Positions 1 to 64,000 of a stretch of 64,000 bases of DNA are shown here, in pieces (positions within the stretch are counted from its first letter, which is position 1; each line of letters starts with the position of its first letter). The stretch covers positions 1 to 64,000 of the forward strand of contig JAGWMJ010000007.1 in NCBI GenBank assembly GCA_028871815.1, in the 5' to 3' direction. The notes beneath the pieces are model-generated. The model did no database searches, was not told where the DNA came from, and was given only the letters and a program-made list of their open reading frames with translations. The position numbers and the translations under genes are program-made. This DNA is from Armatimonadota bacterium. Its GTDB lineage: Bacteria; Armatimonadota; Chthonomonadetes; Chthonomonadales; Chthonomonadaceae.

Positions 1-1
1 G

Positions 2-682
2 TCTAAGGCGAGCGCCGTCACGGCGATCCGGCGGGCGGCCGAACTGGCGCCGGATGACCCGCTGGCACAGAGGGCGCTGTGCGAAATGCTGGCGAGAACG
101 GGTGAAACCGCGGAGGCCCGCGCGGCCGTGGAGCGGCTGCTGAAGACGTTTCCGGATCAATGGGAGACCTGGTCCAGTGCCGGCCACGACCTCGCGACCT
201 ACCTGGACGCGCCCGATTGGGGCTGCGAGCTTTCCGCGCGAGCCACGCAGCTGCAGCCTGCCCTTCCGGTTACCTGGCGGTCGTATGGAGCCACACTTTG
301 CACCGCCGGGCGCTTCGATGAGGGCGACGCAGCGTACGACCGCTGCTGGCAGCTGACCACGCAGCCGCGGCACCCCGGTCGCACGCTGGAGGTGGCGGAG
401 AGATTCCTGCCGGCGCAGCGGGACCTCTTGGAGAAATGGCTGACCCGCGCGCTGACGGATGCCGCGGCGTGGATGCCAATCTGCGCTGGGAGGGCCGAGT
501 ATATTCGCGCCCGAGCGCTCGAAGGGCTGGGTCGTTCAGATGCTGCCGCTGCCGCATACAGGCGCGCGCTTGCGTCCGATCAACTGAGCGATGAACACCG
601 GCGGCATGCGCAGGACGCTTTGCGCTGCCTGGGAGACGCAGCGGGTGCGTCAGCACCCAACCAGCGCCGGCCAAAGGCGTGA
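2..682 (+). CDS. TPR-repeat protein, 5' end outside window
   Basis: The reading frame is open from base 2, so the true start lies upstream; the first internal ATG is at 86. The visible 226 residues are alanine/arginine-rich helices with tetratricopeptide features, for example the upstream 'RRAAELAPDDPLAQ' stretch and a C-terminal 'ALEGLGRSDAAAAAYRRAL' unit. TPR proteins are usually scaffolds for protein-protein contacts. No catalytic domain or membrane segment is visible in this part. Partner and function are unknown. The frame call is confident because it stays open for the whole length with strong TPR periodicity. Confidence 0.75.
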   Translation, partial: SKASAVTAIRRAAELAPDDPLAQRALCEMLARTGETAEARAAVERLLKTFPDQWETWSSAGHDLATYLDAPDWGCELSARATQLQPALPVTWRSYGATLCTAGRFDEGDAAYDRCWQLTTQPRHPGRTLEVAERFLPAQRDLLEKWLTRALTDAAAWMPICAGRAEYIRARALEGLGRSDAAAAAYRRALASDQLSDEHRRHAQDALRCLGDAAGASAPNQRRPKA

Positions 683-892
683 GCCGATCCGGCGCCGCCG
701 GGACGCGGCATGTATTCGGGGTAAGCAGCGATGCTGCGATCGGCGGGTAACTCGAAAAGCTTGTGATATGGTGGCGCCGATTGAAGTTATTACTGCGGCG
801 GGTTTCGCTGCGGAGACCAAACCACCAACTGCTGCGCAGTCGAACGTGTCGCGCGACGGCAGTCAAACAACCTGGAAGCGAGGCCGGAAACT

Positions 893-1723
893 ATGACAGG
901 CCAGGGCATTGGATTCGGACTTATAGTTGTAGGCGCACTTTGCATCGTGCTCAATGCGCTCGGATCAGCCCGCTGGATTGGGTTGGTCATGATCGGTATT
1001 GGCGCGATAGTATACGCCCGGCCGACAAGCGTGGACGATCGAACCGCTTCATGCGCTCCTACCCGCCGCATGCAGCCGCCCTTGTTAAGATCAACGCGGC
1101 ACAATGTGCTGGCTGCGGCTGCAGTCATATCCGCGATCGCCTTCGCCGGCTGTGCGCAGCCGGGTCCGAACGGCGGCGATTCACAAGGCACAGTGCCAAT
1201 TGTCGCAAATCCAGGTCCGTCGTCACCGGCGCCATCGCCCGCTCCGCCGCCGGCGCCTGCGGCGGCGCCACCTTCCCAGGCCGCCAACGCCCCACAGGCT
1301 GGACAGACCGTAATTGGCCCGTTTCCGGACCAGGTGACCAAGCCCGGACCGATCGACACCTCACTAGTGACCGTAGGCGCACCTATCGCGCCGGCTACAG
1401 TCGCGTCCGATGAAACGTTTCGCGTCGCCTGCCCGGTCAGCAACGCCAATCCGGCCGACGCCAAGGCCACCGTGGTGCTGACCCTGTCGCTGGATGGCGC
1501 GCCGTTGGATACGGAGCAGGAGAGGAATGACAATATCGCTTTCATAGACACGAACACAACGGTACTCCCGGCCGGGATGCTGGATGGGGCGGTCGGGCGC
1601 GACGTGACAATCCACAACCGATGGGCCCAGTCCGTCCGACTGGCCGGCAATATCAACGTGGTGCTCACGCAGACCGGGCAGACGGTGACGAGTCCGGTTT
1701 TCTACGTGGAGTTAACACCGTAG
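893..1723 (+). CDS. Proline-rich membrane or lipoprotein-like protein
   Basis: From the ATG at 893 the product is 276 residues, with two hydrophobic segments at about residues 7-23 and 27-42. A second candidate start at 1070 would give a lipoprotein-type signal (hydrophobic stretch ending AFAGC) and a 217-residue product. A low-complexity Pro/Ala linker follows at roughly residues 105-130. The remaining C-terminal domain of about 140 residues contains beta-rich sequence reminiscent of an Ig-like or adhesion module. The lipoprotein start is attractive biologically, but I see no clear ribosome-binding site at 1070, so the choice is open. Function is unknown; the product is probably envelope-anchored. 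Confidence 0.55.
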   Translation: MTGQGIGFGLIVVGALCIVLNALGSARWIGLVMIGIGAIVYARPTSVDDRTASCAPTRRMQPPLLRSTRHNVLAAAAVISAIAFAGCAQPGPNGGDSQGTVPIVANPGPSSPAPSPAPPPAPAAAPPSQAANAPQAGQTVIGPFPDQVTKPGPIDTSLVTVGAPIAPATVASDETFRVACPVSNANPADAKATVVLTLSLDGAPLDTEQERNDNIAFIDTNTTVLPAGMLDGAVGRDVTIHNRWAQSVRLAGNINVVLTQTGQTVTSPVFYVELTP

Positions 1724-1785
1724 AATGGTCGGCCGCGCAGTTCCGGGGGAGGAACGGTCTCGCGCGCCCAGATGGGACCGGTGAG

Positions 1786-2052
1786 ATGTTCCTCGCTCAC
1801 CCGGCTCGTCGGATGGCTTGCCGCCACGGCGCTGCCAGACAGGATGCCGCGCCGGCGGGCGGCGCAACCGTGCAGATCGCGTGCTCGCAGCCGGGACTGG
1901 CGTTTGCTCCTCGCTTTGTGGTGGTCCCACAGGGCCGGAGTACCGCCAGCTTTCCGATCTACACTTCCGTCCCCCAACAGGCACAGGTCTGTTGGCTGTC
2001 CGCGACGTACCTGCGGGTCACGAGACACGCGTCACTCACCGTCTTACCGTGA
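1786..2052 (+). CDS. Small Ig-like/beta-sandwich domain fragment
   Basis: This 88-residue frame ends in a stretch typical of bacterial Ig-like domains: 'GGATVQIACSQPGLAF', then 'VVVPQGRSTASFPIYT' and a final 'ASLTVLP'. No signal peptide is visible and the first 25 residues look non-native. It may be the detached last domain of a larger secreted protein, a decayed copy, or a short gene with a misread start. The frame is open back to 1621 without a better start. The neighbouring frame continues in a similar style to 2084 ('RLTVTEPGTVVITP'), which hints at an old frameshift near 2040. Confidence 0.35.
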   Translation: MFLAHPARRMACRHGAARQDAAPAGGATVQIACSQPGLAFAPRFVVVPQGRSTASFPIYTSVPQQAQVCWLSATYLRVTRHASLTVLP

Positions 2053-2349
2053 CCGAGCCTGGGACGGTTGTCATCACGCCCTAGAACCGGCCCCCGCCAC
2101 ACGGCGCCATACTCATGACGGAATGGCGCCGTTGGGGCCGACTGGTGGCCTGAGACGGAGCCGGACGGGCCTGACCGCGGCAGCGTGGGCCAATTCGGCG
2201 GCGGCTCCGTTAGAGCGTCCGAGCGTGATTCCCATGCGCGGAGTTGCAGGAGGTGGCGCAGAGACGGTTAGCGAAGGATCCGGAAGCGCGCGGAATCGGA
2301 ATTCAAGTGAGTGGCCGTTGAGAACGGTACGCGACTGACTGCAGCGCCA

Positions 2350-4824
2350 ATGACCCGAACGTGCCGAGCCTTAAGCGTCACCGCACTGGCCCTCGCGCTT
2401 GCCATGCCTTTCTCCGCTAGATGCACGGCGCGTCAAGCTGCGCCGGCGAGCGCGGCCAAAGCGCCGCAAGCGCCCGTGACCACCTGGCGAGTCCTCTGTA
2501 CCATCTACCCCAACGTCAATGCAACCGTAGTGGGACCCAATGGCCGCCTGCATCGTGTGGTCTCATCGTACTCCGAAGCGTGGATCCAGGCCGTGAAGTC
2601 GTACATCGTCGACTTCGAGCAGACAGTAGCCAGGGAATCGCTCGGGCGATGCCGTGTCGGTGTCGCCACCGTCGTTGTAGACCGGACGCTGTCACACTTC
2701 AGCGGTGGCCCGGCACGATACTTGCCGGCTGCGAGCGAAGTTGACCCGGAAACCGCAGCTTACAATACACCCCGGCAGTTTGACATGCGGGCCATCGTGT
2801 TCAACAGCGGTGACGGTACCAACAATTTGCCGGAAGACATTGGTGGTCTTGGGGGTGGTTCGGTCGGGGGCGGGACGTTGTGGACTCCGCTGTGGGCAAC
2901 GACGCCCAGTCGCGCCAACATGCTGCGCGTGGTCGGCGTTCTGGTACATGAGTGGATACACTGCCTGGACGGCTATGTATTTGGCCTGAACGCCTACCGG
3001 ATCGAAGGCGAACATGCCACCGGGCGCGCTATCTGGTATCCGGGCGGCACGTGGTGGCGCGATGCCGGCAGCCAACCGGTTGGTGATTGGTGGGGCCAGC
3101 TACTTGGCCGCCGATACACGGATGGCACGCTGTATTGGGGATACAGCGAAGCAGTGTTTGCATCGGGAACAACGCTCCGGCGCGCAAGTCCCCTGCCTGT
3201 GCAGCTCCTCGGTCCGTTCAACAACACCGTATGGGATAAGCCACCGAAGCTAGTTTGGGCGCGCGTGCCGGCAACGAGCTTTGCGCTGGAAATCTACAAA
3301 TCTGGGGCGCCGGATCGGTCCGTCTATTCGCGCGCTGTGCCGGCTGCGCCGTTTACGCGGCCAGACGCCACAAGCGGCGCCGGCCTGGTTTACGAGGACC
3401 TCAAGACTCTTGGCGCCATCTCGTACCAACTGCCGGAACACGCCCTGACACCCGGCTCTTACACTTGGCACGTGTACGCGGTGAACGCTGGCCACCGATC
3501 CGTCGACGGAGACGAGCTCGGCTTTACCATTGCTCCAAAGCTCGATCCGCCTACCGTGAAGGTTGCCCGGCTCGAGGCGGCGCCGCCCGGCAGCGATCCC
3601 GAACCTATCTCCGTGCCGGCGAGTGAGCCGGATCCCGCAATCGCACTCAGAACTCCACAATCGTGCACGGTCGGCGCGGAGGGCGCGGCAATCCGTCTCT
3701 GCTCCATAGTCACCACACAAAACCAGATAAAGCGCGCATGGGCCGAGGTAACCGACCCGGGCGGTGGCGTAACCGTTGTGAACCAGCACCGGCACACCCC
3801 GGAGCCGGAGGAGACGCTGTGGGTGGGCCCCTATGCCGTTCCGGCAAACCGCTCCAATGAAGACGAGTACTACGGTGTGCAATTCTGGGCAGAGGACCTG
3901 ACGGGAAAAGTAACAAGTTCCAGCACAACCTCTTTTCGCGTGGCTCCGAAGCCGGCTGACGCCCAGGGGGCGGGCCTTTCTGCAACCTACTTCAACAGCA
4001 GGAATGGCACAGACCCTGTCCTGCAGCGCGTGGACGGACCACTCGATTTCTTCTGGTCCGGCAGTCCGGCGCCCGGCCTGGGTTCGGAGAACTACAGTGT
4101 TCTGTGGCAGGGATATCTGATGCCGCCGTACACCGGGCACTATGTTTTCTCGGTACACGTCGATGACTGCGTCCGGCTATTCGTTGGCGGCATGCTCATT
4201 CTCAACCATTGGATTGCCCAGCCGCCGTACGACTTCCAAACGTCGGCGGATCTGGTTGGCGGCAAACTGACGCCGATCCGGATTGAGTACTTTAACGCTC
4301 AAGGCGTGGGCGCCTTCACCCTCCGGTGGAGCAGCGACAACGTTCCGGAAGCGATCGTTCCCGCAGCCAACCTGTATGAAACCCGCAGTGGCTCGCAGCT
4401 CGAAGTTCAACCATCGCCACTCGCGCTGGAGCCCCGGCAGCCGGACGGCGTGCTGCCCGCGCACGGCGGTCGTCTTCTGCTGGGCGCCGTAATCAATCCT
4501 CGGAAGGACCTCGATCACGCGTGGGCACAGGTTACAGACTGGCGCGGAAAGCAGTCGCGCGTCAGTCTGGTCGATCGACAGTGGCTGGGCTATCCGGACG
4601 ACGGTGCGAACCTTGCGCTAACCGGAGAATACCAGGTACCTGCAGCGGATAGCGCTCGATCCAAACGCGAACTGCAGATTGTGTACGTTGCACGTGACAC
4701 GCAGGGCCGACGCGTTCAGTCGGAGCCGCAGCGCTACCTGATTCCCTATCCGCCTCCCGGAGCCGGGCAGGCGCCGCTCCGCGCCCCGGCCTTTCACACG
4801 AACGCCCCGCAGCTGCCGCCGTAG
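2350..4824 (+). CDS. Secreted HEXXH metallopeptidase-like protein with PA14 domain
   Basis: The 824-residue product starts with a Sec-type signal (basic MTRTCR, then a hydrophobic core to about residue 25). I prefer the ATG at 2350 to the GTG at 2311 because it puts the signal at the N terminus. Residues 200-204 read HEWIH, an HEXXH zinc-protease motif, inside a 'VLVHEWIHCLDG' helix; I could not identify the third zinc ligand. Fibronectin/Ig-like stretches follow at about 290-380 and 400-535, then a well-formed PA14 domain at about 542-677, a carbohydrate-binding or adhesive module. A further beta domain closes the protein. It probably acts outside the cell on a glycoconjugate or protein, but the substrate is unknown. 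Confidence 0.7.
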   Translation: MTRTCRALSVTALALALAMPFSARCTARQAAPASAAKAPQAPVTTWRVLCTIYPNVNATVVGPNGRLHRVVSSYSEAWIQAVKSYIVDFEQTVARESLGRCRVGVATVVVDRTLSHFSGGPARYLPAASEVDPETAAYNTPRQFDMRAIVFNSGDGTNNLPEDIGGLGGGSVGGGTLWTPLWATTPSRANMLRVVGVLVHEWIHCLDGYVFGLNAYRIEGEHATGRAIWYPGGTWWRDAGSQPVGDWWGQLLGRRYTDGTLYWGYSEAVFASGTTLRRASPLPVQLLGPFNNTVWDKPPKLVWARVPATSFALEIYKSGAPDRSVYSRAVPAAPFTRPDATSGAGLVYEDLKTLGAISYQLPEHALTPGSYTWHVYAVNAGHRSVDGDELGFTIAPKLDPPTVKVARLEAAPPGSDPEPISVPASEPDPAIALRTPQSCTVGAEGAAIRLCSIVTTQNQIKRAWAEVTDPGGGVTVVNQHRHTPEPEETLWVGPYAVPANRSNEDEYYGVQFWAEDLTGKVTSSSTTSFRVAPKPADAQGAGLSATYFNSRNGTDPVLQRVDGPLDFFWSGSPAPGLGSENYSVLWQGYLMPPYTGHYVFSVHVDDCVRLFVGGMLILNHWIAQPPYDFQTSADLVGGKLTPIRIEYFNAQGVGAFTLRWSSDNVPEAIVPAANLYETRSGSQLEVQPSPLALEPRQPDGVLPAHGGRLLLGAVINPRKDLDHAWAQVTDWRGKQSRVSLVDRQWLGYPDDGANLALTGEYQVPAADSARSKRELQIVYVARDTQGRRVQSEPQRYLIPYPPPGAGQAPLRAPAFHTNAPQLPP

Positions 4825-4929
4825 GTGGAGGCCTCGGACGCCATTGGAATCAGCACAAATATGTGAGACAGGTCCGTTTGGCCGGTCGCATCCGCCCGGC
4901 ACCGCGACGCCACGCGCAATACCTGTTGT

Positions 4930-4960
4930 TTGAATTCTGGATTTCCGGGTACACTAATAC
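4930..4960 (+). promoter_or_regulatory. Candidate promoter upstream of corrinoid operon
   Basis: An AT-rich patch in otherwise GC-rich DNA carries TTGAAT (4930-4935) and the overlapping -10-like hexamers TAATAC (4955-4960) and TACACT (4950-4955 and 4958-4963). Spacing is not ideal for any single pair (19 bp for TAATAC). The hexamer ACACTA occurs twice, 8 bp apart. It is the only promoter-like patch in the 223-base gap before the corrinoid gene. No cobalamin riboswitch features were recognised here. Confidence 0.3.
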
Positions 4961-5047
4961 ACTAGTATCGGCAGGACCGGTTTCTGTGCGTACCACGCTT
5001 GGAGGCGAGGAAATGCACAAGGCGATATCCGGAAGGAGGGCAAACCG

Positions 5048-5686
5048 ATGGTGCCTGATCTGCAGCAGCTGTTCGATGCCGTACTGGAGGGCAACGCGCC
5101 GGCCGCCAAGTCCGGTGTCCAGGACGCCCTGGCAGCGGGTATGAAGCCTCAGTATTTGCTGGATGAGTGCCTGATCCCCGCGATGGACGAGGTTGGGCGA
5201 AGGTTTGAGGCAAACGAATACTTCGTGCCGGAACTGTTGATCGCGGCACGGGCCATGAAGGGCGGCCTTGAAATCCTCCGGCCTCTGCTGGCGGAGAGTG
5301 GCGGCAAGCGTGCCGGCAAAGTTGTAATCGGCACCGTACGCGGCGATCTCCATGATATCGGCAAGAACCTGGTTGGAGCCATGCTGGAAGGCGGCGGCTT
5401 TGAGGTTATCGACCTCGGTGTGGATGTATCGCCGGAGCAGTTCGCCACAGCTGTGCGCGATAACGGCGCCGAACTGGTTGCTATTTCCGCGCTGCTTACC
5501 ACCACGATGTCGGGCATGAAGTCGGTGATCGAAACGCTCGACAAGCATGGCATGCGCCCAGGCGTGCGCGTCATGGTTGGCGGCGCTCCCGTAACGCAGC
5601 GCTTTGCCGATGAGATCGGAGCCGACGCTTTCAGCGACAACGCGAGCGGCGCCGTTCGGGTCGCTCGTGGGCTCCTCGCAGCCTGA
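5048..5686 (+). CDS. Corrinoid (methyltransferase-associated) protein
   Basis: This 212-residue protein matches the MtaC/MtbC-type corrinoid carriers. An N-terminal four-helix cap (about 1-85, with 'LIPAMDEVGRRFEANEYFVPELLIAARAM') precedes a Rossmann-like B12-binding domain. The cobalt-ligating DxHxxG motif is intact as D100-L-H102-D-I-G105, and the later GGAP loop is present. The protein carries the methyl group on cobalamin between a substrate methyltransferase and an acceptor methyltransferase. A strong Shine-Dalgarno (GGAAGGAGGG, 5031-5040) sits just before the ATG. It is the first gene of an operon whose other members are all of methyl-transfer type. Confidence 0.93.
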   Translation: MVPDLQQLFDAVLEGNAPAAKSGVQDALAAGMKPQYLLDECLIPAMDEVGRRFEANEYFVPELLIAARAMKGGLEILRPLLAESGGKRAGKVVIGTVRGDLHDIGKNLVGAMLEGGGFEVIDLGVDVSPEQFATAVRDNGAELVAISALLTTTMSGMKSVIETLDKHGMRPGVRVMVGGAPVTQRFADEIGADAFSDNASGAVRVARGLLAA

Positions 5687-5973
5687 TGATGTCACGTCGG
5701 CTGCAGAGAACCGGCTCACGGGTTGCGCCACCGAAGAGCTTCGGAGACCAGCGCGCTGCCCGGCCGGCACGCTCCATGCCGCGCCAACAGATGCACTTCG
5801 GCTCGCAGCCGCTATGGCGGCGCGCGCGGGGGCCGGGCTTTTGCATCACCGGCGTCGTCCCGCTCACCGACCACCCGCCGGATAGTGTCCTGGAGCAGGC
5901 GATTGGCGCCGACCCCCCGATTGGGCCACACACGTTCGGCGCTGCAGGTTTCCATCGCGGGCAACGGATGTGA
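5686..5973 (+). CDS. Doubtful small ORF linking two operon genes
   Basis: A 95-residue frame begins at the base where the corrinoid gene stops and ends in a GTGA overlap with the next gene's GTG start. This is the layout of a translationally coupled gene. The predicted protein is Arg/Pro-rich, has no recognisable domain, and resembles non-coding GC-rich sequence. Third-position GC is high, but so is that of its surroundings. It may simply be a 283-base spacer. I list it because the junctions are suggestive, not because the protein is convincing. Confidence 0.2.
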   Translation: MMSRRLQRTGSRVAPPKSFGDQRAARPARSMPRQQMHFGSQPLWRRARGPGFCITGVVPLTDHPPDSVLEQAIGADPPIGPHTFGAAGFHRGQRM

Positions 5974-6866
5974 ACGCAATGTGGGATGAGTTGATGGCCG
6001 CCGTGCCGGTACTGACCGATGGTGCGTGGGGCACGCAGATGCAGGCGCGCGGTCTGCCAATCGGCGCGTCTCCCGAAGCCTGGAACGTGTCAAAGCCGGA
6101 TGCCGTTTTCGCCGTTGCGCAGGCGTATGTGGATGCCGGCAGCCGCGTCATACTCACGAACACGTTCGGCGCGAACTCGATCGCGCTCCGCCGTCATGGC
6201 CTGCAGGATCGTGCTGCTGAGATCGCGTTTACCGGGGCCGCGCTCTCGCGTCAGGCGGCGAACGGTAGGGCTCATGTGTTCGCATCGATCGGCCCAACCG
6301 GGCTGGTGCTGGCGATGGAAGAAGAGCCTCCCGAAGTCATCAAGGCCTCGTTCGTCCAGCAGGCTCGCAACCTGGCGGACGGCGGCGCAGATGCGCTGGT
6401 GATTGAAACGATGAGCGAACTGGCAGAGGCGCGCCTCGCCGTTGCAGCCGCCAACGAAACGGGCCTTCCTGTTGTGGTGAGCATGACGTACGGCGCAGGC
6501 CGGGCCGGAGATCGAACGCCCATGGGCGTTACGCCGGAAGAAGCGGCTGCCGAGCTCGAGGCTGCAGGCGCCGATGCAATCGGCGCAAACTGCGGGGACG
6601 GCGCCGAACAACTTATCGCGGTAACCACCCGCTTGCGTGCGGCAACGCGGCTGCCGCTGTGGATCAAACCGAACGCCGGTCTGCCGGTTCTGGAGAATGG
6701 CAGAGCGGTTTACAGGACTTCTCCGGATGATTTCGCCGCCCATTGCTGCCGCCTGGTGGATGCCGGCGCCGGCTTTATCGGTGGCTGCTGCGGCACCGCA
6801 CCGGCGTTCATCGCCGCGCTGCATGATGCGCTTGCCGAGCGCGGGACAGCGAGTGACGACACTTAG
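5970..6866 (+). CDS. Homocysteine S-methyltransferase family protein
   Basis: The 298-residue product is a complete BHMT/MetH-N-type TIM barrel. It opens with 'VLTDGAWGTQMQARGLP' and carries the zinc-thiolate ligands expected of the family: C208 in 'GANCGDG' and the pair C273-C274 in 'GGCCGT'. Members transfer a methyl group to homocysteine, giving methionine. Beside a corrinoid protein the likely donor is methyl-cobalamin on that protein, as in the N-terminal half of MetH. The enzyme lacks the MetH folate, B12 and activation domains, which here appear as separate genes or are absent. Start is the GTG at 5970; an ATG nine bases on is equally usable. Confidence 0.88.
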   Translation: MNAMWDELMAAVPVLTDGAWGTQMQARGLPIGASPEAWNVSKPDAVFAVAQAYVDAGSRVILTNTFGANSIALRRHGLQDRAAEIAFTGAALSRQAANGRAHVFASIGPTGLVLAMEEEPPEVIKASFVQQARNLADGGADALVIETMSELAEARLAVAAANETGLPVVVSMTYGAGRAGDRTPMGVTPEEAAAELEAAGADAIGANCGDGAEQLIAVTTRLRAATRLPLWIKPNAGLPVLENGRAVYRTSPDDFAAHCCRLVDAGAGFIGGCCGTAPAFIAALHDALAERGTASDDT

Positions 6867-6886
6867 CCTTTGATCGGAGGTGAGCG

Positions 6887-8056
6887 ATGAATGCGCGTGA
6901 ACGGTTTAACGCAACGATGCACTACCAACCGCGAGACCGCTCGCCCATCATGGACTTTGGTTTTTGGGATGAGACGACCACGGTTTGGCAGCAGGAGGGC
7001 TTGCCGAAAGGCGTTGATCCGGATGATTTCTTCGGCATGGATCCGCAGTGGATTGTCGCGCCGATCAATGTCCACCTCTCTCCGGGCTTTGACCACCGCG
7101 TGGTGGAAGACCAGGGCGACACCGAGATTGTTCGCGACAATGAGGGCGTCACCAAGGAGCAAGGCAAATTCCTGGGCTCGATCCCGAGGCACCTGGACCA
7201 CGTACTCAAGGGGCGCGGCTCATGGAAGCGCGAATTCCTATGGCGGTTGGATGGCTTCGATCCGGCGCGCTATCCCTACAAATGGGAGGCGCTGGCAGCC
7301 CGGTACAAGAGTCCGGAACGTGACTATCCGCTGGGCATCAACGCCGGCTCACTATACGGGTGGATCCGGAACTGGATGGGCCTTGAGGCGGTAAGCCTGC
7401 TGGTCTACGATGATGCCGTCCTATTCGCGGAAATCGTGGAAGCGATCGCAGATTGCGTTATCACCACGATTACGCCGGCTCTCGAATCCGGCATTCAGTT
7501 TGAATACGCCCTGATGTGGGAGGACATGTGCTACCGCGCGGGCCCGCTGCTGTCGCCGCGCGTCTTCAAGCAGGTGCTCGTGCCACAGTACGCCCGGATC
7601 ACCGCGCTGCTCCGGCGGTTTGGGGTGGATGTTGTGATAATTGATTGCGACGGAGATATTCGACAGCTCGTGCCGCTGTGGTTGGATGCCGGCGTCAACA
7701 CCATGTTTCCCGTGGAGGTCGGCACGTGGGGCGCCGACGTTGTGGCCTACCGCAAGGAGTACGGCAGGGATCTCCTGATGATTGGCGGCGTCAGCAAGCG
7801 CCTGCTGGCCGGTCCGCAGGATGGCATCTCACGCGAGGTCGAGCGACTGACCCCGCTGGTGGAAGAGGGAGGCTTTATACCGACACCCGACCACCGTGTG
7901 CCGCCCGATGTGCCGTTTGCCAACTATATGTTCTACCTCGCAGAGGCGCGCCGCTGCTGGGGCAGATGCATGCCGAACCTTCGCCCGATGAACCACCCCA
8001 CCGCCAGCGCTCACCCAGCGGATGCAGTCCGGTATGCGTGGCACCTTGGCCAGTAG
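6887..8056 (+). CDS. URO-D family protein, putative methyltransferase (copy 1)
   Basis: The 389-residue protein is of the uroporphyrinogen decarboxylase/MtaA superfamily ('RERFNATMHYQPRDRSPIMDFGFWDE' start). It sits in a methyl-transfer operon and not with heme genes. At the usual zinc region it has 'IDCDGD' and near the C terminus 'TPDHRVPPDV'. This is not the H-x-C...C thiolate set of MtaA, so it is more likely a substrate-side methyltransferase or demethylase component than the thiol methylase. The ribosome-binding site is near-perfect (GGAGGTGA, 6876-6883). The substrate is unknown. Confidence 0.8.
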   Translation: MNARERFNATMHYQPRDRSPIMDFGFWDETTTVWQQEGLPKGVDPDDFFGMDPQWIVAPINVHLSPGFDHRVVEDQGDTEIVRDNEGVTKEQGKFLGSIPRHLDHVLKGRGSWKREFLWRLDGFDPARYPYKWEALAARYKSPERDYPLGINAGSLYGWIRNWMGLEAVSLLVYDDAVLFAEIVEAIADCVITTITPALESGIQFEYALMWEDMCYRAGPLLSPRVFKQVLVPQYARITALLRRFGVDVVIIDCDGDIRQLVPLWLDAGVNTMFPVEVGTWGADVVAYRKEYGRDLLMIGGVSKRLLAGPQDGISREVERLTPLVEEGGFIPTPDHRVPPDVPFANYMFYLAEARRCWGRCMPNLRPMNHPTASAHPADAVRYAWHLGQ

Positions 8057-8087
8057 TCGCGATCTGCATCCCGCCCGTCACGGCGCC

Positions 8088-8897
8088 ATGAACCTCAAGC
8101 TGATATCCTGCGAAGTCTTCTGCCGAGAGGCAGAGCACGTCATCACGCAGTCACCACACCATATCGAGGTCACGTTCCTGCCGATGGGGCTGCATGACAT
8201 CGGCGCCCGCGGCATGCGTCCGAAGATCCAGGCCGCGGTGGACGCCGTCGACGACCGGCAGTTTGACGCGATCCTTCTCGGATTTGGACTGTGCAGCAAC
8301 GGACTCGCGGGCATTGTCGCCAACGGCATACCGCTGGTGCTTCCTCGCGCGCATGACTGCATCACCCTCTTTCTGGGCAGTTCCCGACGGTATCTCGACT
8401 ACTTTCATGCGCATCCCGGCGTCTACTTCAAAACGACAGGCTGGATAGAGCACAGTAGCGATCTTGACTCGACGGCGCAACTCTCTCTGCAGCGCAGCCA
8501 GGCTCGCGGGGCGGCGTTGGCTGATCTGATTGCGCGCTATGGCGAAGACAACGGTCGTTACCTTCACCAAACGCTCAGCGCCGGTTCCGAACAGTACGGC
8601 CAGATCACCTTCATCGAGATGGGAGTTGAGCCGAACGCGGCCTGCGAGCAGCATTCGCGAGACGAAGCCCGTGCGCGTGGATGGCAGTTTGAGAAGGTCC
8701 GTGGCGATATTGGCATGATACAGAGGCTTGTGAGCGGCGACTGGCGCCCGGAGGAGTTTCTGGTGGTTCAGCCGGGATCCACGATCGCCGCGCGGTATGA
8801 CGAGAGTATCGTGGCTGCCGAACCCGCTCCCGAAAGCCGCCATACAGACGGCGGAGGGCCACCCGAGCCATCCGCAAGTGGCGCACCGAAAGGTTGA
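8088..8897 (+). CDS. DUF1638 family protein
   Basis: The 269-residue product begins 'MNLKLISCEVFCREAEHV' and contains 'DAILLGFGLCSNGLAGI' and 'PRAHDCITLFLGS', which are hallmarks of the DUF1638 family. That family has no firmly established biochemical role. It recurs beside corrinoid proteins and URO-D-like methyltransferases, as here, where it lies between two such genes with 31- and 6-base gaps. Conserved Cys residues (CEVFC, LCSNG, HDC) would suit metal or thiol chemistry, but that is inference. I placed the start at 8088, where the conserved family N terminus begins. Confidence 0.8.
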   Translation: MNLKLISCEVFCREAEHVITQSPHHIEVTFLPMGLHDIGARGMRPKIQAAVDAVDDRQFDAILLGFGLCSNGLAGIVANGIPLVLPRAHDCITLFLGSSRRYLDYFHAHPGVYFKTTGWIEHSSDLDSTAQLSLQRSQARGAALADLIARYGEDNGRYLHQTLSAGSEQYGQITFIEMGVEPNAACEQHSRDEARARGWQFEKVRGDIGMIQRLVSGDWRPEEFLVVQPGSTIAARYDESIVAAEPAPESRHTDGGGPPEPSASGAPKG

Positions 8898-8903
8898 CAC
8901 GGC

Positions 8904-9992
8904 ATGAAACACAACAGTCTGACATCACGGGAACGCGTCAATCTGGCGCTTTCGCATCAAGTGCCCGATCGCATTCCGCGCGCCGAGTCGTTCTGGCCCG
9001 AGACCATACCGCTCTGGCACTCGCAGGGCCTGGACGTTGGCACCGACCTTGCGACACTCTTTGACTACGATATCCGCGGCGCCGGTTGGGTGCACCACGA
9101 TGCGCGACCGGGATATGTGCGAATCGTGGATGAAACGCCGGACTGGTCGATCCGTGAGGATGGAAACGGCGCTATCCTGCGATACTGGCGCCACAAGAGC
9201 GGCACTCCGGAGCACATCGGCTTTACCGTGACCTCGGCAGATTCGTGGACGGCACTCAAACGGGATCTGCTTGCGATACCGGTTGAGATGCGGGTGGATG
9301 CCTACGGCGCGCTGGCCACGATGCACCGGGCACATGCGGAGGGGCGCTGGTTCTGCTGGCAGGGCGTTGAGTGCTTTGAGATTGCCAAGGACATCGTCGG
9401 CCATGAAGTGCTATGCATGGCGATGGCGGACGAGCCGGACTGGGTTGTTGATCTTTTTGAGACGCACACACGCCTGGCCACCGAAGCCCTTGACTACCTG
9501 GAGCGATGCGGCATACGATTCGATGGCGCCTGGATCTTCGGTGATATCGCCTACAACCATGCGCCGTTCTGCTCGCCCCGTATGTATCGATCGCTGGTAA
9601 TGCCCTCGCACGCCCGCCTCGCCGGCTGGTTCAAATCACGCGGGCTGCCTGTCATCTACCACACCGATGGCGACCTGAGGCAGCTCATTCCTTCTTTCCT
9701 CGAAGCCGGCGTCGATTGTCTGCAGCCGCTGGAAGCCAAAGCAAACGTGGATGTGCGGGCGTTGAAGAAGGAGTACGGGGATCGGGCCGCGTTCATGGGC
9801 AACATCGACATCATGGTTTTGATTACCAACGATCGGTCTCAGATTGAGGCGGAGGTTGCCGGCAAGGTACCAGCCGCTATGAAGAACGGAGGATACATCT
9901 ACCACAGTGACCATTCGATACCTCCCGGCGTCACGTGGGAGACGTATCAATACCTGATGGAGTTGATCGATGCATACGGCGCCTACCACTAG
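8904..9992 (+). CDS. URO-D family protein, putative methyltransferase (copy 2)
   Basis: The 362-residue protein is a second member of the URO-D/MtaA superfamily. It starts 'LTSRERVNLALSHQVPDRIPRAESFWPE', resembling copy 1. Its metal-site region reads 'IYHTDGDLRQLIP', and the C-terminal loop reads 'YHSDHSIPPGVTWE'. The HTDGD plus SDHSIPP pair occurs in URO-D-like proteins of methyl-transfer clusters and replaces the Cys ligands of MtaA. The gene is six bases after the DUF1638 stop. I infer a substrate:corrinoid methyltransferase or an accessory role; the substrate cannot be read from sequence. Confidence 0.8.
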   Translation: MKHNSLTSRERVNLALSHQVPDRIPRAESFWPETIPLWHSQGLDVGTDLATLFDYDIRGAGWVHHDARPGYVRIVDETPDWSIREDGNGAILRYWRHKSGTPEHIGFTVTSADSWTALKRDLLAIPVEMRVDAYGALATMHRAHAEGRWFCWQGVECFEIAKDIVGHEVLCMAMADEPDWVVDLFETHTRLATEALDYLERCGIRFDGAWIFGDIAYNHAPFCSPRMYRSLVMPSHARLAGWFKSRGLPVIYHTDGDLRQLIPSFLEAGVDCLQPLEAKANVDVRALKKEYGDRAAFMGNIDIMVLITNDRSQIEAEVAGKVPAAMKNGGYIYHSDHSIPPGVTWETYQYLMELIDAYGAYH

Positions 9993-10037
9993 CATCCCAG
10001 CAGTGCGGCACTCTGCGAGCGGGACGGCTGGGCGGGC

Positions 10038-11060
10038 GTGAACAGCCGTGAGCGTGTGCTGGCACACCTGGACGGTCGGCCGGTGGACCACCTGCCTTTT
10101 ATGGCGATCACCATGCAGTTTGCAGCCAGGCGGCTTGGCGTTTCTTACCGCGACTATGCCACCAACTATCGTCACCTGGTAGCAGGGCAAATCCAGGTGG
10201 CCGAAGCGTTTGGACTGGACCACGTCAACACGATGAGCGACCCGGTTTGCGAAGCTGCGGACTGCGGTGCAAAGACCGTGTCGCCGGACGACTCACCGGC
10301 ATGCATCGATGCCGCGCATCCGCTGCTTGCCGACAAGGGCAGCCTGGCGCGTCTGAACGTTCCGAGCCCCTACGCCGGCCGGATGATGAACCGATTGAGT
10401 GCGTTGAGCCTCTATCGCGAGCGCGTCGCCGGCGCCAAGCTCATCGAGGGCTGGATTGAGGGACCATGCGCCGAGGGTGCGGCGCTGCGCGGATTGAGCC
10501 AACTCATGCTGGACTTCTACGACGACCCTCCGTTTGTAGCCGACCTGTTCGAATTCGCGGTGCAGATGGAGCTCTCATTCGCCGCCGCGCAGGTGCAAGC
10601 CGGCGCGGAGTGCATCGGTATCGGCGATGCTGCGGCATCCCTGATAGGTCCGCAGCGATACGAAGAGTTTGTGTGGCCGTACGAAAAGCGGATGGTGGAT
10701 GGAGTGCGCAGCCTCGGCGCTCGCGTCCGGCTGCACATCTGCGGCAACACCCGGCCGATCCTGGGCCGGATCGCCGCGCTGGGCTGCGATATTGTCGACA
10801 TCGACTACCCGGTGCCGATGGAGGAGGCGCGCAGTCAACTTGGACCTGACCAGGTGCTTGCCGGCAACCTGGACCCGGTGCGGCTGGTGCAGAACGGAAC
10901 GCCGAACGAGGTAGAGGCCGCGGTGGGCAAATGCCATGCGGCTGCCGGCGACCGCTACATCGTTTGCGCCGGCTGTGAGGTTCCGCGGGATACTCCCCCC
11001 GAGAACCTCGCCGCGATGCGGCATTACGCCGGCATGCATCAACCGGCCAACCCGAACTGA
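10038..11060 (+). CDS. MtaA/MtbA-type cobalamin:thiol methyltransferase-like protein
   Basis: The 340-residue protein belongs to the same superfamily as copies 1 and 2 but keeps the MtaA-type zinc-ligand pattern: H-x-C in 'RLHICGNTRP' and a downstream Cys in 'IVCAGCEVPRDTPPENL'. In methanogens such enzymes move the methyl group from the corrinoid protein to a thiol (coenzyme M). In bacteria the acceptor would differ and is unknown; homocysteine or another thiol is plausible. The start is the GTG at 10038. It is followed after 12 bases by the activator gene, consistent with one transcript. Confidence 0.85.
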   Translation: MNSRERVLAHLDGRPVDHLPFMAITMQFAARRLGVSYRDYATNYRHLVAGQIQVAEAFGLDHVNTMSDPVCEAADCGAKTVSPDDSPACIDAAHPLLADKGSLARLNVPSPYAGRMMNRLSALSLYRERVAGAKLIEGWIEGPCAEGAALRGLSQLMLDFYDDPPFVADLFEFAVQMELSFAAAQVQAGAECIGIGDAAASLIGPQRYEEFVWPYEKRMVDGVRSLGARVRLHICGNTRPILGRIAALGCDIVDIDYPVPMEEARSQLGPDQVLAGNLDPVRLVQNGTPNEVEAAVGKCHAAAGDRYIVCAGCEVPRDTPPENLAAMRHYAGMHQPANPN

Positions 11061-11072
11061 CGAAGCAAGCCA

Positions 11073-12626
11073 ATGCCCCAGATCACGTTAAGCCCAACGG
11101 CCACACGCTTGAATGCCGCGCAAGGTCAGCCGCTGCGAGACATCCTGTTTGAACATGGCGTTGAGTTTCCGTGCGGCGGCCAGGGCCGCTGCCGTGGATG
11201 CCGCGTTCGCATCCGCAGCGGCAGTGGCACACCGAATGGTGTGGAGCTTGACCGGCTGACGCCACAGGAACTGGCCGACGGGTGGCGCCTGGCATGCCAG
11301 TGCCGGGTCGAAACCGATATGGAGGTAGAGCTGCGGCAGTGGGACGCCGCGGTACTGACCGACGATACCGCCTTCCGGTTTACCGCGCAGGAAGGCGCCG
11401 GCATCGCAATTGACCTCGGCACCACCACACTGGTGGCGCAGCTGCTCGACCTGGAAACCGGGCGGGTGCTCGCCGTACGTACGGCGTTGAACCAGCAAGC
11501 TCGTTACGGCGCCGACATAATGAGCCGAATTCAATTTGCCATGTCGGATGGTGGCCAGCTCCTGCTCGAGTCGGCGATTCGTGGCCAGTTGGGCGGACTG
11601 GTACGCCAGCTTTGCCAGGCAGCCGGAGTTGAACTCGGGCGGCTGCGCCGCATCACGCTGGTGGGCAATACGGTGATGCATCACCTGTTTTGCGGCATAT
11701 CGGTAGAGCCGCTCTCCATGGTTCCTTTCGAGGCGCAGCACGCCGGCCTTCAGACTATCTGCGCAGCCGCCCTGGACTGGTGTCTGGCTGAGTGCGCCGT
11801 GGTGCAGTTTCTTCCGTGCCTCGGCGGTTTTGTAGGCAGTGACCTGCTCGCCGGGATACTCGCCACGCAGCTTCATACCAGGCGGGAGCCCTCGGTGCTG
11901 ATTGACCTCGGCACGAACGGCGAGATCCTGGTGGGAAATCGCGACAGAATCCTGTGCACGTCAACCGCAGCGGGTCCGGCGTTTGAAGGGGCGCGCATCG
12001 CCATGGGAATGCGCGCGGCGTCAGGGGCGATCTGGAAGGTCGGTGTGGACGGTGGCGTGATGACCTGTGAAGTCCTTGGCGACGGTGAACCGCGAGGCCT
12101 GTGCGGCAGTGGTCTCGTGGACGCGGCGGCAGCCGGCCTGGATATCGGCGTGATCAACCCATCGGGCCGGCTGGATGGCGGGCGTGACATCGCACTGGCC
12201 GGCCCGGTGTCACTGACGCAGGCGGATATCCGCCAACTGCAGATGGCCAAAGGTGCAATAGCCGCCGGACTGCGCATCCTGCTGCGAATGTTCGGCGCCG
12301 AAACAGCGCAAATCGAGCACGTCTTCCTTGCCGGGGCATTTGGCAACTACGTTGATCGCGCCAGCGCACGGCGGATCGGTCTGCTGAACTTCCCACTGGA
12401 TGTCATCGAGCCGGTCGGCAACACGGCGCTGTTGGGCGCCAAAGTTGCGCTGTGCAGCGGCAGCGATTCTGATGCGAGCTATCCGGATATCTGCCGCCTG
12501 GCGGAGCATGTGCCGCTGCACGCCGCTGTCGACTTTCAAGAGACCTTCGTGGATCAGATGGGCTTCCCGACGCAAAGCTGCCCAGAACCGATCGCGGTTG
12601 GAGCTGCCGCGGGCCATTCAGGCTGA
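11073..12626 (+). CDS. RACo-type ASKHA reductive activator of corrinoid protein
   Basis: The 517-residue protein begins with a plant-type [2Fe-2S] ferredoxin domain, with ligands C34, C40, C43 and C75 ('FPCGGQGRCRGCRV', 'RLACQC'). An ASKHA/actin-like ATPase region follows ('IAIDLGTTTLVAQLLDLETG', 'VLIDLGTNGEILVG', 'VFLAGAFGNYVD'). This is the architecture of RACo, which uses ATP to re-reduce cobalamin that has slipped to the inactive Co(II) state. Its presence shows that the upstream corrinoid protein carries a Co(I) methyl-transfer cycle. The last 9 bases overlap the end of the convergent SPFH gene. Confidence 0.93.
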   Translation: MPQITLSPTATRLNAAQGQPLRDILFEHGVEFPCGGQGRCRGCRVRIRSGSGTPNGVELDRLTPQELADGWRLACQCRVETDMEVELRQWDAAVLTDDTAFRFTAQEGAGIAIDLGTTTLVAQLLDLETGRVLAVRTALNQQARYGADIMSRIQFAMSDGGQLLLESAIRGQLGGLVRQLCQAAGVELGRLRRITLVGNTVMHHLFCGISVEPLSMVPFEAQHAGLQTICAAALDWCLAECAVVQFLPCLGGFVGSDLLAGILATQLHTRREPSVLIDLGTNGEILVGNRDRILCTSTAAGPAFEGARIAMGMRAASGAIWKVGVDGGVMTCEVLGDGEPRGLCGSGLVDAAAAGLDIGVINPSGRLDGGRDIALAGPVSLTQADIRQLQMAKGAIAAGLRILLRMFGAETAQIEHVFLAGAFGNYVDRASARRIGLLNFPLDVIEPVGNTALLGAKVALCSGSDSDASYPDICRLAEHVPLHAAVDFQETFVDQMGFPTQSCPEPIAVGAAAGHSG

Positions 12627-13544
12627 TTCCGGCCCGGGAGTTCCTTCTTCGGCAGTTGCAGCGGCGCCGGCGCTCTGTGCGCCAACGCCGAGTGACAGGG
12701 CGGCCATGCCTGCGAGACCGCCGAGCTGCATGGAATCGACTGCCGAGCTCGGCACTATCACAATGGTCGCGTTCTGTTTCAGACCCTCATACAGCATGTT
12801 CATAGCGCGCAGGTGGAAGGCAATGGGGTTCTGGGCGTAGGTCTTGGATGCTTCGCCGAAGTTCTCGGCAACCTGCCGCTCCGAATCGCCGAGTATCACG
12901 CGCGCCTGGCGCTCCCTCTCCGCCTGGGCTTGCATCGACATGGCGCTTTCCAGCGCAGGCGGTATCAGCACGTCCTTCACCTCGACGGCAATCACCTGGA
13001 TGCCCCATGGCTCCGTGCGCGCATCGATGATGGTCTGAAGGTGAGCGCTGATGGTTTCGCGCCCCTCGAGCATCTCGGCCAGCATCGTCTTACCGATCAC
13101 GTCGCGGAGAGCCGTCTGGCAGGCCCATCGGATAGCGGTCTGGTAGTCGGCGACATCCAGCGCGGCGCGCTTGGGATCCACGACCTTCCAGAAAAGGACC
13201 GCATTGACATCCACCGGAACCGTGTCCTTCGTCAGCGTTTTTTCGGCGGTAAAAGACATCGTGATGACGCGGATATCGATCCAGTATGCGATCTGATCCA
13301 ACACAGGCAGTATGAAGAAGATGCCCGGGCCGCGCAGCGCCTGAAACTTGCCCAGGCGTAATACCACGGCGCGCGCCCACTGGTTGGCAACCTTGACGGA
13401 GACACTGATCAGCGCTGCCGCAACCACCGTCAAAGCCACGACAGGCGAGCCCGCTCCCGTGAACCCCAGACTGTTGGCAAGCGGCAGGCCCACGATCAGA
13501 ATGATAACAAAAAGCGCCGCCGGCAGAGTGTTGCTCTGTTTCAT
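12618..13544 (-). CDS. SPFH/band-7 (slipin-like) membrane protein
   Basis: The 308-residue product has two N-terminal membrane segments (about 8-28 and 35-52), then a band-7 domain: 'LRLGKFQALRGPGIFFILPVLDQIAYWIDIR', 'AEKTLTKDTVPVDVNAVLFWKV' and 'VIAVEVKDVLIPPAL'. An Ala/Glu-rich coiled-coil ('MQAQAERERQARVILGDSERQ') and a C-terminal Gly/Ala tail follow. Slipins organise membrane microdomains and often work with an NfeD protease partner, which is absent from this window. The ATG at 13544 has a good GGAGGG site seven bases upstream, so I prefer it to the GTG at 13559. It follows the glucan phosphorylase gene by 34 bases. Confidence 0.88.
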   Translation of the reverse strand: MKQSNTLPAALFVIILIVGLPLANSLGFTGAGSPVVALTVVAAALISVSVKVANQWARAVVLRLGKFQALRGPGIFFILPVLDQIAYWIDIRVITMSFTAEKTLTKDTVPVDVNAVLFWKVVDPKRAALDVADYQTAIRWACQTALRDVIGKTMLAEMLEGRETISAHLQTIIDARTEPWGIQVIAVEVKDVLIPPALESAMSMQAQAERERQARVILGDSERQVAENFGEASKTYAQNPIAFHLRAMNMLYEGLKQNATIVIVPSSAVDSMQLGGLAGMAALSLGVGAQSAGAAATAEEGTPGPESA

Positions 13545-13578
13545 CGGTTTGCCCTCCACCCCTCATAACACAGTTGGC

Positions 13579-16089
13579 TCAATGCTCCCATAGTATGCAT
13601 GGATTCTCAAGGGGTATTGCGGCGCCATCGCAAACCGGAAGCGCCCGCACGGTGTAGTCGGCGGACGGCCTCTCGGCAGCGACATCGGCGCAGTATACGG
13701 CGAGAGTGCCGGAGGGCTGTGAACCGGGAGTCATGGGTATGCGCTCCGGCCGGCCTCCGGGTACGGCATCGGCATACAACTCCAATCGGATCTCATCCGC
13801 GCGCAGTCTGCCGAAATCGACGGTGAGCTCAAAGTGATGCCGGCCGTCGTAAGTACGTTGGTCGAGGTGGCTGAACTTGAGGCTCTGCCAGTCATGCAGC
13901 GTGCGCCGCTGCCATGAGGCGATGCCGTGCGCGGCGCGGCATCCGTCGGCCGTACGTTCTTTAAAGGCAGCAGCGGCCGGAATATAGTAGCTCTCGGTAT
14001 ACTCGCGCACGCTGCGACTCGCGGCAAACCTCGGCGTGAGGCTGGCCATACTCGCTCTCATCCGCTGCACCCAGCGGCGTGGTATGCCCGACGCGTCACG
14101 ATCGTAGAATTCCGGGATCACCTCTCGCTCCAGGAGGCTGTAGAGTTCCTCCGCCTCCAGCGCGTCCCACTCCGCATCGCCTCCATGCTCGGCTCCATCG
14201 CCCAACGCCCAGCCCACCGATGGATCATACGCTTCCGCCCACCAGCCGTCGAGTTCCGAAACGTTGATTCCGCCATTTACAAGCGTCTTCATTCCGCTGG
14301 TGCCGCAAGCTTCCCAGGGACGGCGTGGCGTATTGATCCAAACGTCTACGCCCTGAACCAACTGCTCCGTCAGCAGCATGTCGTAGTCGGCCAGGAAGGC
14401 GGCATGATCGCGCACCCCCGCCTGGCGCAGGAAGCCGACCCAGTCCTGGATCATGGCCTGGCCCTCATAATCCTGCGGATGCGCCTTCCCTGCGATCAAC
14501 AGCTGAGCGGGACGCTGCGGATCGCAGAGCAAGCGGCGAAGCCGCTCCCTGTCGTGCAGCAGCATATTCGGCCGCTTGTACTCGGCGAACCTCCTCGCAA
14601 AGCCAAGCGTCAGCACATCGGCGTTGAAAAGTCTGCGGGCGGCGTCCACTTCGTCCGCCCCGGCGCCCGACGCCGCACGGTCGCGTGCCACGCGTTCACG
14701 CACATTGGCGACCAGAGCAGTACTTGCATCCGTTCGGTACCGCCAGAGCCTCTCATCCGACACCTGACCGATGTCGTGCGGCAAGGAGGAAGGATCGCCG
14801 CGCCACCGTTCTTTGGTACACGCCTCGGTCCAGAGCGCGTCGGCTTCCGCAGAGTCCCAACTCGCCATGTGCACACCATTCGTGACGTGCCCCACGGGTA
14901 CCTCCGCCCTCGGCCATCTGGGAAACAGTGGCTGAAAAATCGCTCGGCTCGCCTCACCGTGGAGCCGGCTGACGCCGTTCACGGCGCCACACCCGCGCAG
15001 CGCGAGCCACGCCATATTGAAGTACTCCGAGCCATCGCTCCCACCGCTCCGCCCCAGCGCCAGGAGTTGCTCGGCATCGATTCCCAACCACTTGTTCGCG
15101 TAGTCACCGAGGTATCGGCACACCATCTCCGGAGCAAACCGATCGAACGCGGCGTCGAGCGCCGTGTGCGTTGTAAACAGGTTACCAGGACGTGCCGCGG
15201 TGAATGCCACGTGAAATGGCTGGTTGCTATCCGCCATCAGACCGCGCGTCCGTTCCAGAACCGCAAAGGCGGCATGTCCCTCATTCAGGTGGCACACCTC
15301 CGGTGCAATCCCGATTTCGCGCAGCAGTCGCCAGCCGCCGATACCCAGAGCGAGCTCCTGCTGCAGTCGCAACTCGGACCCTCCGCCATAGAGTTGCGAT
15401 GTTATATCTCGTTGGGCAGGATAGTTCGCCGGATCATTGCTGTCCAGCAGAAAGAGCCGAACGCGGCCGACCTGCACCTCCCACGTCCGAAGGGTCAACG
15501 GGCGACCCGGCATTTCCAACTGGATGCGTATCCACTCGCCGTCCTGGTTTCGAACCGGCGTGACGGGCAGCTGCCCGGGTTCCAGGTAGGGCCAGACGGC
15601 ATCCTGCCCGCCATCTGGACCGATCACCTGGCGGAAGTAGCCTTGCTGGTAGAGGAGCCCGACTGCCACCAGCGGCACTCCAAGGTCACTCGCCGCCTTC
15701 AGGTGGTCTCCGGCGACGTTGCCCAGGCCGCCGCAATACAGCGGAAGCGCTTCGCTAAGCATGTACTCCATGCTGAAGTAGGCAGCGGCGGTCAACTCCG
15801 CTTCGGGGTGCTGCTGCTGGAACCATACCGGCGTCGCCATCGCCGCCCGGCGCTGCCGCAACAGCCCGTCAACTTCGCTGCGGAAATCCACGTCCTGCCA
15901 GAGTTCGTCGCAGCGCCGCGGTGATACCGTCTGCAATACCGCCCATGGATTCCGTGTGAACTCCCAAAGCTCCGGGTCCAGCCGGCACCACACACGGTCG
16001 GAAGCGTGATTCCACGACCAACGCATATCAAGCGCCAGGTCGCGCAGCGCCATCCATGCGCTGTTCTCGGTGCTTTCACGCGCTGCCAT
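13579..16089 (-). CDS. glgP: Alpha-glucan phosphorylase (GT35)
   Basis: The 836-residue enzyme has the family's order of motifs: 'PLYCGGLGNVAGDHLKAASDLG', 'VCHLNEGHAAFAVLER', 'GKAHPQDYEGQAMIQDW' and the pyridoxal-phosphate site 'EACGTSGMKTLVNGGINVSELDGWW', where K of GMK binds the cofactor. It releases glucose-1-phosphate from glycogen or maltodextrin. The N-terminal DUF3417 region ('MALRDLALDMRWSWNHASDRVW') identifies the bacterial/archaeal MalP-like form. I start at the ATG at 16089, which has TGGAGGT ten bases upstream; the open frame extends further but without family similarity. Confidence 0.93.
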   Translation of the reverse strand: MAARESTENSAWMALRDLALDMRWSWNHASDRVWCRLDPELWEFTRNPWAVLQTVSPRRCDELWQDVDFRSEVDGLLRQRRAAMATPVWFQQQHPEAELTAAAYFSMEYMLSEALPLYCGGLGNVAGDHLKAASDLGVPLVAVGLLYQQGYFRQVIGPDGGQDAVWPYLEPGQLPVTPVRNQDGEWIRIQLEMPGRPLTLRTWEVQVGRVRLFLLDSNDPANYPAQRDITSQLYGGGSELRLQQELALGIGGWRLLREIGIAPEVCHLNEGHAAFAVLERTRGLMADSNQPFHVAFTAARPGNLFTTHTALDAAFDRFAPEMVCRYLGDYANKWLGIDAEQLLALGRSGGSDGSEYFNMAWLALRGCGAVNGVSRLHGEASRAIFQPLFPRWPRAEVPVGHVTNGVHMASWDSAEADALWTEACTKERWRGDPSSLPHDIGQVSDERLWRYRTDASTALVANVRERVARDRAASGAGADEVDAARRLFNADVLTLGFARRFAEYKRPNMLLHDRERLRRLLCDPQRPAQLLIAGKAHPQDYEGQAMIQDWVGFLRQAGVRDHAAFLADYDMLLTEQLVQGVDVWINTPRRPWEACGTSGMKTLVNGGINVSELDGWWAEAYDPSVGWALGDGAEHGGDAEWDALEAEELYSLLEREVIPEFYDRDASGIPRRWVQRMRASMASLTPRFAASRSVREYTESYYIPAAAAFKERTADGCRAAHGIASWQRRTLHDWQSLKFSHLDQRTYDGRHHFELTVDFGRLRADEIRLELYADAVPGGRPERIPMTPGSQPSGTLAVYCADVAAERPSADYTVRALPVCDGAAIPLENPCILWEH

Positions 16090-16344
16090 AGCTGCATGAC
16101 CTCCAAAACACCACGATGGTTGGCCACCCCAATGTGCCAGAATGGCGTTCCGTTTTTCAATACGCCCGGCGATGCGCAAACGATACATCGCAGGAGAAGC
16201 GACCGCAGTGAATCGAGTGCGCTGCGACATCGGTTCGCTGCGCCGTCAATTGGGCATCGATCAGCAGCCGCGCAGGTCGCCCGGCGCCACTTGAATAGGC
16301 CGGCGATAGCCGCGCATCACTCCAGAATTCATCCCGCCGGACTG

Positions 16345-16995
16345 TCAGCTGCGATCATGGGACTTCAAGGCTGGGCAAAAGGGATTGCCGGCCATTTCAA
16401 CAGCGATCGTCGTCTCTTCCCGATGGCCGGGCAGCACGCGCGTCTCTCCCGGCAGTGTGTACAGGCGCGTGCGGATCGAGTGCAGCAGCTGCTCCAGGTT
16501 GCAGCCGGGAAAGTCCGTTCGGCCAATGCTCCCGGCAAAAAGAGCGTCGCCACTCAATACAACGCCATCCAGTGCGAAGCTGAGGTGGCCCGGTGCATGC
16601 CCGGGAGTCAGCAGCGCCGTCATTTTCGTGTCGCCAACCTGGATCACCTCGCTATCGATGATAAACCGGTCCGGTGGCGGGCAATCCTCGACCTCCATCT
16701 CAAACATCTGGGCGGTGGTGGCCGCCAACTCCAGAAGCTCGACGGCATCGGCATGCAGCGCCACGGCTGCCTGTGTTTCGCGCTTGTAGAATGCGAGACC
16801 CGCAACGTGGTCGAAGTGGCTGTGCGTCAGCAGAAGCAATTCTATCTCATCACAGTGCGCGCGTATCTGGGGCAGCAGCTCCTCACTATGAAACGATGGG
16901 TCCACCAACACGCCATGCCGCGACCGGCGGTCGACGATGAGATAGGTGTTGTTATCCAGCGGATCGAGCCGCCACGAGTGGATTTGGAACGTCAT
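16345..16995 (-). CDS. MBL-fold metallo-hydrolase (glyoxalase II-like)
   Basis: The 216-residue protein has the metallo-beta-lactamase fold signature THSHFDH, then 'TPGHAPGHLSF', 'GDALFAGSIGRTDFPG' and 'LPGHREETTIAVEMAGNPF'. These match YcbL-type type II glyoxalases and general thioester hydrolases. It should bind two zinc or iron ions. Its ATG overlaps the ribF stop (ATGA), so it is translated from the tail of the nusA-ribF operon. The physiological substrate cannot be deduced. Confidence 0.88.
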   Translation of the reverse strand: MTFQIHSWRLDPLDNNTYLIVDRRSRHGVLVDPSFHSEELLPQIRAHCDEIELLLLTHSHFDHVAGLAFYKRETQAAVALHADAVELLELAATTAQMFEMEVEDCPPPDRFIIDSEVIQVGDTKMTALLTPGHAPGHLSFALDGVVLSGDALFAGSIGRTDFPGCNLEQLLHSIRTRLYTLPGETRVLPGHREETTIAVEMAGNPFCPALKSHDRS

Positions 16996-17969
16996 TGCTT
17001 TTTCCCCTGCGGCCTTGCCAGCACGTCGACCTCCGGCAGATCACCATCCAGCAGCTCCCGGCATACCGCTGCGTCGTCTCCGATTTGCCCCTTGAGCGCT
17101 TCCAGCGAATCAAACTTCTTCGCGGCTCGAATGCAGCGGACAAACCGGATATCCAGACGGGAGCCGTACAAGTCGCCGTCAAAGTCAAGCAGATGGAACT
17201 CCAGCGCTCGTCCCGCGCCGGGCACCGACGGCCGAGCTCCCAAACTTGCGGCTGCGGCCACGACTTCGCCGCTCTCCAGTCTCGCAGCGGCTGCATAGAT
17301 ACCGTCTGCCGGGGTTATCTGGCGCGCAGCGGGCAGCAGGTTGGCGGTTGGGTAGCCCAGGGTACGGCCGAGCTGCGCGCCACGAGTCACGGTGCCCGAG
17401 AGCACCCAGGCGTGGTTTAGAACGGCCTCGGCATCCCCGATGGCGCCGCGCATCAGCAGATTGCGGATACGTGAACTGCTCGCCGGTTCGTTCATCTCCA
17501 TCACAGGCTCCAATGCGTGGAGCACAAATCGGCGGGCGTTGGCCGCGGAGCAGAGCAAAGCGGTATCGCCGGCCCGATCTCGCCCAAAGCGGAAGCCCGA
17601 ACCGACCACCACGCTTCCGGCCCTCAGCCGGTTGACAAGCACGTCGTCGATAAACTGCTGCGGCGGTTGTGCGGCGAACCTGGCATCAAATGGCGCCACC
17701 ACCAGCCAATCGATACCGCAGTCCGCGATAAGGTCACGCTGCTGATCCGGCGTCGTAATCCGCCGCGGCGCCCGTTCCGGTGCCAACAGTTCAGCGGGAT
17801 GCCGGTCAAATGTGAATGCCACGGACTGCCGGCCATGGCTGCGGGCATCGGCAATGGCCGCTTTCAGGATGGCGCGATGGCCGATGTGGATGCCATCGAA
17901 CGTGCCCACGGCAACGGTGCTGGGTGACCAGCCGGCCGGTATCTCCTCCAGCGAACGCAGGACCCTCAT
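16992..17969 (-). CDS. ribF: Bifunctional riboflavin kinase/FAD synthetase RibF
   Basis: The 325-residue protein has the FMN-adenylyltransferase half ('VAVGTFDGIHIGHRAIL', 'FTFDRHPAELLAPERAP', 'SSSRIRNLLMRGAIGDAEAVLN') followed by the riboflavin kinase half ('GRTLGYPTANLLP', 'DGIYAAAARLESG', 'LEFHLLDFDGDLYGSRLDIRFVR'). It makes FMN and FAD from riboflavin. The start at 17969 shares ATGA with the truB stop, a common truB-ribF arrangement. No unusual residues noticed. Confidence 0.95.
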   Translation of the reverse strand: MRVLRSLEEIPAGWSPSTVAVGTFDGIHIGHRAILKAAIADARSHGRQSVAFTFDRHPAELLAPERAPRRITTPDQQRDLIADCGIDWLVVAPFDARFAAQPPQQFIDDVLVNRLRAGSVVVGSGFRFGRDRAGDTALLCSAANARRFVLHALEPVMEMNEPASSSRIRNLLMRGAIGDAEAVLNHAWVLSGTVTRGAQLGRTLGYPTANLLPAARQITPADGIYAAAARLESGEVVAAAASLGARPSVPGAGRALEFHLLDFDGDLYGSRLDIRFVRCIRAAKKFDSLEALKGQIGDDAAVCRELLDGDLPEVDVLARPQGKKQ

Positions 17970-18943
17970 ACTGCCGGCATAACCGTTTCCGGTAGAAGAT
18001 GGCCGGCACGACGTCGACAAACCGCGACCAGGCGGCCGGATCCACTCAGTGCGGCAACCGCTTCCTCGTCGGTTCCCGCGTCCGAAGCGGGCACGGCTCG
18101 GCCCACCATCAGCCGGCCCTCCGCCTCCTCGTCTACCATCTCAATCGGCATCATGCTTGCCACGGTCGCCAAGGGCAGCAGAGCGGATTCGGCCGCGCCC
18201 GGCCGCTCCAAATCCGGCAGCAAGGTCGATGTGGACAGCGTGAACGGGCCGTCTGCGGACCCGACCCATGTGCGGCGAAGCCCACTCATCACAGCCCCGC
18301 AACCCATCGCCTGCCCGATATCGTGCGCCAGCGTGCGGATGTAGACGCCGGACGAGCAGGTGACAATCAGCTCGGCCGTTGCATTCTCCCCCGGCGTGAA
18401 TGCCTCCAGAAGCAGCTCGGATATCTGCACGGATACCGGCGCGCGATCTACTTCGTCGCCGGCCCGGGCAAGCTCATACAACCGTACGCCGTTATGCCGC
18501 CTGGCCGAGACCATGGGCGGGATCTGGAGGATGGCGCCACGGAACGCCGGTAGCTGCCGTTCCAGGTCCTCGCGCCGCAGCGCGGCGGCGCTGCACCGGC
18601 GTAGAGCCACACCGGTGTTATCCTGCGTGTCCGTCTCGATGCCGAACGTGAACTCAGCACGATACTGTTTACGCCCGCTGGAGACATACCGCGCCAGTCT
18701 TGTGGCAGAACCAACGCAGAGTACCAGCACGCCCGTCGCCATCGGGTCCAGCGTGCCCGTGTGACCGATCCGTCGAAGATGCAATGCTCGGCGTAACGTG
18801 GCAACCACGTCGTGGCTGGTGATGCCGCCGGGTTTATCCACGACCAGGAAACCCGCCGGTGAGCTGCTGGGATGGTCTGCCGCGGCTGATGACGCACCAC
18901 CGCATCGCGGTGCAACAACGACGCCGAGTTCCGGTGCACTCAT
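17966..18943 (-). CDS. truB: tRNA pseudouridine(55) synthase TruB
   Basis: The 325-residue product contains the TruB catalytic motif 'HTGTLDPMATGVLVLCVGSATRL', whose Asp is the nucleophile. It also has 'KQYRAEFTFGIETDTQDNTG' and 'SCSSGVYIRTLAHDIG'. It isomerises U55 in the T-loop of tRNAs. The start at 18943 gives an ATGA overlap with the nrnA stop. The first 30 residues before 'GFLVVDKPGGITSHDVV' are poorly conserved, which is normal. Confidence 0.95.
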   Translation of the reverse strand: MSAPELGVVVAPRCGGASSAAADHPSSSPAGFLVVDKPGGITSHDVVATLRRALHLRRIGHTGTLDPMATGVLVLCVGSATRLARYVSSGRKQYRAEFTFGIETDTQDNTGVALRRCSAAALRREDLERQLPAFRGAILQIPPMVSARRHNGVRLYELARAGDEVDRAPVSVQISELLLEAFTPGENATAELIVTCSSGVYIRTLAHDIGQAMGCGAVMSGLRRTWVGSADGPFTLSTSTLLPDLERPGAAESALLPLATVASMMPIEMVDEEAEGRLMVGRAVPASDAGTDEEAVAALSGSGRLVAVCRRRAGHLLPETVMPAV

Positions 18944-19935
18944 CCGGTCTGCAGCCCACGTAGTTGGCGATGTGCCTCTTCCACCACCGCGGCGACCGCC
19001 GCTTCCAGTGGAGCGTCCAGTGTACATCCGGCTGCAAGGTGGTGACCGCCGCCGCCAAAAGCCTTCGCGACGGCGTTTACATCCGCGCCTTCCCTCGCGC
19101 GCAGGCTCACCCGGATCGAGCCTCCCGACAGCTCACGAAACAGTATGCCGATCGTGGCGCCACGCGTTGAGCGCACGACCGTGACAATCCCTTCCGTGTC
19201 GGCATCGGAGGCGTTCAGGTCGGTAAAATCGGACCGGCGGACGGCAGCCCAGACAACGGAACCATCCGGCGTGGATTGGATATCCGACAGCGCTCTGCCC
19301 AACAGCTTCAGGCTGCCCGGAGTTCGATCCTCAAACACACGCTCGCAAATCGGCGCCGGGTGGGCGCCCAGCGACTGCAGGATCGCAGCCAGTCGAAAGG
19401 TGCGCGGCTCGACCGCCGGATACCTGAAACCGCCGGTATCGGTGATAATGCCGGTCATCAGGCATTCAGCGATGGCCCTGCTGCGAAGAAGCCTGCCGCT
19501 GGCGCGCTCCAGGGCAACGATCAGGCGCCACGCCACCTCGGCGGTGGAGGCCGATTTCGCATCGACGAGCCGGATATCGCCGAATACACCGTCGGCCACA
19601 TGGTGATCGATATCAATAGTGGTTTTGGCCGACCGTACGGCCGGCATGACCGGCCCACCGATGCGTTCCAGCTTGCCCGCATCGCAAACGAGCGCGACGT
19701 CAAAATGGCGCTGGAGCGTGCGCGATTGCACCGTTGATGCCCCAGGCATCCAGCTATAGATATCGGGCACTCCGTCCGATGAGAGGGGCAGTGCGATGAT
19801 GCCAAGGCCGGTGAGCGCATGCGCGAGGCCGAGTATGGAGCCGATGGCGTCACCATCGGGGTTGGTATGGGTTGCAAGCACCACCGATCGCGATGCCAGA
19901 ATGGCCGCCACCGCACGCTGAAGGGCGGACGCCAT
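18940..19935 (-). CDS. nrnA: DHH/DHHA1 phosphoesterase, NrnA-like
   Basis: The 331-residue protein has 'LATHTNPDGDAIGS', 'CDAGKLERIG', the DHH motif in 'IDIDHHVADGVFGD', and the DHHA1 glycine-rich end 'AFGGGGHHLAAGCTL'. NrnA-type enzymes degrade nano-RNAs and dephosphorylate pAp, using manganese. The gene lies between rbfA and truB, the standard position in Terrabacteria. Its ATG overlaps the rbfA stop by one base (TGATG). Confidence 0.93.
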   Translation of the reverse strand: MASALQRAVAAILASRSVVLATHTNPDGDAIGSILGLAHALTGLGIIALPLSSDGVPDIYSWMPGASTVQSRTLQRHFDVALVCDAGKLERIGGPVMPAVRSAKTTIDIDHHVADGVFGDIRLVDAKSASTAEVAWRLIVALERASGRLLRSRAIAECLMTGIITDTGGFRYPAVEPRTFRLAAILQSLGAHPAPICERVFEDRTPGSLKLLGRALSDIQSTPDGSVVWAAVRRSDFTDLNASDADTEGIVTVVRSTRGATIGILFRELSGGSIRVSLRAREGADVNAVAKAFGGGGHHLAAGCTLDAPLEAAVAAVVEEAHRQLRGLQTG

Positions 19936-20321
19936 CAGACGGCGCCCTCACCGGGGGCAGATTCGTCCTCAAGCGGCGGCAGCTCGGCAGCAACCTGTTC
20001 CAGAATCCGGCGCATCCGCTCCGCATGCTCCATGCCTGCATCGAGCTGAAACCGGATTTCCGGCGCGACCCGGAGGTGGCTGTGACGCGTGAAGGCTCCG
20101 GCCAGCCGTCCGGCTACGGCGTTAAGCGCATGAAGCGCCGCCGCCCTTGCGGCATCATCGCCCATCACGGTAACGGCAACTCTGGCGTGACGCAGGTCTC
20201 GGGAGATTTCCGCGCCCGTGATGGTGACAAACACGAGACGAGGATCCCGTAGATCCCGATGAATCATTTCGCTGAGGTCGCGAATGAGCGCGTTTTGAAT
20301 CCGTTCCTGACGCAGTGTCAC
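19935..20321 (-). CDS. rbfA: 30S ribosome-binding factor RbfA
   Basis: The 128-residue protein shows the KH-like RbfA pattern: 'RQERIQNALIRDLSEMIHRDLRDPRL', 'VFVTITGAEISRDLRHARVAVTVMG' and 'HLRVAPEIRFQLDAGMEHAERM'. RbfA assists late maturation of the 30S subunit and 16S rRNA 5' processing. The length is normal. It starts 55 bases after ylxP ends, the only sizeable gap in the distal half of the operon. Confidence 0.93.
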   Translation of the reverse strand: MTLRQERIQNALIRDLSEMIHRDLRDPRLVFVTITGAEISRDLRHARVAVTVMGDDAARAAALHALNAVAGRLAGAFTRHSHLRVAPEIRFQLDAGMEHAERMRRILEQVAAELPPLEDESAPGEGAV

Positions 20322-20376
20322 CGCGGTTTACAGCCTTTCCGTGCAGCCCGCTCTTTCGCCGGGGGTGGTGCGCATA

Positions 20377-20667
20377 TCAGTCGATCTCACGATCCACACG
20401 GACCACCGCGAGCTCCGGCACGGCGTCAAAACACTCCACGATCTTTTGAAGGGTCGACTCGACGACGCGACCACTGTTGCTGACGCACGCTACGGCAATT
20501 TCCGCCTGCTGCCACGCGTCGTTGTGAGCGACCTCGCTCACCGAAACGTTGAACCGCTGCCGGAGGCGCCGGATCAGGCCGCTAATAACGCTGCGCTTAT
20601 CCTTGAGCGAGTGCGCCATCGGAATACGGCACTCCACAGTCAGCAGGCCTACGACCGCGCGTGGCAC
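20377..20667 (-). CDS. ylxP: YlxP/DUF503 family protein
   Basis: The 96-residue product matches the DUF503 family: 'VVGLLTVECRIPMAHSLKDKRSVISGLIRRLRQRFNVSVSEV' followed by 'WQQAEIAVACVSN'. YlxP proteins are small ferredoxin-like proteins encoded between infB and rbfA in many Gram-positive and related phyla. A role in ribosome assembly or RNA binding is suspected from context. The gene begins six bases after the infB stop. Confidence 0.93.
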   Translation of the reverse strand: MPRAVVGLLTVECRIPMAHSLKDKRSVISGLIRRLRQRFNVSVSEVAHNDAWQQAEIAVACVSNSGRVVESTLQKIVECFDAVPELAVVRVDREID

Positions 20668-20673
20668 CGGTTG

Positions 20674-22620
20674 CTAGTCGCGTTCCACCACGCGGACCTC
20701 GAAGCACTCCACCACATCGCCCTCCTGCACGTCGTTCCAATCGACCACGGTGATTCCACATTCGAAGCCCTGGGCGATATCCCGGACATCCTCCTTGATG
20801 TGCCGCAGGCTGTCGATCCTACCGGCATGCACAAGCTCACCGGCCCGCAGAATGCGCGCCTCGGCGCCCCGGACGATTTTGCCTTCCGAGACATAACTTC
20901 CGGCGATGTAGACGCCACGAGGCGTATGGAACACCTTGCGTACCAGAGCCTTGCCAAGCTCGAACTCCTGGGTAATCGGCTCCAGCCGGCCCTTCAACAG
21001 CCGGTCGAGGTCCTCGACCAGTTCGTAAATGAGCGTGTACGTGCGGATTTCGGTTCGGTTACGCTGCGCCAGCTTGCGTGAGGCGGCGTCCGGCATGCTG
21101 TTGAAACCGATGATTATGGCGCCGGTTGCTTCGGCGAGAATCGCGTCCGCTTCGGTAATTCCACCCACACCGCTGTGCTTGACGACGGCGCGGATTACCT
21201 CCTCGCCTTCCACCTGCTCCATCTCGTTGAGTTGGGCCAGTACGGCTTCCAGGCTCCCGTGAACATCGGCCTTCACGATCACATTGAGGTCACTGTTACC
21301 GGCCTCATCGGCGCGCTTAAAGAGATCGGTCAGCGAGCCGTGCTGCGCCGGGGTAAGCCGCTCTTCGCGCTGTTGGTTGCTCCGGCGTTCCGCGGTAGTT
21401 CGCGCCTCCCGCTCGTTCTTCACCACCTCAAGGGTATCACCGGCCTGGGGCGCAGCGTTAAGGCCGATGATCTCCACGGGAGTTGAGGGCGTGGCACGGT
21501 CGAGGCGTTCGAACCGTTCATTCGTCATGGCGCGCACTTTGCCCCACGACGAGCCGGCCACGACTGCATCGCTCTGCTTCAATGTACCGCCTTGAACCAA
21601 AACTGTAGCTACCGCGCCACGACCCGTTTCTACCCGCGACTCTATAATGGTTCCTGTGGCATCGCCACCATATTCCGCTTTCAGTTCCTGCACTTCCGCA
21701 ACCAGCAGGATGTACTCCAGCAACTCCGGCACGCCGGCGCCGGTTTTGGCAGAAACAAGAACGGCCGGTGTGGTGCCACCATAATCCTCCACAACCACGT
21801 TCCGCTCGGTCAGTTGAGTCTTCACGCGATCGGGGTTGGCATCCGGCAGGTCGGACTTGTTAACGGCAACAATGATCGGTACTCCGGCTGCCTGAGCGTG
21901 ATTGATGGCTTCGTCCGTCTGGGGCATCAAGCCATCGTCCGCAGCAACCACCAGCACCACGATATCGGTCACCGAAGCGCCACGGGCGCGCATGGCGGTA
22001 AACGCCTTATGACCTGGAGTATCGATAAATGTAATCTTGCGCTTCTCGCCGTCGTGTTCCACTTCTACCTGGTAGGCGCCAATGTGCTGCGTGATGCCTC
22101 CAAATTCGCCACCCGCAACGTTGGCCTTTCGGATCGTATCGAGCAGCGTGGTCTTGCCGTGGTCCACGTGGCCCATCACGGTAACCACGGGTGGCCGCGT
22201 CTGCGCCTCGGCGCCAGCGCCATGCCGTCGAGCCATCTGCCTTGACTTCGGGGGAACCTTGAACTTGATAGCAGCGCCACATTCGGCTGCCAGGCGCTCT
22301 GCCGTTGAATCGGTGAGTTTCTGATTGATGCTCACCAGTTCGCCCATGGCGATAAAGCGCGCTTGTGCGTCTGCGGGCGACAGCCCGAGTGCGATTGCGA
22401 GTTCGGGTAAAGCAGGATCGTGGCTCACCTCAACGGTCTTTTTCACCACTACGGCTTTGCCGAGCAAGGCGCGAACGGTATTGGCTGTCTCCAGGTCCAG
22501 CATGGCTGTGAGCCCCTGCGCCTGCACGCCCAAATCGTGCAGCTGCAGAAGCAGCTCGGCATGCGTCATTTTAAGTTCGCGCGCCAGGTCTGTCAGTCGA
22601 GTTCCTGCCATCACCGTCAT
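20674..22620 (-). CDS. infB: Translation initiation factor IF-2
   Basis: The 648-residue GTPase has a short IF2-N domain ('[25 protein letters not shown]'), then the G domain with G1 'GHVDHGKT' at about residue 150, 'DTPGHKAF', 'NKSD' and 'SAK'. Domains II-IV follow, ending '[21 protein letters not shown]'. It delivers fMet-tRNA to the 30S subunit. It is short for the family because the usual long, low-complexity N-terminal region is missing. The start at 22620 is favoured by its ATGA overlap with the ylxR stop; a second ATG lies nine bases on. Confidence 0.96.
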
Positions 22621-22907
22621 GCGGTCTCTCCCTCGTCGATCGTACTTGCAGCGGCCCGCAGCAGAGCTTCGAACAACTCCGGCGCCAGCTTCTGCGTTTT
22701 CAGCGCCTTTTCGAACCGCCGCTGCTTCTGTGCGAGGCTGATACACCGTGTGTCCGGACATATCCACGCTCCGCGGCCGTTCTGCTTCTTTGTTGCGTCA
22801 AACACAATGATACCGTCGGTATGCAGCACCACGCGCAGGAGTCGGGGTTTGGGCTGCGTGGCGCGGCATGCTGCGCACGTGCGTATCGGTGTGTGCCGGG
22901 TCTTCAT
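22617..22907 (-). CDS. ylxR: YlxR (DUF448) RNA-binding protein
   Basis: The 96-residue protein carries the YlxR signature 'TPIRTCAACRATQPKPRLLRVV' and the 'NGRGAWICPDTRCISLAQKQRRFEKAL' segment. YlxR is a small protein encoded between nusA and infB in many bacteria and implicated in RNA binding or ribosome-related regulation. It is separated from nusA by an unusually long 265-base, hairpin-rich spacer, but overlaps infB by four bases. Confidence 0.93.
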   Translation of the reverse strand: MKTRHTPIRTCAACRATQPKPRLLRVVLHTDGIIVFDATKKQNGRGAWICPDTRCISLAQKQRRFEKALKTQKLAPELFEALLRAAASTIDEGETA

Positions 22908-22993
22908 GGGAATGCAGTTGCGCCGAAGTCGGGCTGGTGGCGGGTGGCGCCGGGTTGCAGCGGGCCGTGGCCGAGCCGATTGGCGGTTCTAAA

Positions 22994-23053
22994 CCGAAGC
23001 GGGGCTGCTTCGGAGCCGGCCGATGAGGAGGAAACGACGGGCTGATCAGCCCG
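22994..23053 (-). repeat. Two perfect inverted repeats in the nusA-ylxR spacer
   Basis: The first is CCGAAGC-GGGGCT-GCTTCGG (22994-23013), a 7-bp stem with a 6-base loop. The second is the 16-bp palindrome CGGGCTGA/TCAGCCCG (23038-23053). On the minus (transcribed) strand the second is followed only by TCGTTTCC, a weak U-tract. They could be a weak terminator, an RNase site or an mRNA-stabilising structure between nusA and ylxR. No coding frame of 60 codons or more was found on the minus strand of this spacer. Confidence 0.5.
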
Positions 23054-23172
23054 GCATTGTGGTCTACTTCATCGCCGCACTCCGTGGCAGGCGCCCGCGC
23101 GGCTCCGCCTTTCGGCGAGGCTACTCACGCGCGTTCATCCGCAGTTCTCTCCCATCTTTGTCCTATTTCCCT

Positions 23173-24339
23173 TCACTCTGCAGGCACGATGCCGGCTGCG
23201 AGGGGCTCCTCGCCCAACTTGGTCGAGTTCACGTCCAGGCCTTCTTCATCGCTACCGACCGGTTCTGCGCGGGTCGCCGCCATTAAAGCAGCGCGGGCCA
23301 CCTGCTGCTCGCTCCGAATGTCGATACGCCAGCCCGTCAGCCGCGCCGCGAGCCGAACGTTCTGTCCGGCGCGACCGATTGCCAGCGAAAGCTGACTATC
23401 GGGCACCACGACGAATGCGCTGTGCTGGTCTTCATCCACGGTCACCTTAACGGCCTTGGCGGGGGATAGTGCTTCCGCGATGAAGGAGCCGGCATCGGCG
23501 CTCCACCGAACGATGTCGACCTTCTCGTCGTACAGCTCGTTTACTACCGCCTGAACGCGCGTGCCACGATGGCCCACACAGGCTCCGACCGGGTCGACCT
23601 TGTCATCGTTGCTGCCCACGGCGATCTTGGAGCGCGCGCCGGGCTCACGGGCAACGCTCTTGATCGCCACGATGCCATCTGCGATCTCCGGCACTTCCAA
23701 TTCAAACAGCCGGCGGATGAGGCTGGGATGCGTACGCGATACGATGCCTTGCGGGCCCTTCTGCGAATCGCGCGCCTCAACTACGTACACCTTGATCCGA
23801 TCGTTAAAGCGATACGGCTCGCTCTCCACCTGCTCCGGCTGTGGGAGAAGCGCCTCCAGGCGGTCGAAGTTTACAACAATGTTGCGCCCTTCACGGCGCT
23901 GCACGGTAACGGTGATGATCTCGCCAACACGGCGCTCGAATTCATCGAAGCTCTTTTTGCGCTCGGTTTCACGGATCTTTTGGACAACCACCTGCTTCAC
24001 GGTTTGGGCAGCGATGCGACCCATGTTGCCGGGATCCACGCTGAATCGGATCGTGGCCCCCACTTCAATCCCCGGCTGGGTTTTGCGTGCCTCGGCTAGC
24101 GTGATCTCCACGGTGTCATCGGTAACTTCCTCGACGACGAGCTTCTCGCAATAGACGTCGAAGGGTGGTTCCGTCCGGCGGGTCTGATCGATATGAACCT
24201 TGATTTCGCCGGGTGCTGAACTGTTCTTTTTAAATGCGGTCGCCAGCGCTATCTCAACGGTCTCAATCAGGGTGTCGAGCGGCATCTCCTTCTCTTTAGC
24301 GATTTGCTGCAGTGCCTCTATAAATTCGCCGTTCATCAT
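23173..24339 (-). CDS. nusA: Transcription termination/antitermination factor NusA
   Basis: The 388-residue protein has the NusA order. The N-terminal RNA-polymerase-binding domain ('FIEALQQIAKEKEMPLDTLIETVEIALATAF') is followed by the S1 domain ('GEIITVTVQRREGRNIVVNFDRLEALLP') and KH1/KH2 with 'DPVGACVGHRGTRVQAVVNEL' and 'LSLAIGRAGQNVRLAARLTGW'. It lacks the acidic C-terminal repeats of proteobacterial NusA, as usual outside that group. Adjacent ATGs at 24339 and 24336 follow a GAGGGTGGGG site. The gene lies behind its own promoter and a leader terminator. Confidence 0.96.
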   Translation of the reverse strand: MMNGEFIEALQQIAKEKEMPLDTLIETVEIALATAFKKNSSAPGEIKVHIDQTRRTEPPFDVYCEKLVVEEVTDDTVEITLAEARKTQPGIEVGATIRFSVDPGNMGRIAAQTVKQVVVQKIRETERKKSFDEFERRVGEIITVTVQRREGRNIVVNFDRLEALLPQPEQVESEPYRFNDRIKVYVVEARDSQKGPQGIVSRTHPSLIRRLFELEVPEIADGIVAIKSVAREPGARSKIAVGSNDDKVDPVGACVGHRGTRVQAVVNELYDEKVDIVRWSADAGSFIAEALSPAKAVKVTVDEDQHSAFVVVPDSQLSLAIGRAGQNVRLAARLTGWRIDIRSEQQVARAALMAATRAEPVGSDEEGLDVNSTKLGEEPLAAGIVPAE

Positions 24340-24390
24340 CCGCTGCCCCACCCTCTTTATGTGCGTCGCCAAACGCCGCCGACCACCTAA

Positions 24391-24421
24391 GATAGAAAAA
24401 GAGCGGGCGGCGACCCGCTCT
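24391..24421 (-). terminator. Intrinsic terminator in the nusA leader (candidate attenuator)
   Basis: On the minus strand an 8-bp stem AGAGCGGG/CCCGCTCT with loop TCGCCG (24400-24421) is followed directly by TTTTTCTATC. It lies between the nusA promoter and the nusA start and no minus-strand gene lies upstream, so it cannot be the end of a preceding gene. Read-through control of the nusA operon is the simplest use. Confidence 0.75.
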
Positions 24422-24451
24422 CCACGGCCAACCGTGATAGAACTTGACGAG

Positions 24452-24481
24452 AGTATAGCACAGCCTCGGACCAAAAGACAA
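24452..24481 (-). promoter_or_regulatory. Sigma-70-type promoter for the nusA operon
   Basis: On the minus strand TTGTCT (24476-24481) and TATACT (24452-24457) are separated by 18 bases. The predicted start near 24445 is about 25 bases before the leader hairpin and about 105 bases before the nusA ATG. It is the only good promoter match upstream of the operon. The rest of 24482-24717 holds a weak plus-strand TATACT at 24590-24595 that might serve ccmA. Confidence 0.65.
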
Positions 24482-24717
24482 TTCGGTGGACCGCCTGGGA
24501 AGCGGCGCCTGGCGCGCCACCTGCCGTGCACCACGCACGGCCGGCGTACCGAAACGTCGCGGTGGTGAGCCACGCCGGCACTGCGAAGGTATACTGCGAG
24601 TTGGCCGGACTCGGGGCAAACGCGCCCTCACCCTGCGCCTGGCCGAGCGCTGGGCGCTCGTGCCGGGCTCTTGCAAATTTGCAGAACGCAAACCAACAAA
24701 CGGCAGAATCCGGGCCG

Positions 24718-25344
24718 ATGATCCGGCTTGACGGCGTTGGCCGCAGGTTCGGCAAGCGTGAGGTGTTCCGTTCGGTATCGCTTTCGGCGCTACCCGGCGA
24801 GGTGATTGCGTTCACCGGCGCTAACGGTTCCGGCAAAAGCACGCTACTCCGCATTATTGCCGGACTTCTGCCTCCCACAAGCGGCGCATGCCGGTTTACC
24901 ATTCATGCGGCCGACGTGCCGGCAATTCAGCGGCGGCGCCATTTAGGATACGTTGCGCCGGATTACAGCCTCTACCGTGATCTGACCGGCACGGAAAACA
25001 TCCGCCTGTTTGCCGATTTGCGTGGCCGCCCACTCAATCGTGACGAGATTCGTGAGCTGCTCCTCCGAACGGGACTGCGTGGACGTGGCCGCGATATGGT
25101 GGCGACTTACTCCAGCGGAATGCGCCAGCGCCTGAAGTACGCATGTGCATTGGCGGTAGATCCGGCCGTGTTGCTTTTGGACGAGCCTGGCGCCAATCTC
25201 GACACCGCAGGCTCAGAGATGGTGCGGACGATGATCGAAGCACATCGCTCCCGCGTGGGAGGCGGCATCACCCTGCTGGCTACCAACGAGCATTCGGAGG
25301 TGGAATGGGCGGATCGAGCCATAGCGCTGACGCAGGCGGTCTGA
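24718..25344 (+). CDS. ccmA: Heme/cytochrome c maturation ABC ATPase CcmA
   Basis: The 208-residue ATPase has Walker A 'GANGSGKST', signature 'YSSGMRQRLKYA' and Walker B 'VLLLDEPGANLD'. The length and position before ccmB identify it as CcmA. With CcmB, CcmC and CcmD it drives release of holo-CcmE in the inner membrane. The ATG at 24718 begins exactly at the family N terminus ('MIRLDGVGRRFGKREVF'). It overlaps ccmB by one base (TGATG). Confidence 0.93.
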   Translation: MIRLDGVGRRFGKREVFRSVSLSALPGEVIAFTGANGSGKSTLLRIIAGLLPPTSGACRFTIHAADVPAIQRRRHLGYVAPDYSLYRDLTGTENIRLFADLRGRPLNRDEIRELLLRTGLRGRGRDMVATYSSGMRQRLKYACALAVDPAVLLLDEPGANLDTAGSEMVRTMIEAHRSRVGGGITLLATNEHSEVEWADRAIALTQAV

Positions 25345-26093
25345 TGCACGGAGCCGCGCGTGAATGGCGACAGCCGACATGGGCGGCTTCGGCATGGGCC
25401 GTCTTTCGCAAAGACGTGAGGTCGGAGCTTCGCTCGCGCGTGGCGCTCAGCGCGATGGGGGTTTTCTGCCTCTCAGCCCTGTTCCTCATCGCCCTGGCAA
25501 CCGCTCCCCTGCAGAGCGTGTACCTTTCGTCGGCTGACGGCAGCGCTGCACGCAGCGCATGGTCGCCCGAGAGCCGATTTGGCCTGATGTGGGTCCTGCT
25601 GTGCTTCGCCGCGTTCGTTGGGCTGGGTCACTCCTTTGTATCGGAGGAGGATGCCGGGACCGCTACACCCCTGCGCATGGCCTGCACCGCAGAGGCCGTT
25701 TATGCCGGCAAGCTCGCGGTAAACGCGGCGATCATGGCCGGCGCCGCACTGCTCGTAATACCCTCCTACTGTCTTGTATGCGGCCTTGGAGTTGGCGACC
25801 CCATACGGTTCACGCTTGCCGCTGGAACGGGATGTGCCGGGCTCGCGGCCTCCGCGACGATTGTCGGCGCACTGGCGGCGCGCGCCCGGGGAGCCACCGG
25901 GCTCTTCAGCGCGCTTGGCTTGCCGCTTGCGGTAGTGTTTTTGATGCTGCTGCAGAACTGCGCTGCCGCCATCTATGCCGATCTACCACTGATTCAGGCA
26001 GTGAGGGCTATCGGGGGACTGGTAAGCTATGTAGTGCTTCTGGTCGCAGTTTCGGCGCTGGTATTTCGATATGTTTGGGAGGACGCCCTGTGA
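25344..26093 (+). CDS. ccmB: Heme exporter permease CcmB
   Basis: The 249-residue protein has about six hydrophobic helices. The N terminus 'AVFRKDVRSELRSRVALSAMGVFCLSALFLIAL' and the 'SFVSEEDAGTATPLRMA' loop are typical of CcmB. It is the membrane partner of CcmA. The ATG at 25344 is set by the one-base overlap with ccmA; the upstream open frame lies inside ccmA and is spurious. The end overlaps the ccmC GTG by four bases (GTGA). Confidence 0.92.
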   Translation: MHGAAREWRQPTWAASAWAVFRKDVRSELRSRVALSAMGVFCLSALFLIALATAPLQSVYLSSADGSAARSAWSPESRFGLMWVLLCFAAFVGLGHSFVSEEDAGTATPLRMACTAEAVYAGKLAVNAAIMAGAALLVIPSYCLVCGLGVGDPIRFTLAAGTGCAGLAASATIVGALAARARGATGLFSALGLPLAVVFLMLLQNCAAAIYADLPLIQAVRAIGGLVSYVVLLVAVSALVFRYVWEDAL

Positions 26094-26797
26094 CGAATCG
26101 AGAAAGCGACATACAGCGCCACGCTCCAATCCCGGGACTCTGGTGGAAGCTCCTCGTTGGCCTGCTGATGGCCTGGGTCATCTACGGCTCATTCTATGTA
26201 GCGCACGGCGCCGTCAACTTTGGATTCGGCGGGAATCCTGCCCGTATCGTTTTCTTTCACGTGCCTGTTGCTGTTCTATCGTACGTGGCCTATGCCGTTG
26301 CCGCGGTTTACGGCATTCTCCATCTGGCCGGGCGCAATGCGCAAGCTTCCGACATGAAGGCCGGCGCCTCGATGGAGTTGGGACTCATCTTCTGCATTCT
26401 GGCAACCATCACGGGGAGCATCTTCGCCGGAATACAATGGGGACGGTTCTGGAATTGGGATCCGCGTGAAACGTCGATCGTGGTGATGCTGCTCCTGTAC
26501 GGCGCCTACATCGCCCTGCGGTTAAGCCTGGCGGATCGCCCGGATCAGCGCGGGCGTTTCTGTGCCGTCTACACCCTGGTGGCGCTGGTGCCCGCCACAT
26601 TCCTCATCTGGATTGTGCCGCGCATTCCAAGCCTTCAGAGCCTGCATCCAACCAACGTTCTGTTCAATCCCGACAATACCAGCGCGAGCTACAAAGAGGT
26701 CCTCTATCCATCGTTCGCCGCGTTCATCATGCTGTATGTCTGGCTCCTGCAGCTGCGATGCCGCATTCAAACCGTACTATTGCGGAGGGAGCAATGA
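26090..26797 (+). CDS. ccmC: Heme lyase/handling protein CcmC
   Basis: The 235-residue, six-helix protein contains the tryptophan-rich WWD motif 'GIQWGRFWNWDPRETSIVVMLLLYGAYIAL', flanked by the expected external histidines ('FFHVPVAVLSY' and 'SLHPTNVLF'). CcmC presents heme to CcmE. The start is the GTG at 26090, overlapping the ccmB stop. The last bases overlap the ccmD ATG. Confidence 0.94.
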   Translation: MTNRESDIQRHAPIPGLWWKLLVGLLMAWVIYGSFYVAHGAVNFGFGGNPARIVFFHVPVAVLSYVAYAVAAVYGILHLAGRNAQASDMKAGASMELGLIFCILATITGSIFAGIQWGRFWNWDPRETSIVVMLLLYGAYIALRLSLADRPDQRGRFCAVYTLVALVPATFLIWIVPRIPSLQSLHPTNVLFNPDNTSASYKEVLYPSFAAFIMLYVWLLQLRCRIQTVLLRREQ

Positions 26798-26931
26798 ATT
26801 CCGGAACCGTTCGACTGCTGGTTATGGGGGTACCGCTCATCATCTGGGCGGGTATATTCATCTACGTTATTGTTTTGGATCGGGCCGTTGCGCGCCTTGA
26901 GCGCGGGGCGGGAAGTGAGGAAGATGACTGA
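26794..26931 (+). CDS. ccmD: CcmD-like small membrane protein
   Basis: A 45-residue frame sits between ccmC and ccmE with ATGA and TGATG overlaps on its two sides. It has one hydrophobic helix ('LLVMGVPLIIWAGIFIYVIVL') followed by a charged tail (DRAVARLERGAGSEEDD), the expected topology of CcmD, which holds CcmE near CcmABC. Sequence identity in this family is always low, so the call rests on size, topology and position. Confidence 0.85.
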   Translation: MNSGTVRLLVMGVPLIIWAGIFIYVIVLDRAVARLERGAGSEEDD

Positions 26932-27383
26932 TGGGCAACTCGTTGCATCCCCGAGCACTGGGGCCGCGTCGAATTGGTATTGTGATTGCCGCTCTGTTGA
27001 TCACCGCGGCGCTTGGTTTGACCTTCTGGGCTTTTGCCAGCGCCATGACGCCGTATGTAGATATTCAGCAGGCCGAACGGCTGGGATCCAGTTGCCAGGT
27101 TCGGGGCAAGATTCTGCACAACACCGTAGTTTACGATACGGTCGCAAACGTTCTCCGCTTTCGCCTGCAGGATGAGCATAACCAGCAGATTGAAGTGGTC
27201 TACCACGGGGCCAAGCCCGAGTCATTCGATACGGCTCCGGAAACGGCCGTGGAGGGCTATGTAGTTCGCGCGCCGAACGGCACGGTGTCGCTACAATCCG
27301 ACACGATGACGATCAAATGCCCCAGCAAGTATAGCGATAACAAAAACCCGTACCATCAGAGCAAGCCCGGCGGCTCCACCTGA
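26931..27383 (+). CDS. ccmE: Heme chaperone CcmE, cysteine (CxxxY) type
   Basis: The 150-residue protein has one N-terminal membrane helix (about 15-38) and an OB-fold ('SCQVRGKILHNTVVYDTVANVLRFRLQDEHNQQIEVVYHG', 'VEGYVVRAPNGTVSLQSDTMTIKCPSKY'). At the heme-attachment position it has C130-P-S-K-Y134, not the classical His (HxxxY). CxxxY CcmE proteins define a variant System I described in archaea and some sulfate reducers, usually without CcmH. The tail is short and polar. TGATG overlaps couple it to ccmD and ccmF. Confidence 0.93.
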   Translation: MGNSLHPRALGPRRIGIVIAALLITAALGLTFWAFASAMTPYVDIQQAERLGSSCQVRGKILHNTVVYDTVANVLRFRLQDEHNQQIEVVYHGAKPESFDTAPETAVEGYVVRAPNGTVSLQSDTMTIKCPSKYSDNKNPYHQSKPGGST

Positions 27384-30124
27384 TGCAGCATCTGGGCGCG
27401 CTCGGGGTTCACCTGCTAGTTGTAGGCGTTTTTGCGGCGCCGATTGCCGCACTTGCATATCTGGCCACGCTCCGCTGGCCAAATCTTCCGGCTCTCCGTT
27501 GGGTGGCGCGTGGGTTTTTTGGCCTTACTGCGGCATGCATTCTGGCAACATTCGGCACGCTCGCCGACCTGATCTACCACCGGCAGTACGAATACATCTA
27601 CGTATTCTCGCACACCGGAAACGACCTCCACGGCTGGTACCGGCTCGCGGCCACCTGGTCCGGTCAGGAAGGCAGCTTCCTGTTGTGGGGATCCTGGACC
27701 AGTATCATCGGGGTTTTCCTGATTGCGCGCGCCGGCAAGTGGGAATCGCGTGTGATGCCCATCTACGTAACCGTAATGGGGTTCCTGTGCGCGATCCTGA
27801 TCAAGCAGACGCCGTTCGGCATGATCCCCATCCCCTCAAAGGCGCTGCTGGCGGCGCATCCGGGCTGGCACTATCCACCGCTCGATGGTCAGGGCCTGGT
27901 GCCTTCGCTGGTCAACTACTGGATGACGATTCATCCACCGACCATTTTCTTCGCCTTTTCCTCGCTGCTCGTGCCATTCTCCTTCGCCATCGCTGCACTG
28001 CTGTGGAGCGATTACGACGACTGGGTGCCTCGCGTGATGCCGTTCGCGCTGCTCTCCTGCGCCGTGCTGGGTCTGGGCCTGTTTATGGGCGGCTATTGGG
28101 CATATGAAACGCAAGGCTGGCACGGCTTCTGGGCCTGGGACCCGGTAGAAAACGCCTCGTTCTTTCCATGGCTGGCGGTAACCGCCATGGTGCACGGTCT
28201 GGTGGCGCAGCGCAATCGCCACCGCATGCGGTTCACTAACCTTCTGCTGGGTATCACCGCCTTCTGGCTGTTCCTCGTCGGAACATTCCTCACGCGATCC
28301 GGCGCTCTCGCCGGAAAAGCCGCCGATGGACAGATGCTCTCGGTTCACGCGTTCGATGATATCGGCAAGAGCGCGCTATGGCTGATGGCGGCGATGGTGC
28401 TGCTGTACGGTTCGCTTGGTTTTACCCTCTGGTTTGGAAGACTGTACGGCCTTGTTCGGTGGCGCCTTGCCGCTTATACCGGCTCGGCTGCGCTGTTCGT
28501 CGGCGGTGTTGGCCTGCGTGCTCTGTTCCACTGGCCGCAGGTATCGCTACTGGCTTTCGCGGCGCCGGGAATCGCGGGAACGCTGGTTCTGTTCGGGCTG
28601 CTTGTGAAGCGCTCGGCATCTGCCGACCGCCCGGTACCTGCCGCCGGTGGAAAGCTCGACCCGATCAAGCTCCTCTCGCGCGACGCCGCCAGTGTCATCG
28701 CAATCACGATGATGGTTGTGGCGTGCTTCGTCATCACGCTGGCCACCACGCGGCCGCTGTTCCTCAGTTGGATGCACCAACCGCCGGAGGCTTCGAAGCC
28801 TGTTTTCTACAACCGGTTCATGCTGCCGATGGCCAGCCTGGCCGCCCTCATTATGGGTTTTGTGCCGTGGCTGGCGTGGAAACAGACCAACTTTGAAAAG
28901 TTTGCACGCAAGCTGATGGCGCCGTGGATGATCATGGTGCTGTTTGGTTTCGGGCTCCTGATCTGGGTGCTTGGCGCCGAACGGGCCAGTCTGGCCGCCC
29001 TGGCGGCAGACCCCGTAGCCAGTAGAGAGACGCTGCGCGCCTGGTTTAGCCCCCGCGTGGAGACAGCGGCAGTGGTTCTGCTGGGATCACTCGGCTTTTT
29101 TGCCGCCCTATCCAACGCGATGTTAGCGTATAAGGCGTTCAGGGCGAAGCCCCTTTCCGCCGGTGGATGGATTGCGCATGTAGGCATCGGTGTTCTGATG
29201 CTGGGCATAATCGTGGCCAACAGTTTCGAGCGTACCGACCGCTTTGTATTGGAGCAGGGGCAGGCGCCACAAACCGCGTTTGGCTACCATTTTGAGTTTG
29301 TAAGAATGACCGGCAAGCCCATTGAGGGCCGACCCGTCAACCCCGATTACGATGAGAACAACCGGGTGGTGATGCAGGTTACACCGCCGGGATCCATTCC
29401 CGGCGGACCGGATACCTTCACGATTGATCCGAAGTGGTTCGTGTACAATCTGGATCGAGCCAACGAACAGAACCTGGACCGGATGCGCTGGCCATCGATC
29501 CGTAAGTACCTGTCGCACGACCTTTACGTCGGCTTCGCCAGCGATCCGGAGTTTGAGTGGCCCAGCGATGGCATCAACCCGAACCAGCCCGGCATCACGA
29601 TGAAGGTGGGCGAACGGCGGCAGTTGGGCGACTATATGGTTGGGTATTACAAGTCGTTCGGTACACCGGGCAAGATCATGGGAGCGCGCGTGATCATCCT
29701 CACGCCGGACCACAAGATTGTGCAAACCACGCCGGCAATCCGGATGGACCTCGGATCGATGCTGAACGTGGACGATTCGATTCCCGACATCCCAAGTGCC
29801 GACGGAACGCCGTCGGCTATCTACCTGGACCGGCTGGACCCCATCACGAAAACCGCCTCGCTGCGCCTCAGCCTGCCGGGTTATGCCGGACGGTGGGTGG
29901 TGCCGCTGGAAGTTACCTACAAGCCCTGGATAAGCCTGGTCTGGTTGGGGGTACTGATCACAGTCGGCGGCGCTCTGCTGGCGATGGCCAACCGGGCGCT
30001 TGAAGCGCGTCGGTACGCTAGCGGTCTGGCCGTTGCGGGTCCGGAGTCCGCGACGGCGCTGCCGATCGCAACGCGCACAGCTCGGCGCGGCCGCTCAGGT
30101 GGGTCTCGCAAGTCACGTAAATAG
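27383..30124 (+). CDS. ccmF: Cytochrome c heme lyase CcmF
   Basis: The 913-residue protein has some 15 membrane segments and the CcmF WWD motif 'GWHGFWAWDPVENASFFPWL', with 'SGQEGSFLLWGSW' and 'NYWMTIHPPTIFF' upstream. It ligates heme to apocytochrome c at the outer face of the membrane. A large periplasmic region (about 625-840) precedes the final helix. It is somewhat longer than proteobacterial CcmF (about 650). The Arg/Ser-rich C terminus is cytoplasmic by prediction. No ccmG or ccmH follows; the next gene is unrelated. Confidence 0.95.
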   Translation: MQHLGALGVHLLVVGVFAAPIAALAYLATLRWPNLPALRWVARGFFGLTAACILATFGTLADLIYHRQYEYIYVFSHTGNDLHGWYRLAATWSGQEGSFLLWGSWTSIIGVFLIARAGKWESRVMPIYVTVMGFLCAILIKQTPFGMIPIPSKALLAAHPGWHYPPLDGQGLVPSLVNYWMTIHPPTIFFAFSSLLVPFSFAIAALLWSDYDDWVPRVMPFALLSCAVLGLGLFMGGYWAYETQGWHGFWAWDPVENASFFPWLAVTAMVHGLVAQRNRHRMRFTNLLLGITAFWLFLVGTFLTRSGALAGKAADGQMLSVHAFDDIGKSALWLMAAMVLLYGSLGFTLWFGRLYGLVRWRLAAYTGSAALFVGGVGLRALFHWPQVSLLAFAAPGIAGTLVLFGLLVKRSASADRPVPAAGGKLDPIKLLSRDAASVIAITMMVVACFVITLATTRPLFLSWMHQPPEASKPVFYNRFMLPMASLAALIMGFVPWLAWKQTNFEKFARKLMAPWMIMVLFGFGLLIWVLGAERASLAALAADPVASRETLRAWFSPRVETAAVVLLGSLGFFAALSNAMLAYKAFRAKPLSAGGWIAHVGIGVLMLGIIVANSFERTDRFVLEQGQAPQTAFGYHFEFVRMTGKPIEGRPVNPDYDENNRVVMQVTPPGSIPGGPDTFTIDPKWFVYNLDRANEQNLDRMRWPSIRKYLSHDLYVGFASDPEFEWPSDGINPNQPGITMKVGERRQLGDYMVGYYKSFGTPGKIMGARVIILTPDHKIVQTTPAIRMDLGSMLNVDDSIPDIPSADGTPSAIYLDRLDPITKTASLRLSLPGYAGRWVVPLEVTYKPWISLVWLGVLITVGGALLAMANRALEARRYASGLAVAGPESATALPIATRTARRGRSGGSRKSRK

Positions 30125-30262
30125 CTGTCCGCCAGTCGTCTCGATCCATTCCCGCGCAAGTCCGAGATCAGTTAGAGGATCCGTTACATTGAACGTTGAA
30201 TTGATCGAAGTCTCGATCCCCGGATCAGCGAGATCAGGTTTCAACGCCGTGGGAGTAACAGT

Positions 30263-31408
30263 ATGAACGGCACAAAGCTTCTGGCGCTGGCAGGTACGCT
30301 GAGCTGTGCGCTCGCAAGCAGTGCGATTGGCGCCAGCTCCACCCGTTCCAAGCCCGCCGTCCCGCCACTGCAGCTGCATGTAGCCGGTACTCAACTACGG
30401 GACAGCAACAACAGAGTGGCGCACCTGCACGGGGTGAATTGCGCTTCCATGGAATGGACCAGCGATGGCCAGGGCCACATCCTCACTACCATCAATACGG
30501 CAATCACGGTTTGGCACGCCAATATCATCCGGCTGCCGCTCTCCGAAGACCGCTGGTTTGGCCGGGCGCCTGAACAGAAAAATGGTCCGGCAGCTTACAG
30601 GGCGCTTGTGGGCAGTGCCGTACAGGAGTGTGAAAGCCAGGGCTGCTACATCCTGCTGGACCTTCACTGGAACGACGCCGATGAGTGGGGCAAGAACATT
30701 GGCCAGCATAAGATGCCCGACCAACACAGCATTCTGTTCTGGAAGAGTCTCGCTCCAATCTACAAAAACAACCCGGCGGTGCTGTTTGATCTGTACAACG
30801 AACCGCACGATGTCAGCTGGGACGTATGGCAAAACGGCGGCCAGGTGACGGAGCAGCCGCGTGTGGGCTTCGGTGGAGGCGGTAGCCGCCCTGCTCTGAC
30901 CTACAAGGCAGCCGGTATGCAGCAGTTGCTGGATACTGTACGGGCGGCCGGCGCCAAAAACGTGGTCGTGGCTGGTGGATTGAACTGGGCGTACGACATG
31001 GATGACCTGCAAAACGGCCATGCCCTGGTGGATCGCACTGGATACGGCATCATCTACAGCAACCACGACTACCCCATCAAGGGTGAAACCATGCAGCAGT
31101 GGCTGGCGCGCATGGTGGCGGCAACGGCGAAGGCGCCGGTGATCGTGAGTGAATTCGGCGCCGGCGGCCGGCCCGGATCGCTCAACAGCGGCGCTGCATG
31201 GCTAACACAGGTGATGCAGATTCTGCATCAGCACGATTGGAACTGGATAGCCTGGGATATGCATCCAAGTGCCGGCCCGACGCTGGTGTCGGATTGGAAC
31301 TACACGCCCACGCCCGTGTTCGGTGTGATGGTCAAGGACGCACTTGCCGGTAACTATCCGGCAGGCGAGTACTCGCCGACGGCCGGCACGGGCGCCCGAA
31401 GCCCGTAG
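30263..31408 (+). CDS. Secreted glycoside hydrolase family 5 (cellulase-like)
   Basis: The 381-residue protein has a signal peptide (to about residue 23) and a GH5 TIM barrel. The catalytic acid/base is E180 in 'FDLYNEPHDVSW' and the nucleophile E297 in 'VIVSEFGAGG'. The conserved 'RLPLSEDRWFG' and 'ILLDLHWNDADEW' strands are also present. Such enzymes cut beta-1,4-glucans or mannans. The subfamily and substrate cannot be fixed by eye. It is not linked to the ccm operon; 138 bases separate them. Confidence 0.88.
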   Translation: MNGTKLLALAGTLSCALASSAIGASSTRSKPAVPPLQLHVAGTQLRDSNNRVAHLHGVNCASMEWTSDGQGHILTTINTAITVWHANIIRLPLSEDRWFGRAPEQKNGPAAYRALVGSAVQECESQGCYILLDLHWNDADEWGKNIGQHKMPDQHSILFWKSLAPIYKNNPAVLFDLYNEPHDVSWDVWQNGGQVTEQPRVGFGGGGSRPALTYKAAGMQQLLDTVRAAGAKNVVVAGGLNWAYDMDDLQNGHALVDRTGYGIIYSNHDYPIKGETMQQWLARMVAATAKAPVIVSEFGAGGRPGSLNSGAAWLTQVMQILHQHDWNWIAWDMHPSAGPTLVSDWNYTPTPVFGVMVKDALAGNYPAGEYSPTAGTGARSP

Positions 31409-31428
31409 AGCGGTGTGCGTGGAGCCGG

Positions 31429-32829
31429 TTACGGCGCCTGAAGTGCAGCAGCCTCCACGGCTTCCGGAAACGTCGGAAACGCGTGCATCACGCTGCTGAT
31501 GGCGGTCACCGGCAGCCCTGCCTTCATGCAGACGCAGATTTCCGCAATCAGGCTGGAGGCATGCGGACCCACGATATGGCCGCCTAGTATCCGGCTGGTG
31601 CGCTGCTCTACAATCAACTTGACAAGGCCGCGGGTGTCGCCGTACAGAATGGCGCGGTCGAGGGTGGCAAATGGAAATCTCAGCACCCGGACTTCACCAT
31701 TCGCGGCGGCTTGCGCCTCGGTGAGACCAACGCTTGCGACTTCAGGATCGACGAAGGTGCATCTGGGCACCACGCTGAGGTCGGGCGCGGCTGGCTTGCC
31801 CAACAGCGTCTCAGCCGCCACAGCACCTTCATAGCTGGCCACGTGTGTGAATAGTGCTCCGCCATGCACATCTCCCGGCGCCAGAATGTGCGGCTGGGCT
31901 GTTCGCAACTGTTCATCCACCGGCACGAACCCGTGCTCCAGGCCGAGGCCGGCCGCCGCCAGGCAGAGCGCATCTCCATCCACGCGCCGACCTGTGGCAA
32001 CCAGAACGGCGTCACAGCGCACCTCGTCGACCCCGGATGACGTTTGTATCTCCACGGCGCGCGCTCCATCCGCCGGTCGCACAGCAGACGCACGCGCTCC
32101 CGTAATCACGCGCATCCCCTCGTTCGTCAGGTACTGCTCCACCAGCTCCGATATCTCCGCGTCCTCCGCGGAAAGGAGCCGGCCGGCAGCCTCCAGTACC
32201 GTTACCTGCGCGCCAAATCGATGAAAAACCTGGCCCAACTCCAGTCCGATTGGCCCACCACCCACGACTGCAATGCGCGACGGAAGCGTTTTGAGCGCGA
32301 CGGCCTCGCGGTTTGTGATGTAACCCTGCTCCGCTAAGCCCGGTATCGCCGGGACGGCGGGAACGGTGCCGGGCGCCAACAGAATATGCTCGGCAGAAAC
32401 CACATCGCGGCCGACCCGGACAATGTGCGGCGACTCGAATCTGGCATGCTCGCGATACAACGTCGCGCCCAGCACAGGCAAGCCGCCATCACGGGGTGGC
32501 GCCCCACCCGACTCGGCCACCGCGCGGTCCTTGTACCGCATGGCCGCGCCGAAATCGGCCCGTGCTTCGGCCACGTTTACGCCGAATTCGCCGGCGTGCT
32601 GCACCAGGCGCCACACCTCGGCCGCGCGCACCATCGCCTTGGTGGGTACACAACCCGCCCAGTAGCACTCACCGCCTAGTTCGCGCTCCTCAGCCACGGC
32701 GACACGCCAGCCGGCGCGGGCTACCGTTCGAGCGGTTTTCAAGCCGGCCGATCCACCACCAATTACAAAGAGGTCGTATTTCTCCACTGGGCTAAACGCC
32801 GGCCGGTTCGGCGTGGATTCTGCGAGCAA
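31429..32829 (-). CDS. FAD-dependent pyridine nucleotide-disulfide oxidoreductase
   Basis: The 466-residue protein has an N-terminal FAD site ('YDLFVIGGGSAGLKTARTVARAG'), a redox-active disulfide in 'GGECYWAGCVPTKA', an NAD(P) site ('IAVVGGGPIGLELGQVFHRFG') and the C-terminal dimer domain ('HAFPTFPEAVEAA'). It is closest in style to mercuric reductase-like or soluble lipoamide dehydrogenase-like proteins, but lacks the C-terminal Cys pair of true MerA. The frame overlaps the esterase end by 38 bases if the ATG at 32829 is used; the GTG at 32787 would remove the overlap. The electron acceptor is unknown. Confidence 0.85.
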   Translation of the reverse strand: MLAESTPNRPAFSPVEKYDLFVIGGGSAGLKTARTVARAGWRVAVAEERELGGECYWAGCVPTKAMVRAAEVWRLVQHAGEFGVNVAEARADFGAAMRYKDRAVAESGGAPPRDGGLPVLGATLYREHARFESPHIVRVGRDVVSAEHILLAPGTVPAVPAIPGLAEQGYITNREAVALKTLPSRIAVVGGGPIGLELGQVFHRFGAQVTVLEAAGRLLSAEDAEISELVEQYLTNEGMRVITGARASAVRPADGARAVEIQTSSGVDEVRCDAVLVATGRRVDGDALCLAAAGLGLEHGFVPVDEQLRTAQPHILAPGDVHGGALFTHVASYEGAVAAETLLGKPAAPDLSVVPRCTFVDPEVASVGLTEAQAAANGEVRVLRFPFATLDRAILYGDTRGLVKLIVEQRTSRILGGHIVGPHASSLIAEICVCMKAGLPVTAISSVMHAFPTFPEAVEAAALQAP

Positions 32830-33592
32830 CAGCCGGGAGTATCTGGCGGATTCGCCGGTTCCAGTAGGGCCACGTGTGCTCGCCGGGTAGTTCGACCCAG
32901 GTATGTGGATAGCCGAGCAGGTTTAAGTGGCCTACAAACCGGCGGTTGCCTTCAATCAGATGATCGTGCTTTCCGCAGTCGATCCAAAGTTCGCGACGAT
33001 CGGTAGGGAGCCGCGTGGCAGCCTGCTCAGCCAGGTAAAAGGCATCTTCCGCTTTGCGGAAAGCCGCATCGCGCACCGGATCGCCGAACACCGGGTGCTG
33101 CTGCGGCGAGGAGGTCACCTCGAGGGCTGCGCTGTGTACAACACCAACAGAGAAGAGCTCGGGATACCTCAGCGCCAATTTGGCCGCGCCGTACCCGCCC
33201 ATGGAGAGCCCGCCGACGGCCCGGCAGCTCGGGTGCGTGGAGACTGGATGACGCGCTGAAATCGCCGGCAGCAGATCGCCGATCAGGTCATCCTCGTATG
33301 GCCCGCTACCACCCACGCCATTCGTATACCAGCCCTTCTCCCCGTTGGGGCAGACGATGGCCATTTTCCACTCGGATGCGCACCGAACGGCATAGGTGTT
33401 CTGGAACCATGTGACATGTGTATCACTGAATCCACCCAACAGCAGGTACAGTGGATATCCGGCCGCAGGAGCCTCGGATTCGGGCGGCATCACGATAGAG
33501 TAGTCGCGATCGTGCCCAAAAGCCGATGACCGGTAAGTGTGCTGCGTCGCGGGGGCGGGTGGCGCAGCGAACGGGAGCTGGATTCGTGGCAT
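32792..33592 (-). CDS. Alpha/beta-hydrolase esterase (esterase D/tributyrin esterase-like)
   Basis: The 266-residue product has the nucleophile elbow 'AVGGLSMGGYGAAKLALRYPELF' (Ser in GLSMGG), an oxyanion segment 'PLYLLLGGFSDTHVTWFQN' and a likely catalytic His in 'LPGEHTWPYWNRRI'. No signal peptide is evident. It resembles esterase-D-type hydrolases that deacetylate sugars or cleave S-formylglutathione; the substrate is unresolved. It lies just upstream of, and overlaps, the oxidoreductase gene. Confidence 0.85.
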   Translation of the reverse strand: MPRIQLPFAAPPAPATQHTYRSSAFGHDRDYSIVMPPESEAPAAGYPLYLLLGGFSDTHVTWFQNTYAVRCASEWKMAIVCPNGEKGWYTNGVGGSGPYEDDLIGDLLPAISARHPVSTHPSCRAVGGLSMGGYGAAKLALRYPELFSVGVVHSAALEVTSSPQQHPVFGDPVRDAAFRKAEDAFYLAEQAATRLPTDRRELWIDCGKHDHLIEGNRRFVGHLNLLGYPHTWVELPGEHTWPYWNRRIRQILPAVARRIHAEPAGV

Positions 33593-33771
33593 GGACGATT
33601 ATAGCCCGCCCGAGCGGCGCGGAGGAAATCGGCAGCGACTGTGCCGTGTACCGGAACGGTTAAGCGTGCGAGACGACCCCGTCGCCGCAGCCGTTCGAGC
33701 TGCTTTTACGGTGCAGTGATAGAGCGAGCGAGCGATTTTGGCGCAGTTGCGAAAAATAGCGTCGAAATGCT

Positions 33772-33800
33772 TGACAACTAGTTGTAGGGCTGTTATGCTG
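33772..33800 (+). promoter_or_regulatory. Strong sigma-70-type promoter for nrdR-nrdJ
   Basis: TTGACA (33772-33777) and TATGCT (33795-33800) are 17 bases apart, a near-consensus promoter with a predicted start near 33807. The remaining part of the 308-base divergent spacer (33593-33771) shows no other clear signal. Confidence 0.8.
33775..33786. promoter_or_regulatory. Palindromic candidate operator (possible NrdR box)
   Basis: ACAACTAGTTGT is a perfect 12-bp palindrome overlapping the -35 element and spacer of the nrdR promoter. A second related site, ACATCTAGTTCGTGT (33813-33827), follows 38 bases on, sharing CTAGTT. NrdR boxes are AT-rich palindromes framed by ACA...TGT and usually occur in pairs, so autoregulation by NrdR is plausible. 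Neither site matches the published consensus closely. Confidence 0.45.
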
Positions 33801-33900
33801 TTACTGGTTCCACATCTAGTTCGTGTATCCCCTCAGGCAGCGGCAGGTTCCGCCTCGGCCGCCACCTGGCAAAGCGATACACAACCGCTCGCGTAATCCG

Positions 33901-34377
33901 ATGAAGTGCCCTTACTGCGGCGATTCCAACCGCGACCAGGTCTTGGAAACTCGTTCCGCACTGGACGGCGCCGCGATCAAACGGCGACGTCTGTGCCACG
34001 GGTGCGGGCGGCGCTTTACCACTGTGGAAGAGGTTGCCGAGCTGGAGCTGTACGTAGTGAAGTCGGACGGGCGACGGGAGCCGTTTGACCGGAACAAGAT
34101 CGTGCGCGGAATGAAGCTCGCCGCTACCGGGCGGCCGATCGGCATCGAAGCCCTTGAGGAGATGGCCGAAGATGTACAGCGCGTCCTGACTAACCGGATG
34201 GAGCGCGAAGCGGGCTCCCAGGAGATCGGGACGCTGGTGATGGAACGATTGCGCAAGGTGGACCACGTAGCCTACGTGCGTTTCGCATCGGTCTATCTAC
34301 AATTTGAAGATGCGGCTGAGTTTCGAGACATCGCCGATAAACTGCGAGAGCGCCGCGAGCGCAGCGCCCGGTGCTGA
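33901..34377 (+). CDS. nrdR: Transcriptional repressor NrdR
   Basis: The 158-residue protein has the NrdR zinc ribbon ('MKCPYCGDSNRDQVLETR...RRRLCHGCGRRFTT', four Cys) and an ATP-cone ('VVKSDGRREPFDRNKIVRGMKLA'). It senses dATP/ATP and represses ribonucleotide reductase genes. The start at 33901 is fixed by the conserved MKCPYC beginning. It lies 33 bases upstream of the reductase gene, so the two probably share a transcript. Confidence 0.96.
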   Translation: MKCPYCGDSNRDQVLETRSALDGAAIKRRRLCHGCGRRFTTVEEVAELELYVVKSDGRREPFDRNKIVRGMKLAATGRPIGIEALEEMAEDVQRVLTNRMEREAGSQEIGTLVMERLRKVDHVAYVRFASVYLQFEDAAEFRDIADKLRERRERSARC

Positions 34378-34410
34378 ACGCCGATCGGGCCACGGGAAGG
34401 AAACGAGAGA

Positions 34411-37251
34411 ATGCAGGACGATACCCGCCATCCATCAACGTTTGATACCGACGAGCAGGCGAATGAAACGCAGCCCGAGGTGAATGGCCATGCGCCGTCA
34501 ACCGCAGGCCCGCGGCCGGCCGTTACGACGACGGCTGCCGTTCGCAGCCGGACTGCCCCGGGCGTTACGTTCGAGCGGCGGTATACCCGCGCCGGCGAGG
34601 ATGTGTACAACACCGTGGAGTGGGAGCTGCGCGATGCCGTGATCTCCAACGAGCGCGGCGAGAAGGTGTTTGAGCAGACCGGCTGCGAGATACCAACATC
34701 ATGGTCGCAGCTCGCAACCAACGTGGTGGTATCGAAGTACTTCCGCGGTCAGCTCGGCACGCCGGAGCGCGAATACAGCGTGCGCCAGTTGCTCTCTCGT
34801 GTCGCCGATACCGTTTCGCGCTGGGGGCGCGAGCAGGGCTACTTTGCATCGCCAGAATCGGCATCTGCATTTCGTGACGAGCTCACCCATCTGCTGCTGC
34901 ATCAGAAGGCGGCATTCAACTCGCCTGTCTGGTTCAACGTCGGCCTGCCGGGTCTACCTCGCCCGCAGTGCAGCGCCTGCTTCATCAACAGCGTGGATGA
35001 CACGATGGATTCCATTCTGACGCTGGCCAAAACGGAAGGCATGCTGTTCAAGTATGGCAGCGGCACCGGCACCAACTTCTCGCCAATCCGCGGATCCCAA
35101 GAGCACCTGGAGGGTGGCGGCACGGCCTCCGGGCCGGTTTCGTTCATGCGCGGATTTGATCAGTTTGCCGGCGCCATCAAGAGCGGCGGCAAAACCCGGC
35201 GCGCCGCCAAAATGGTGATATTGAACGTAGATCACCCGGACATCGGTGAGTTTGTCCGCAGCAAGGCTCAGGAGGAGCGCAAGGCGTGGGCGCTCATCGA
35301 CGCAGGATACAGCGGAGCATTCAACGTGCCCGGCGGCGCCTACGACAGCGTGCAGTTCCAGAATGCCAATCACTCCGTCCGCGTTACCGATGAGTTCATG
35401 AAGAGCGTTGGGGACGACGGCAGCTGGCACACCAGGCAGGTGCTCAACGGCACGCCCGGTCCGTCATTCAAATCTCGTGAGCTGATGCGGATGATCGGAG
35501 AAGCTGCGTGGATCTGTGGTGATCCCGGTATGCAGTACGACACCACCATCAACCGCTGGCACACCTGCAAAGCCACCGATCGCATCCACGCCTCGAATCC
35601 CTGCTCCGAGTACATGTTCCTCAACGACAGCGCCTGCAACCTCGCATCCCTGAACCTGATGCGCTACCGCACGGACGACGGCGAGTTTGACGTTGCGGCG
35701 TTTCAGCATGCCTGCCGTGTGGTGATTACGGCGCAGGAGATCATCGTCGAAAACGCCAGCTATCCGACACCAAGAATTGAGGCAAACAGCCACAAGTTCC
35801 GACCGCTGGGCCTGGGCTACGCCAATCTTGGCGCGCTGCTGATGGCACGCGGCGTGCCATACGACAGCGACGCCGGCCGAGCGTACGCCGCCGCGATTAC
35901 CGCGATCATGACCGGAGAGGCGTACTACCAATCGAGCGTCATCGCACGCGACCATGGCGGGCCATTCGCCGGCTTCGCCGCAAACCGCGAGAGCTTCCTG
36001 AACGTGATGCGGATGCACCGCGCCGCCGTCGAAGCGATCTCCACCGCGGACGCGCCGGTTGCCCTGTTGAAGGCCGCGCGTGACAGCTGGAACCGGGCGA
36101 TCGCCTCGGGCGAAGAGTACGGCTACCGGAACGCACAGGCAACCGTGCTGGCGCCAACCGGCACTATCGGCTTCCTCATGGATTGCGATACCACCGGTAT
36201 CGAACCCGACATTGCAATCGTGAAGTATAAGTCGCTGGTTGGCGGCGGAATGATGAAGATCGTCAATCAGACGGTGCCCGAAGCGCTGACGAACCTGGGC
36301 TACTCGCCGGAGGATGCCGGCGTAATTCTGCAATGGATCGACGAGCACGATACGATAGAAGGCGCGCCCGGCCTGAATGCCGACCATCTGCCGGTGTTCG
36401 ATTGCGCCTTCAAGCCGAGCAGCGGCGAGCGGTCGATCCACTACATGGGCCATTTGCGCATGATGGCGGCCGCTCAGCCGTTCATCAGCGGCGCCATCTC
36501 CAAAACCGTCAACATGCCGACGGAAGCTACCGCCGAACAGATCGAATCCACCTACATGGAGGGATGGAAGCTCGGCCTGAAGGCCATCGCAATCTACCGC
36601 GATGGCTCAAAGCGGACGCAGCCACTCGCGACGAGTCGGGATGGCGCGGCTCAAGACCCGGCGTCTGCGGTACCGCCCGCGCCGCAGGTCTTCCGCCACA
36701 AACTGCCGGATGAGCGCGCCAGCATCACCCACAAGTTCAGCGTCGGCGGCCATGAGGGCTACCTTACGGTTGGTATGTACGATGATGGCACGCCAGGTGA
36801 GATTTTCTTGAGGATGAGCAAAGAGGGATCCACGATCTCAGGTCTGATGGATTCGTTCGCCACTGCTATTTCGCTGGCCCTCCAGTATGGCGTCCCACTG
36901 GAAACCCTGGTCAACAAGTTCGCCTATTCGCGGTTCGAACCAAGCGGCATCACCAGCAATCCGGACGTAAGGTTCGCGCGCTCGATCATGGACTACATCT
37001 TCCGCTGGCTGGGCGCCAAGTATCTCAAGGCTGTGCCGGTGGAAGCGGAGCTCTCGATGACGCCGGACTCGCTCAGCGCGGTCGCCGCCTCGGCTGGCGG
37101 TTCGCCGTCGCCGGCCGGTCATCCACATGGAAACCGGACCTATCAGAATCAGGCTGATGCCCCAATCTGCCCCACGTGCGGGAACCTGATGGTGCGGAGT
37201 GGCGCCTGCTTCAAATGCGAGGTATGCGGAACGGTATACGGCTGCTCATAA
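34411..37251 (+). CDS. nrdJ: Adenosylcobalamin-dependent ribonucleotide reductase (class II)
   Basis: The 946-residue enzyme has the class II barrel with C187 in 'RPQCSACFINSV' and the thiyl-radical cysteine C398 in 'SNPCSEYMFLNDSACNLASLNL'. It also shows 'GSGTGTNFSPIRGSQEHLEGGGTASG' and a C-terminal zinc-ribbon-like tail ('CPTCGNLMVRSGACFKCEVCGTVYGC') that shuttles electrons. It makes deoxyribonucleotides without oxygen or an iron cofactor but needs vitamin B12. The first 50 residues are low-complexity. A GGAAGG site precedes the ATG. Confidence 0.96.
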   Translation: MQDDTRHPSTFDTDEQANETQPEVNGHAPSTAGPRPAVTTTAAVRSRTAPGVTFERRYTRAGEDVYNTVEWELRDAVISNERGEKVFEQTGCEIPTSWSQLATNVVVSKYFRGQLGTPEREYSVRQLLSRVADTVSRWGREQGYFASPESASAFRDELTHLLLHQKAAFNSPVWFNVGLPGLPRPQCSACFINSVDDTMDSILTLAKTEGMLFKYGSGTGTNFSPIRGSQEHLEGGGTASGPVSFMRGFDQFAGAIKSGGKTRRAAKMVILNVDHPDIGEFVRSKAQEERKAWALIDAGYSGAFNVPGGAYDSVQFQNANHSVRVTDEFMKSVGDDGSWHTRQVLNGTPGPSFKSRELMRMIGEAAWICGDPGMQYDTTINRWHTCKATDRIHASNPCSEYMFLNDSACNLASLNLMRYRTDDGEFDVAAFQHACRVVITAQEIIVENASYPTPRIEANSHKFRPLGLGYANLGALLMARGVPYDSDAGRAYAAAITAIMTGEAYYQSSVIARDHGGPFAGFAANRESFLNVMRMHRAAVEAISTADAPVALLKAARDSWNRAIASGEEYGYRNAQATVLAPTGTIGFLMDCDTTGIEPDIAIVKYKSLVGGGMMKIVNQTVPEALTNLGYSPEDAGVILQWIDEHDTIEGAPGLNADHLPVFDCAFKPSSGERSIHYMGHLRMMAAAQPFISGAISKTVNMPTEATAEQIESTYMEGWKLGLKAIAIYRDGSKRTQPLATSRDGAAQDPASAVPPAPQVFRHKLPDERASITHKFSVGGHEGYLTVGMYDDGTPGEIFLRMSKEGSTISGLMDSFATAISLALQYGVPLETLVNKFAYSRFEPSGITSNPDVRFARSIMDYIFRWLGAKYLKAVPVEAELSMTPDSLSAVAASAGGSPSPAGHPHGNRTYQNQADAPICPTCGNLMVRSGACFKCEVCGTVYGCS

Positions 37252-37301
37252 ACGCATAAGCGCAGCCATGCGCTGCAAGGATTGAAGAGAGGGTGGTCTC
37301 G

Positions 37302-37718
37302 ATGCTGAAGATCGTGGAAGTACACCCGGCGCCGACGCCAAAAGGCGAGTATCTCGTTCTGCGGAATGAGGGCTTGAACACCATCGATTTACGCGAGTGG
37401 ATGGTGAGTAGTGAAGGCCTCTTCACCGGCGCTGAGAACCGCGAGAATCAGCTCTATGTCTTTCCGCGTGAGACGCTTGTCAAACCGTATGTGAATGTTG
37501 TCCTCTTTACCGGTGAGGGGGAGGATGGATGGGCGCCGACAGTAGATAACAAGCGTGCCTGGTGCGCATTCTGGCAGCGTAAGGAGTGCGTGTGGCGCGC
37601 GGCCACGCATGTGCACGTTCTGCGTGTTGCGGCAACGCGCCGAGTCCCGCTGCCAACCGACGGTGCGTTGGCGCCCGCGACGGATGGAGCCGGGCAGACA
37701 CAGGCAGTCGCGCCCTGA
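37302..37718 (+). CDS. Lamin-tail-domain-like protein
   Basis: The 138-residue product reads 'MLKIVEVHPAPTPKGEYLVLRNEGLNTIDLREWMVSSE' at its start, the beta-strand pattern of the lamin tail domain (LTD). LTDs usually occur within large secreted proteins, but here the domain stands alone with no signal peptide. The C-terminal 30 residues are low-complexity. AGAGAGGG just upstream supports the ATG at 37302 over the GTG at 37293. It may be transcribed with nrdJ (50-base gap). Function is unknown. Confidence 0.6.
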   Translation: MLKIVEVHPAPTPKGEYLVLRNEGLNTIDLREWMVSSEGLFTGAENRENQLYVFPRETLVKPYVNVVLFTGEGEDGWAPTVDNKRAWCAFWQRKECVWRAATHVHVLRVAATRRVPLPTDGALAPATDGAGQTQAVAP

Positions 37719-37731
37719 TAGCTGCGTTCGT

Positions 37732-40242
37732 TTAGCCGGCCGCTTTACGCCGGGCCCACACCCGGCGCAGCACCGTGGCAATCAGAACACCGGCGCCGGA
37801 TGCCGAAATCGCCGACACAGCGCTCATCCGATCGACGGCCTGTACCGGCGTGTGCATCAGCAAGCCAAACAGCGCCGTGAAGCCCACCACCGGCAGCAGC
37901 AGGGATGAATTGCCGGGCCGCGTCAGGTCGCGGCTCCATCGCGGGGGCTCAGCAGTCGATGCGTCCGGCGCTGTCGCACCCGCTTCTAACCACTCCGCCA
38001 ACGATGTGGCCGAGCTGGTCTTCGCTGCGGCATCGCGACTGCGGCAGAGGAGAAGCTTGCAGTTGGAATCGGCGCCCGGCACGCGCCACACCACCGCCAA
38101 CACGTCTATCGGCCAGCCATACCACGAGCCAGCCATCGACACCACCGAGTCCACTTGCTCGCCCTTCAGGGTGAAGGCGTAATCCACGCCCGCAAAGGCC
38201 AGGTCCCCGTGGACCACGGTCGCCCGCCCGATGTCGACGGGCGCGCTCTCAGCGCGGGCAGTGGACCTGCACAGGAGCACCGCTTGAGCGCCGCAGCGCC
38301 GCCAGTACCACCGCAGCAGGCCGTGGTAACAAGCGGCACTCACACGAAGCTCCGCGACGAGAAGCACTGCGACCGTGGCGGCACAGGCGGCCACAACGAT
38401 CCCGTAGCCCGGCGGTGACGCAACGGCGAAGCGAGCGAGAAGCGCCGCAGGCAGCGCGGCCATCAGTGCGCTGACGATTCCTGCAGATGCTTGAGCGTCT
38501 GAGCAGGCGAATTTCGCCCGCGAAGTATTCGGCGCCGTAGTCGGAGGTCCGCTGTAGTGGTCACCACCGGATTCCGCACCGGCAACCAGGGCCTCCACAT
38601 CGCTCGCGGGTATCCCGCTGCGCGCCGCCATCGTCCGAATTCGCGCCATTGTGGTTGGATGCGTGGTGAGCAGTGCACTTGCCCGGCTCCATTCGAGCGG
38701 GAGACTATTGAATCGATGTATCACCACCAGCGCCGCGATCAGGTCGCGGGCGCCGTCCGCATCAAGCGCAGCCGATCTGTCGGCGCGGTACTCAAGCTGC
38801 CGGGCAAATGCCCGCTGCAGCAGAAGGCATGCGACGGTGATCGCTATCAGCGGCGCCAACATCAGGACCGGCAGCGCAGAAAGTGAGCTCCTCACCAGCA
38901 CGGCTGTGCCAAGTACAACGGCCGCTGCGACCGCCATCGACACCCTGAGCGACCTGCCGTCGCGGAACCGCGTGTGCCCGAGTTCATGCTGGACGACGGC
39001 GTCGACCTGTGCACGATCGAGCGCCGTCAGCAGCGGCGCGGTGATAGAAACGACCCCGCGCTCCGATGCTGTGGCGTTTGCCATCCGGGAAATCGTGGAC
39101 CACAGGAGCACGGCGCGGCGCAACGGAGTACCGGCGGCGGCGGCCAGTTCGCCGATCCTGGCGCCCAGTTCGGTTTCAGCCAGATCGTACACCACCGCCG
39201 GGCGCATCCGGTGCAAGCTTATTCCACCAAACAGGCTGGCAAGAGCAGCAGCAGCCAGCCATCGAATGAAGACGGTTGGCGACTCGCCGAAGAGCCCGAG
39301 GGTTGCTTGCACGCCGCACAGCAGCGTGGTGAACCATACCCCTGTGCGCAGGAAGGTATACAGAGTGAATCGCAGGCGCGAGCAACTGGGCTGGAACTGC
39401 GGCCTTGCCAGAGGATAGACGCACCACGCTCGCCATGTGAAGATCAGCACGAGGGGCACGATCATGCACCATCCGATAGCCCCGATGCCGACGCGATCAA
39501 CGCCCGATTCTGTGCCGAATTGGATCAGCGGACCTCCGCCGCCGGCCAGCCAGAGCGCCAGCCAGACAAACGAGAATACCGACACCGCGAACGTTTCAGC
39601 CAGAAGAGCAGAGAATGCCGCCTCCGGCGTGTTGCGCCGGCGCGCGAGAATCAATGCTGCCATGGGGGCTATTGCTATCAGCAGCAGGATGACCAGATAG
39701 GGAGCCAGTACGGTGAGCGCCTGGACTGCGTTGTAACCGTAAGCCACGGTGATCACCGCCGGCAGGGCGCCGGCGGGAATGGTGGCCCAAACCAGCCGGG
39801 CATACCCCTCTAGCGGCGGCGCGGCATGATCCGGCGGCAGGCTGAACCGGATGTGCGGCGTGCCCCGGTAGATCACGCTGAGCTGCAGCGAGGTCGCCGA
39901 CGTGGCATGGAGGGCCGTCAGAAGCGCCCGTGGATGGATAAAGCATCGCCTCACGAGACCGCTTCGATGCGCGCCGTCGACACAGCGACCCTGCAGTACC
40001 CAGTATTCGTTTTGCCAGGTAACGATACCGGCCAGTGGAACACCGACCGCAGCGCTCAAGTCTGCCAATACCTGGCGTGGATGCTCCGGTTGTCGCGGTA
40101 GGTATAGGGTGCCGGTGATATCGCCGCTCCGGTCCAGGCCAACACGCAGGAAGGCGCCACGGCGAACCTGTGCGCGGCACGGCACGCCAACAGCCAGCCA
40201 GACGACCGCCATTGCGGCAGCGCAAGTGGCGAGGCGCTTCAA
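37732..40242 (-). CDS. M48 family membrane metallopeptidase
   Basis: The 836-residue protein has a signal-like N terminus and several membrane helices (about 165-300 and 325-365). The zinc motif is 'VVQHELGHTRFRDG', with HELGH at about residues 419-423, and a probable third ligand lies in 'LEYRADRSAALDADGA'. These are features of M48/HtpX-like peptidases. A second cluster of helices and a roughly 180-residue C-terminal soluble domain follow. Most HtpX proteins are about 300 residues; the extra 400 residues here are unassigned. It probably degrades membrane or envelope proteins. Confidence 0.8.
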   Translation of the reverse strand: MKRLATCAAAMAVVWLAVGVPCRAQVRRGAFLRVGLDRSGDITGTLYLPRQPEHPRQVLADLSAAVGVPLAGIVTWQNEYWVLQGRCVDGAHRSGLVRRCFIHPRALLTALHATSATSLQLSVIYRGTPHIRFSLPPDHAAPPLEGYARLVWATIPAGALPAVITVAYGYNAVQALTVLAPYLVILLLIAIAPMAALILARRRNTPEAAFSALLAETFAVSVFSFVWLALWLAGGGGPLIQFGTESGVDRVGIGAIGWCMIVPLVLIFTWRAWCVYPLARPQFQPSCSRLRFTLYTFLRTGVWFTTLLCGVQATLGLFGESPTVFIRWLAAAALASLFGGISLHRMRPAVVYDLAETELGARIGELAAAAGTPLRRAVLLWSTISRMANATASERGVVSITAPLLTALDRAQVDAVVQHELGHTRFRDGRSLRVSMAVAAAVVLGTAVLVRSSLSALPVLMLAPLIAITVACLLLQRAFARQLEYRADRSAALDADGARDLIAALVVIHRFNSLPLEWSRASALLTTHPTTMARIRTMAARSGIPASDVEALVAGAESGGDHYSGPPTTAPNTSRAKFACSDAQASAGIVSALMAALPAALLARFAVASPPGYGIVVAACAATVAVLLVAELRVSAACYHGLLRWYWRRCGAQAVLLCRSTARAESAPVDIGRATVVHGDLAFAGVDYAFTLKGEQVDSVVSMAGSWYGWPIDVLAVVWRVPGADSNCKLLLCRSRDAAAKTSSATSLAEWLEAGATAPDASTAEPPRWSRDLTRPGNSSLLLPVVGFTALFGLLMHTPVQAVDRMSAVSAISASGAGVLIATVLRRVWARRKAAG

Positions 40243-40246
40243 GCTG

Positions 40247-41413
40247 CTAATGCGCTCCTTCCGTCATACCGATCAACGCAGCGGACGTTTGATCGCACGC
40301 AGTGGCGGCGGCGTCGCCACCCTGGTTCGTGGCCGCGAGCACAGCAAAGTCCTTCTTTGGAGCGATCCAGACTACGGCGAAATTCATCGTGTTACTGCCG
40401 GCATGCGTCAACACGGCTCCTGCACCCCAGGGCCGGAAAGCTGTCAACCAACCGCCGCTGTAGTTACCGCCCTCCACCGGCGTCTGAAGGTGCCGGACCG
40501 AGGCGGAGCTGATGATTCCGTTTTTACCCTCCGCTCCGCGTAACTCCAGCTGGATGAACTTGGCCCAATCCCCGATGGAGCAGTGAACGAGGCCAGCCGG
40601 CGCAATACAAACCGGGTTGTCGGCGTATGGACCGGGCGGCACCGGAATGTGCTTACCGTTCCGGATGATGTGCTGCAGTGGCTCATCCACTCGGCCCGGT
40701 GTGCCCATCGCGCCGAAGCCGGCCGTCGTCATGCCCAGCGGCTTGAACAACCACTGACGCATCAACTGCTCGTAAGGTATGTGGGCCCAATACGCAGCGA
40801 TGCAGCCGGCAACGGCAAAGCTGCGGTTTGAGTAGAGATAGGCGGTACCCGGCACGTTTACCGGCGGCTCCTGCAGCAGCAGGCGGACGTAGGTATCCAG
40901 TTGATCCTGGCCCGTGCCGCCCAACCTGTGCAGCTGCATCAGGTTTTTACCCACAAGCGACGTCTCCGCTGAAAAACCAGCCCGATGCGCCATCAATTCG
41001 TCGAGTGTCACGCGGCGGTAGGCCGGCTGCATCACCGTCGCCAGTTGCGGAAGCGCCTCGGCAAGGGTTTCGTTCCACCTCAGCTTGCCGCGGTCCACAA
41101 GGATGCCGATGAGTGTGGCCGTCATGGCCTTGGTGTCCGAGCCGAGATGGAACTGGTCGTTGATGGTCACGGCCGCGGCGCCGCCATACGCGCGAACGCC
41201 TACGGCGCCCTCGGCAATCAGGCCGTGTGACGTGACGATGGCGCCGGCAAGCGCGGGTAGGTCATTCTGACGGCAGATTGGCTCGAGGATGGCGTCGAGA
41301 TTTTTCACGCCAGGCGCGACTTCCGCTGTCGCTTGCCAACGGCGTGAATGCGCGCACGAACTTATGGCAAGAGCGGTGCAAACCGCTGCAAACAATGCAA
41401 CACGGTATGGCAT
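40247..41413 (-). CDS. Class C-type serine hydrolase (beta-lactamase family) lipoprotein
   Basis: The 388-residue product begins with a lipoprotein-type signal ('VALFAAVCTALAISSCAHS'). It carries the serine-hydrolase triad of motifs S92-D-T-K95, YSN in 'AYLYSNRSFAVAG' and HAG in 'VLTHAGSNTMNFAVVW'. This family includes AmpC-like enzymes, D-aminopeptidases and esterases, so antibiotic hydrolysis should not be assumed. The start at 41413 is chosen for the signal; the open frame upstream runs into tRNA-His. It ends four bases before the M48 gene, probably in one transcript. Confidence 0.85.
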   Translation of the reverse strand: MPYRVALFAAVCTALAISSCAHSRRWQATAEVAPGVKNLDAILEPICRQNDLPALAGAIVTSHGLIAEGAVGVRAYGGAAAVTINDQFHLGSDTKAMTATLIGILVDRGKLRWNETLAEALPQLATVMQPAYRRVTLDELMAHRAGFSAETSLVGKNLMQLHRLGGTGQDQLDTYVRLLLQEPPVNVPGTAYLYSNRSFAVAGCIAAYWAHIPYEQLMRQWLFKPLGMTTAGFGAMGTPGRVDEPLQHIIRNGKHIPVPPGPYADNPVCIAPAGLVHCSIGDWAKFIQLELRGAEGKNGIISSASVRHLQTPVEGGNYSGGWLTAFRPWGAGAVLTHAGSNTMNFAVVWIAPKKDFAVLAATNQGGDAAATACDQTSAALIGMTEGAH

Positions 41414-41462
41414 AACGCTATAGCAGCCAACAACAGACATCCGCACCGTCGGATCGATGGTG

Positions 41463-41479
41463 CTGTTGCGCCGCAACAG
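41463..41479 (-). repeat. Perfect hairpin after the tRNA operon
   Basis: CTGTTGC-GGC-GCAACAG on the minus strand is a 7-bp stem with a 3-base loop, starting a few bases after the tRNA-His CCA end. No U-tract follows, so it may be an RNA-processing or weak termination signal. Confidence 0.5.
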
Positions 41480-41481
41480 AA

Positions 41482-41559
41482 TGGGGCGACTGACCGGACT
41501 TGAACCGGCGACCTTCGGGGCCACAACCCGACACTCTAACCAGCTGAGCTACAGTCGCC
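41482..41559 (-). tRNA. tRNA-His (GTG)
   Basis: The cloverleaf has the extra G-1 pairing with C73, acceptor GCGACTG/CAGTCGC, D-arm 'TAGCTCAGCTGGTTAGAG' and anticodon loop TTGTGGC. The T-arm is 'GCCGGTTCAAGTCCGGT' and CCA is encoded. It is the last of three co-oriented tRNAs. Confidence 0.95.
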
Positions 41560-41571
41560 ATAACACACGCG

Positions 41572-41644
41572 CGCCCCCGGCAAGGATCGAACTTGCGGCC
41601 ATCCGCTTAGAAGGCGGATGCTCTATCCACTGAGCTACGGAGGC
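41572..41644 (-). tRNA. tRNA-Arg (TCT)
   Basis: The acceptor is GCCTCCG/CGGGGGC with one T-G pair. The anticodon stem is TCCGC/GCGGA with loop CTTCTAA, and the T-loop is 'GTTCGATCC'. The 3' end is followed by CG rather than CA, so CCA is not encoded, unlike its two neighbours. Confidence 0.95.
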
Positions 41645-41652
41645 CGGCCTGC

Positions 41653-41726
41653 TGGAGCGGGAGACGGGAATCGGACCCGCGTCACCTGCTTGGAAGGCAG
41701 GAGCTTTACCATTAAGCTACTCCCGC
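41653..41726 (-). tRNA. tRNA-Gly (TCC)
   Basis: The acceptor is GCGGGAG/CTCCCGC and the D-arm 'TAGCTTAATGGTAAAGC'. The anticodon loop CTTCCAA sits within stem CCTGC/GCAGG, and the T-loop is 'GTCCGATTCCC'. Discriminator T and an encoded CCA follow. It is the first gene after the operon promoter. Confidence 0.95.
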
Positions 41727-41737
41727 GCGCAACGGCT

Positions 41738-41767
41738 AGTGTATCACGGGTGTGGCTCGCGCGTCAA
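41738..41767 (-). promoter_or_regulatory. Promoter of the Gly-Arg-His tRNA operon
   Basis: On the minus strand TTGACG (41762-41767) and TACACT (41738-41743) are 18 bases apart and end 11 bases before tRNA-Gly. This is a good sigma-70-type match at the expected distance for a stable-RNA promoter. Confidence 0.75.
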
Positions 41768-42067
41768 GCCAGCGAACTGCCTCACAGCGGAACCCGACCA
41801 ACGGCCGGGACGGTTTGCAGGCTTTCGGGAGGAGTCATCGCAATGCCGAGGTTCTGCCTACAACATGCGGCAGTTTGGCTCTACCGTGGAGATCGCGCAG
41901 CGCTTTTGGGCGGTGGTCGGATCGCTCCATGCGGCGGGCATACAGCAGCATGCACGGGCAATGATGACGGCATGACATAGGTCCGCATCCCGTGAATGCA
42001 GCGACTCTGCGGTGCGGTGGTGCGAGAAGCGCCATTGTCAAAGCGCTGAAATGCGGCGCGGAACCGG
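41768..42067. other. No convincing gene
   Basis: Only short frames occur. One plus-strand frame from 41842 has GGGAGGAG upstream but gives a 45-residue product with no recognisable feature. The stretch lies just past the end of a toxin-remnant frame and may be its degraded downstream DNA. Confidence 0.4.
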
Positions 42068-42334
42068 TTACCGGCTGCCGCCAGGAACCGGGGCGCCAAA
42101 ACCCGCCGCCTTACGCCTTATGGGGTTCCGTTTGCACTTCGCCCGCTGCCCCCGCTGCCCGTTATGAACCTCAACACCGCCGCCGACTTGCCCGACGAAA
42201 TAGTCGTGGACGCCCTCGACGATAAGGTTGTAGACGGTATACCCGCCGGGCCGGTGCAAAACGTCAATGCGGCTGACGACCAGCTTTGGCCCGGCGCGGG
42301 TGACGATGGAAGTGCCGAGCGCCGAAGTGTTTCC
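42068..42334 (-). pseudogene. HINT-domain C-terminal remnant (polymorphic toxin type), copy 2
   Basis: The frame directly after the stop of the upstream immunity-like gene reads 'LGTSIVTRAGPKLVVSRIDVLHRPGG' and then 'YTVYNLIVEGVHDYFVG'. It ends the module with 'VEVHN', the classic end of intein-like HINT domains that cleave toxin tips from Rhs/polymorphic toxins. Only about 32 residues follow VHN, too few for a known toxin domain. There is no start codon or ribosome-binding site of its own. I read it as an orphan toxin cassette end, probably non-functional. Confidence 0.65.
42166..42281. repeat. 116-bp direct repeat, copy A
   Basis: This stretch matches 44151-44266 in the same orientation with about 10 mismatches by eye. 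It corresponds to the conserved HINT C-terminal coding segment on the minus strand. The two copies flank the pair of immunity-like genes and could support recombination. Confidence 0.85.
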
Positions 42335-42337
42335 GGG

Positions 42338-43186
42338 CTAAAAGTCACCGACCAACAGGGCCGCCGCCGTCGACGGTGCAGCGTGATGGAGCGCCGCCTG
42401 AAGCGCGGAAACAGCCTCGGTAAAGGTCCGCCAGTCGCCGGCAGCCAGAACCTCCGGACTGCGCCATACCAACGCCACGGGTTGACTGCCCTTCGCGCGC
42501 AGCGCCTCCACGAGGACGTCCCGAAATAGTTCCCAGCTGACGCCCTCGCCGGCCGGAGAGTTTGTATGCGATCGAAAGTTCGACGTCCATGCTGCAAGCG
42601 CCGCCCCGGCGAAGTCGCAGCTCGCGGCCGCGGCGCCGCCGTCGAGCTCCATCCACTGGATGTGCGATGCCTCCGCGCGCTTCCGGAGGCCCGCGTACGC
42701 GCCACTGTGATAGTACGCGACGCGCAGAAATGCGGACGGTTTCAGCAGAACCTCCGGCCAGCGCGAGGAGGCCTCAACATCCTGACCGCTGCTAGCGTCC
42801 CGGGCTTCGACGGCACACGACTGGGGCTCACCATCATCGACGATGAGAACGGGTTTCCAAAGCATCTCAAGCACAGCGACGGCGTCCGTGGCGACCCGCG
42901 GGCTGTGGTTGATGGTCCGGGCCAGGCCATACCACGCGATCTCAACGAATCCGCGGACGGAACTGCCGGCGCGGGCGGCGGTCGCGGCGGCGGCGGCCTG
43001 CCACTCTTCCTGGTCGGATAGCCCGGCCGGCAGCCTCGGCATCGGGAGGGCCGAAGTGTCCCAGCCGACGCGTACCGAACTCAAGAATTCGGTGCGGGTG
43101 ACGACGCCCATCGTGTCGATCCGGAGCCGGAAGGGCGGTACGGGCTTCGGGAGGGCGGCGTGCGGCGCCAGAAGGGTGATTGCCAT
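42338..43186 (-). CDS. Barstar-like immunity candidate (paralogue 2)
   Basis: The 282-residue protein is paralogous to the gene just upstream. Shared landmarks include 'VTRTEF', 'NSPR', 'WMELDG', 'ALVWRSPEVLAA' and 'ALQAALHHA'. The C-terminal 110 residues follow the pattern of barstar-type inhibitors: a 'LDG' strand, helices, then 'PVALVWRS...' and a final helix. It lies beside HINT toxin remnants, the usual place for immunity genes. The N-terminal 160 residues are unassigned. No clear Shine-Dalgarno is seen at the ATG. Immunity function is inferred, not shown. Confidence 0.55.
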   Translation of the reverse strand: MAITLLAPHAALPKPVPPFRLRIDTMGVVTRTEFLSSVRVGWDTSALPMPRLPAGLSDQEEWQAAAAATAARAGSSVRGFVEIAWYGLARTINHSPRVATDAVAVLEMLWKPVLIVDDGEPQSCAVEARDASSGQDVEASSRWPEVLLKPSAFLRVAYYHSGAYAGLRKRAEASHIQWMELDGGAAAASCDFAGAALAAWTSNFRSHTNSPAGEGVSWELFRDVLVEALRAKGSQPVALVWRSPEVLAAGDWRTFTEAVSALQAALHHAAPSTAAALLVGDF

Positions 43187-43213
43187 AGCGTTGAAATTGA
43201 GCCGCAGAGCCTG

Positions 43214-44071
43214 CTACCAGTCGCCGCCCAGAACGGCGGTCGACTGAAAGCGCCGGTCCGATGAAAGGGCTGCCTGCAGCAAAGCGATGGCGTGGATGAA
43301 AGCTGCCGGGTTCCTGGCGGCAAGGGTCTCCGGACTCCGCCAGCCGAGTACGAGCGGCATATCGCTGTGGTCCCACACGGTTTCTGTCCATGCGTCCCAT
43401 ACCCCGGTCCAGACCTCCCGGGCAAGACGCTCATCGGTTTCGGCCGCGGCGTATCCAGATGGCCAGGCGCGCATCGAGGCCACCTTGAAGGCAGCTGTCG
43501 TCTCAATGGAAGCGCCGTCAAGCTCCAGCCAGCGTGCGGTGCCTCCCATCGCGGTGCGGAGCTCGTCGTACACGACCGTTTCGCAGCAGACCAGGCGCAA
43601 ATGACTCGGCTCATTCAACCTCTTAAGCAGAGAATCAGCCGGGCAGCCGGTGGAATCCCGCTCGGTCCGGCGCGTCGCTTTAACCGGCATCGGATCGCCT
43701 TTGGCCGACTGTGCGGCCACGTCGAACCATGTCTCCGCCAGACCAAGCGACGCGATGGCGTAGGCCGCAGTCCTCGGCGAATTCGTGATCAGGCGCCAAC
43801 ATCCACGCCAACGACACTGTGCGTGGGCAATGTTCTCGACGCCCGCCCACGCGGCGAACCAGAACGCGAATTCGCGCCAGGCGTCCAACTCCGTGTCACT
43901 CGCAAGAGCGCCAGTGAGTATTTCACGCGGAATCCCAAATGTCGTTGAAACCGCGATGAAGAATTCGTGGCGGGATATGACGCTGCCGGTCAGCAGTTCG
44001 CGGTCGTATGTCCCGGCGGGAGGATTGCTCGGGCAACAAGACTTCTCGCGGTCGGACGAGTAAACGGTCAA
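43214..44071 (-). CDS. Barstar-like immunity candidate (paralogue 1)
   Basis: The 285-residue product starts at a TTG (44071) with GAGGAGG five bases upstream; the open frame also reaches a GTG at 44113 that overlaps the stop of the HINT remnant. Its C terminus reads 'TARWLELDGASIETTAAF', then 'MPLVLGWRSPETLAARNPAAF' and 'HAIALLQAALSS', resembling barstar's IdG, PLVLeW and terminal-helix pattern. The N-terminal region shares 'VISRHEF' and 'NSPRTAA' with the paralogue downstream. It is cysteine-rich near the start (SCCPSN). The probable role is neutralising a nuclease toxin tip, by analogy and context. Confidence 0.55.
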   Translation of the reverse strand: MTVYSSDREKSCCPSNPPAGTYDRELLTGSVISRHEFFIAVSTTFGIPREILTGALASDTELDAWREFAFWFAAWAGVENIAHAQCRWRGCWRLITNSPRTAAYAIASLGLAETWFDVAAQSAKGDPMPVKATRRTERDSTGCPADSLLKRLNEPSHLRLVCCETVVYDELRTAMGGTARWLELDGASIETTAAFKVASMRAWPSGYAAAETDERLAREVWTGVWDAWTETVWDHSDMPLVLGWRSPETLAARNPAAFIHAIALLQAALSSDRRFQSTAVLGGDW

Positions 44072-44109
44072 GATTCCCTCCTCACAGCAGTTGAAGGCGG
44101 CGCCAGCCC

Positions 44110-44325
44110 TCACGGCACATACGGCGGCAGCCGGTAGAAGGTCGCATAACGAACCTCAACCCCACCGCCGACTTGCCCGCCGAAATAGTCGTGGACGCCA
44201 TCGACGATAAGGTTGTAGACGGTATACCCGCCAGGGCGGTGGTAATCGTCAATGCGGCTGACAACCCGGAACCGGAACCGCCAGCTGCGGCAATTACGAT
44301 CCGGACGGAGACTTCCAGCCGCCGT
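44110..44325 (-). pseudogene. HINT-domain C-terminal remnant (polymorphic toxin type), copy 1
   Basis: An open stretch with no start codon of its own reads 'VVSRIDDYHRPGGYTVYNL', 'VDGVHDYFGGQ' and 'VEVRY', closely matching copy 2. The terminal VHN is changed to VRY and the frame ends 11 residues later. Loss of the terminal His-Asn should abolish HINT cleavage. It ends in a GTGA overlap with the immunity-like frame. The bases upstream contain stops, so this is a fragment. Confidence 0.6.
44151..44266. repeat. 116-bp direct repeat, copy B
   Basis: This is the partner of 42166-42281, roughly 91% identical by eye and in the same orientation. Differences include the change that destroys the VHN motif on the minus-strand reading. 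Confidence 0.85.
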
Positions 44326-44565
44326 TCATCATCCGAACGCAGACTTACCGGGTTGGCTAATAGAAGATGAGAGGGCTGCGCTTCGACTCCGTAAGCGTCA
44401 CTCTTTCTTCCATGGCAGCGGGTTGCGAAGCCCCACGCCGCTCTCGAAGAGGACGCGGATCGCATTACAGGGATCGAGCGCGGCCGCCGACGATTGCGGG
44501 CGGCAGGCCTATCGCGCGGCACAGGTATACTTCCCGGTTGAGCGCCGCCGATCGTTGCTGCACGT
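44326..44565. other. Decayed or non-coding stretch upstream of HINT remnant
   Basis: Short minus-strand frames occur, for instance one ending 'CNAIRVLFESGVGLRNPLPWKKE' before a stop near 44395, but none has a start or a recognisable domain. It may be residue of the toxin gene body, and it also contains the upstream region of gtrA. Confidence 0.35.
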
Positions 44566-45045
44566 ATGATTGAAACCAAGACCTCAGAATCCGATGTGAC
44601 CGTGCACAGGCGGCGCTCCGCGGGCCACCGGCGCAGCATGGTGCACCAGTTTCTGAAATTCTGCGTCGTCGGCGCCTTCAGCACCGTCATCGATTTTGGC
44701 GTTTTCTACCTGCTGGCGCAGTGGGTAGGGCTTTACTGGGTTATTGCCCAGGTCATTAGCTTCAGCCTGGCGGTTACCAACGGCTTTATATGGAACAGCG
44801 TCTGGACATTCAACGGGATCGGCAGCGCGCCGCGGCACCGTCAGTACCTGAGGTTCGTGGCGGTCAACGCCGTCGGACTGGCGCTCAACCTGGCCCTGAT
44901 CAAGGCGGGCGTCGCGGTGCTCACCGGCAGCTGGCATCAAAACGGCAACCCTCCGCGTGTGCCTCTGCTCACTGCCAAGGCGGTAGCCGTCATCGTTGTT
45001 TCGGTTTGGAACTTCGCCGGCAGCCGCAAGTGGACATTCCGGTAG
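44566..45045 (+). CDS. GtrA family membrane protein
   Basis: The 159-residue protein has four hydrophobic helices and the GtrA pattern 'QFLKFCVVGAFSTVIDFGVFYLLA', 'ISFSLAVTNGFIWNSVWTF', 'RQYLRFVAVNAVGLALNLAL' and a terminal 'VVSVWNFAGSRKWTFR'. GtrA proteins flip or hand over polyprenyl-linked sugars for surface glycan decoration. No glycosyltransferase partner lies next to it. The first 20 residues are polar and cytoplasmic. Confidence 0.88.
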   Translation: MIETKTSESDVTVHRRRSAGHRRSMVHQFLKFCVVGAFSTVIDFGVFYLLAQWVGLYWVIAQVISFSLAVTNGFIWNSVWTFNGIGSAPRHRQYLRFVAVNAVGLALNLALIKAGVAVLTGSWHQNGNPPRVPLLTAKAVAVIVVSVWNFAGSRKWTFR

Positions 45046-45251
45046 AAACGTAGATCGCGCAACAGCTGGTCGGAGAGCTTGCGCCTCATCGGCCGGCTGA
45101 CAGTAACCGGCAGCGACGGATCCTCCGCCCACAGGCGCCACAGACCGCATTGATCTCATCGGGCAGAGGTACAGGTTGCTGCAGCACCGCCGCGTACCCA
45201 GAATGGCGGCAGTGAGGCCCGCGTATTACGCTGGCGGAGCGGTCACCGCGC

Positions 45252-46187
45252 CTACTTGCCCGTTACGGCTTGATAATCCACGGGCCGCAGGTAGTACTCG
45301 TTGATGGCAGTTGAAGAGAGCATTGCCGTTGTTGGCAGGTGGCGTTTCCAGTGCGTGGAGTCGAGCCGCCGTTTCACCAGCGCGACATCCGCCTCCGCGA
45401 AGCCCATCTCAACCAGCCGTTCTGCCGTGTATCCGCGGACCAGAAACGTGAGTACCCGGTCCGCTCGCGGGTACGAGATGCCAAAGTCGCCTTCATCCGT
45501 TTGGCCGGCAACCAGGTCGGCCGTGGCCGGCTTGTTTACAATCTCCGGCGGTACGCCCACGTGCCGGGCCAGCTGCCAGACCTGCGTTTTGAACAGATCA
45601 CCGATTGGGTTCACCGGCGGCGAGTCGTCGGCATGCCAGGTGAAGTAGCCAAACAACCGCTCCGTCTTGTTGCCGGTTCCAACAGGAAGTGTGCCCAACC
45701 TCTGGCTCTGATCAAAGAGCACAATCATCCGCATGCGCGCCATTACGTTTCCCCGCCGGCGCGCGTCAGCATCCGGGCAGTGCGCCAGATATCCGTCCAC
45801 TGCGTCCGTGATCTCCAGCGTCATCAAGTTGACACCGGTGGCGGCCGCCACCAGGGCGGCATGTTCCAGGCTTTCTGCCGAGCTCGACCGGTACGGCATT
45901 CGGATCGCGGTGACGTTCCGCGGGCCGAGCGCCATCGCCAGCAAGAAGGTGACGAGAGCGGAGTCGACACCGCCGGAGAGGCCAACGACGGCGGTGGTCA
46001 TGCCCCGCCGCCTCACGATCTCATCGGAGAGAAAGGCGGTGAGCCAGCGGGTTACTAACGGGGCGTTCAATTGCAACGGAGCATCCGAAGTGGGATCGAA
46101 TGGAACTGCACGGTAGATGGGCAGTTCTGGGCCTATCGGATGCAGGCGTTCCAGGGATGAACCGGCAGTTGTGGCGGAACGGATCAT
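45252..46187 (-). CDS. nadE: NAD+ synthetase (synthetase domain only)
   Basis: The 311-residue protein has the N-type PPi-synthetase loop 'VGLSGGVDSALVTFLL', 'PVGTGNKTERLFGYFTWHAD', 'PIGDLFKTQVWQLARHVG' and 'DLVAGQTDEGDFGISY'. It adenylates nicotinic acid adenine dinucleotide and amidates it. The glutaminase domain usually fused in bacteria is absent, but a nitrilase-fold gene lies six bases upstream, so the pair probably forms a split glutamine-dependent enzyme. Confidence 0.93.
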   Translation of the reverse strand: MIRSATTAGSSLERLHPIGPELPIYRAVPFDPTSDAPLQLNAPLVTRWLTAFLSDEIVRRRGMTTAVVGLSGGVDSALVTFLLAMALGPRNVTAIRMPYRSSSAESLEHAALVAAATGVNLMTLEITDAVDGYLAHCPDADARRRGNVMARMRMIVLFDQSQRLGTLPVGTGNKTERLFGYFTWHADDSPPVNPIGDLFKTQVWQLARHVGVPPEIVNKPATADLVAGQTDEGDFGISYPRADRVLTFLVRGYTAERLVEMGFAEADVALVKRRLDSTHWKRHLPTTAMLSSTAINEYYLRPVDYQAVTGK

Positions 46188-46193
46188 CAGCCC

Positions 46194-47111
46194 CTAACCG
46201 CTTTCAGGCAGGCCGCATCGTGCGGCGGCCGTCAATTCGGCGGTCAGGTCGCCGATGGCCTCGCGCAGATCCGGCAGCAGAGGTGAGGCAGCGCGGGCGA
46301 TGGCGACGTCATCGAAGTTGATCGACGCACGGATGATGCACTCCTCATCCAGCGGCCCGACAACCACGGTCTTGCCCCACGGATCGATGATCTGCGAACT
46401 GCCACCGAACCCTTTGCCGCCTTCGAAGCCAACGAGGCCGCAATGGACTACCCAGATTCCGTGCTCCATGGCGATGCCGGGAAGGATCGTGTTGGTCCAG
46501 CGCGAAACGCTTCCGATGCCGTCGCCGGAAAAGTCACGCGCCGGTGAGGCGCTTATGACGTAGAGCGCTTCGGCGCCCTTCAACGCAATGACTGCCGGGG
46601 TGACCGAATGCCAAACATCCTCACAAATAAGCACGGCCGCCGGGCCAAATCGCGTTGAAAACGCGTCGAGTTGATGCCCGCGCGCCACAAATCGCTTCTC
46701 GTCGAACACACCGTACGTAGGCAGGAAGAACTTGCGGTGAAGATGGTTGACGCGTGCAGATGTTGGGTCGGCAGCGAGAGTCGCTGAGATCGCGCTGTTG
46801 TAGTAGATGCCCGCGTCGACTTCATAGAAGCCGATCACCACATCCAGCATTGCATCCGGCCGCACCACGCTGCTCTGGTAGGCACTCTGGAGATCGCGAA
46901 AAACCTCTGCGGCCGTCCGCGCCACGTCGCGCACACCGCCCTCCAGAAAGTAACCGGTCAACGCAGTTTCCGGAAGAACCAGCACGTCGGGCGGCGGTGC
47001 GTCGCCCTCCAACTGCGTAAACAGTTCGCCGATCCGCGCCAGGTTGGCGACATAGTCGCCCTTTCGCGGCTTGATCTGGGCCGCAGCCACGTTTGCCGTT
47101 ACAGAAACCAT
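46194..47111 (-). CDS. Carbon-nitrogen hydrolase (nitrilase fold), probable NadE glutaminase partner
   Basis: The 305-residue protein has the Glu-Lys-Cys triad of the nitrilase family: E in 'VLPETALTGYF', K in 'HLHRKFFLPTYGVFDEKR' and C in 'AVLICEDVWHS'. The 'YGVFDEKR' and 'ICEDVWH' motifs are those of the glutaminase domain of long NadE proteins, not of generic amidases. It would supply ammonia to the adjacent synthetase. Length and spacing (six bases before nadE) support a two-subunit enzyme. Confidence 0.88.
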   Translation of the reverse strand: MVSVTANVAAAQIKPRKGDYVANLARIGELFTQLEGDAPPPDVLVLPETALTGYFLEGGVRDVARTAAEVFRDLQSAYQSSVVRPDAMLDVVIGFYEVDAGIYYNSAISATLAADPTSARVNHLHRKFFLPTYGVFDEKRFVARGHQLDAFSTRFGPAAVLICEDVWHSVTPAVIALKGAEALYVISASPARDFSGDGIGSVSRWTNTILPGIAMEHGIWVVHCGLVGFEGGKGFGGSSQIIDPWGKTVVVGPLDEECIIRASINFDDVAIARAASPLLPDLREAIGDLTAELTAAARCGLPESG

Positions 47112-47207
47112 GTAGAGCTTAGTTTACCTTGGCAGCACAGGCATCCTCAGGCCCATCACAGCAGGTGGGCACGCCGGCGCTGGTAGGCGCGCCAACCGGC
47201 AGGGTGC

Positions 47208-48872
47208 TCACGATTCTGCCGCTTCCTGCACGCGCAGAATCTGGTTGGCCTTTACTCCAGCCAGCTTCTGGCGGACGCCACTCGGCCAGATAATGGCGAT
47301 ATCGGCGGTTGTTTCGCGACCCAAACCGCAATGGACGCGTGGATCGGATGCCGACATGTACGAACCGCCGGTGGTGGCATTGCGAAGAAATCGGCCGGAT
47401 TTGGTTGTAAAGGTTACCAGAGCTCCCTGCCCATCACGGTTGCTGCGCCTGCCCTCCAGGTGAAGCAGCAGCCAGTTTCCCGCGGTGGGCAGATCGTTAT
47501 GAAGCAGCAGGGGCGCACCCTCGCTGTCTACAATCAGCAAATCGAGACGACCGTCGTTGTCGTAGTCACCAACCGCCAGTCCGCGGCCAACAATCGGCCG
47601 CTCTAGACCATCGCCGGATTGGTCCCTGACCTCGCGAAAGGCTGTACCGCCCTCGTTATGGAACAGTTGCGACCTCTGCCGGTAGGTGGTAGATGGATCA
47701 ATTTCTGCGATATTGTCGGAGATATGGCCGCTGCAGATAACCATATCCAGCCAACCGTCGTTATCGTAATCAAACAGTTTGCAGCCAAACGATACCCAGG
47801 GCGCCGTCGCGGCGGCGATGCCGAGCGGCGCCGAACGATCGGTAAACACGCCGTCGCCATCGTTGTGGTACAGGTTCTTGGGTTCATGCTGAAACGTGGT
47901 GACGAGAAGGTCCAGCCGACCATCGTTATCGTAATCGCCCCAGTCGATTCCCATACCGGCATGAACCTGACCCAGCGTATCGTAAGCGGTGCCGGAAGCC
48001 GCGCCGTCATTCCGAAACGCACCGCCGATGTTCCTCAGCAGGTCGCCTGGCATTTCATCGTTGGCGATTGCAAGGCTCTGACGGCCGGCGCCGCTATAAT
48101 CTGCCGCCGCAATTCCCAGCGCCTTGCCGCTCACCGCCATCGCCCCCCAAGCGGCCGTGGCATCGGCGAACCGACCGCCGCCACGGTTGATGTAGAGCCT
48201 GCCCTTTTCGGGTTGGTAGTACCGCGGACCACACGCCGTCATGGAACCCTGCTGGCGGCATAATTGCGGCATCGTATTCGGACCAAACCTGCAGTAGTTG
48301 CCGACGTAGAGGTCCAGGCTGCCGTTACCGGTAACGTCGACAAAGATTGCGCTGGATCCCCATGGCTGCGGTGGAATCCCGGCGGCGCGGCTGACGTCGG
48401 CGAAGCGCTTTCCGCCCTCGTTATGGAGCAGTACGCCATCGCGATATCCGGTCAGGTAGATGTCCGGGTAGCCGTCGTTATCGTAATCGCCAACTGCGCA
48501 GCCCAGGAACCGGCCGCGGAGCGCGGCGATACCCGTCTCGTGGGAGACGTCGGCAAACCGCCCGCCTCCAAGATTGCGGTAGAGTGCCGGCTCCGGACCA
48601 ACGAGCAGAATATCGAGCAGCCCATCTCCATCAAAGTCGAGAAACGCACAGCCATTGCCGATGGTCTCGAGAATGGTCAACGGCCGTGGCCCGGTAACCT
48701 GCCAGCGATAGTCGATGCCTGCCCTTGCGGTAACGTCGTGGAAAACCGCGTCCGTGGCCGCGGCGCTCCCGGTATTGCGGGCTTTAGTGCGAGCGCACCC
48801 GGCCACCGCGGCCGCGCCGGCGGCCAGTATACTGCGGCGGGTGATGCGACGATCGGTATGTGAAGCCTTCAC
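47208..48872 (-). CDS. FG-GAP/VCBS repeat protein with ASPIC/UnbV domain, lipoprotein
   Basis: The 554-residue protein begins with a twin-arginine, lipoprotein-like signal ('RRSILAAGAAAVAGC'). Repeats of the form 'FLDFDGDGLLDILL', 'VGDYDNDGYPDIYLTG', 'WGDYDNDGRLDLLV' and 'LFDYDNDGWLDMVIC' follow; these calcium-binding FG-GAP blades build a beta-propeller. The C terminus ('IIWPSGVRQKLAGVKANQILRVQE') is an ASPIC/UnbV domain. Such proteins are abundant in Armatimonadota, Acidobacteriota and Planctomycetota, but their function is poorly defined. It lies three bases after the propeller-hydrolase gene. Confidence 0.88.
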   Translation of the reverse strand: MKASHTDRRITRRSILAAGAAAVAGCARTKARNTGSAAATDAVFHDVTARAGIDYRWQVTGPRPLTILETIGNGCAFLDFDGDGLLDILLVGPEPALYRNLGGGRFADVSHETGIAALRGRFLGCAVGDYDNDGYPDIYLTGYRDGVLLHNEGGKRFADVSRAAGIPPQPWGSSAIFVDVTGNGSLDLYVGNYCRFGPNTMPQLCRQQGSMTACGPRYYQPEKGRLYINRGGGRFADATAAWGAMAVSGKALGIAAADYSGAGRQSLAIANDEMPGDLLRNIGGAFRNDGAASGTAYDTLGQVHAGMGIDWGDYDNDGRLDLLVTTFQHEPKNLYHNDGDGVFTDRSAPLGIAAATAPWVSFGCKLFDYDNDGWLDMVICSGHISDNIAEIDPSTTYRQRSQLFHNEGGTAFREVRDQSGDGLERPIVGRGLAVGDYDNDGRLDLLIVDSEGAPLLLHNDLPTAGNWLLLHLEGRRSNRDGQGALVTFTTKSGRFLRNATTGGSYMSASDPRVHCGLGRETTADIAIIWPSGVRQKLAGVKANQILRVQEAAES

Positions 48873-48875
48873 GCT

Positions 48876-51125
48876 TTACCCACGGGTCGCGCCCGCGGCA
48901 GGCGCCGTGATGAATCCATAGTAGCGGCCCATCCAGTATGCAAGGAGCCAACCGGTTGGCGCTTCCTCGCGCAAGCCATTCTTGCCGCCAATCGCCTGAG
49001 TGGGGTCGCCGTCCCACATGGTGATCGCGATTTCGCTGCGCGGCAGCACCTGGCTGGTAGCGCCTTCATCCACGCCGCCGCGCCTGTCTTCGGTAAGGTC
49101 GTCGCGGCGCCGATTGTCTACCGTCCACTCCACCCAGCTTAGCGGCCAATCCCGGAGTACGGCGGAGGCGCCCGTCAGCGGAACACGGCTGCCGGACCAG
49201 CGATTGTAAACAAAATCGTACAGTGGCACGCCTACCGAGACGCATGATTTGTGCCAGGTAACCATGCTTTTACGATAGTTTGCGAGCAGCGCGGGGTTGT
49301 GCGTGTTACCGAGTAGTAATGGGTAGACGAGCGACAACAGCTCATCCTCAATATGGGTGGCCTCTGCGGGCGTATCGTAATTGGTAAGCAGTGTGTTCCG
49401 GGCGTACCCATAGCGTTCGAGCAGGCTGTTGGCTGCGGTCCGGTACCTGGGCTCGCCGGTCATCATCTTCGCCGCAGCCAGATAGGCAAGCATCTCCACC
49501 GAGTTGCCCGGACGCTCTTCGTACCAGTTCGGGTCGTCGTTGAGGTGCGCCGGATCCCAAACGCCCCACCGCGTCGGCTTGCCGTCTACATCCACCAGGT
49601 CGTATCCGTGGTCCAGGATGCCGCCAACCAGGCGGTCAACCTCCGCGCGTACTCGACGACGATCCGCAGGAGTGGCGGCCAGCTGATAGAACGAGGCATA
49701 GCCAAACATGTGGCCGTCCACCTCATCACTGCTGGTGTCGCGCTTCCACCACCACGCTCCATCGGCGCTCAACATCCAGTGGTTCGGAACGTATTTGGCT
49801 CGAGGTTCGCCGATGCGATCGATGGTCACCTGCTCCGTGGTCTCGGTGTGGTTCCGGTCGTTCTCCGGCTGGCGACTGCTCGGCACCATGCTGCGCGCGA
49901 TGAACCACTTCGTGCCGGTTATCCGCTGCAACTGCTCCAGCGCCAGGAACGCCTCACGGGCGTTACTCCGTGCGGCAGGATTGTGCGTAACCGCGTACCG
50001 GAACGATTCTGCCGCGCAGTACATGCCGGTGTGCTGGCCGTCGTTATCGTCGTCCTCAACATGAAATGTGGCAAGATCGCCGGGCTTTGCCAGCGGCGAC
50101 GGGCCAACGAGGCCGGGCGGGCGGATATGCCGTGCCCGCAGTATCCGTTCGTACAGCCGGGCCTTGTCGTAGAGGGTCATCCACTGCCGGCGGATCACCC
50201 CCACGCCCTCGGCTGTGCCGACCCAGATTGAGCCGTCGGATGCAGCCGCTACCGACCGCGCGTCGTCGCTCGGCACCCACCGCAGGCTGTGCCGCACAGC
50301 CCACCGGTGTGCGCCGTGGTGGAGCACGCCCAGCGACGAAGCTGCCCACAGCCGACCAGCAACACCGAAACAGATCGACCGTATGCTGCGGTTCGGCATT
50401 CCATTCCGGATGCTCCAGCTATCAACGCGCCGGCCGCTGCGGTACACGTCGATTCCGCCGGTTGTTCCCACATAGAGGAGGCCATTGTGGAGCGCAATTG
50501 AAAGGATGTTGCTGCTGCCCAGCAGATTGGGATGCGAAAACCGGATGCCCGCACGATCCGGGTGGCGCCAGTTGTGCAGGTAGAGGCCGCTGATGGTTCC
50601 CAGCCACAGCTTTCCGTCGGGCTCGGGCTGAATGGCAGTGGCGCCGGTAGGATATCGCTGCGGAAACCTAAGCCAGGTGCGCCCGGTCGACATCCAGATC
50701 CCGTCGGGGCCCGCTGCGAAGATTCGCTCGTCGGGGCCGGAGTGCATGGATCCCAGCGCGGAGATCGGCACACCGCTGATGCCGGCCGGCCGCGTGTCAC
50801 GAAGCGTTACCCTGTAGAGGCCCTTGTACGAGCCGGCGAATACGCCGCCACCCGGTGCGCGTTCCACGGCGAAGCACGCGCCCAGCGCGGCCGCACCTGG
50901 AGGGCTCTGCCAGGCGCCATCTGTCAGGTAGAACACGCCCGCACCGGTTGCGACCCAAACGCGATTATGCCGGTCGATCACCACCGATCGCACATCGTTT
51001 TGCGCGCTGGTCGGCAGCGGATAGAAGCGTGAGTACTCCTGTCGAAACGGACGATCCGTTATTCGTGGGATGGCTGGAGCCGCCAACGGTGGCTTCGCTA
51101 CGACGGTGAGCAGGGCGAGTAGCAT
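48876..51125 (-). CDS. Secreted beta-propeller plus alpha/alpha-barrel-like protein
   Basis: The 749-residue protein has a signal peptide. An N-terminal propeller of two-component-regulator type follows (about 25-320, with repeats such as 'DVRSVVIDRHNRVWVATGAGVFYL', 'GLLYVGTTGGIDVYRSG' and 'DGSIWVGTAEGVGVI'). The C-terminal 400 residues are helix-rich, with 'DDNDGQHTGMYCAAESFRYAVT', 'WGVWDPAHLNDDPNWYEERPGNSVEMLAYLA' and 'ANSLLERYGYARNTLL', resembling six-hairpin glycosidases. There is no kinase or membrane segment after the propeller. Catalytic residues are not identified. It may bind and process a glycan outside the cell. Confidence 0.7.
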   Translation of the reverse strand: MLLALLTVVAKPPLAAPAIPRITDRPFRQEYSRFYPLPTSAQNDVRSVVIDRHNRVWVATGAGVFYLTDGAWQSPPGAAALGACFAVERAPGGGVFAGSYKGLYRVTLRDTRPAGISGVPISALGSMHSGPDERIFAAGPDGIWMSTGRTWLRFPQRYPTGATAIQPEPDGKLWLGTISGLYLHNWRHPDRAGIRFSHPNLLGSSNILSIALHNGLLYVGTTGGIDVYRSGRRVDSWSIRNGMPNRSIRSICFGVAGRLWAASSLGVLHHGAHRWAVRHSLRWVPSDDARSVAAASDGSIWVGTAEGVGVIRRQWMTLYDKARLYERILRARHIRPPGLVGPSPLAKPGDLATFHVEDDDNDGQHTGMYCAAESFRYAVTHNPAARSNAREAFLALEQLQRITGTKWFIARSMVPSSRQPENDRNHTETTEQVTIDRIGEPRAKYVPNHWMLSADGAWWWKRDTSSDEVDGHMFGYASFYQLAATPADRRRVRAEVDRLVGGILDHGYDLVDVDGKPTRWGVWDPAHLNDDPNWYEERPGNSVEMLAYLAAAKMMTGEPRYRTAANSLLERYGYARNTLLTNYDTPAEATHIEDELLSLVYPLLLGNTHNPALLANYRKSMVTWHKSCVSVGVPLYDFVYNRWSGSRVPLTGASAVLRDWPLSWVEWTVDNRRRDDLTEDRRGGVDEGATSQVLPRSEIAITMWDGDPTQAIGGKNGLREEAPTGWLLAYWMGRYYGFITAPAAGATRG

Positions 51126-51148
51126 GGTGCAGCCGCGGAAGGTACGCT

Positions 51149-52198
51149 TCAGCCGCCGGCTGGAAGATGAGGAGGCACAAACGACGGCACGGCCGCCAGC
51201 GTTACCGGAATGTTGATTTTGCCTTCGAGGATCATATCTACAAGCGTGGTCAGGTGGTGTCGCACACTCGGCGGTACATCCTGACGTGTGTACTTCATGG
51301 GGCTGAGACCTACGCCGTCTTCCTTCAGTCCGTAGATGTGCGGGCCGGGCCGAAACTTGCCGCGCAGGCCCTCCTCCACCATGTCGTAGACGGCGGTGTC
51401 GGTATGTTTGATCATGCTGGTGAGAACGCGCCCCGGCGCGATATCGTCTTGATCCTGATCCACGCCGATGGCGTAGAAACCCGGTCCCCGCTCGCGCGCA
51501 GCCTCAATCACGCCGAGGCCGGCCTTGCCCGCCGCCTGGAAGATGATGTCGGCGCCATTGCCGAACTCCTGCATCGCCTGGCTCTTTCCCTTGTTCAAAT
51601 CGTTCCAGTCGCCGGTGTAGGCCGAGATAACGGCAACGGCCGGGTCCGCGGTTTTGGCCCCGGCTCGGTATCCCGCTTCGAACTTCTCGATGAGGGGTAT
51701 ATCCTCGCCACCGACAAACCCGATTTTTTTGGTTTTGGTGACGGAGGCGGCAAGGTAACCGACCAAGAACGTGCCCTCCTCTTCCCGGAACTTCAATCCA
51801 GCGCAGTTGGGAAGATCCGGCGCGTCGGTATCGACAATCGCAAAATCGACATGCGGAAACTGCACGGCCACCGGCTTCAAGGCATCGGCCATTTTATAGC
51901 CTATGGCGAATACCAGGTTGACGCCCATGTTGGCGTACTCGGTGAGGTTCACCTGGTAGTCGGCAGGAGATTTTGACTCGATGTAGGCGCCGTGAACATG
52001 AAGCTCCTTCATCGCCCGCTGCATTCCTGCCCAGGCGGCGGCGTTGAACGACCGGTCGTCAACCCCGCCGGTATCCAGCACGAGGGCCGCGCTGTAGCCT
52101 GCAGCGCGCGTACGGCGCGGAGCGCAGCCGGCTGCCAAAAGCGCGAGGCCCGCCGCTTCCACCAGCACCCGCCTTCTCGTAATGGATTCGGTACGCAT
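51149..52198 (-). CDS. BMP/PnrA-family substrate-binding lipoprotein
   Basis: The 349-residue protein has a twin-arginine-style lipoprotein signal ('TRRRVLVEAAGLALLAAGC') and the BMP fold: 'ALVLDTGGVDDRSFNAAAWAGMQRA', 'FAIGYKMADALKPVA', 'KIGFVGGEDIPLIEKFEAGYRAGAK' and 'IFQAAGKAGLGVIEAA'. Family members bind purine nucleosides for ABC uptake. No permease or ATPase gene is nearby, so it must partner with distant genes or act as an orphan receptor. It starts 13 bases after lpdA. Confidence 0.9.
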   Translation of the reverse strand: MRTESITRRRVLVEAAGLALLAAGCAPRRTRAAGYSAALVLDTGGVDDRSFNAAAWAGMQRAMKELHVHGAYIESKSPADYQVNLTEYANMGVNLVFAIGYKMADALKPVAVQFPHVDFAIVDTDAPDLPNCAGLKFREEEGTFLVGYLAASVTKTKKIGFVGGEDIPLIEKFEAGYRAGAKTADPAVAVISAYTGDWNDLNKGKSQAMQEFGNGADIIFQAAGKAGLGVIEAARERGPGFYAIGVDQDQDDIAPGRVLTSMIKHTDTAVYDMVEEGLRGKFRPGPHIYGLKEDGVGLSPMKYTRQDVPPSVRHHLTTLVDMILEGKINIPVTLAAVPSFVPPHLPAGG

Positions 52199-52211
52199 CT
52201 CGGCGCCGGAC

Positions 52212-53663
52212 CTACTTGCGCGGCTTGTGAATGGCCTCGCCCTTCACATCGAGCGCGGCCTCGCCGATCGCTTCGGAGAGGGTTGGATGGGCGTGGATGT
52301 TGGTCATCAGCTCATCGATGGTCGATTCCAGTTTGATCGCCATAACGCCCTCATGAATCAGTTCGGTGGCATAGGGCCCAAAGATATGCACACCCAGCAG
52401 TTCTCCATACTTGCGCTCGGAAACCACCTTTACCAGGCCCTCCTGCTCGCCCAGCGCCATGGCGCGGCCGAGCGGTCGAAAGGCGAAGCGGCCAGTCATC
52501 ACGTCGTACCCCTCGGCGCGCGCCTGCTCCTCGGAAAGGCCAACGGTTGCAACCTCCGGAACGGTGTAGATGGGCGCCGGTACGGCGCGATAATCCATTT
52601 TCACCGGATGGCCCATTGCATTCTCTGCTGCGACGATTCCCATATGGGAACCCAGGTGCGCCAGCAGCTGCTTGCCGACAACATCACCGATAGCATAGAT
52701 GCCGGGCACGTTGGTCTGCAGGTACTCGTCCACCACAATGCCTCGGCGGTCGGTCACCACTCCAAGCTCGGAAAGTCCCAGACCGTCGTGCCAGGCGCGC
52801 CGGCCTGCGCCAACCAGCACCGCGTCGGCTTCCAGCGTCACCTCTCCGGTTGGTGTGGTGACGTGAACAATACGGCCGGTCCGCTTGTGCTCCACGCGGC
52901 TGACCTGGCTGCCGAGATGAAACTTGATGCCCTGGCGTTCCAGCGACTTTCGCAGCCCCGACGCGATCTCCGCATCCGCCAGGGGCAGGATCTCAGGCGC
53001 CATCTCGATGAGGTTGACCTCAGAACCGAGGTTGCGGAAGGTATAGGCAAACTCCAGGCCAACCGCGCCACCGCCGATGACGACGAACCTGGTTGGCGGT
53101 TCCGTGGCGCAAACGGCCTCGTCGCTGGTCCAGATGCCGTTGCTGCTCACGCCGCGCGCGTCGGACGGTTTGCGCTCCAGGCCCGGGACGGGCGGCATCA
53201 CCGGCACCGAGCCGGTCGCAATAATCGTACAGCGCGTCCGGACCGTTTCCGAGCCGCCAGCGGAAAGCGCCGTTACCACCGTGTGCGCGTCCTTCATCTC
53301 CGCGGTACCGACGATGCAGCGGACATGGTTACTTTTCAGAAGTGACTGCACGCCGCCGCGCAAAGTGGTCACGATCTTGGCCTTGCGCGCCATCATCGCG
53401 GCAAAATCGAAGCCGATCTCGCCAGAAATGGTCACGCCCATTGGGCCGGCCGTTTTCACATGATGGAGACGCTCAACGCTGGCGATCATGGCCTTGGTTG
53501 GTATACATCCCCAGTTGAGGCAGGTGCCGCCCCACTCTGCCGCTTCGCGCTCTATGCAAACGGTACGGGCGCCGAGTTGCGCCGCCCGGATCGCGCAGAC
53601 GTATCCGGCCGGGCCGGACCCGATGACGACAATATCGGCATCATAATCGCCGCTGGCAGCCAT
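52212..53663 (-). CDS. lpdA: Dihydrolipoamide dehydrogenase (E3)
   Basis: The 483-residue enzyme has the FAD site 'DADIVVIGSGPAGYVCAIRAAQLGA', the disulfide 'GGTCLNWGCIPTKAMI', the NAD site 'FVVIGGGAVGLEFAYTFRNLG' and the dimer-interface 'IHAHPTLSEAIGEAALD' carrying the catalytic His-Glu pair. It reoxidises lipoamide of 2-oxoacid dehydrogenases or the glycine cleavage system; none of these is in the window. The ATG at 53663 fits the family N terminus. A TTG at 53834 with a better GGAGG site would add 57 non-homologous residues. Confidence 0.92.
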   Translation of the reverse strand: MAASGDYDADIVVIGSGPAGYVCAIRAAQLGARTVCIEREAAEWGGTCLNWGCIPTKAMIASVERLHHVKTAGPMGVTISGEIGFDFAAMMARKAKIVTTLRGGVQSLLKSNHVRCIVGTAEMKDAHTVVTALSAGGSETVRTRCTIIATGSVPVMPPVPGLERKPSDARGVSSNGIWTSDEAVCATEPPTRFVVIGGGAVGLEFAYTFRNLGSEVNLIEMAPEILPLADAEIASGLRKSLERQGIKFHLGSQVSRVEHKRTGRIVHVTTPTGEVTLEADAVLVGAGRRAWHDGLGLSELGVVTDRRGIVVDEYLQTNVPGIYAIGDVVGKQLLAHLGSHMGIVAAENAMGHPVKMDYRAVPAPIYTVPEVATVGLSEEQARAEGYDVMTGRFAFRPLGRAMALGEQEGLVKVVSERKYGELLGVHIFGPYATELIHEGVMAIKLESTIDELMTNIHAHPTLSEAIGEAALDVKGEAIHKPRK

Positions 53664-53861
53664 GAGTTCATGCTCCTGTGGAGTGGTTCCGAGCAGCCGT
53701 TCGACCACGGCCTGCTGTTCCGCGTTCATTGAAGTGGAGGCGCCGGTTGGCGGGTCGGCGACGGCGAGGGTCGCGACCGGGCTCAACGTCGGGGTTTTGC
53801 CGCCGGTACGGAGCTTGCGCGCCTTACTGCTCAAGCGGGCCTCCAAACCAATGGGATAACG

Positions 53862-53905
53862 AAAAAAAAGCCCGGCAGCGGTCGTGAGATATCAAGCTGC
53901 CGAGC
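53862..53905 (-). terminator. Intrinsic terminator immediately after the lpdA promoter
   Basis: On the minus strand GCTCGGCAGC pairs with GCTGCCGGGC (10 bp, one wobble, 16-base loop) and is followed by eight T residues. The stem begins about two bases after the predicted transcription start, so the promoter would first make a terminated RNA of about 45 bases unless read-through occurs. Confidence 0.8.
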
Positions 53906-53913
53906 GCGATCGG

Positions 53914-53943
53914 ATTATAGCATAGCGCTCCGGCGTGGGTCAA
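53914..53943 (-). promoter_or_regulatory. Promoter upstream of the lpdA gene group
   Basis: On the minus strand TTGACC (53938-53943) and a consensus TATAAT (53914-53919) are 18 bases apart, with a predicted start near 53907. It would serve lpdA and, by close spacing, the BMP, propeller and UnbV genes. Confidence 0.8.
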
Positions 53944-54080
53944 ACCGGGGCGCGGGCTCGCGAATGGCGGAGCGGGTGGTGGCCGTTTGCTCGGCGAAAC
54001 GCCGCAGCAGTTAGTGGGCGGGGCCGGTGGCAGAACCGTTACGGAGCGTGTTGCTCAAGCGGTATGTGGCGCCCCGGCGC

Positions 54081-54419
54081 TCACTCCTCGCGCGATTTCG
54101 GTATGGTGACAGCGAAGGTGTTCGGTTCGGGACGGCAAATGCTACCGTCAGGTTTGATCTGCTTGGCCAGCGCTGAACTCAGTGAGTCGCGATCGAGCTC
54201 ACGGTGGTAGCTCGCTCGCGCTTCTTCCACGATTCTGTTGATATGCAAAGGGCCGCCGGCAGCCTCCAGAATCCGGGTGGCGATTTCCACCTGAGACATC
54301 CGGCGCGCGCTCGTAACCGGGCCACCGGAGCGCTTCAGCGCCCGTACGGCCGCCAACGCTCCGGCGAGCGCCGCCTCTATAGTTTCAACCATCGCGTCGC
54401 GATCGGTCTCTGCAAACAT
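54081..54419 (-). CDS. Small HARE-HTH/winged-helix-like protein
   Basis: The 112-residue protein has a helical N terminus (about 1-35). A domain at about 44-108 follows: 'VEIATRILEAAGGPLHINRIVEEARASYHRELDRDSLSSALAKQI', then 'ICRPEPNTFAV'. This is the pattern of HARE-HTH winged helices, found in chromatin proteins, RNA polymerase delta and restriction systems. It could be a small regulator. A TTGACG-18-TACCCT promoter (54444-54473) lies just upstream, with an inverted repeat CCCTGC/GCAGGG (54430-54447) at the predicted start site, suitable for autoregulation. Confidence 0.7.
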   Translation of the reverse strand: MFAETDRDAMVETIEAALAGALAAVRALKRSGGPVTSARRMSQVEIATRILEAAGGPLHINRIVEEARASYHRELDRDSLSSALAKQIKPDGSICRPEPNTFAVTIPKSREE

Positions 54420-54429
54420 CGGACTTACC

Positions 54430-54473
54430 CCCTGCCAAAACGCAGGGTACCACGCACCCGTTCAGTACGTCAA
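54430..54473 (-). promoter_or_regulatory. Promoter with overlapping inverted repeat
   Basis: On the minus strand TTGACG (54468-54473) and TACCCT (54444-54449) are 18 bases apart. An 18-base inverted repeat, CCCTGC-GTTTTG-GCAGGG (54430-54447), overlaps the -10 and the start point, a classic operator position. Confidence 0.5.
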
Positions 54474-54526
54474 GTTACGTACCGTGATTGCAGCCGTTCG
54501 GCGCAACGTCGCCTCCAGCGATTCGA

Positions 54527-55753
54527 TCAGCCGCCTGACGGCGAGGAAGAGGCCGGATCGACCGGAATGGTGTCGGGCGCCGAGCCGACCTGCGTTACGT
54601 AGTATCCCTGACCAATTCGCTGCAGTACGTACGTAACCCGCACGGTGTGCTCCGTGCCCGCATGATCGCGGTAGACATGTGAGCCCGTGAGCGTCCACAC
54701 CCCATTCTGATCTCGCTGGTATCCATTGAACGTAAAGCTGACCGTGGTGGTGGAGCGCAGCGCGTCGCGCGTCATATCGAGGTAGTCGCTTGCGGGGAGC
54801 GAGTACTGGTACTGGCCGCGCAGATAGACCGCAATCTTGCCGTCGTTCCGCACATACTTCGCCAAATATTGAATGTCGCCGCTTTCCCACGCCTTCTCAA
54901 TATCCGCAGCCACGCTGCGGATGAATGCCTCCTCGGGCGCTGCCTGCTGCGGTTCCGCCTGCTGTGGCCGGTTCAGGTAGTAGCTGTTCACATCCGGCTG
55001 CTGATAACCCTGCCACGAGCCATTTGCGGAGTAATCCGGCACGGGAATGTAACCGTACGGAGGCGGTTCGGCAAGAACATATTGACCGGAAAGGTACGGC
55101 GGGAAATCGGCCGAGTAGTAGTACGGCGACAGCACAGTGACGCCCTGCAGGTAGCTGTTGCAGTAGTACGGGTAGTACCCGGCGCCGTTCGAGAAGTAGA
55201 TATTTCCCCAGCCCGCATAGGTGTGGAATCCAGACCGCCCGCGTACCCCGTTGATATAAAGGTAGGAGCCTGGCCTATCGTTAGCGCTGCGATAGCCGCC
55301 TGGGAACGCATTGCCCGGCATGAACGGCAGTGGTCCCACGGCACCGGGAAGGATGGAGTTTGGCGCCAGTGGCGGCGGTGGAAGGCTGCCGGGCATGGTG
55401 CCACCGAAAAGACCATCTCCGGGCCGGTTGAGTTTGTAGATTGGCAGCGTGGGGCTGTTCAGATCGGTAAGGTTGTGGACCGGATTGAATGGATCCAACG
55501 GAAACGCGCCACCCACCATTCCGCTGCCGTTCCAGAAGCCCTGGTTCCATCCGCCGGAGGGGGCAGAGTATGGCGGCAACAGTGGGCGCGCGCCAAAGGA
55601 ACCGCCGGCGCGAGGCACAATGCGCTCGCGGATGCCGAGACCGGTGCGCTGTCGATCACGTCCGGGTCCTCGCTGGGCCGACGCGGGCTGTACAGCAACT
55701 GCAGCGGAGAGCACGAACCCGACCAGAATCCAGGCTGTTATTCTCTGTGTCAT
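54527..55753 (-). CDS. Secreted Pro/Gly/Tyr-rich protein with NTF2-like C terminus
   Basis: The 408-residue protein has a clear Sec signal ('ITAWILVGFVLSAAVAVQPASAQ'). A long low-complexity region rich in Pro, Gly, Tyr and Asn follows (about 25-275), with clusters such as 'GAGYYPYYCNS', 'LSPYYYSADFPPY' and 'PPPYGYIPV'. The last 120 residues ('FIRSVAADIEKAWESGDIQYLAKYVRND' to 'YVLQRIGQGYYVTQVGSAP') look like an NTF2/SnoaL-type cone. It is probably an envelope or extracellular protein. A consensus promoter and GAGGGG site suggest high expression. Function is unknown. Confidence 0.75.
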   Translation of the reverse strand: MTQRITAWILVGFVLSAAVAVQPASAQRGPGRDRQRTGLGIRERIVPRAGGSFGARPLLPPYSAPSGGWNQGFWNGSGMVGGAFPLDPFNPVHNLTDLNSPTLPIYKLNRPGDGLFGGTMPGSLPPPPLAPNSILPGAVGPLPFMPGNAFPGGYRSANDRPGSYLYINGVRGRSGFHTYAGWGNIYFSNGAGYYPYYCNSYLQGVTVLSPYYYSADFPPYLSGQYVLAEPPPYGYIPVPDYSANGSWQGYQQPDVNSYYLNRPQQAEPQQAAPEEAFIRSVAADIEKAWESGDIQYLAKYVRNDGKIAVYLRGQYQYSLPASDYLDMTRDALRSTTTVSFTFNGYQRDQNGVWTLTGSHVYRDHAGTEHTVRVTYVLQRIGQGYYVTQVGSAPDTIPVDPASSSPSGG

Positions 55754-55831
55754 GACGTTCCCCTCACTCTATCCGTTACGTACCTCACGCCAATCCGGTT
55801 GCGGGGGCGGCGCACAGCGGCTTACCTTTGA

Positions 55832-55860
55832 ATTATAGGACCCAATCGCGCTCATGTCAA
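55832..55860 (-). promoter_or_regulatory. Perfect consensus sigma-70 promoter
   Basis: On the minus strand TTGACA (55855-55860) and TATAAT (55832-55837) are exactly 17 bases apart, both matching consensus fully. The start near 55825 leaves a leader of about 72 bases before the secreted Tyr-rich protein gene. Confidence 0.9.
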
Positions 55861-55886
55861 CGGCGTTCGCCCACGGCGGCTTGCTG

Positions 55887-55892
55887 TATAAT
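55887..55892 (+). promoter_or_regulatory. -10 element abutting pdxT
   Basis: TATAAT ends seven bases before the pdxT ATG, so transcription would begin at or next to the A of the start codon, implying a leaderless mRNA. The -35 region is weak (TTCGCC, 15-base spacer). No Shine-Dalgarno precedes the ATG. Confidence 0.55.
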
Positions 55893-55898
55893 GGCCTT

Positions 55899-56522
55899 AT
55901 GTCCCAGCACGAAGCCAGCTCGCTGCGCGTGGGGGTGCTTGCGCTCCAGGGAGATTATACGCTGCATATCGCAATGCTGCACCGGTTGCCCGGTGTGAGC
56001 GCCGCGGAGGTGCGGACTCCCGGAGAGTTGAACCAGGTGGCCGCGCTGGTAATTCCCGGTGGCGAGAGCACGACGCTCGGCATGCTGATGAACCGCATCG
56101 GCCTTGACTGCGCGATTACGGAACGGGCACAGCGCGGCATGCCGTTGTATGGAACCTGCGCCGGAATGATCCTGATGGCGCGCGCCATTGAGGGCGCGCC
56201 GGAGCAGCCGACGCTGAATCTGCTGGATATCGATGTGGCGCGCAACGCGTTTGGGCGGCAGTTGGAGAGCTTCGAAGCGGAACTGCCCTGGACGAACGCA
56301 GCCGGTGAACCGAGCCATGTCCACGGTGTCTTCATCCGCGCGCCGTGGGTGACACGAACCGGCGAGGGGGTGGAGGTAACCTCCACGTACCGGGGCCGAG
56401 TTGTGGGGGTGCGTGCCGGCAGGATGCTGGCAACCGCGTTCCACCCGGAGTTGACGAGCGTCATACGGGTGCACGAGGAGTTCGTCGCAATGGCGCGCCA
56501 CGCTGCGGGCCAAACGGTCTGA
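55899..56522 (+). CDS. pdxT: Pyridoxal 5'-phosphate synthase glutaminase subunit PdxT
   Basis: The 207-residue protein has the PdxT order: 'VGVLALQGDYTLHIAML', 'ALVIPGGESTTLGML', the nucleophile Cys in 'LYGTCAGMILMA' and the His-Glu pair in 'ATAFHPELTSVIRVHEEF'. It hydrolyses glutamine and feeds ammonia to PdxS for de novo vitamin B6 synthesis. pdxS, normally adjacent, is not in this window. The ATG at 55899 fits the family; 15 upstream residues in the open frame do not. Confidence 0.93.
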   Translation: MSQHEASSLRVGVLALQGDYTLHIAMLHRLPGVSAAEVRTPGELNQVAALVIPGGESTTLGMLMNRIGLDCAITERAQRGMPLYGTCAGMILMARAIEGAPEQPTLNLLDIDVARNAFGRQLESFEAELPWTNAAGEPSHVHGVFIRAPWVTRTGEGVEVTSTYRGRVVGVRAGRMLATAFHPELTSVIRVHEEFVAMARHAAGQTV

Positions 56523-56553
56523 TGGGACGTAAGCTGCCGGGAGGAGCATTTCG

Positions 56554-58440
56554 ATGAGTTATGACCCGCACAACACCGCTGTGATTGAACTGGGCGCAAG
56601 CAAACATGCCCGCCTGCGCCCTGCGCCGCTTGCGCGTGTGGATATCAACGACGGATTCTGGCTGCCCTGGATGCAGCGGAACCGCGAAAAGACGCTGCCG
56701 GATCAGTACCGCAGCCTTGTGGAGACCGGCCGGCTCGACAATCTGCGGTTCGCCGCTACGGGCGAGGGCAGGTTCAAGGGCATCTACTTCAACGATTCCG
56801 ACGTGTTCAAATGGCTGGAGGGAGCTTGTTGGAGCCTCATTTCGCAACGCGACACATCGCTGGAGTGTTTGGTGGCGGAGGCAGCCGATGTGATTGAGGC
56901 CGCCCAGCAGCCGGACGGCTACCTGAACAGCTACTACTCCGGAGAGAAGGCCGGTGAGCGCTTCACCAATTTGCGCGACATGCACGAAATCTACTGTGCT
57001 GGCCACCTGTTTCAGGCCGCGGTTGCCCACCACAGGGCGACGGGCGAGCCGTCACTGCTTAACGTGGCGCGCAGGTACGCCGATCTGTTGGACAGGGAGT
57101 TCGGCCCCAACGGAAGAGTCGGCGCGTGCGGGCACCCTGAGGCGGAGATGGCCCTGGTTGAGCTGGCCCGCGAAACGGGAGAAACTCGCTACCTGGCGTT
57201 GGCGGAGCGCTTCATCGAAGCGCGAGGCGCGGAACCCAGGGTCTTCGACAACCGGTCGTATCTGCAGGATCACGTGCGCTTCGCCGAGGCCCAGGATGTA
57301 GCCGGACATGCTGTTCGGCAGCTGTACCTGTGCAGTGGCGGAGCCGACGTTGCGCTGGAGAATGGGCGTGAGGAGTATCGCGCGGCGCTGGAGCGCCTGT
57401 GGCAAAACTTCACCGAAAGACGCATGTACATCACGGGCGGCGCCGGCGCGCGGTATGAAGGCGAAGCCTTCGGCGCCGACTGGGAGCTGCCCAACGACCG
57501 TGCCTATGCGGAGACGTGCGCGGCGATCGCCAGCGTTCAGTGGAACTTCAGGATGCTGCACCTCACCGGAGAGTCGCGATTCGCCGACCTCATGGAGGAG
57601 ACGCTCTTCAACGCCGTGCTTCCCGGCATATCACTGACAGGCGACACCTACTTCTACGAGAATCCGCTGTCGGACCGTGGAGCGCACCGCCGCCAGCCGT
57701 GGTTCGATTGCGCGTGCTGCCCGCCAAACGTGGCCCGAATGATCGCCTCTCTGCCTGGCTACGTGGCCAGCACCGAAGCAGCCGCCGGCGCCGCGCCGTG
57801 CGTGCAGATTAACCTCTATACCAATTGTGACATTCGGGTGGAGCTTGCCGATGTCGGCGAAGTCCATTTGCGGATCGAGACCCAGTGGCCCTGGGAGGGC
57901 GCCGTCACGGCTACCGTGATTCGCTGCCCGGAGGACGCGAGATTTGGCATCACCCTGCGTGTGCCGCAATGGGCCGATGGCGCAACGATTTCCGGCGCTG
58001 CAGGCGAGCAGGAGGTTACCGCCGGAACTTTTGTGCGGACCGTTCATGCCTGGAGCGCCGGCGATCGGCTCGAACTTCAAGTCCCATTTCGACCTGTCCG
58101 CGTCCGCAGCCATCCATTCGTCCTCTCCAACCACGGCCGAACCGCCGTCATCTGCGGTCCACTGATCTACTGTGCCGAACAGGTCGACCTGCCGGACCAA
58201 GACGTATGGGATGTCGCGATTCCGGCGGACGCCCCACTCTACCGGCAGGGCTTCTCAGGTCTTCCCGGTCAGGCAAACGCGGTGCACACCGAAGGCGTGA
58301 AGCTGACGCACGGACCGTCGCTCTATGCGATGCGGCCGCCGGCGCCGGGTCACGAGAGATTTCCACTGACGCTGGTACCCTACTTCATGTGGGCCAATCG
58401 CGCGGCAGGCCCGATGCAGGTCTGGCTGCCGGAAACATGA
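56554..58440 (+). CDS. Glycoside hydrolase family 127 (beta-L-arabinofuranosidase-like)
   Basis: The 628-residue protein matches GH127/DUF1680. It has 'INDGFWLPWMQRNREKTLPDQY', 'SDVFKWLEGACWSL', 'QPDGYLNSYYS', 'HEIYCAGHLFQAAVAHHRATG' and the metal-binding 'WFDCACCPPNVARMIASLPGYV', whose cysteines and an upstream Glu form the zinc site with a Cys nucleophile. There is no signal peptide, so it probably acts in the cytoplasm on imported plant-derived arabinosides. GGGAGGAG precedes the ATG. It overlaps dusB by four bases (ATGA). Confidence 0.92.
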   Translation: MSYDPHNTAVIELGASKHARLRPAPLARVDINDGFWLPWMQRNREKTLPDQYRSLVETGRLDNLRFAATGEGRFKGIYFNDSDVFKWLEGACWSLISQRDTSLECLVAEAADVIEAAQQPDGYLNSYYSGEKAGERFTNLRDMHEIYCAGHLFQAAVAHHRATGEPSLLNVARRYADLLDREFGPNGRVGACGHPEAEMALVELARETGETRYLALAERFIEARGAEPRVFDNRSYLQDHVRFAEAQDVAGHAVRQLYLCSGGADVALENGREEYRAALERLWQNFTERRMYITGGAGARYEGEAFGADWELPNDRAYAETCAAIASVQWNFRMLHLTGESRFADLMEETLFNAVLPGISLTGDTYFYENPLSDRGAHRRQPWFDCACCPPNVARMIASLPGYVASTEAAAGAAPCVQINLYTNCDIRVELADVGEVHLRIETQWPWEGAVTATVIRCPEDARFGITLRVPQWADGATISGAAGEQEVTAGTFVRTVHAWSAGDRLELQVPFRPVRVRSHPFVLSNHGRTAVICGPLIYCAEQVDLPDQDVWDVAIPADAPLYRQGFSGLPGQANAVHTEGVKLTHGPSLYAMRPPAPGHERFPLTLVPYFMWANRAAGPMQVWLPET

Positions 58441-59480
58441 GCGCCTTATTTGCGCCAGAGGTAGAACTCGCCGGCGCACAGCTCGACCGGGAGACCAATG
58501 CGTGGCCGGCGTTCACCATCGGCGGCGTGCTGATCAGCCCTCCGGTCGTTCTGGCACCGATGGCCGACGTGACTAACGGGGCGTACCGCCGCCTGGTCAA
58601 GCGCATTGCCGCGCCCGGCCTTGTGGTTACTGAGCTGATCAGTACCATGGCGGTTCACTACCGCAGCCGACGCACCATGACCATGTTCGATGTGACGCCG
58701 GATCAGCGTCCGCTCTCCGTTCAACTGTTCGGTTCCGACGTCGATATCATGGCGGAGGCGGCGCGCGTGGCTGCCGGCGAGGGCGCAGATATCATCGATA
58801 TCAACATGGGATGCTGGGTGCCCAAGGTCTGCAAAACTGGCGGTGGCGCGGCGATGATGCAGGATGAGCCGCAGGCGTGCCGGATCGTTGGGGCCGTGGT
58901 ACGCGCAACTCCTCTGCCGGTAACGGTGAAAATGCGCGCCGGCTGGCACTACGGGCACCTGGCGACGGCCGGGCTGGCTCGGAAACTGGAGCTGGAGGGC
59001 GTAGCCGGATTCGCGCTCCACGGACGATTTGCCAGCCAGGGCCACACCGGCTCGGCGGACTGGAATCTGATCGCCGAGATGAAGCAGGAGCTCACGCGAC
59101 CGCTCATCGGCAACGGTGATATCCGCTCCCCGGAAGACGCCATCCGGATGCTGAGGCAGACCGGGTGTGACGGCGTGATGGTGGGTCGGGCGGCCATCGG
59201 TAATCCGTGGCTGGTGCGAGATGTGGTCGCAGCCGTTCAGGGTAACCGAGCGCCACCGCCACCGGGTTGGCCCGAACGCGTGGCCGCGGCGCTGGAGCAT
59301 TTGACAGACCTCGCCGCTCAAGCCGGCGAGGATGTGGCCGTCCGTCATCTGCGTGGACAGCTTCCCCAGTATGTCAAGGGCATGTCCGGCGCCAGCAAAG
59401 TACGGGACGCGATCGTGCGGTCGAACACCATTGCAGAAGTGCGGCATGTTTTTGCCGAGGCGCTGCAAGGGGCCGGATGA
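58437..59480 (+). CDS. dusB: tRNA-dihydrouridine synthase (DusB-like)
   Basis: The 347-residue flavoenzyme has 'PPVVLAPMADVTNGAYRRLVKR', 'SVQLFGSDVDIMAEAAR', 'IIDINMGCWVPKVCKTGGGAAMM' (catalytic Cys in NMGC; the usual Pro after it is Trp), 'HGRFASQGHTGSADW', 'IGNGDIRSPEDA' and 'DGVMVGRAAIGNPWL'. It reduces uridines in tRNA. The N terminus carries about 25 extra residues. The ATG at 58437 overlaps the GH127 stop; the longer open frame upstream is inside GH127. Confidence 0.93.
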   Translation: MSALFAPEVELAGAQLDRETNAWPAFTIGGVLISPPVVLAPMADVTNGAYRRLVKRIAAPGLVVTELISTMAVHYRSRRTMTMFDVTPDQRPLSVQLFGSDVDIMAEAARVAAGEGADIIDINMGCWVPKVCKTGGGAAMMQDEPQACRIVGAVVRATPLPVTVKMRAGWHYGHLATAGLARKLELEGVAGFALHGRFASQGHTGSADWNLIAEMKQELTRPLIGNGDIRSPEDAIRMLRQTGCDGVMVGRAAIGNPWLVRDVVAAVQGNRAPPPPGWPERVAAALEHLTDLAAQAGEDVAVRHLRGQLPQYVKGMSGASKVRDAIVRSNTIAEVRHVFAEALQGAG

Positions 59481-59672
59481 GGCAGGGTGTGCGGGAGCTG
59501 CGCCGAGAGGCTGGCGGCAAAGGTGACCTGCCCCAGAGAATAGGACATAGGCGACGTATGGGTCACAGGCTTGATCCGGCCTCTAACGACCAACGCATGA
59601 TCCGCCGAGCGAGAACCAGGCGGTGGCCGCCACGAGCCCGAGAGCGTAAACCTCCAGCCCGCGAGCCGCGCA

Positions 59673-60704
59673 CTAATCCATGGTAAACACGACCTTGCCG
59701 CAAAGGCCGTCGCGCATCAGGTCCATGCCGTGGTGCAGCTGGTCGAACTTAAGCCGGTGGGTTATGGCCGGCGCGACGTCCAGTCGCCCCGATGCGAGCA
59801 AAGCACGCATGGTTGACCAGGTTTCGTAGAGGCGGCGGCCCACGATGCCATTGACCGTGATGCCCTTGAAGATGATCTCCGCGATATCCATCTCCACGGT
59901 GCGGGTGGGGATGCCCATCAGGGAAACGCGTCCGCCGGGCCGGCAAAAGCGCATGGCCTGCTGAATCGCGGGCACGGCGCCAGACATTTCCAGCACCACG
60001 TCGGCGCCACAACCGGCGGTTATCTCCGCTACCGTAACGGCCGCATCCTGCTCCGTCACGTCGACCGTATGTGTCGCGCCGAGTTCGCCAGCCAGATTGA
60101 GACGGTACTTTCGCGTATCGGTGGCCACAATCTTACTCGCGCCGGCAGCCTTCGCCACAGCAATGGCAAAAAGCCCGATCGGTCCGCACCCAAGCACCAC
60201 AACGGTCTGACCGATGATCTCGCCGTTGAGGGTGGCGTGCACCGCGTTGCCGAGTGGATCCTGCACGCATGCCAGCCAGGGCGGCACGGAGCGGTCGTTT
60301 TTCCAAACGCTGCCTTCGGGCACAACCACCAGTGGCGCGAAGCATCCATCCACATCCACGCCGAGAATCCGCGTGTTGGCGCATACGTGGCGCTGGTTGA
60401 GCCGGCACTGCAGGCAGTGGCCGCATGTCCAGTGGCTTTCGCCACTCACATAGTCACCAACGGCCACGCCGGAGACGTCGGAACCAACCTCAACCACCTC
60501 ACCCGCGAACTCGTGTCCCATTACGCGGGGCGGCTTGACACGTGCCGCTGACCAGGCGTCCCAGGCATAGATGTGGTAGTCGGTCCCGCAGATTGCCGTA
60601 GCCATAACCTGAACCTTCACCTGGTTACTCTGCGTAATCGCCGCCTCAGGCACCTCGATCAGCTCGGCGCCAGGCGCCGCGGACGTTTTGACAATGGCTT
60701 TCAC
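59673..60704 (-). CDS. tdh: L-threonine 3-dehydrogenase-like zinc alcohol dehydrogenase
   Basis: The 343-residue enzyme has the catalytic-zinc motif 'AICGTDYHIYAWD', 'VMGHEFAGEVVEVG', the structural-zinc cysteines in 'CGHCLQCRLNQRHVC' and the Rossmann motif 'VLGCGPIGLFAIAVAKAAG'. Length and motifs match Tdh, which oxidises threonine to 2-amino-3-ketobutyrate. The kbl ligase gene is not adjacent, so another polyol dehydrogenase specificity is possible. I start at the GTG at 60704, ten bases after GGGAG; the open frame upstream has no homology. Confidence 0.9.
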   Translation of the reverse strand: MKAIVKTSAAPGAELIEVPEAAITQSNQVKVQVMATAICGTDYHIYAWDAWSAARVKPPRVMGHEFAGEVVEVGSDVSGVAVGDYVSGESHWTCGHCLQCRLNQRHVCANTRILGVDVDGCFAPLVVVPEGSVWKNDRSVPPWLACVQDPLGNAVHATLNGEIIGQTVVVLGCGPIGLFAIAVAKAAGASKIVATDTRKYRLNLAGELGATHTVDVTEQDAAVTVAEITAGCGADVVLEMSGAVPAIQQAMRFCRPGGRVSLMGIPTRTVEMDIAEIIFKGITVNGIVGRRLYETWSTMRALLASGRLDVAPAITHRLKFDQLHHGMDLMRDGLCGKVVFTMD

Positions 60705-60897
60705 GATACAAACACTCCCTTTTGGACTGCGGAATTGCTCAACCGCCGCAGGTCGCCGCACATTGTACCGCCCGAGCGGCTCAGCGACCCACCCATCTAA
60801 TAGGCTCCCGATAACGGCAACGTTGCGAGCCGCACCGGACAGTCGCAGCCGATCCGGCAAGCGCGTGCGGCGCCCACAACGGCCAAATCCGGCGACT

Positions 60898-61320
60898 TCA
60901 GTGAGCCTGCCTCCGACGAAACCTCAGTACCCACGGCCTCCAGATGAACCAGAGCGCTACAAATGCCAGGGCAGGCGGAATCGCCCACGGAAAGCGCCCC
61001 AAAGTTTCCGTGTACAGTGCCGCGGCGGCTGTGGGTTGCCCCACCTGGTGCCTCAGCGTGATGTCGCTGCACGTAAGCGTCGAGTGGTTCGGCGCCAGTC
61101 TACAGGCGCCGGCCAGCGCTGTGCCGCTGTACCACTGGATATTAATTGCATTGCCATCTTGCGTGTACGCCGTGGTATGGCGTTCTTGCGGACTTTCCAG
61201 ATCGTCGATTGAAGCGCTCAGCGCCACCTTGCCGGCATGAAACCTGGCGGCGAGGTATCGGTGGCTTAGCGGATCGCGGTAGAGGTACCTGCCCGAGATT
61301 GCGTGGCCCCGCGTGTACAT
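60898..61320 (-). CDS. DUF3592-like membrane protein
   Basis: From the ATG at 61320 the product is 140 residues, ending in a membrane helix ('WAIPPALAFVALWFIWRPWVL') and a basic tail. The middle resembles DUF3592 ('HRYLAARFHAGKVALSASID'). The frame continues upstream with a hydrophobic stretch 'WFWPATVFIAGGADFIAY', which would form the first helix, but no ATG, GTG or TTG precedes it. Either an unusual start (for example CTG) is used or that helix is lost. It follows ispG on the same strand. Confidence 0.5.
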   Translation of the reverse strand: MYTRGHAISGRYLYRDPLSHRYLAARFHAGKVALSASIDDLESPQERHTTAYTQDGNAINIQWYSGTALAGACRLAPNHSTLTCSDITLRHQVGQPTAAAALYTETLGRFPWAIPPALAFVALWFIWRPWVLRFRRRQAH

Positions 61321-61409
61321 CTGGTAGGCAATAAAGTCGGCGCCACCCGCGATGAATACGGTTGCCGGCCAGAACCATCTCGGTGGCAGTCCGGCGCCGG
61401 ATCGGAGTT

Positions 61410-62666
61410 CTATCGTACCGGCAGCGCCACCGTGATGCGATCATGGAACTTCTGCGGCGGCTCCGGCGGCGTCCAACCTTCCGGAGGATCGTACCACTTG
61501 CCGTCCGCCTGAATAAGCGCAATCAATTCGGTAACGCCCTGCTCTTGCGGAATGCCCGACTTGACCTCATCGTGCCCACGATAGAGCGATATCTTTCCGC
61601 CCGCCTTGCCAACATAGCCGTAGTCGGCGTCCGCCATTTCGCCGGGACCGTTCACAATGCAGCCCATCACCGCAACATTGAGGCCGGCCAGGTGGCCGGT
61701 TGCCGCCTTGACCTGGGCAAGTACCGTGGGCAGATCGAACTTCGTCCGCCCGCACGATGGGCAGGCGATGAACTCGGTCTTGGTCCGCCGAAGTCCAAGC
61801 GCCTGCAAAATGTCGTAACAGACCGGGAGTTCGTTGATCGGATCCTCGGCCAGAGATACGCGGATGGTGTCGCCGAGGCCCTCGGAGAGCAGCGTGGCGA
61901 TCCCCGCAGTGCTCTTGATGCGGGCGTACTGTCCGTCACCCGCCTCCGTCACGCCAAGGTGCAGAGGGTAGTCCATACCCTCGTCCGCCATCCGGGCCGC
62001 CATCAACCGGTTTGCCTGCTGCATGATGGCAACCCGTGATGCCTTCAACGAGATCACCAGCTCGCGGAAGTTGTGCCTTTCACAGATGCGCACGTACTCC
62101 AGCGCGCTCTCAACCATGCCTTCCGGCGTATCGCCATAGATCACCATCAGCCGCTCGGCCAATGAGCCATGGTTGACGCCGATGCGCATCGCGGCGCCGT
62201 TATCGCGGCAGGCCTCGATGACAGGAACCAGCGATTGCTCGATGGCCTGCAGTTCGTCATCGATCTCTACCTGGCTGTACTCCTCGGTGCGCTGCACGCG
62301 CTTGCGGAATACGAACAGCCCGGGGTTGATCCGCACCTTCTGTACGTATCGGGCAACCTCAACGGCGATATCGCTGCCCTGGTGGTGCACATCGGCCACA
62401 AGCGGCACCTCCTGGTACCGCTCCTTCAACAAGCTCTGGATTCTGGCCAGGCATTTCGCCTCGGCCATGTTCGGGGTGGTAACGCGCACAATTTCGGCGC
62501 CCGCCCGATGCATGGCGATAATCTGCTCGACAGCGGCGGAGACGTTGTGCGTCTCCTCGGTGATCATCGACTGCACCACAACCGGCCAGCTACCGCCGAT
62601 GTGCACGCCGCCGACCTTTACGGCCCGGGTGACGCGACGCGGATAACTGACGGCAGGCAGAGACAT
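61410..62666 (-). CDS. ispG: 4-hydroxy-3-methylbut-2-enyl diphosphate synthase IspG
   Basis: The 418-residue protein has '[19 protein letters not shown]', '[19 protein letters not shown]', 'KVRINPGLF', 'RIGVNHGSL' and the [4Fe-4S] cysteines in '[14 protein letters not shown]' and '[21 protein letters not shown]'. It performs the penultimate step of the MEP isoprenoid pathway. Start is set at 62666 by the family N terminus. A minus-strand TATAAT at 62701-62706 is a likely -10 element. Confidence 0.95.
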
Positions 62667-62737
62667 ATCGGCAAACTCCGAGCCGGTTAAGCTTTGGACG
62701 ATTATACCCGCGGCGCACCGGACCATTCCCGCGGCTA

Positions 62738-62767
62738 TTGTGTTCGGCGCCGCTTCGCGTCTATAAT
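62738..62767 (+). promoter_or_regulatory. Promoter for the TauE/SafE gene
   Basis: TTGTGT (62738-62743) and a consensus TATAAT (62762-62767) are 18 bases apart. The predicted start near 62774 precedes the TauE/SafE gene. A divergent TATAAT for ispG lies 56 bases away. Confidence 0.6.
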
Positions 62768-62892
62768 AGATAAGACGGATTTTGTGATGGACGCGCTATT
62801 GCGCACCGGACGCGGCCCCAGGGATAACTGCCCGCCGGCAGCGCGCGACCATCGGAAGAGGATCGGCTGGCCTGAATATCCTGACCTTCACC

Positions 62893-63711
62893 TTGCTTCT
62901 GCTTGTCGGCTCGTTTGCCGCCGGCCTGCTCGGCGCTATCACCGGTCTGGGCGGAGGCGTGGTACTGGTGCCGCTGCTCGCACTGGTCTTCCACGTCAAC
63001 ATCCGCATTGCCATCGGTGCTTCACTGATCTCGGTCATCGCGACCTCCTCCGGGGCTGCCGCAGCGTATGTCAAGGAGGGCTTTTCCAACATTCGCATCG
63101 GAATGTTTCTGGAGATCGCCACGACTATCGGCGCGATAGTCGGCGCGGGACTTGCAACCATTGTGGCTCCGGGAACGATCGCCATCATTTTCGGTCTCGT
63201 GCTTGTCTATTCCGCGTTTCTCTCATTTCGCACCAAGCACGACCATATCTACACCGACCAGCCGGACGCGCTGGCGACGCGGCTCAAACTGGATTCCAGC
63301 TATCCGGATCAAAACGGCGTGCAGTTGAAGTACAACGTCCACAACGTTCCCGCCGGCTTTGGCCTGATGTGGGGCGCTGGCGTACTCTCCGGCCTTCTGG
63401 GAATCGGTTCCGGCGCCGTCAAGGTATTGGCTATGGACCACATGATGCGCATTCCGTTCAAGGTCTCCACCACAACCAGCAACTTCATGATCGGTGTCAC
63501 TGCCGCCGCCAGCGCCGGTATCTACCTCAGCCGCGGCTACATCCACCCGGCGCTCGCGATGCCGGTGATGCTGGGGGTGCTTGCCGGCGCACTGATCGGC
63601 GCCAAAATCCTGGTGCACGTGCCGGTCAGACCCCTTCGCATGGTGTTCAGCATGGTGATATTCGCCCTGGCAGTAGAGATGATTTACAACGGCGTGACGG
63701 GCAAGATATAG
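62893..63711 (+). CDS. TauE/SafE family anion permease
   Basis: The 272-residue protein has about eight membrane helices in two repeats, each with the family's glycine-rich motif: 'GLLGAITGLGGGVVLVPLLAL' near the start and 'GVLSGLLGIGSGAVKVLAMDHMM' in the middle. Family members export sulfite, sulfoacetate or related organosulfur anions. The only standard start is the TTG at 62893; a CTG at 62872, nine bases after AAGAGGA, would give a more typical N terminus ('NILTFTLLLLVGSFAAG'). It is three bases ahead of the DUF1634 gene. Confidence 0.88.
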   Translation: MLLLVGSFAAGLLGAITGLGGGVVLVPLLALVFHVNIRIAIGASLISVIATSSGAAAAYVKEGFSNIRIGMFLEIATTIGAIVGAGLATIVAPGTIAIIFGLVLVYSAFLSFRTKHDHIYTDQPDALATRLKLDSSYPDQNGVQLKYNVHNVPAGFGLMWGAGVLSGLLGIGSGAVKVLAMDHMMRIPFKVSTTTSNFMIGVTAAASAGIYLSRGYIHPALAMPVMLGVLAGALIGAKILVHVPVRPLRMVFSMVIFALAVEMIYNGVTGKI

Positions 63712-63714
63712 AGA

Positions 63715-64000
63715 ATGGTTGAACCCCCGCCAAACCTGAGTGACGGCCACGCTGCGGCCGCAGCCGAGCCGGATGAGTGGACCGACTACGGTATCGAACA
63801 GATCATCGGCAACCTCCTTCGCGCCGGTGTGCTGCTTGCCGCCGGAGTTCTGTTGGTAGGCGCGGTGATGTACCTGGTGCACCACGGTCTCCAAAGTCCC
63901 GAGAAGTATTATTTCGCAAAGAAGTTTCAGCCTCCGCCTCACGCGCTGCGTACCGTGGCCGGCGTCATCGGCGCGGCCTTTCACGGAAGCGCGCGCGGCA
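63715..64000 (+). CDS. DUF1634 family membrane protein (3' end outside window)
   Basis: The visible 95 residues have a polar N terminus, then 'GIEQIIGNLLRAGVLLAAGVLLVGAVMYLVHHG', the first helix of the DUF1634 family, and a conserved 'LRTVAGVIGAAFHGSARG'. DUF1634 proteins are regularly encoded directly after TauE/SafE permeases and are presumed partners. The frame is open at the window edge. Confidence 0.85.
   Translation, partial: MVEPPPNLSDGHAAAAAEPDEWTDYGIEQIIGNLLRAGVLLAAGVLLVGAVMYLVHHGLQSPEKYYFAKKFQPPPHALRTVAGVIGAAFHGSARG

Follow-up and report, generated by a model that had tools for sequence, protein, structure and literature searches.

A conserved seven-gene corrinoid operon of an Armatimonadota bacterium as a candidate accessory route to methionine

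The window analysed here is a 64,000-nucleotide stretch of DNA from a member of the Armatimonadota with relatives in the Chthonomonadaceae. Positions 5048-12626 were found to carry seven intact genes, all on the + strand, in agreement with an earlier sequence-only reading that had described seven co-oriented genes. The features of the locus are as follows:

5048..5686, + strand: corrinoid carrier, MtgC/MtbC-like, 212 aa, methyl carrier (PF02607 + PF02310)
5687..5969, no strand: 283-bp gap between the carrier and HMT genes; site of mtaB and further URO-D genes in relatives
5970..6866, + strand: homocysteine S-methyltransferase (HMT), 298 aa, methyl acceptor enzyme (PF02574, 1.5e-62)
6887..8056, + strand: URO1, divergent UroD-superfamily protein, 389 aa, predicted donor:corrinoid methyltransferase (PF01208)
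8088..8897, + strand: DUF1638 protein, 269 aa, putative partner of corrinoid reactivation (PF07796)
8904..9992, + strand: URO2, UroD-superfamily protein, 362 aa, predicted second donor methyltransferase (PF01208)
10038..11060, + strand: URO3, MtaA/CmuA-like methyltransferase, 340 aa, His-x-Cys...Cys site intact (PF01208)
11073..12626, + strand: RACo-type corrinoid reductive activator, 517 aa (PF14574 + PF17651 + Fer2)

Intergenic gaps, in order from the carrier to RACo, measured 283, 20, 31, 6, 45, and 12 bp. A simple scan detected no promoter upstream of the operon and no promoter- or terminator-like site in the 283-bp gap, and neither the window nor any of eight homologous loci contained a methionine- or B12-type riboswitch at the gathering threshold. 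The DUF1638 gene most likely starts at 8088 (MNLKLISCEVF), as opposed to the mechanical ORF start at 8022, because the N-termini of relatives match; MRxKLISCEV opens the protein in four of the five relatives inspected.

The carrier comprised the Pfam domains B12-binding and B12-binding_2, and the DxHxxG motif that had been read as intact was present as DLHDIG at residue 100; the protein scored 209 bits against the MtgC model NF047996, below the 370-bit cut-off. In HMT, the zinc cysteines C208 (NC208) and C273 and C274 (GGC273C274) were invariant in 12 homologues. The DUF1638 protein matched PF07796 at 8e-29 (101 bits), and the activator contained Fer2, RACo middle, and RACo C-terminal domains with ferredoxin cysteines C34, C40, C43, and C75 and a below-cut-off score of 315 bits against AcsV (NF040756). 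By domains and motif, the operon holds a carrier with DxHxxG and a reductive activator, as in three-component demethylase systems, with ATP dependence predicted; a substrate enzyme of the MtaB or MttB family was lacking in the genome, and relatives have MtaB.

All three remaining proteins belong to the URO-D family as had been claimed, but the accompanying label of MtaA-type fitted only URO3, which was 25.5% identical to Methanosarcina MtaA (4ay7) compared with ~14% for each of URO1 and URO2. The PF01208 match spanned the full length of URO3 (1.4e-58, 199 bits) and only the C-terminal half of URO1 (4.5e-11, 42.8 bits) and URO2 (9e-19, 68 bits), and URO3 fell below the cut-offs of both TIGR01463 (152 versus 235 bits) and NF004889 (126 versus 244). 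AlphaFold models of URO1 (pLDDT 89; best PDB match, MtaA 4ay7) and URO2 (pLDDT 86) matched MtaA and UroD structures with a probability of 1.00, as is typical of a UroD/MtaA-type TIM barrel. Searching the PDB with the URO1 sequence gave nothing significant, the fold search returned only the general UroD/MtaA fold, and no characterised close relative of URO1 or URO2 was found. The E-x14-E-x20-H motif known from some O-demethylases was absent from URO1, URO2, and URO3.

The putative metal sites differed among the three proteins. URO3 carries the His-x-Cys...Cys zinc ligands of the soluble CoM methyltransferase MtaA/MtbA family (H233, C235, and C313, invariant in 7 homologues), and judged by these residues its site is of the thiol type, like the His-Cys-Cys of MtaA. 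URO1 has Asp-x-Asp / His (D253, D255, and H336) at the positions where the MtaA type has His-x-Cys / Cys, and its motifs WEDM, DCDG, and DHRxPPDV were invariant in 21 homologues; URO2 has His-x-Asp / His. The replacement of His-Cys-Cys by carboxylate/His ligands has been described for O-methyltransferases (PMC10418091), and the sites of URO1 and URO2 are what would be expected of O-demethylases; we predict an O-methyl donor for both because their metal sites are Asp/His-based. The sequence-only reading had also listed MtvB among the enzymes missing from the locus, which is misleading, since MtvB, OdmB, VdmB, MtoB, and CdmB are themselves members of the UroD superfamily (PMC13222342, PMC10418091), and URO-D proteins are therefore to be expected of an MtvB-type system and are not evidence against one.

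The operon's set of genes was also encountered in Armatimonadota, Planctomycetota, Chloroflexota, and Verrucomicrobiota. When the gene-neighbourhood survey proposed in the sequence-only reading was run over 80 loci with URO1 relatives, the clustering was seen again: a homologous carrier lay nearby in 39 loci, RACo in 27, HMT in 25, DUF1638 in 20, URO2 in 17, and URO3 in 8, the count of URO1 itself not being evidence because the loci were fetched by URO1. Since carrier, RACo, HMT, DUF1638, and URO2 recur near URO1 relatives, the arrangement of the operon is not due to chance. URO1-like genes and DUF1638 also co-occurred (134/154 versus 2/137; 291 genomes of the phylum, counted without phylogenetic correction). 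Approximately 35 of the 80 loci had no carrier, HMT, or activator nearby, so URO1 may also have partners encoded elsewhere or another function altogether. URO-D was the sole recurrent non-core enzyme family (28 of 129 neighbouring genes), and no recurrent transporter or catabolic family besides URO-D was found around either the clusters or the solo URO1 genes. Scattered sugar-related neighbours were seen, namely an alpha-L-fucosidase-like protein recognised by eye (L048:17106-18575), Gfo/Idh oxidoreductases, SDR/ADH proteins, and a sugar-binding kinase-type protein, all of them suggestive only.

The survey and the metal sites bear on the possibility that the methyl group comes from a methyl-sulfur (or methyl-selenium) compound handled by URO3 as in type 1 mlp clusters, with URO1 and URO2 as accessory proteins. 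URO3, the sole MtaA-like member, has the His-Cys-Cys site usual for S/Se methyltransferases, and in vitro methylation of selenide by Mlp2 from Clostridium ljungdahlii has been described (PMC10418091). The definition of Kountz and Balskus asks for two or more Mlps, each sharing >25% identity with a characterised SCMT (which in practice means Mlp2 and Mlp3), with corrinoid, Ram, and Mlp genes co-directional and no more than 2 kb apart and no THF methylase within 20 kb (PMC10418091). The operon shares the carrier, a Ram-type activator, several URO-D proteins, and the lack of a THF methylase, and its genes are co-directional in a genome whose pterin proteins are a likely FolP and MetH; this layout, however, is defined for two or more Mlps, and URO3 alone exceeded 25% identity to the one SCMT compared (4ay7). 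The operon additionally contains HMT and DUF1638, and the host genome encodes cytochrome oxidase, whereas type 1 clusters have been described from obligate anaerobes. With URO2 moreover found at more than twice as many URO1-fetched loci as URO3, we consider a URO3-centred methyl-sulfur route unlikely.

True MtaB, the methanol:corrinoid methyltransferase, directly adjoined the carrier in 14 of 15 MtaB loci, with its Zn-site motifs intact in the full-length copies, and one genome carried a compact operon of carrier-MtaB-URO-HMT-DUF1638 (G052, locus L153). These MtaB-bearing relatives link the cluster to methanol and O-methyl use, and the window version looks like a reduced form. The cluster as a whole resembles a hub in which interchangeable donor enzymes serve a single carrier. 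The operon is not an isolated oddity, given the same gene set with MtaB in relatives. MtaB was present in all six other URO1-bearing genomes of the family, and we infer that it was lost from the window operon, on a tree whose local support is weak. This loss, together with the 283-bp gap at the position corresponding to MtaB, could be taken to mean that the operon is in decay, with the remaining genes donor-less and drifting. We regard decay as very improbable: all seven frames are intact, homologue-invariant residues are kept, tblastn of the gap gave chance matches only and no remnant of MtaB or another inserted protein, and MtaB-free clusters are also maintained, since among 27 genomes having a clear URO1 orthologue 11 are without MtaB.

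The sequence-only reading had found no classical MtaB or MttB at the locus and had named either type of enzyme, if encoded elsewhere with a dedicated corrinoid partner, as an objection to its proposal; neither of these two families, which were the ones covered by the search, was found anywhere in the genome. The genome likewise had no MetE, the MetE C-terminal domain PF01717 being absent, and no stand-alone methyl-THF:corrinoid methyltransferase. Pterin-binding domains (PF00809) were confined to MetH (C3), which is complete, and a likely FolP (C1:675106-675846), and the only PF02607 proteins were MetH and the operon carrier, which is thus the sole stand-alone methyl-corrinoid carrier.

These findings bear in turn on whether the operon encodes a MetH-like methionine synthase in split form, of the Phaeobacter and Ruegeria kind, in which a pterin subunit encoded elsewhere would charge the carrier from 5-methyl-THF and the URO-D proteins would be side activities. 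In Phaeobacter inhibens, such an enzyme consists of HMT, MtbC, a pterin subunit, DUF1638, and a RamA-like protein, the last two being needed for methionine synthesis (PMC5764234), and the operon has the corresponding stand-alone PF02574 protein, PF02607/PF02310 protein, DUF1638, and RamA-like activator. One homologous locus (L037 = L074) holds a pterin-binding methyltransferase-like stretch, but it was the only cluster locus matched by the MetH pterin domain as query. No folate methyltransferase was among the 25 commonest neighbour families listed per batch, the recurrent neighbours being URO-D and not pterin proteins, and in the host the likely FolP and MetH's own domain leave no subunit to load the carrier, so that a split synthase appears distinctly improbable, more so than the methyl-sulfur route.

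The likeness to the Phaeobacter enzyme and to Ruegeria MtgC/MtgD (PMC12478193) nevertheless extends to the use of a stand-alone carrier, PF02574 enzyme, DUF1638, and RACo/RamA-like activator for methionine, and to the idea of one carrier joining demethylation and methionine synthesis; the window operon differs in that three URO-D proteins replace the glycine betaine demethylase and a full MetH coexists. It resembles the MtaABC methanol system in the MtaB adjoining the carrier in relatives and in the MtaA-like URO3, but lacks MtaB and has homocysteine, not coenzyme M or THF, as predicted acceptor. With the O-demethylases OdmB, VdmB, MtvB, and MtoB and with CdmB for chloromethane (PMC13222342), it shares a UroD-fold donor enzyme, carrier, and activator, as well as the carboxylate/His site in URO1 and URO2, likened by description and not by sequence; it differs in having no THF methyltransferase. 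MesA-MesD (PMC7857596) also make methionine without methyl-THF, with a corrinoid protein as the presumed methyl source for MesA-C, but they are MetE-type (PF01717), whereas the operon enzyme is of the MetH/BHMT type (PF02574). With close relatives carrying the same genes plus MtaB, the operon is a novel form of an established kind of system and not an entirely new one.

Because MtaB, MttB, and MetE are absent, a likely FolP and MetH hold the sole pterin domains, and there is a single stand-alone carrier, transfer from donor to carrier to homocysteine is the best reading, and the operon would probably serve as an accessory, folate-independent methionine route through URO-D donor enzymes, carrier, and HMT. 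The donor-corrinoid-homocysteine system with its own activator that had been proposed earlier is in this respect supported by the genome. With no stand-alone methyl-THF:corrinoid methyltransferase, the acceptor is likely to be homocysteine, and the donor side is likely formed by one or two of the URO-D proteins, as had been suggested; with a complete MetH, the route would supplement MetH rather than replace it. As we infer the direction of transfer, the donor, and the partner contacts, RACo, aided by DUF1638, would reduce the carrier cobalt to Co(I); URO1 and/or URO2 would demethylate a small compound, by prediction one with an O-methyl group, and load the methyl group onto the carrier; and HMT would pass it from the methyl-Co(III) carrier to homocysteine, yielding methionine. 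URO3 may open a third way in, for methyl groups of a methyl-thioether/methanethiol-type donor, or serve an alternative thiol acceptor. In relatives, MtaB would feed the methyl group of methanol to the same carrier; here the URO-D proteins alone remain.

More tentatively, and with less confidence than the route itself, the clusters might constitute a methyl-harvesting hub of O2-respiring bacteria, in which interchangeable demethylases of the UroD type, each distinguished by its metal-site signature and donor, feed one B12 protein and thence homocysteine. Methanol would enter via MtaB in some relatives and methyl ethers, such as methylated aromatics or sugars, through URO1 and URO2. In that case, these two proteins would be the first representatives of new demethylase families. 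If the proposed route is right, it would add a MetH-type, folate-independent synthesis of methionine from methyl compounds of the environment, in several phyla represented mostly by uncultured genomes, and the extensive URO-D paralogue sets of Armatimonadota, Planctomycetota, Chloroflexota, and Verrucomicrobiota, so far unexplained, would gain a testable role, making answerable which substrates URO1 and URO2 demethylate and what task DUF1638 performs next to the activator.

All seven genes of the operon (window 5048-12626) proved complete and co-oriented on the + strand, as the sequence-only reading had held, in the order corrinoid carrier, homocysteine methyltransferase (HMT), URO1, DUF1638, URO2, URO3 and RACo-type activator, with a 283-bp carrier-HMT spacer and otherwise short intergenic gaps. 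The DxHxxG motif reported for the carrier is present as an intact DLHDIG, RACo retains its four ferredoxin cysteines, and the three zinc cysteines of HMT are intact, the same residues being invariant in 12 homologues. The downstream border is a convergent SPFH/Band-7 gene; features around the operon were as follows.

2311-4824, + strand: PA14- and GLEYA-domain protein of 837 aa, immediately preceding the operon
12618-13559, - strand: SPFH/Band-7 protein, convergent, 3' end overlapping the RACo gene by 9 bp
13579-16230, - strand: alpha-glucan phosphorylase with DUF3417
25559-30124, + strand: genes for cytochrome c assembly (Cytochrom_C_asm, CcmF-like), close to the operon
34411-37251, + strand: ribonucleotide reductase of class II, hence vitamin B12-dependent, carrying a TSCPD domain
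41485-41726, - strand: three consecutive tRNA genes

The PA14/GLEYA protein may bind carbohydrate. The cytochrome c assembly genes fit with respiration, and a cytochrome oxidase is encoded in the host genome; given the B12-dependent reductase, the organism probably uses B12 beyond the operon as well.

The host assembly (3.68 Mb, 22 contigs, 98% complete), whose named close relatives are Chthonomonadaceae/Armatimonadota, encodes a complete MetH, activation domain included. MetE, MttB, MtaB and the MetE-type methionine synthases MesA-D (PMC7857596) were absent from it, so that the lack of MtaB and MttB noted earlier for the operon extends genome-wide. PF02607 corrinoid modules occur only in MetH and the carrier. 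Only two pterin-binding domains were found, one within MetH and one stand-alone match (264.8 bits) taken to be FolP. From this inventory, the carrier is distinct from MetH, HMT is the only evident acceptor enzyme and the URO-D proteins are the only evident donor side. A chief rival, a split methionine synthase fed by methyl-THF, draws on the parts shared with the Phaeobacter split synthase but is weakened by the same inventory, since that synthase has a pterin subunit and the host has none besides the domains of MetH and presumed FolP. Parts are likewise shared with the Ruegeria MtgC/MtgD hub (PMC12478193), UroD-type O-demethylases (PMC13222342) and type 1 mlp clusters, although only one Mlp occurs here; the operon is therefore classed neither as a Phaeobacter-type synthase nor as a type 1 mlp cluster. 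A literature search, with most subscription journals outside its scope, found no paper describing the gene set.

The aligned metal-site signatures differ among the three URO-D proteins: His-Ile-Cys/Gly-Cys in URO3 (H233, C235, C313), as in MtaA, His-Thr-Asp/Asp-His in URO2 (H253, D255, H337) and Asp-Cys-Asp/Asp-His in URO1 (D253, D255, H336). Among URO1 homologues, WEDM and DCDG are invariant and the PDHR(V/I)PPDV stretch is conserved; further paralogues carry HLCG/GNNL, HTCG/SDH, KHTDG/SNC, HLDG and HSDG/TH, among others. Kountz & Balskus (PMC10418091) describe a His-Cys-Cys site as the mark of S/Se methyltransferases and its replacement by carboxylates as that of O-methyltransferases. By this rule O-demethylase activity is predicted for URO1 and URO2, and thiol methyltransferase activity for URO3; these assignments stay predictions because the rule was drawn from other superfamily branches and URO1 and URO2 are only about 14% identical to MtaA. 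Of the structure predictions proposed earlier, AlphaFold models of URO1 (pLDDT 89) and URO2 (pLDDT 86) show the UroD/MtaA fold.

The donor-to-corrinoid-to-homocysteine route proposed earlier has its parts, motifs and conservation in place, and the alternatives searched for are absent; its direction, donor and protein contacts we infer. The operon would function in the manner of known corrinoid demethylase systems: URO1/URO2 would methylate the carrier from an O-methyl compound, HMT would pass the methyl group to homocysteine, and RACo, with DUF1638, would hold the carrier cobalt as Co(I). Another chief rival is a methyl-sulfur route centred on URO3.

The gene-neighbourhood survey called for earlier covered twenty homologous regions and later 80 loci, with some places included more than once. 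A core of carrier (39/80), HMT (25/80), URO1, DUF1638 (20/80), URO2 (17/80) and RACo (27/80) recurs among the 80 loci across several phyla; URO3 was found in 8. DUF1638 adjoins RACo on the same strand in 10 of the 17 loci with both, in agreement with genetic work on Phaeobacter that ties DUF1638 to a RamA-like activator (PMC5764234). Within the phylum, 154 of the 291 genomes yielded URO1 relatives, and scanning named genomes showed that Chloroflexota, Planctomycetota and Verrucomicrobiota have them as well. Up to 77-79 first-look URO1-like candidates per genome of the phylum (examples G007, G257 and G275) suggest strong expansion of URO-D paralogues in such genomes. Other URO1 homologues stand without carrier or activator nearby (L084, L093-L098, L101-L103 and others, mainly Chloroflexota and Planctomycetota), some adjoining sugar-type genes (an SBD_N/NBD_C protein in L101, ADH and SDR in L103); the planctomycete loci L142, L143 and L146 share, at around 4.5-9 kb in the locus, a conserved + strand arrangement of RACo, PhyH dioxygenase and URO1.

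MtaB occurs in 15 of the 80 loci, directly adjoining the carrier in 14, and one genome (G052) has a compact carrier-MtaB-URO-HMT-DUF1638 operon. With zinc-site motifs intact in full-length copies and a 522-bit PF12176 match in locus L038, this MtaB is, by its sequence, a bona fide methanol:corrinoid methyltransferase. Within the window's family, all 6 other genomes with URO1 carry MtaB, and the ten without URO1 also lack MtaB and DUF1638; the window's genome is the exception, keeping URO1 and DUF1638 without MtaB. The 283-bp gap at the MtaB site is empty, with no MtaB remnant, and the URO1 tree places the window in a starred 14-row group, of which 7 loci have MtaB. Together these observations make MtaB loss in the window lineage likely, with local tree support weak and MtaB coming and going (10 gains or losses on the tree). 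That the operon is decaying after this loss, the remaining chief rival, is weakened by its intact and conserved reading frames.

Among 129 non-core neighbours of the clusters, 28 are additional URO-D proteins, with AraC-type regulators (4 members) and CobW (2) among the families recurring next; the neighbour families listed contain no folate methyltransferase. The MetH pterin domain, used as query, matched a single cluster locus (L037, the same place as L074).

L037 16526-17002 (= L074 1308-1784), - strand (+ in L074): pterin-binding methyltransferase-like stretch, the only one found in a cluster locus

This match suggests that in the L037 genome the hub may trade methyl groups with folate. 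UroD-like proteins number up to about eight per cluster (locus L049, by manual count), and the picture that emerges is of clusters that would act as a hub, in which several donor enzymes may share one carrier, one acceptor enzyme and one activator.
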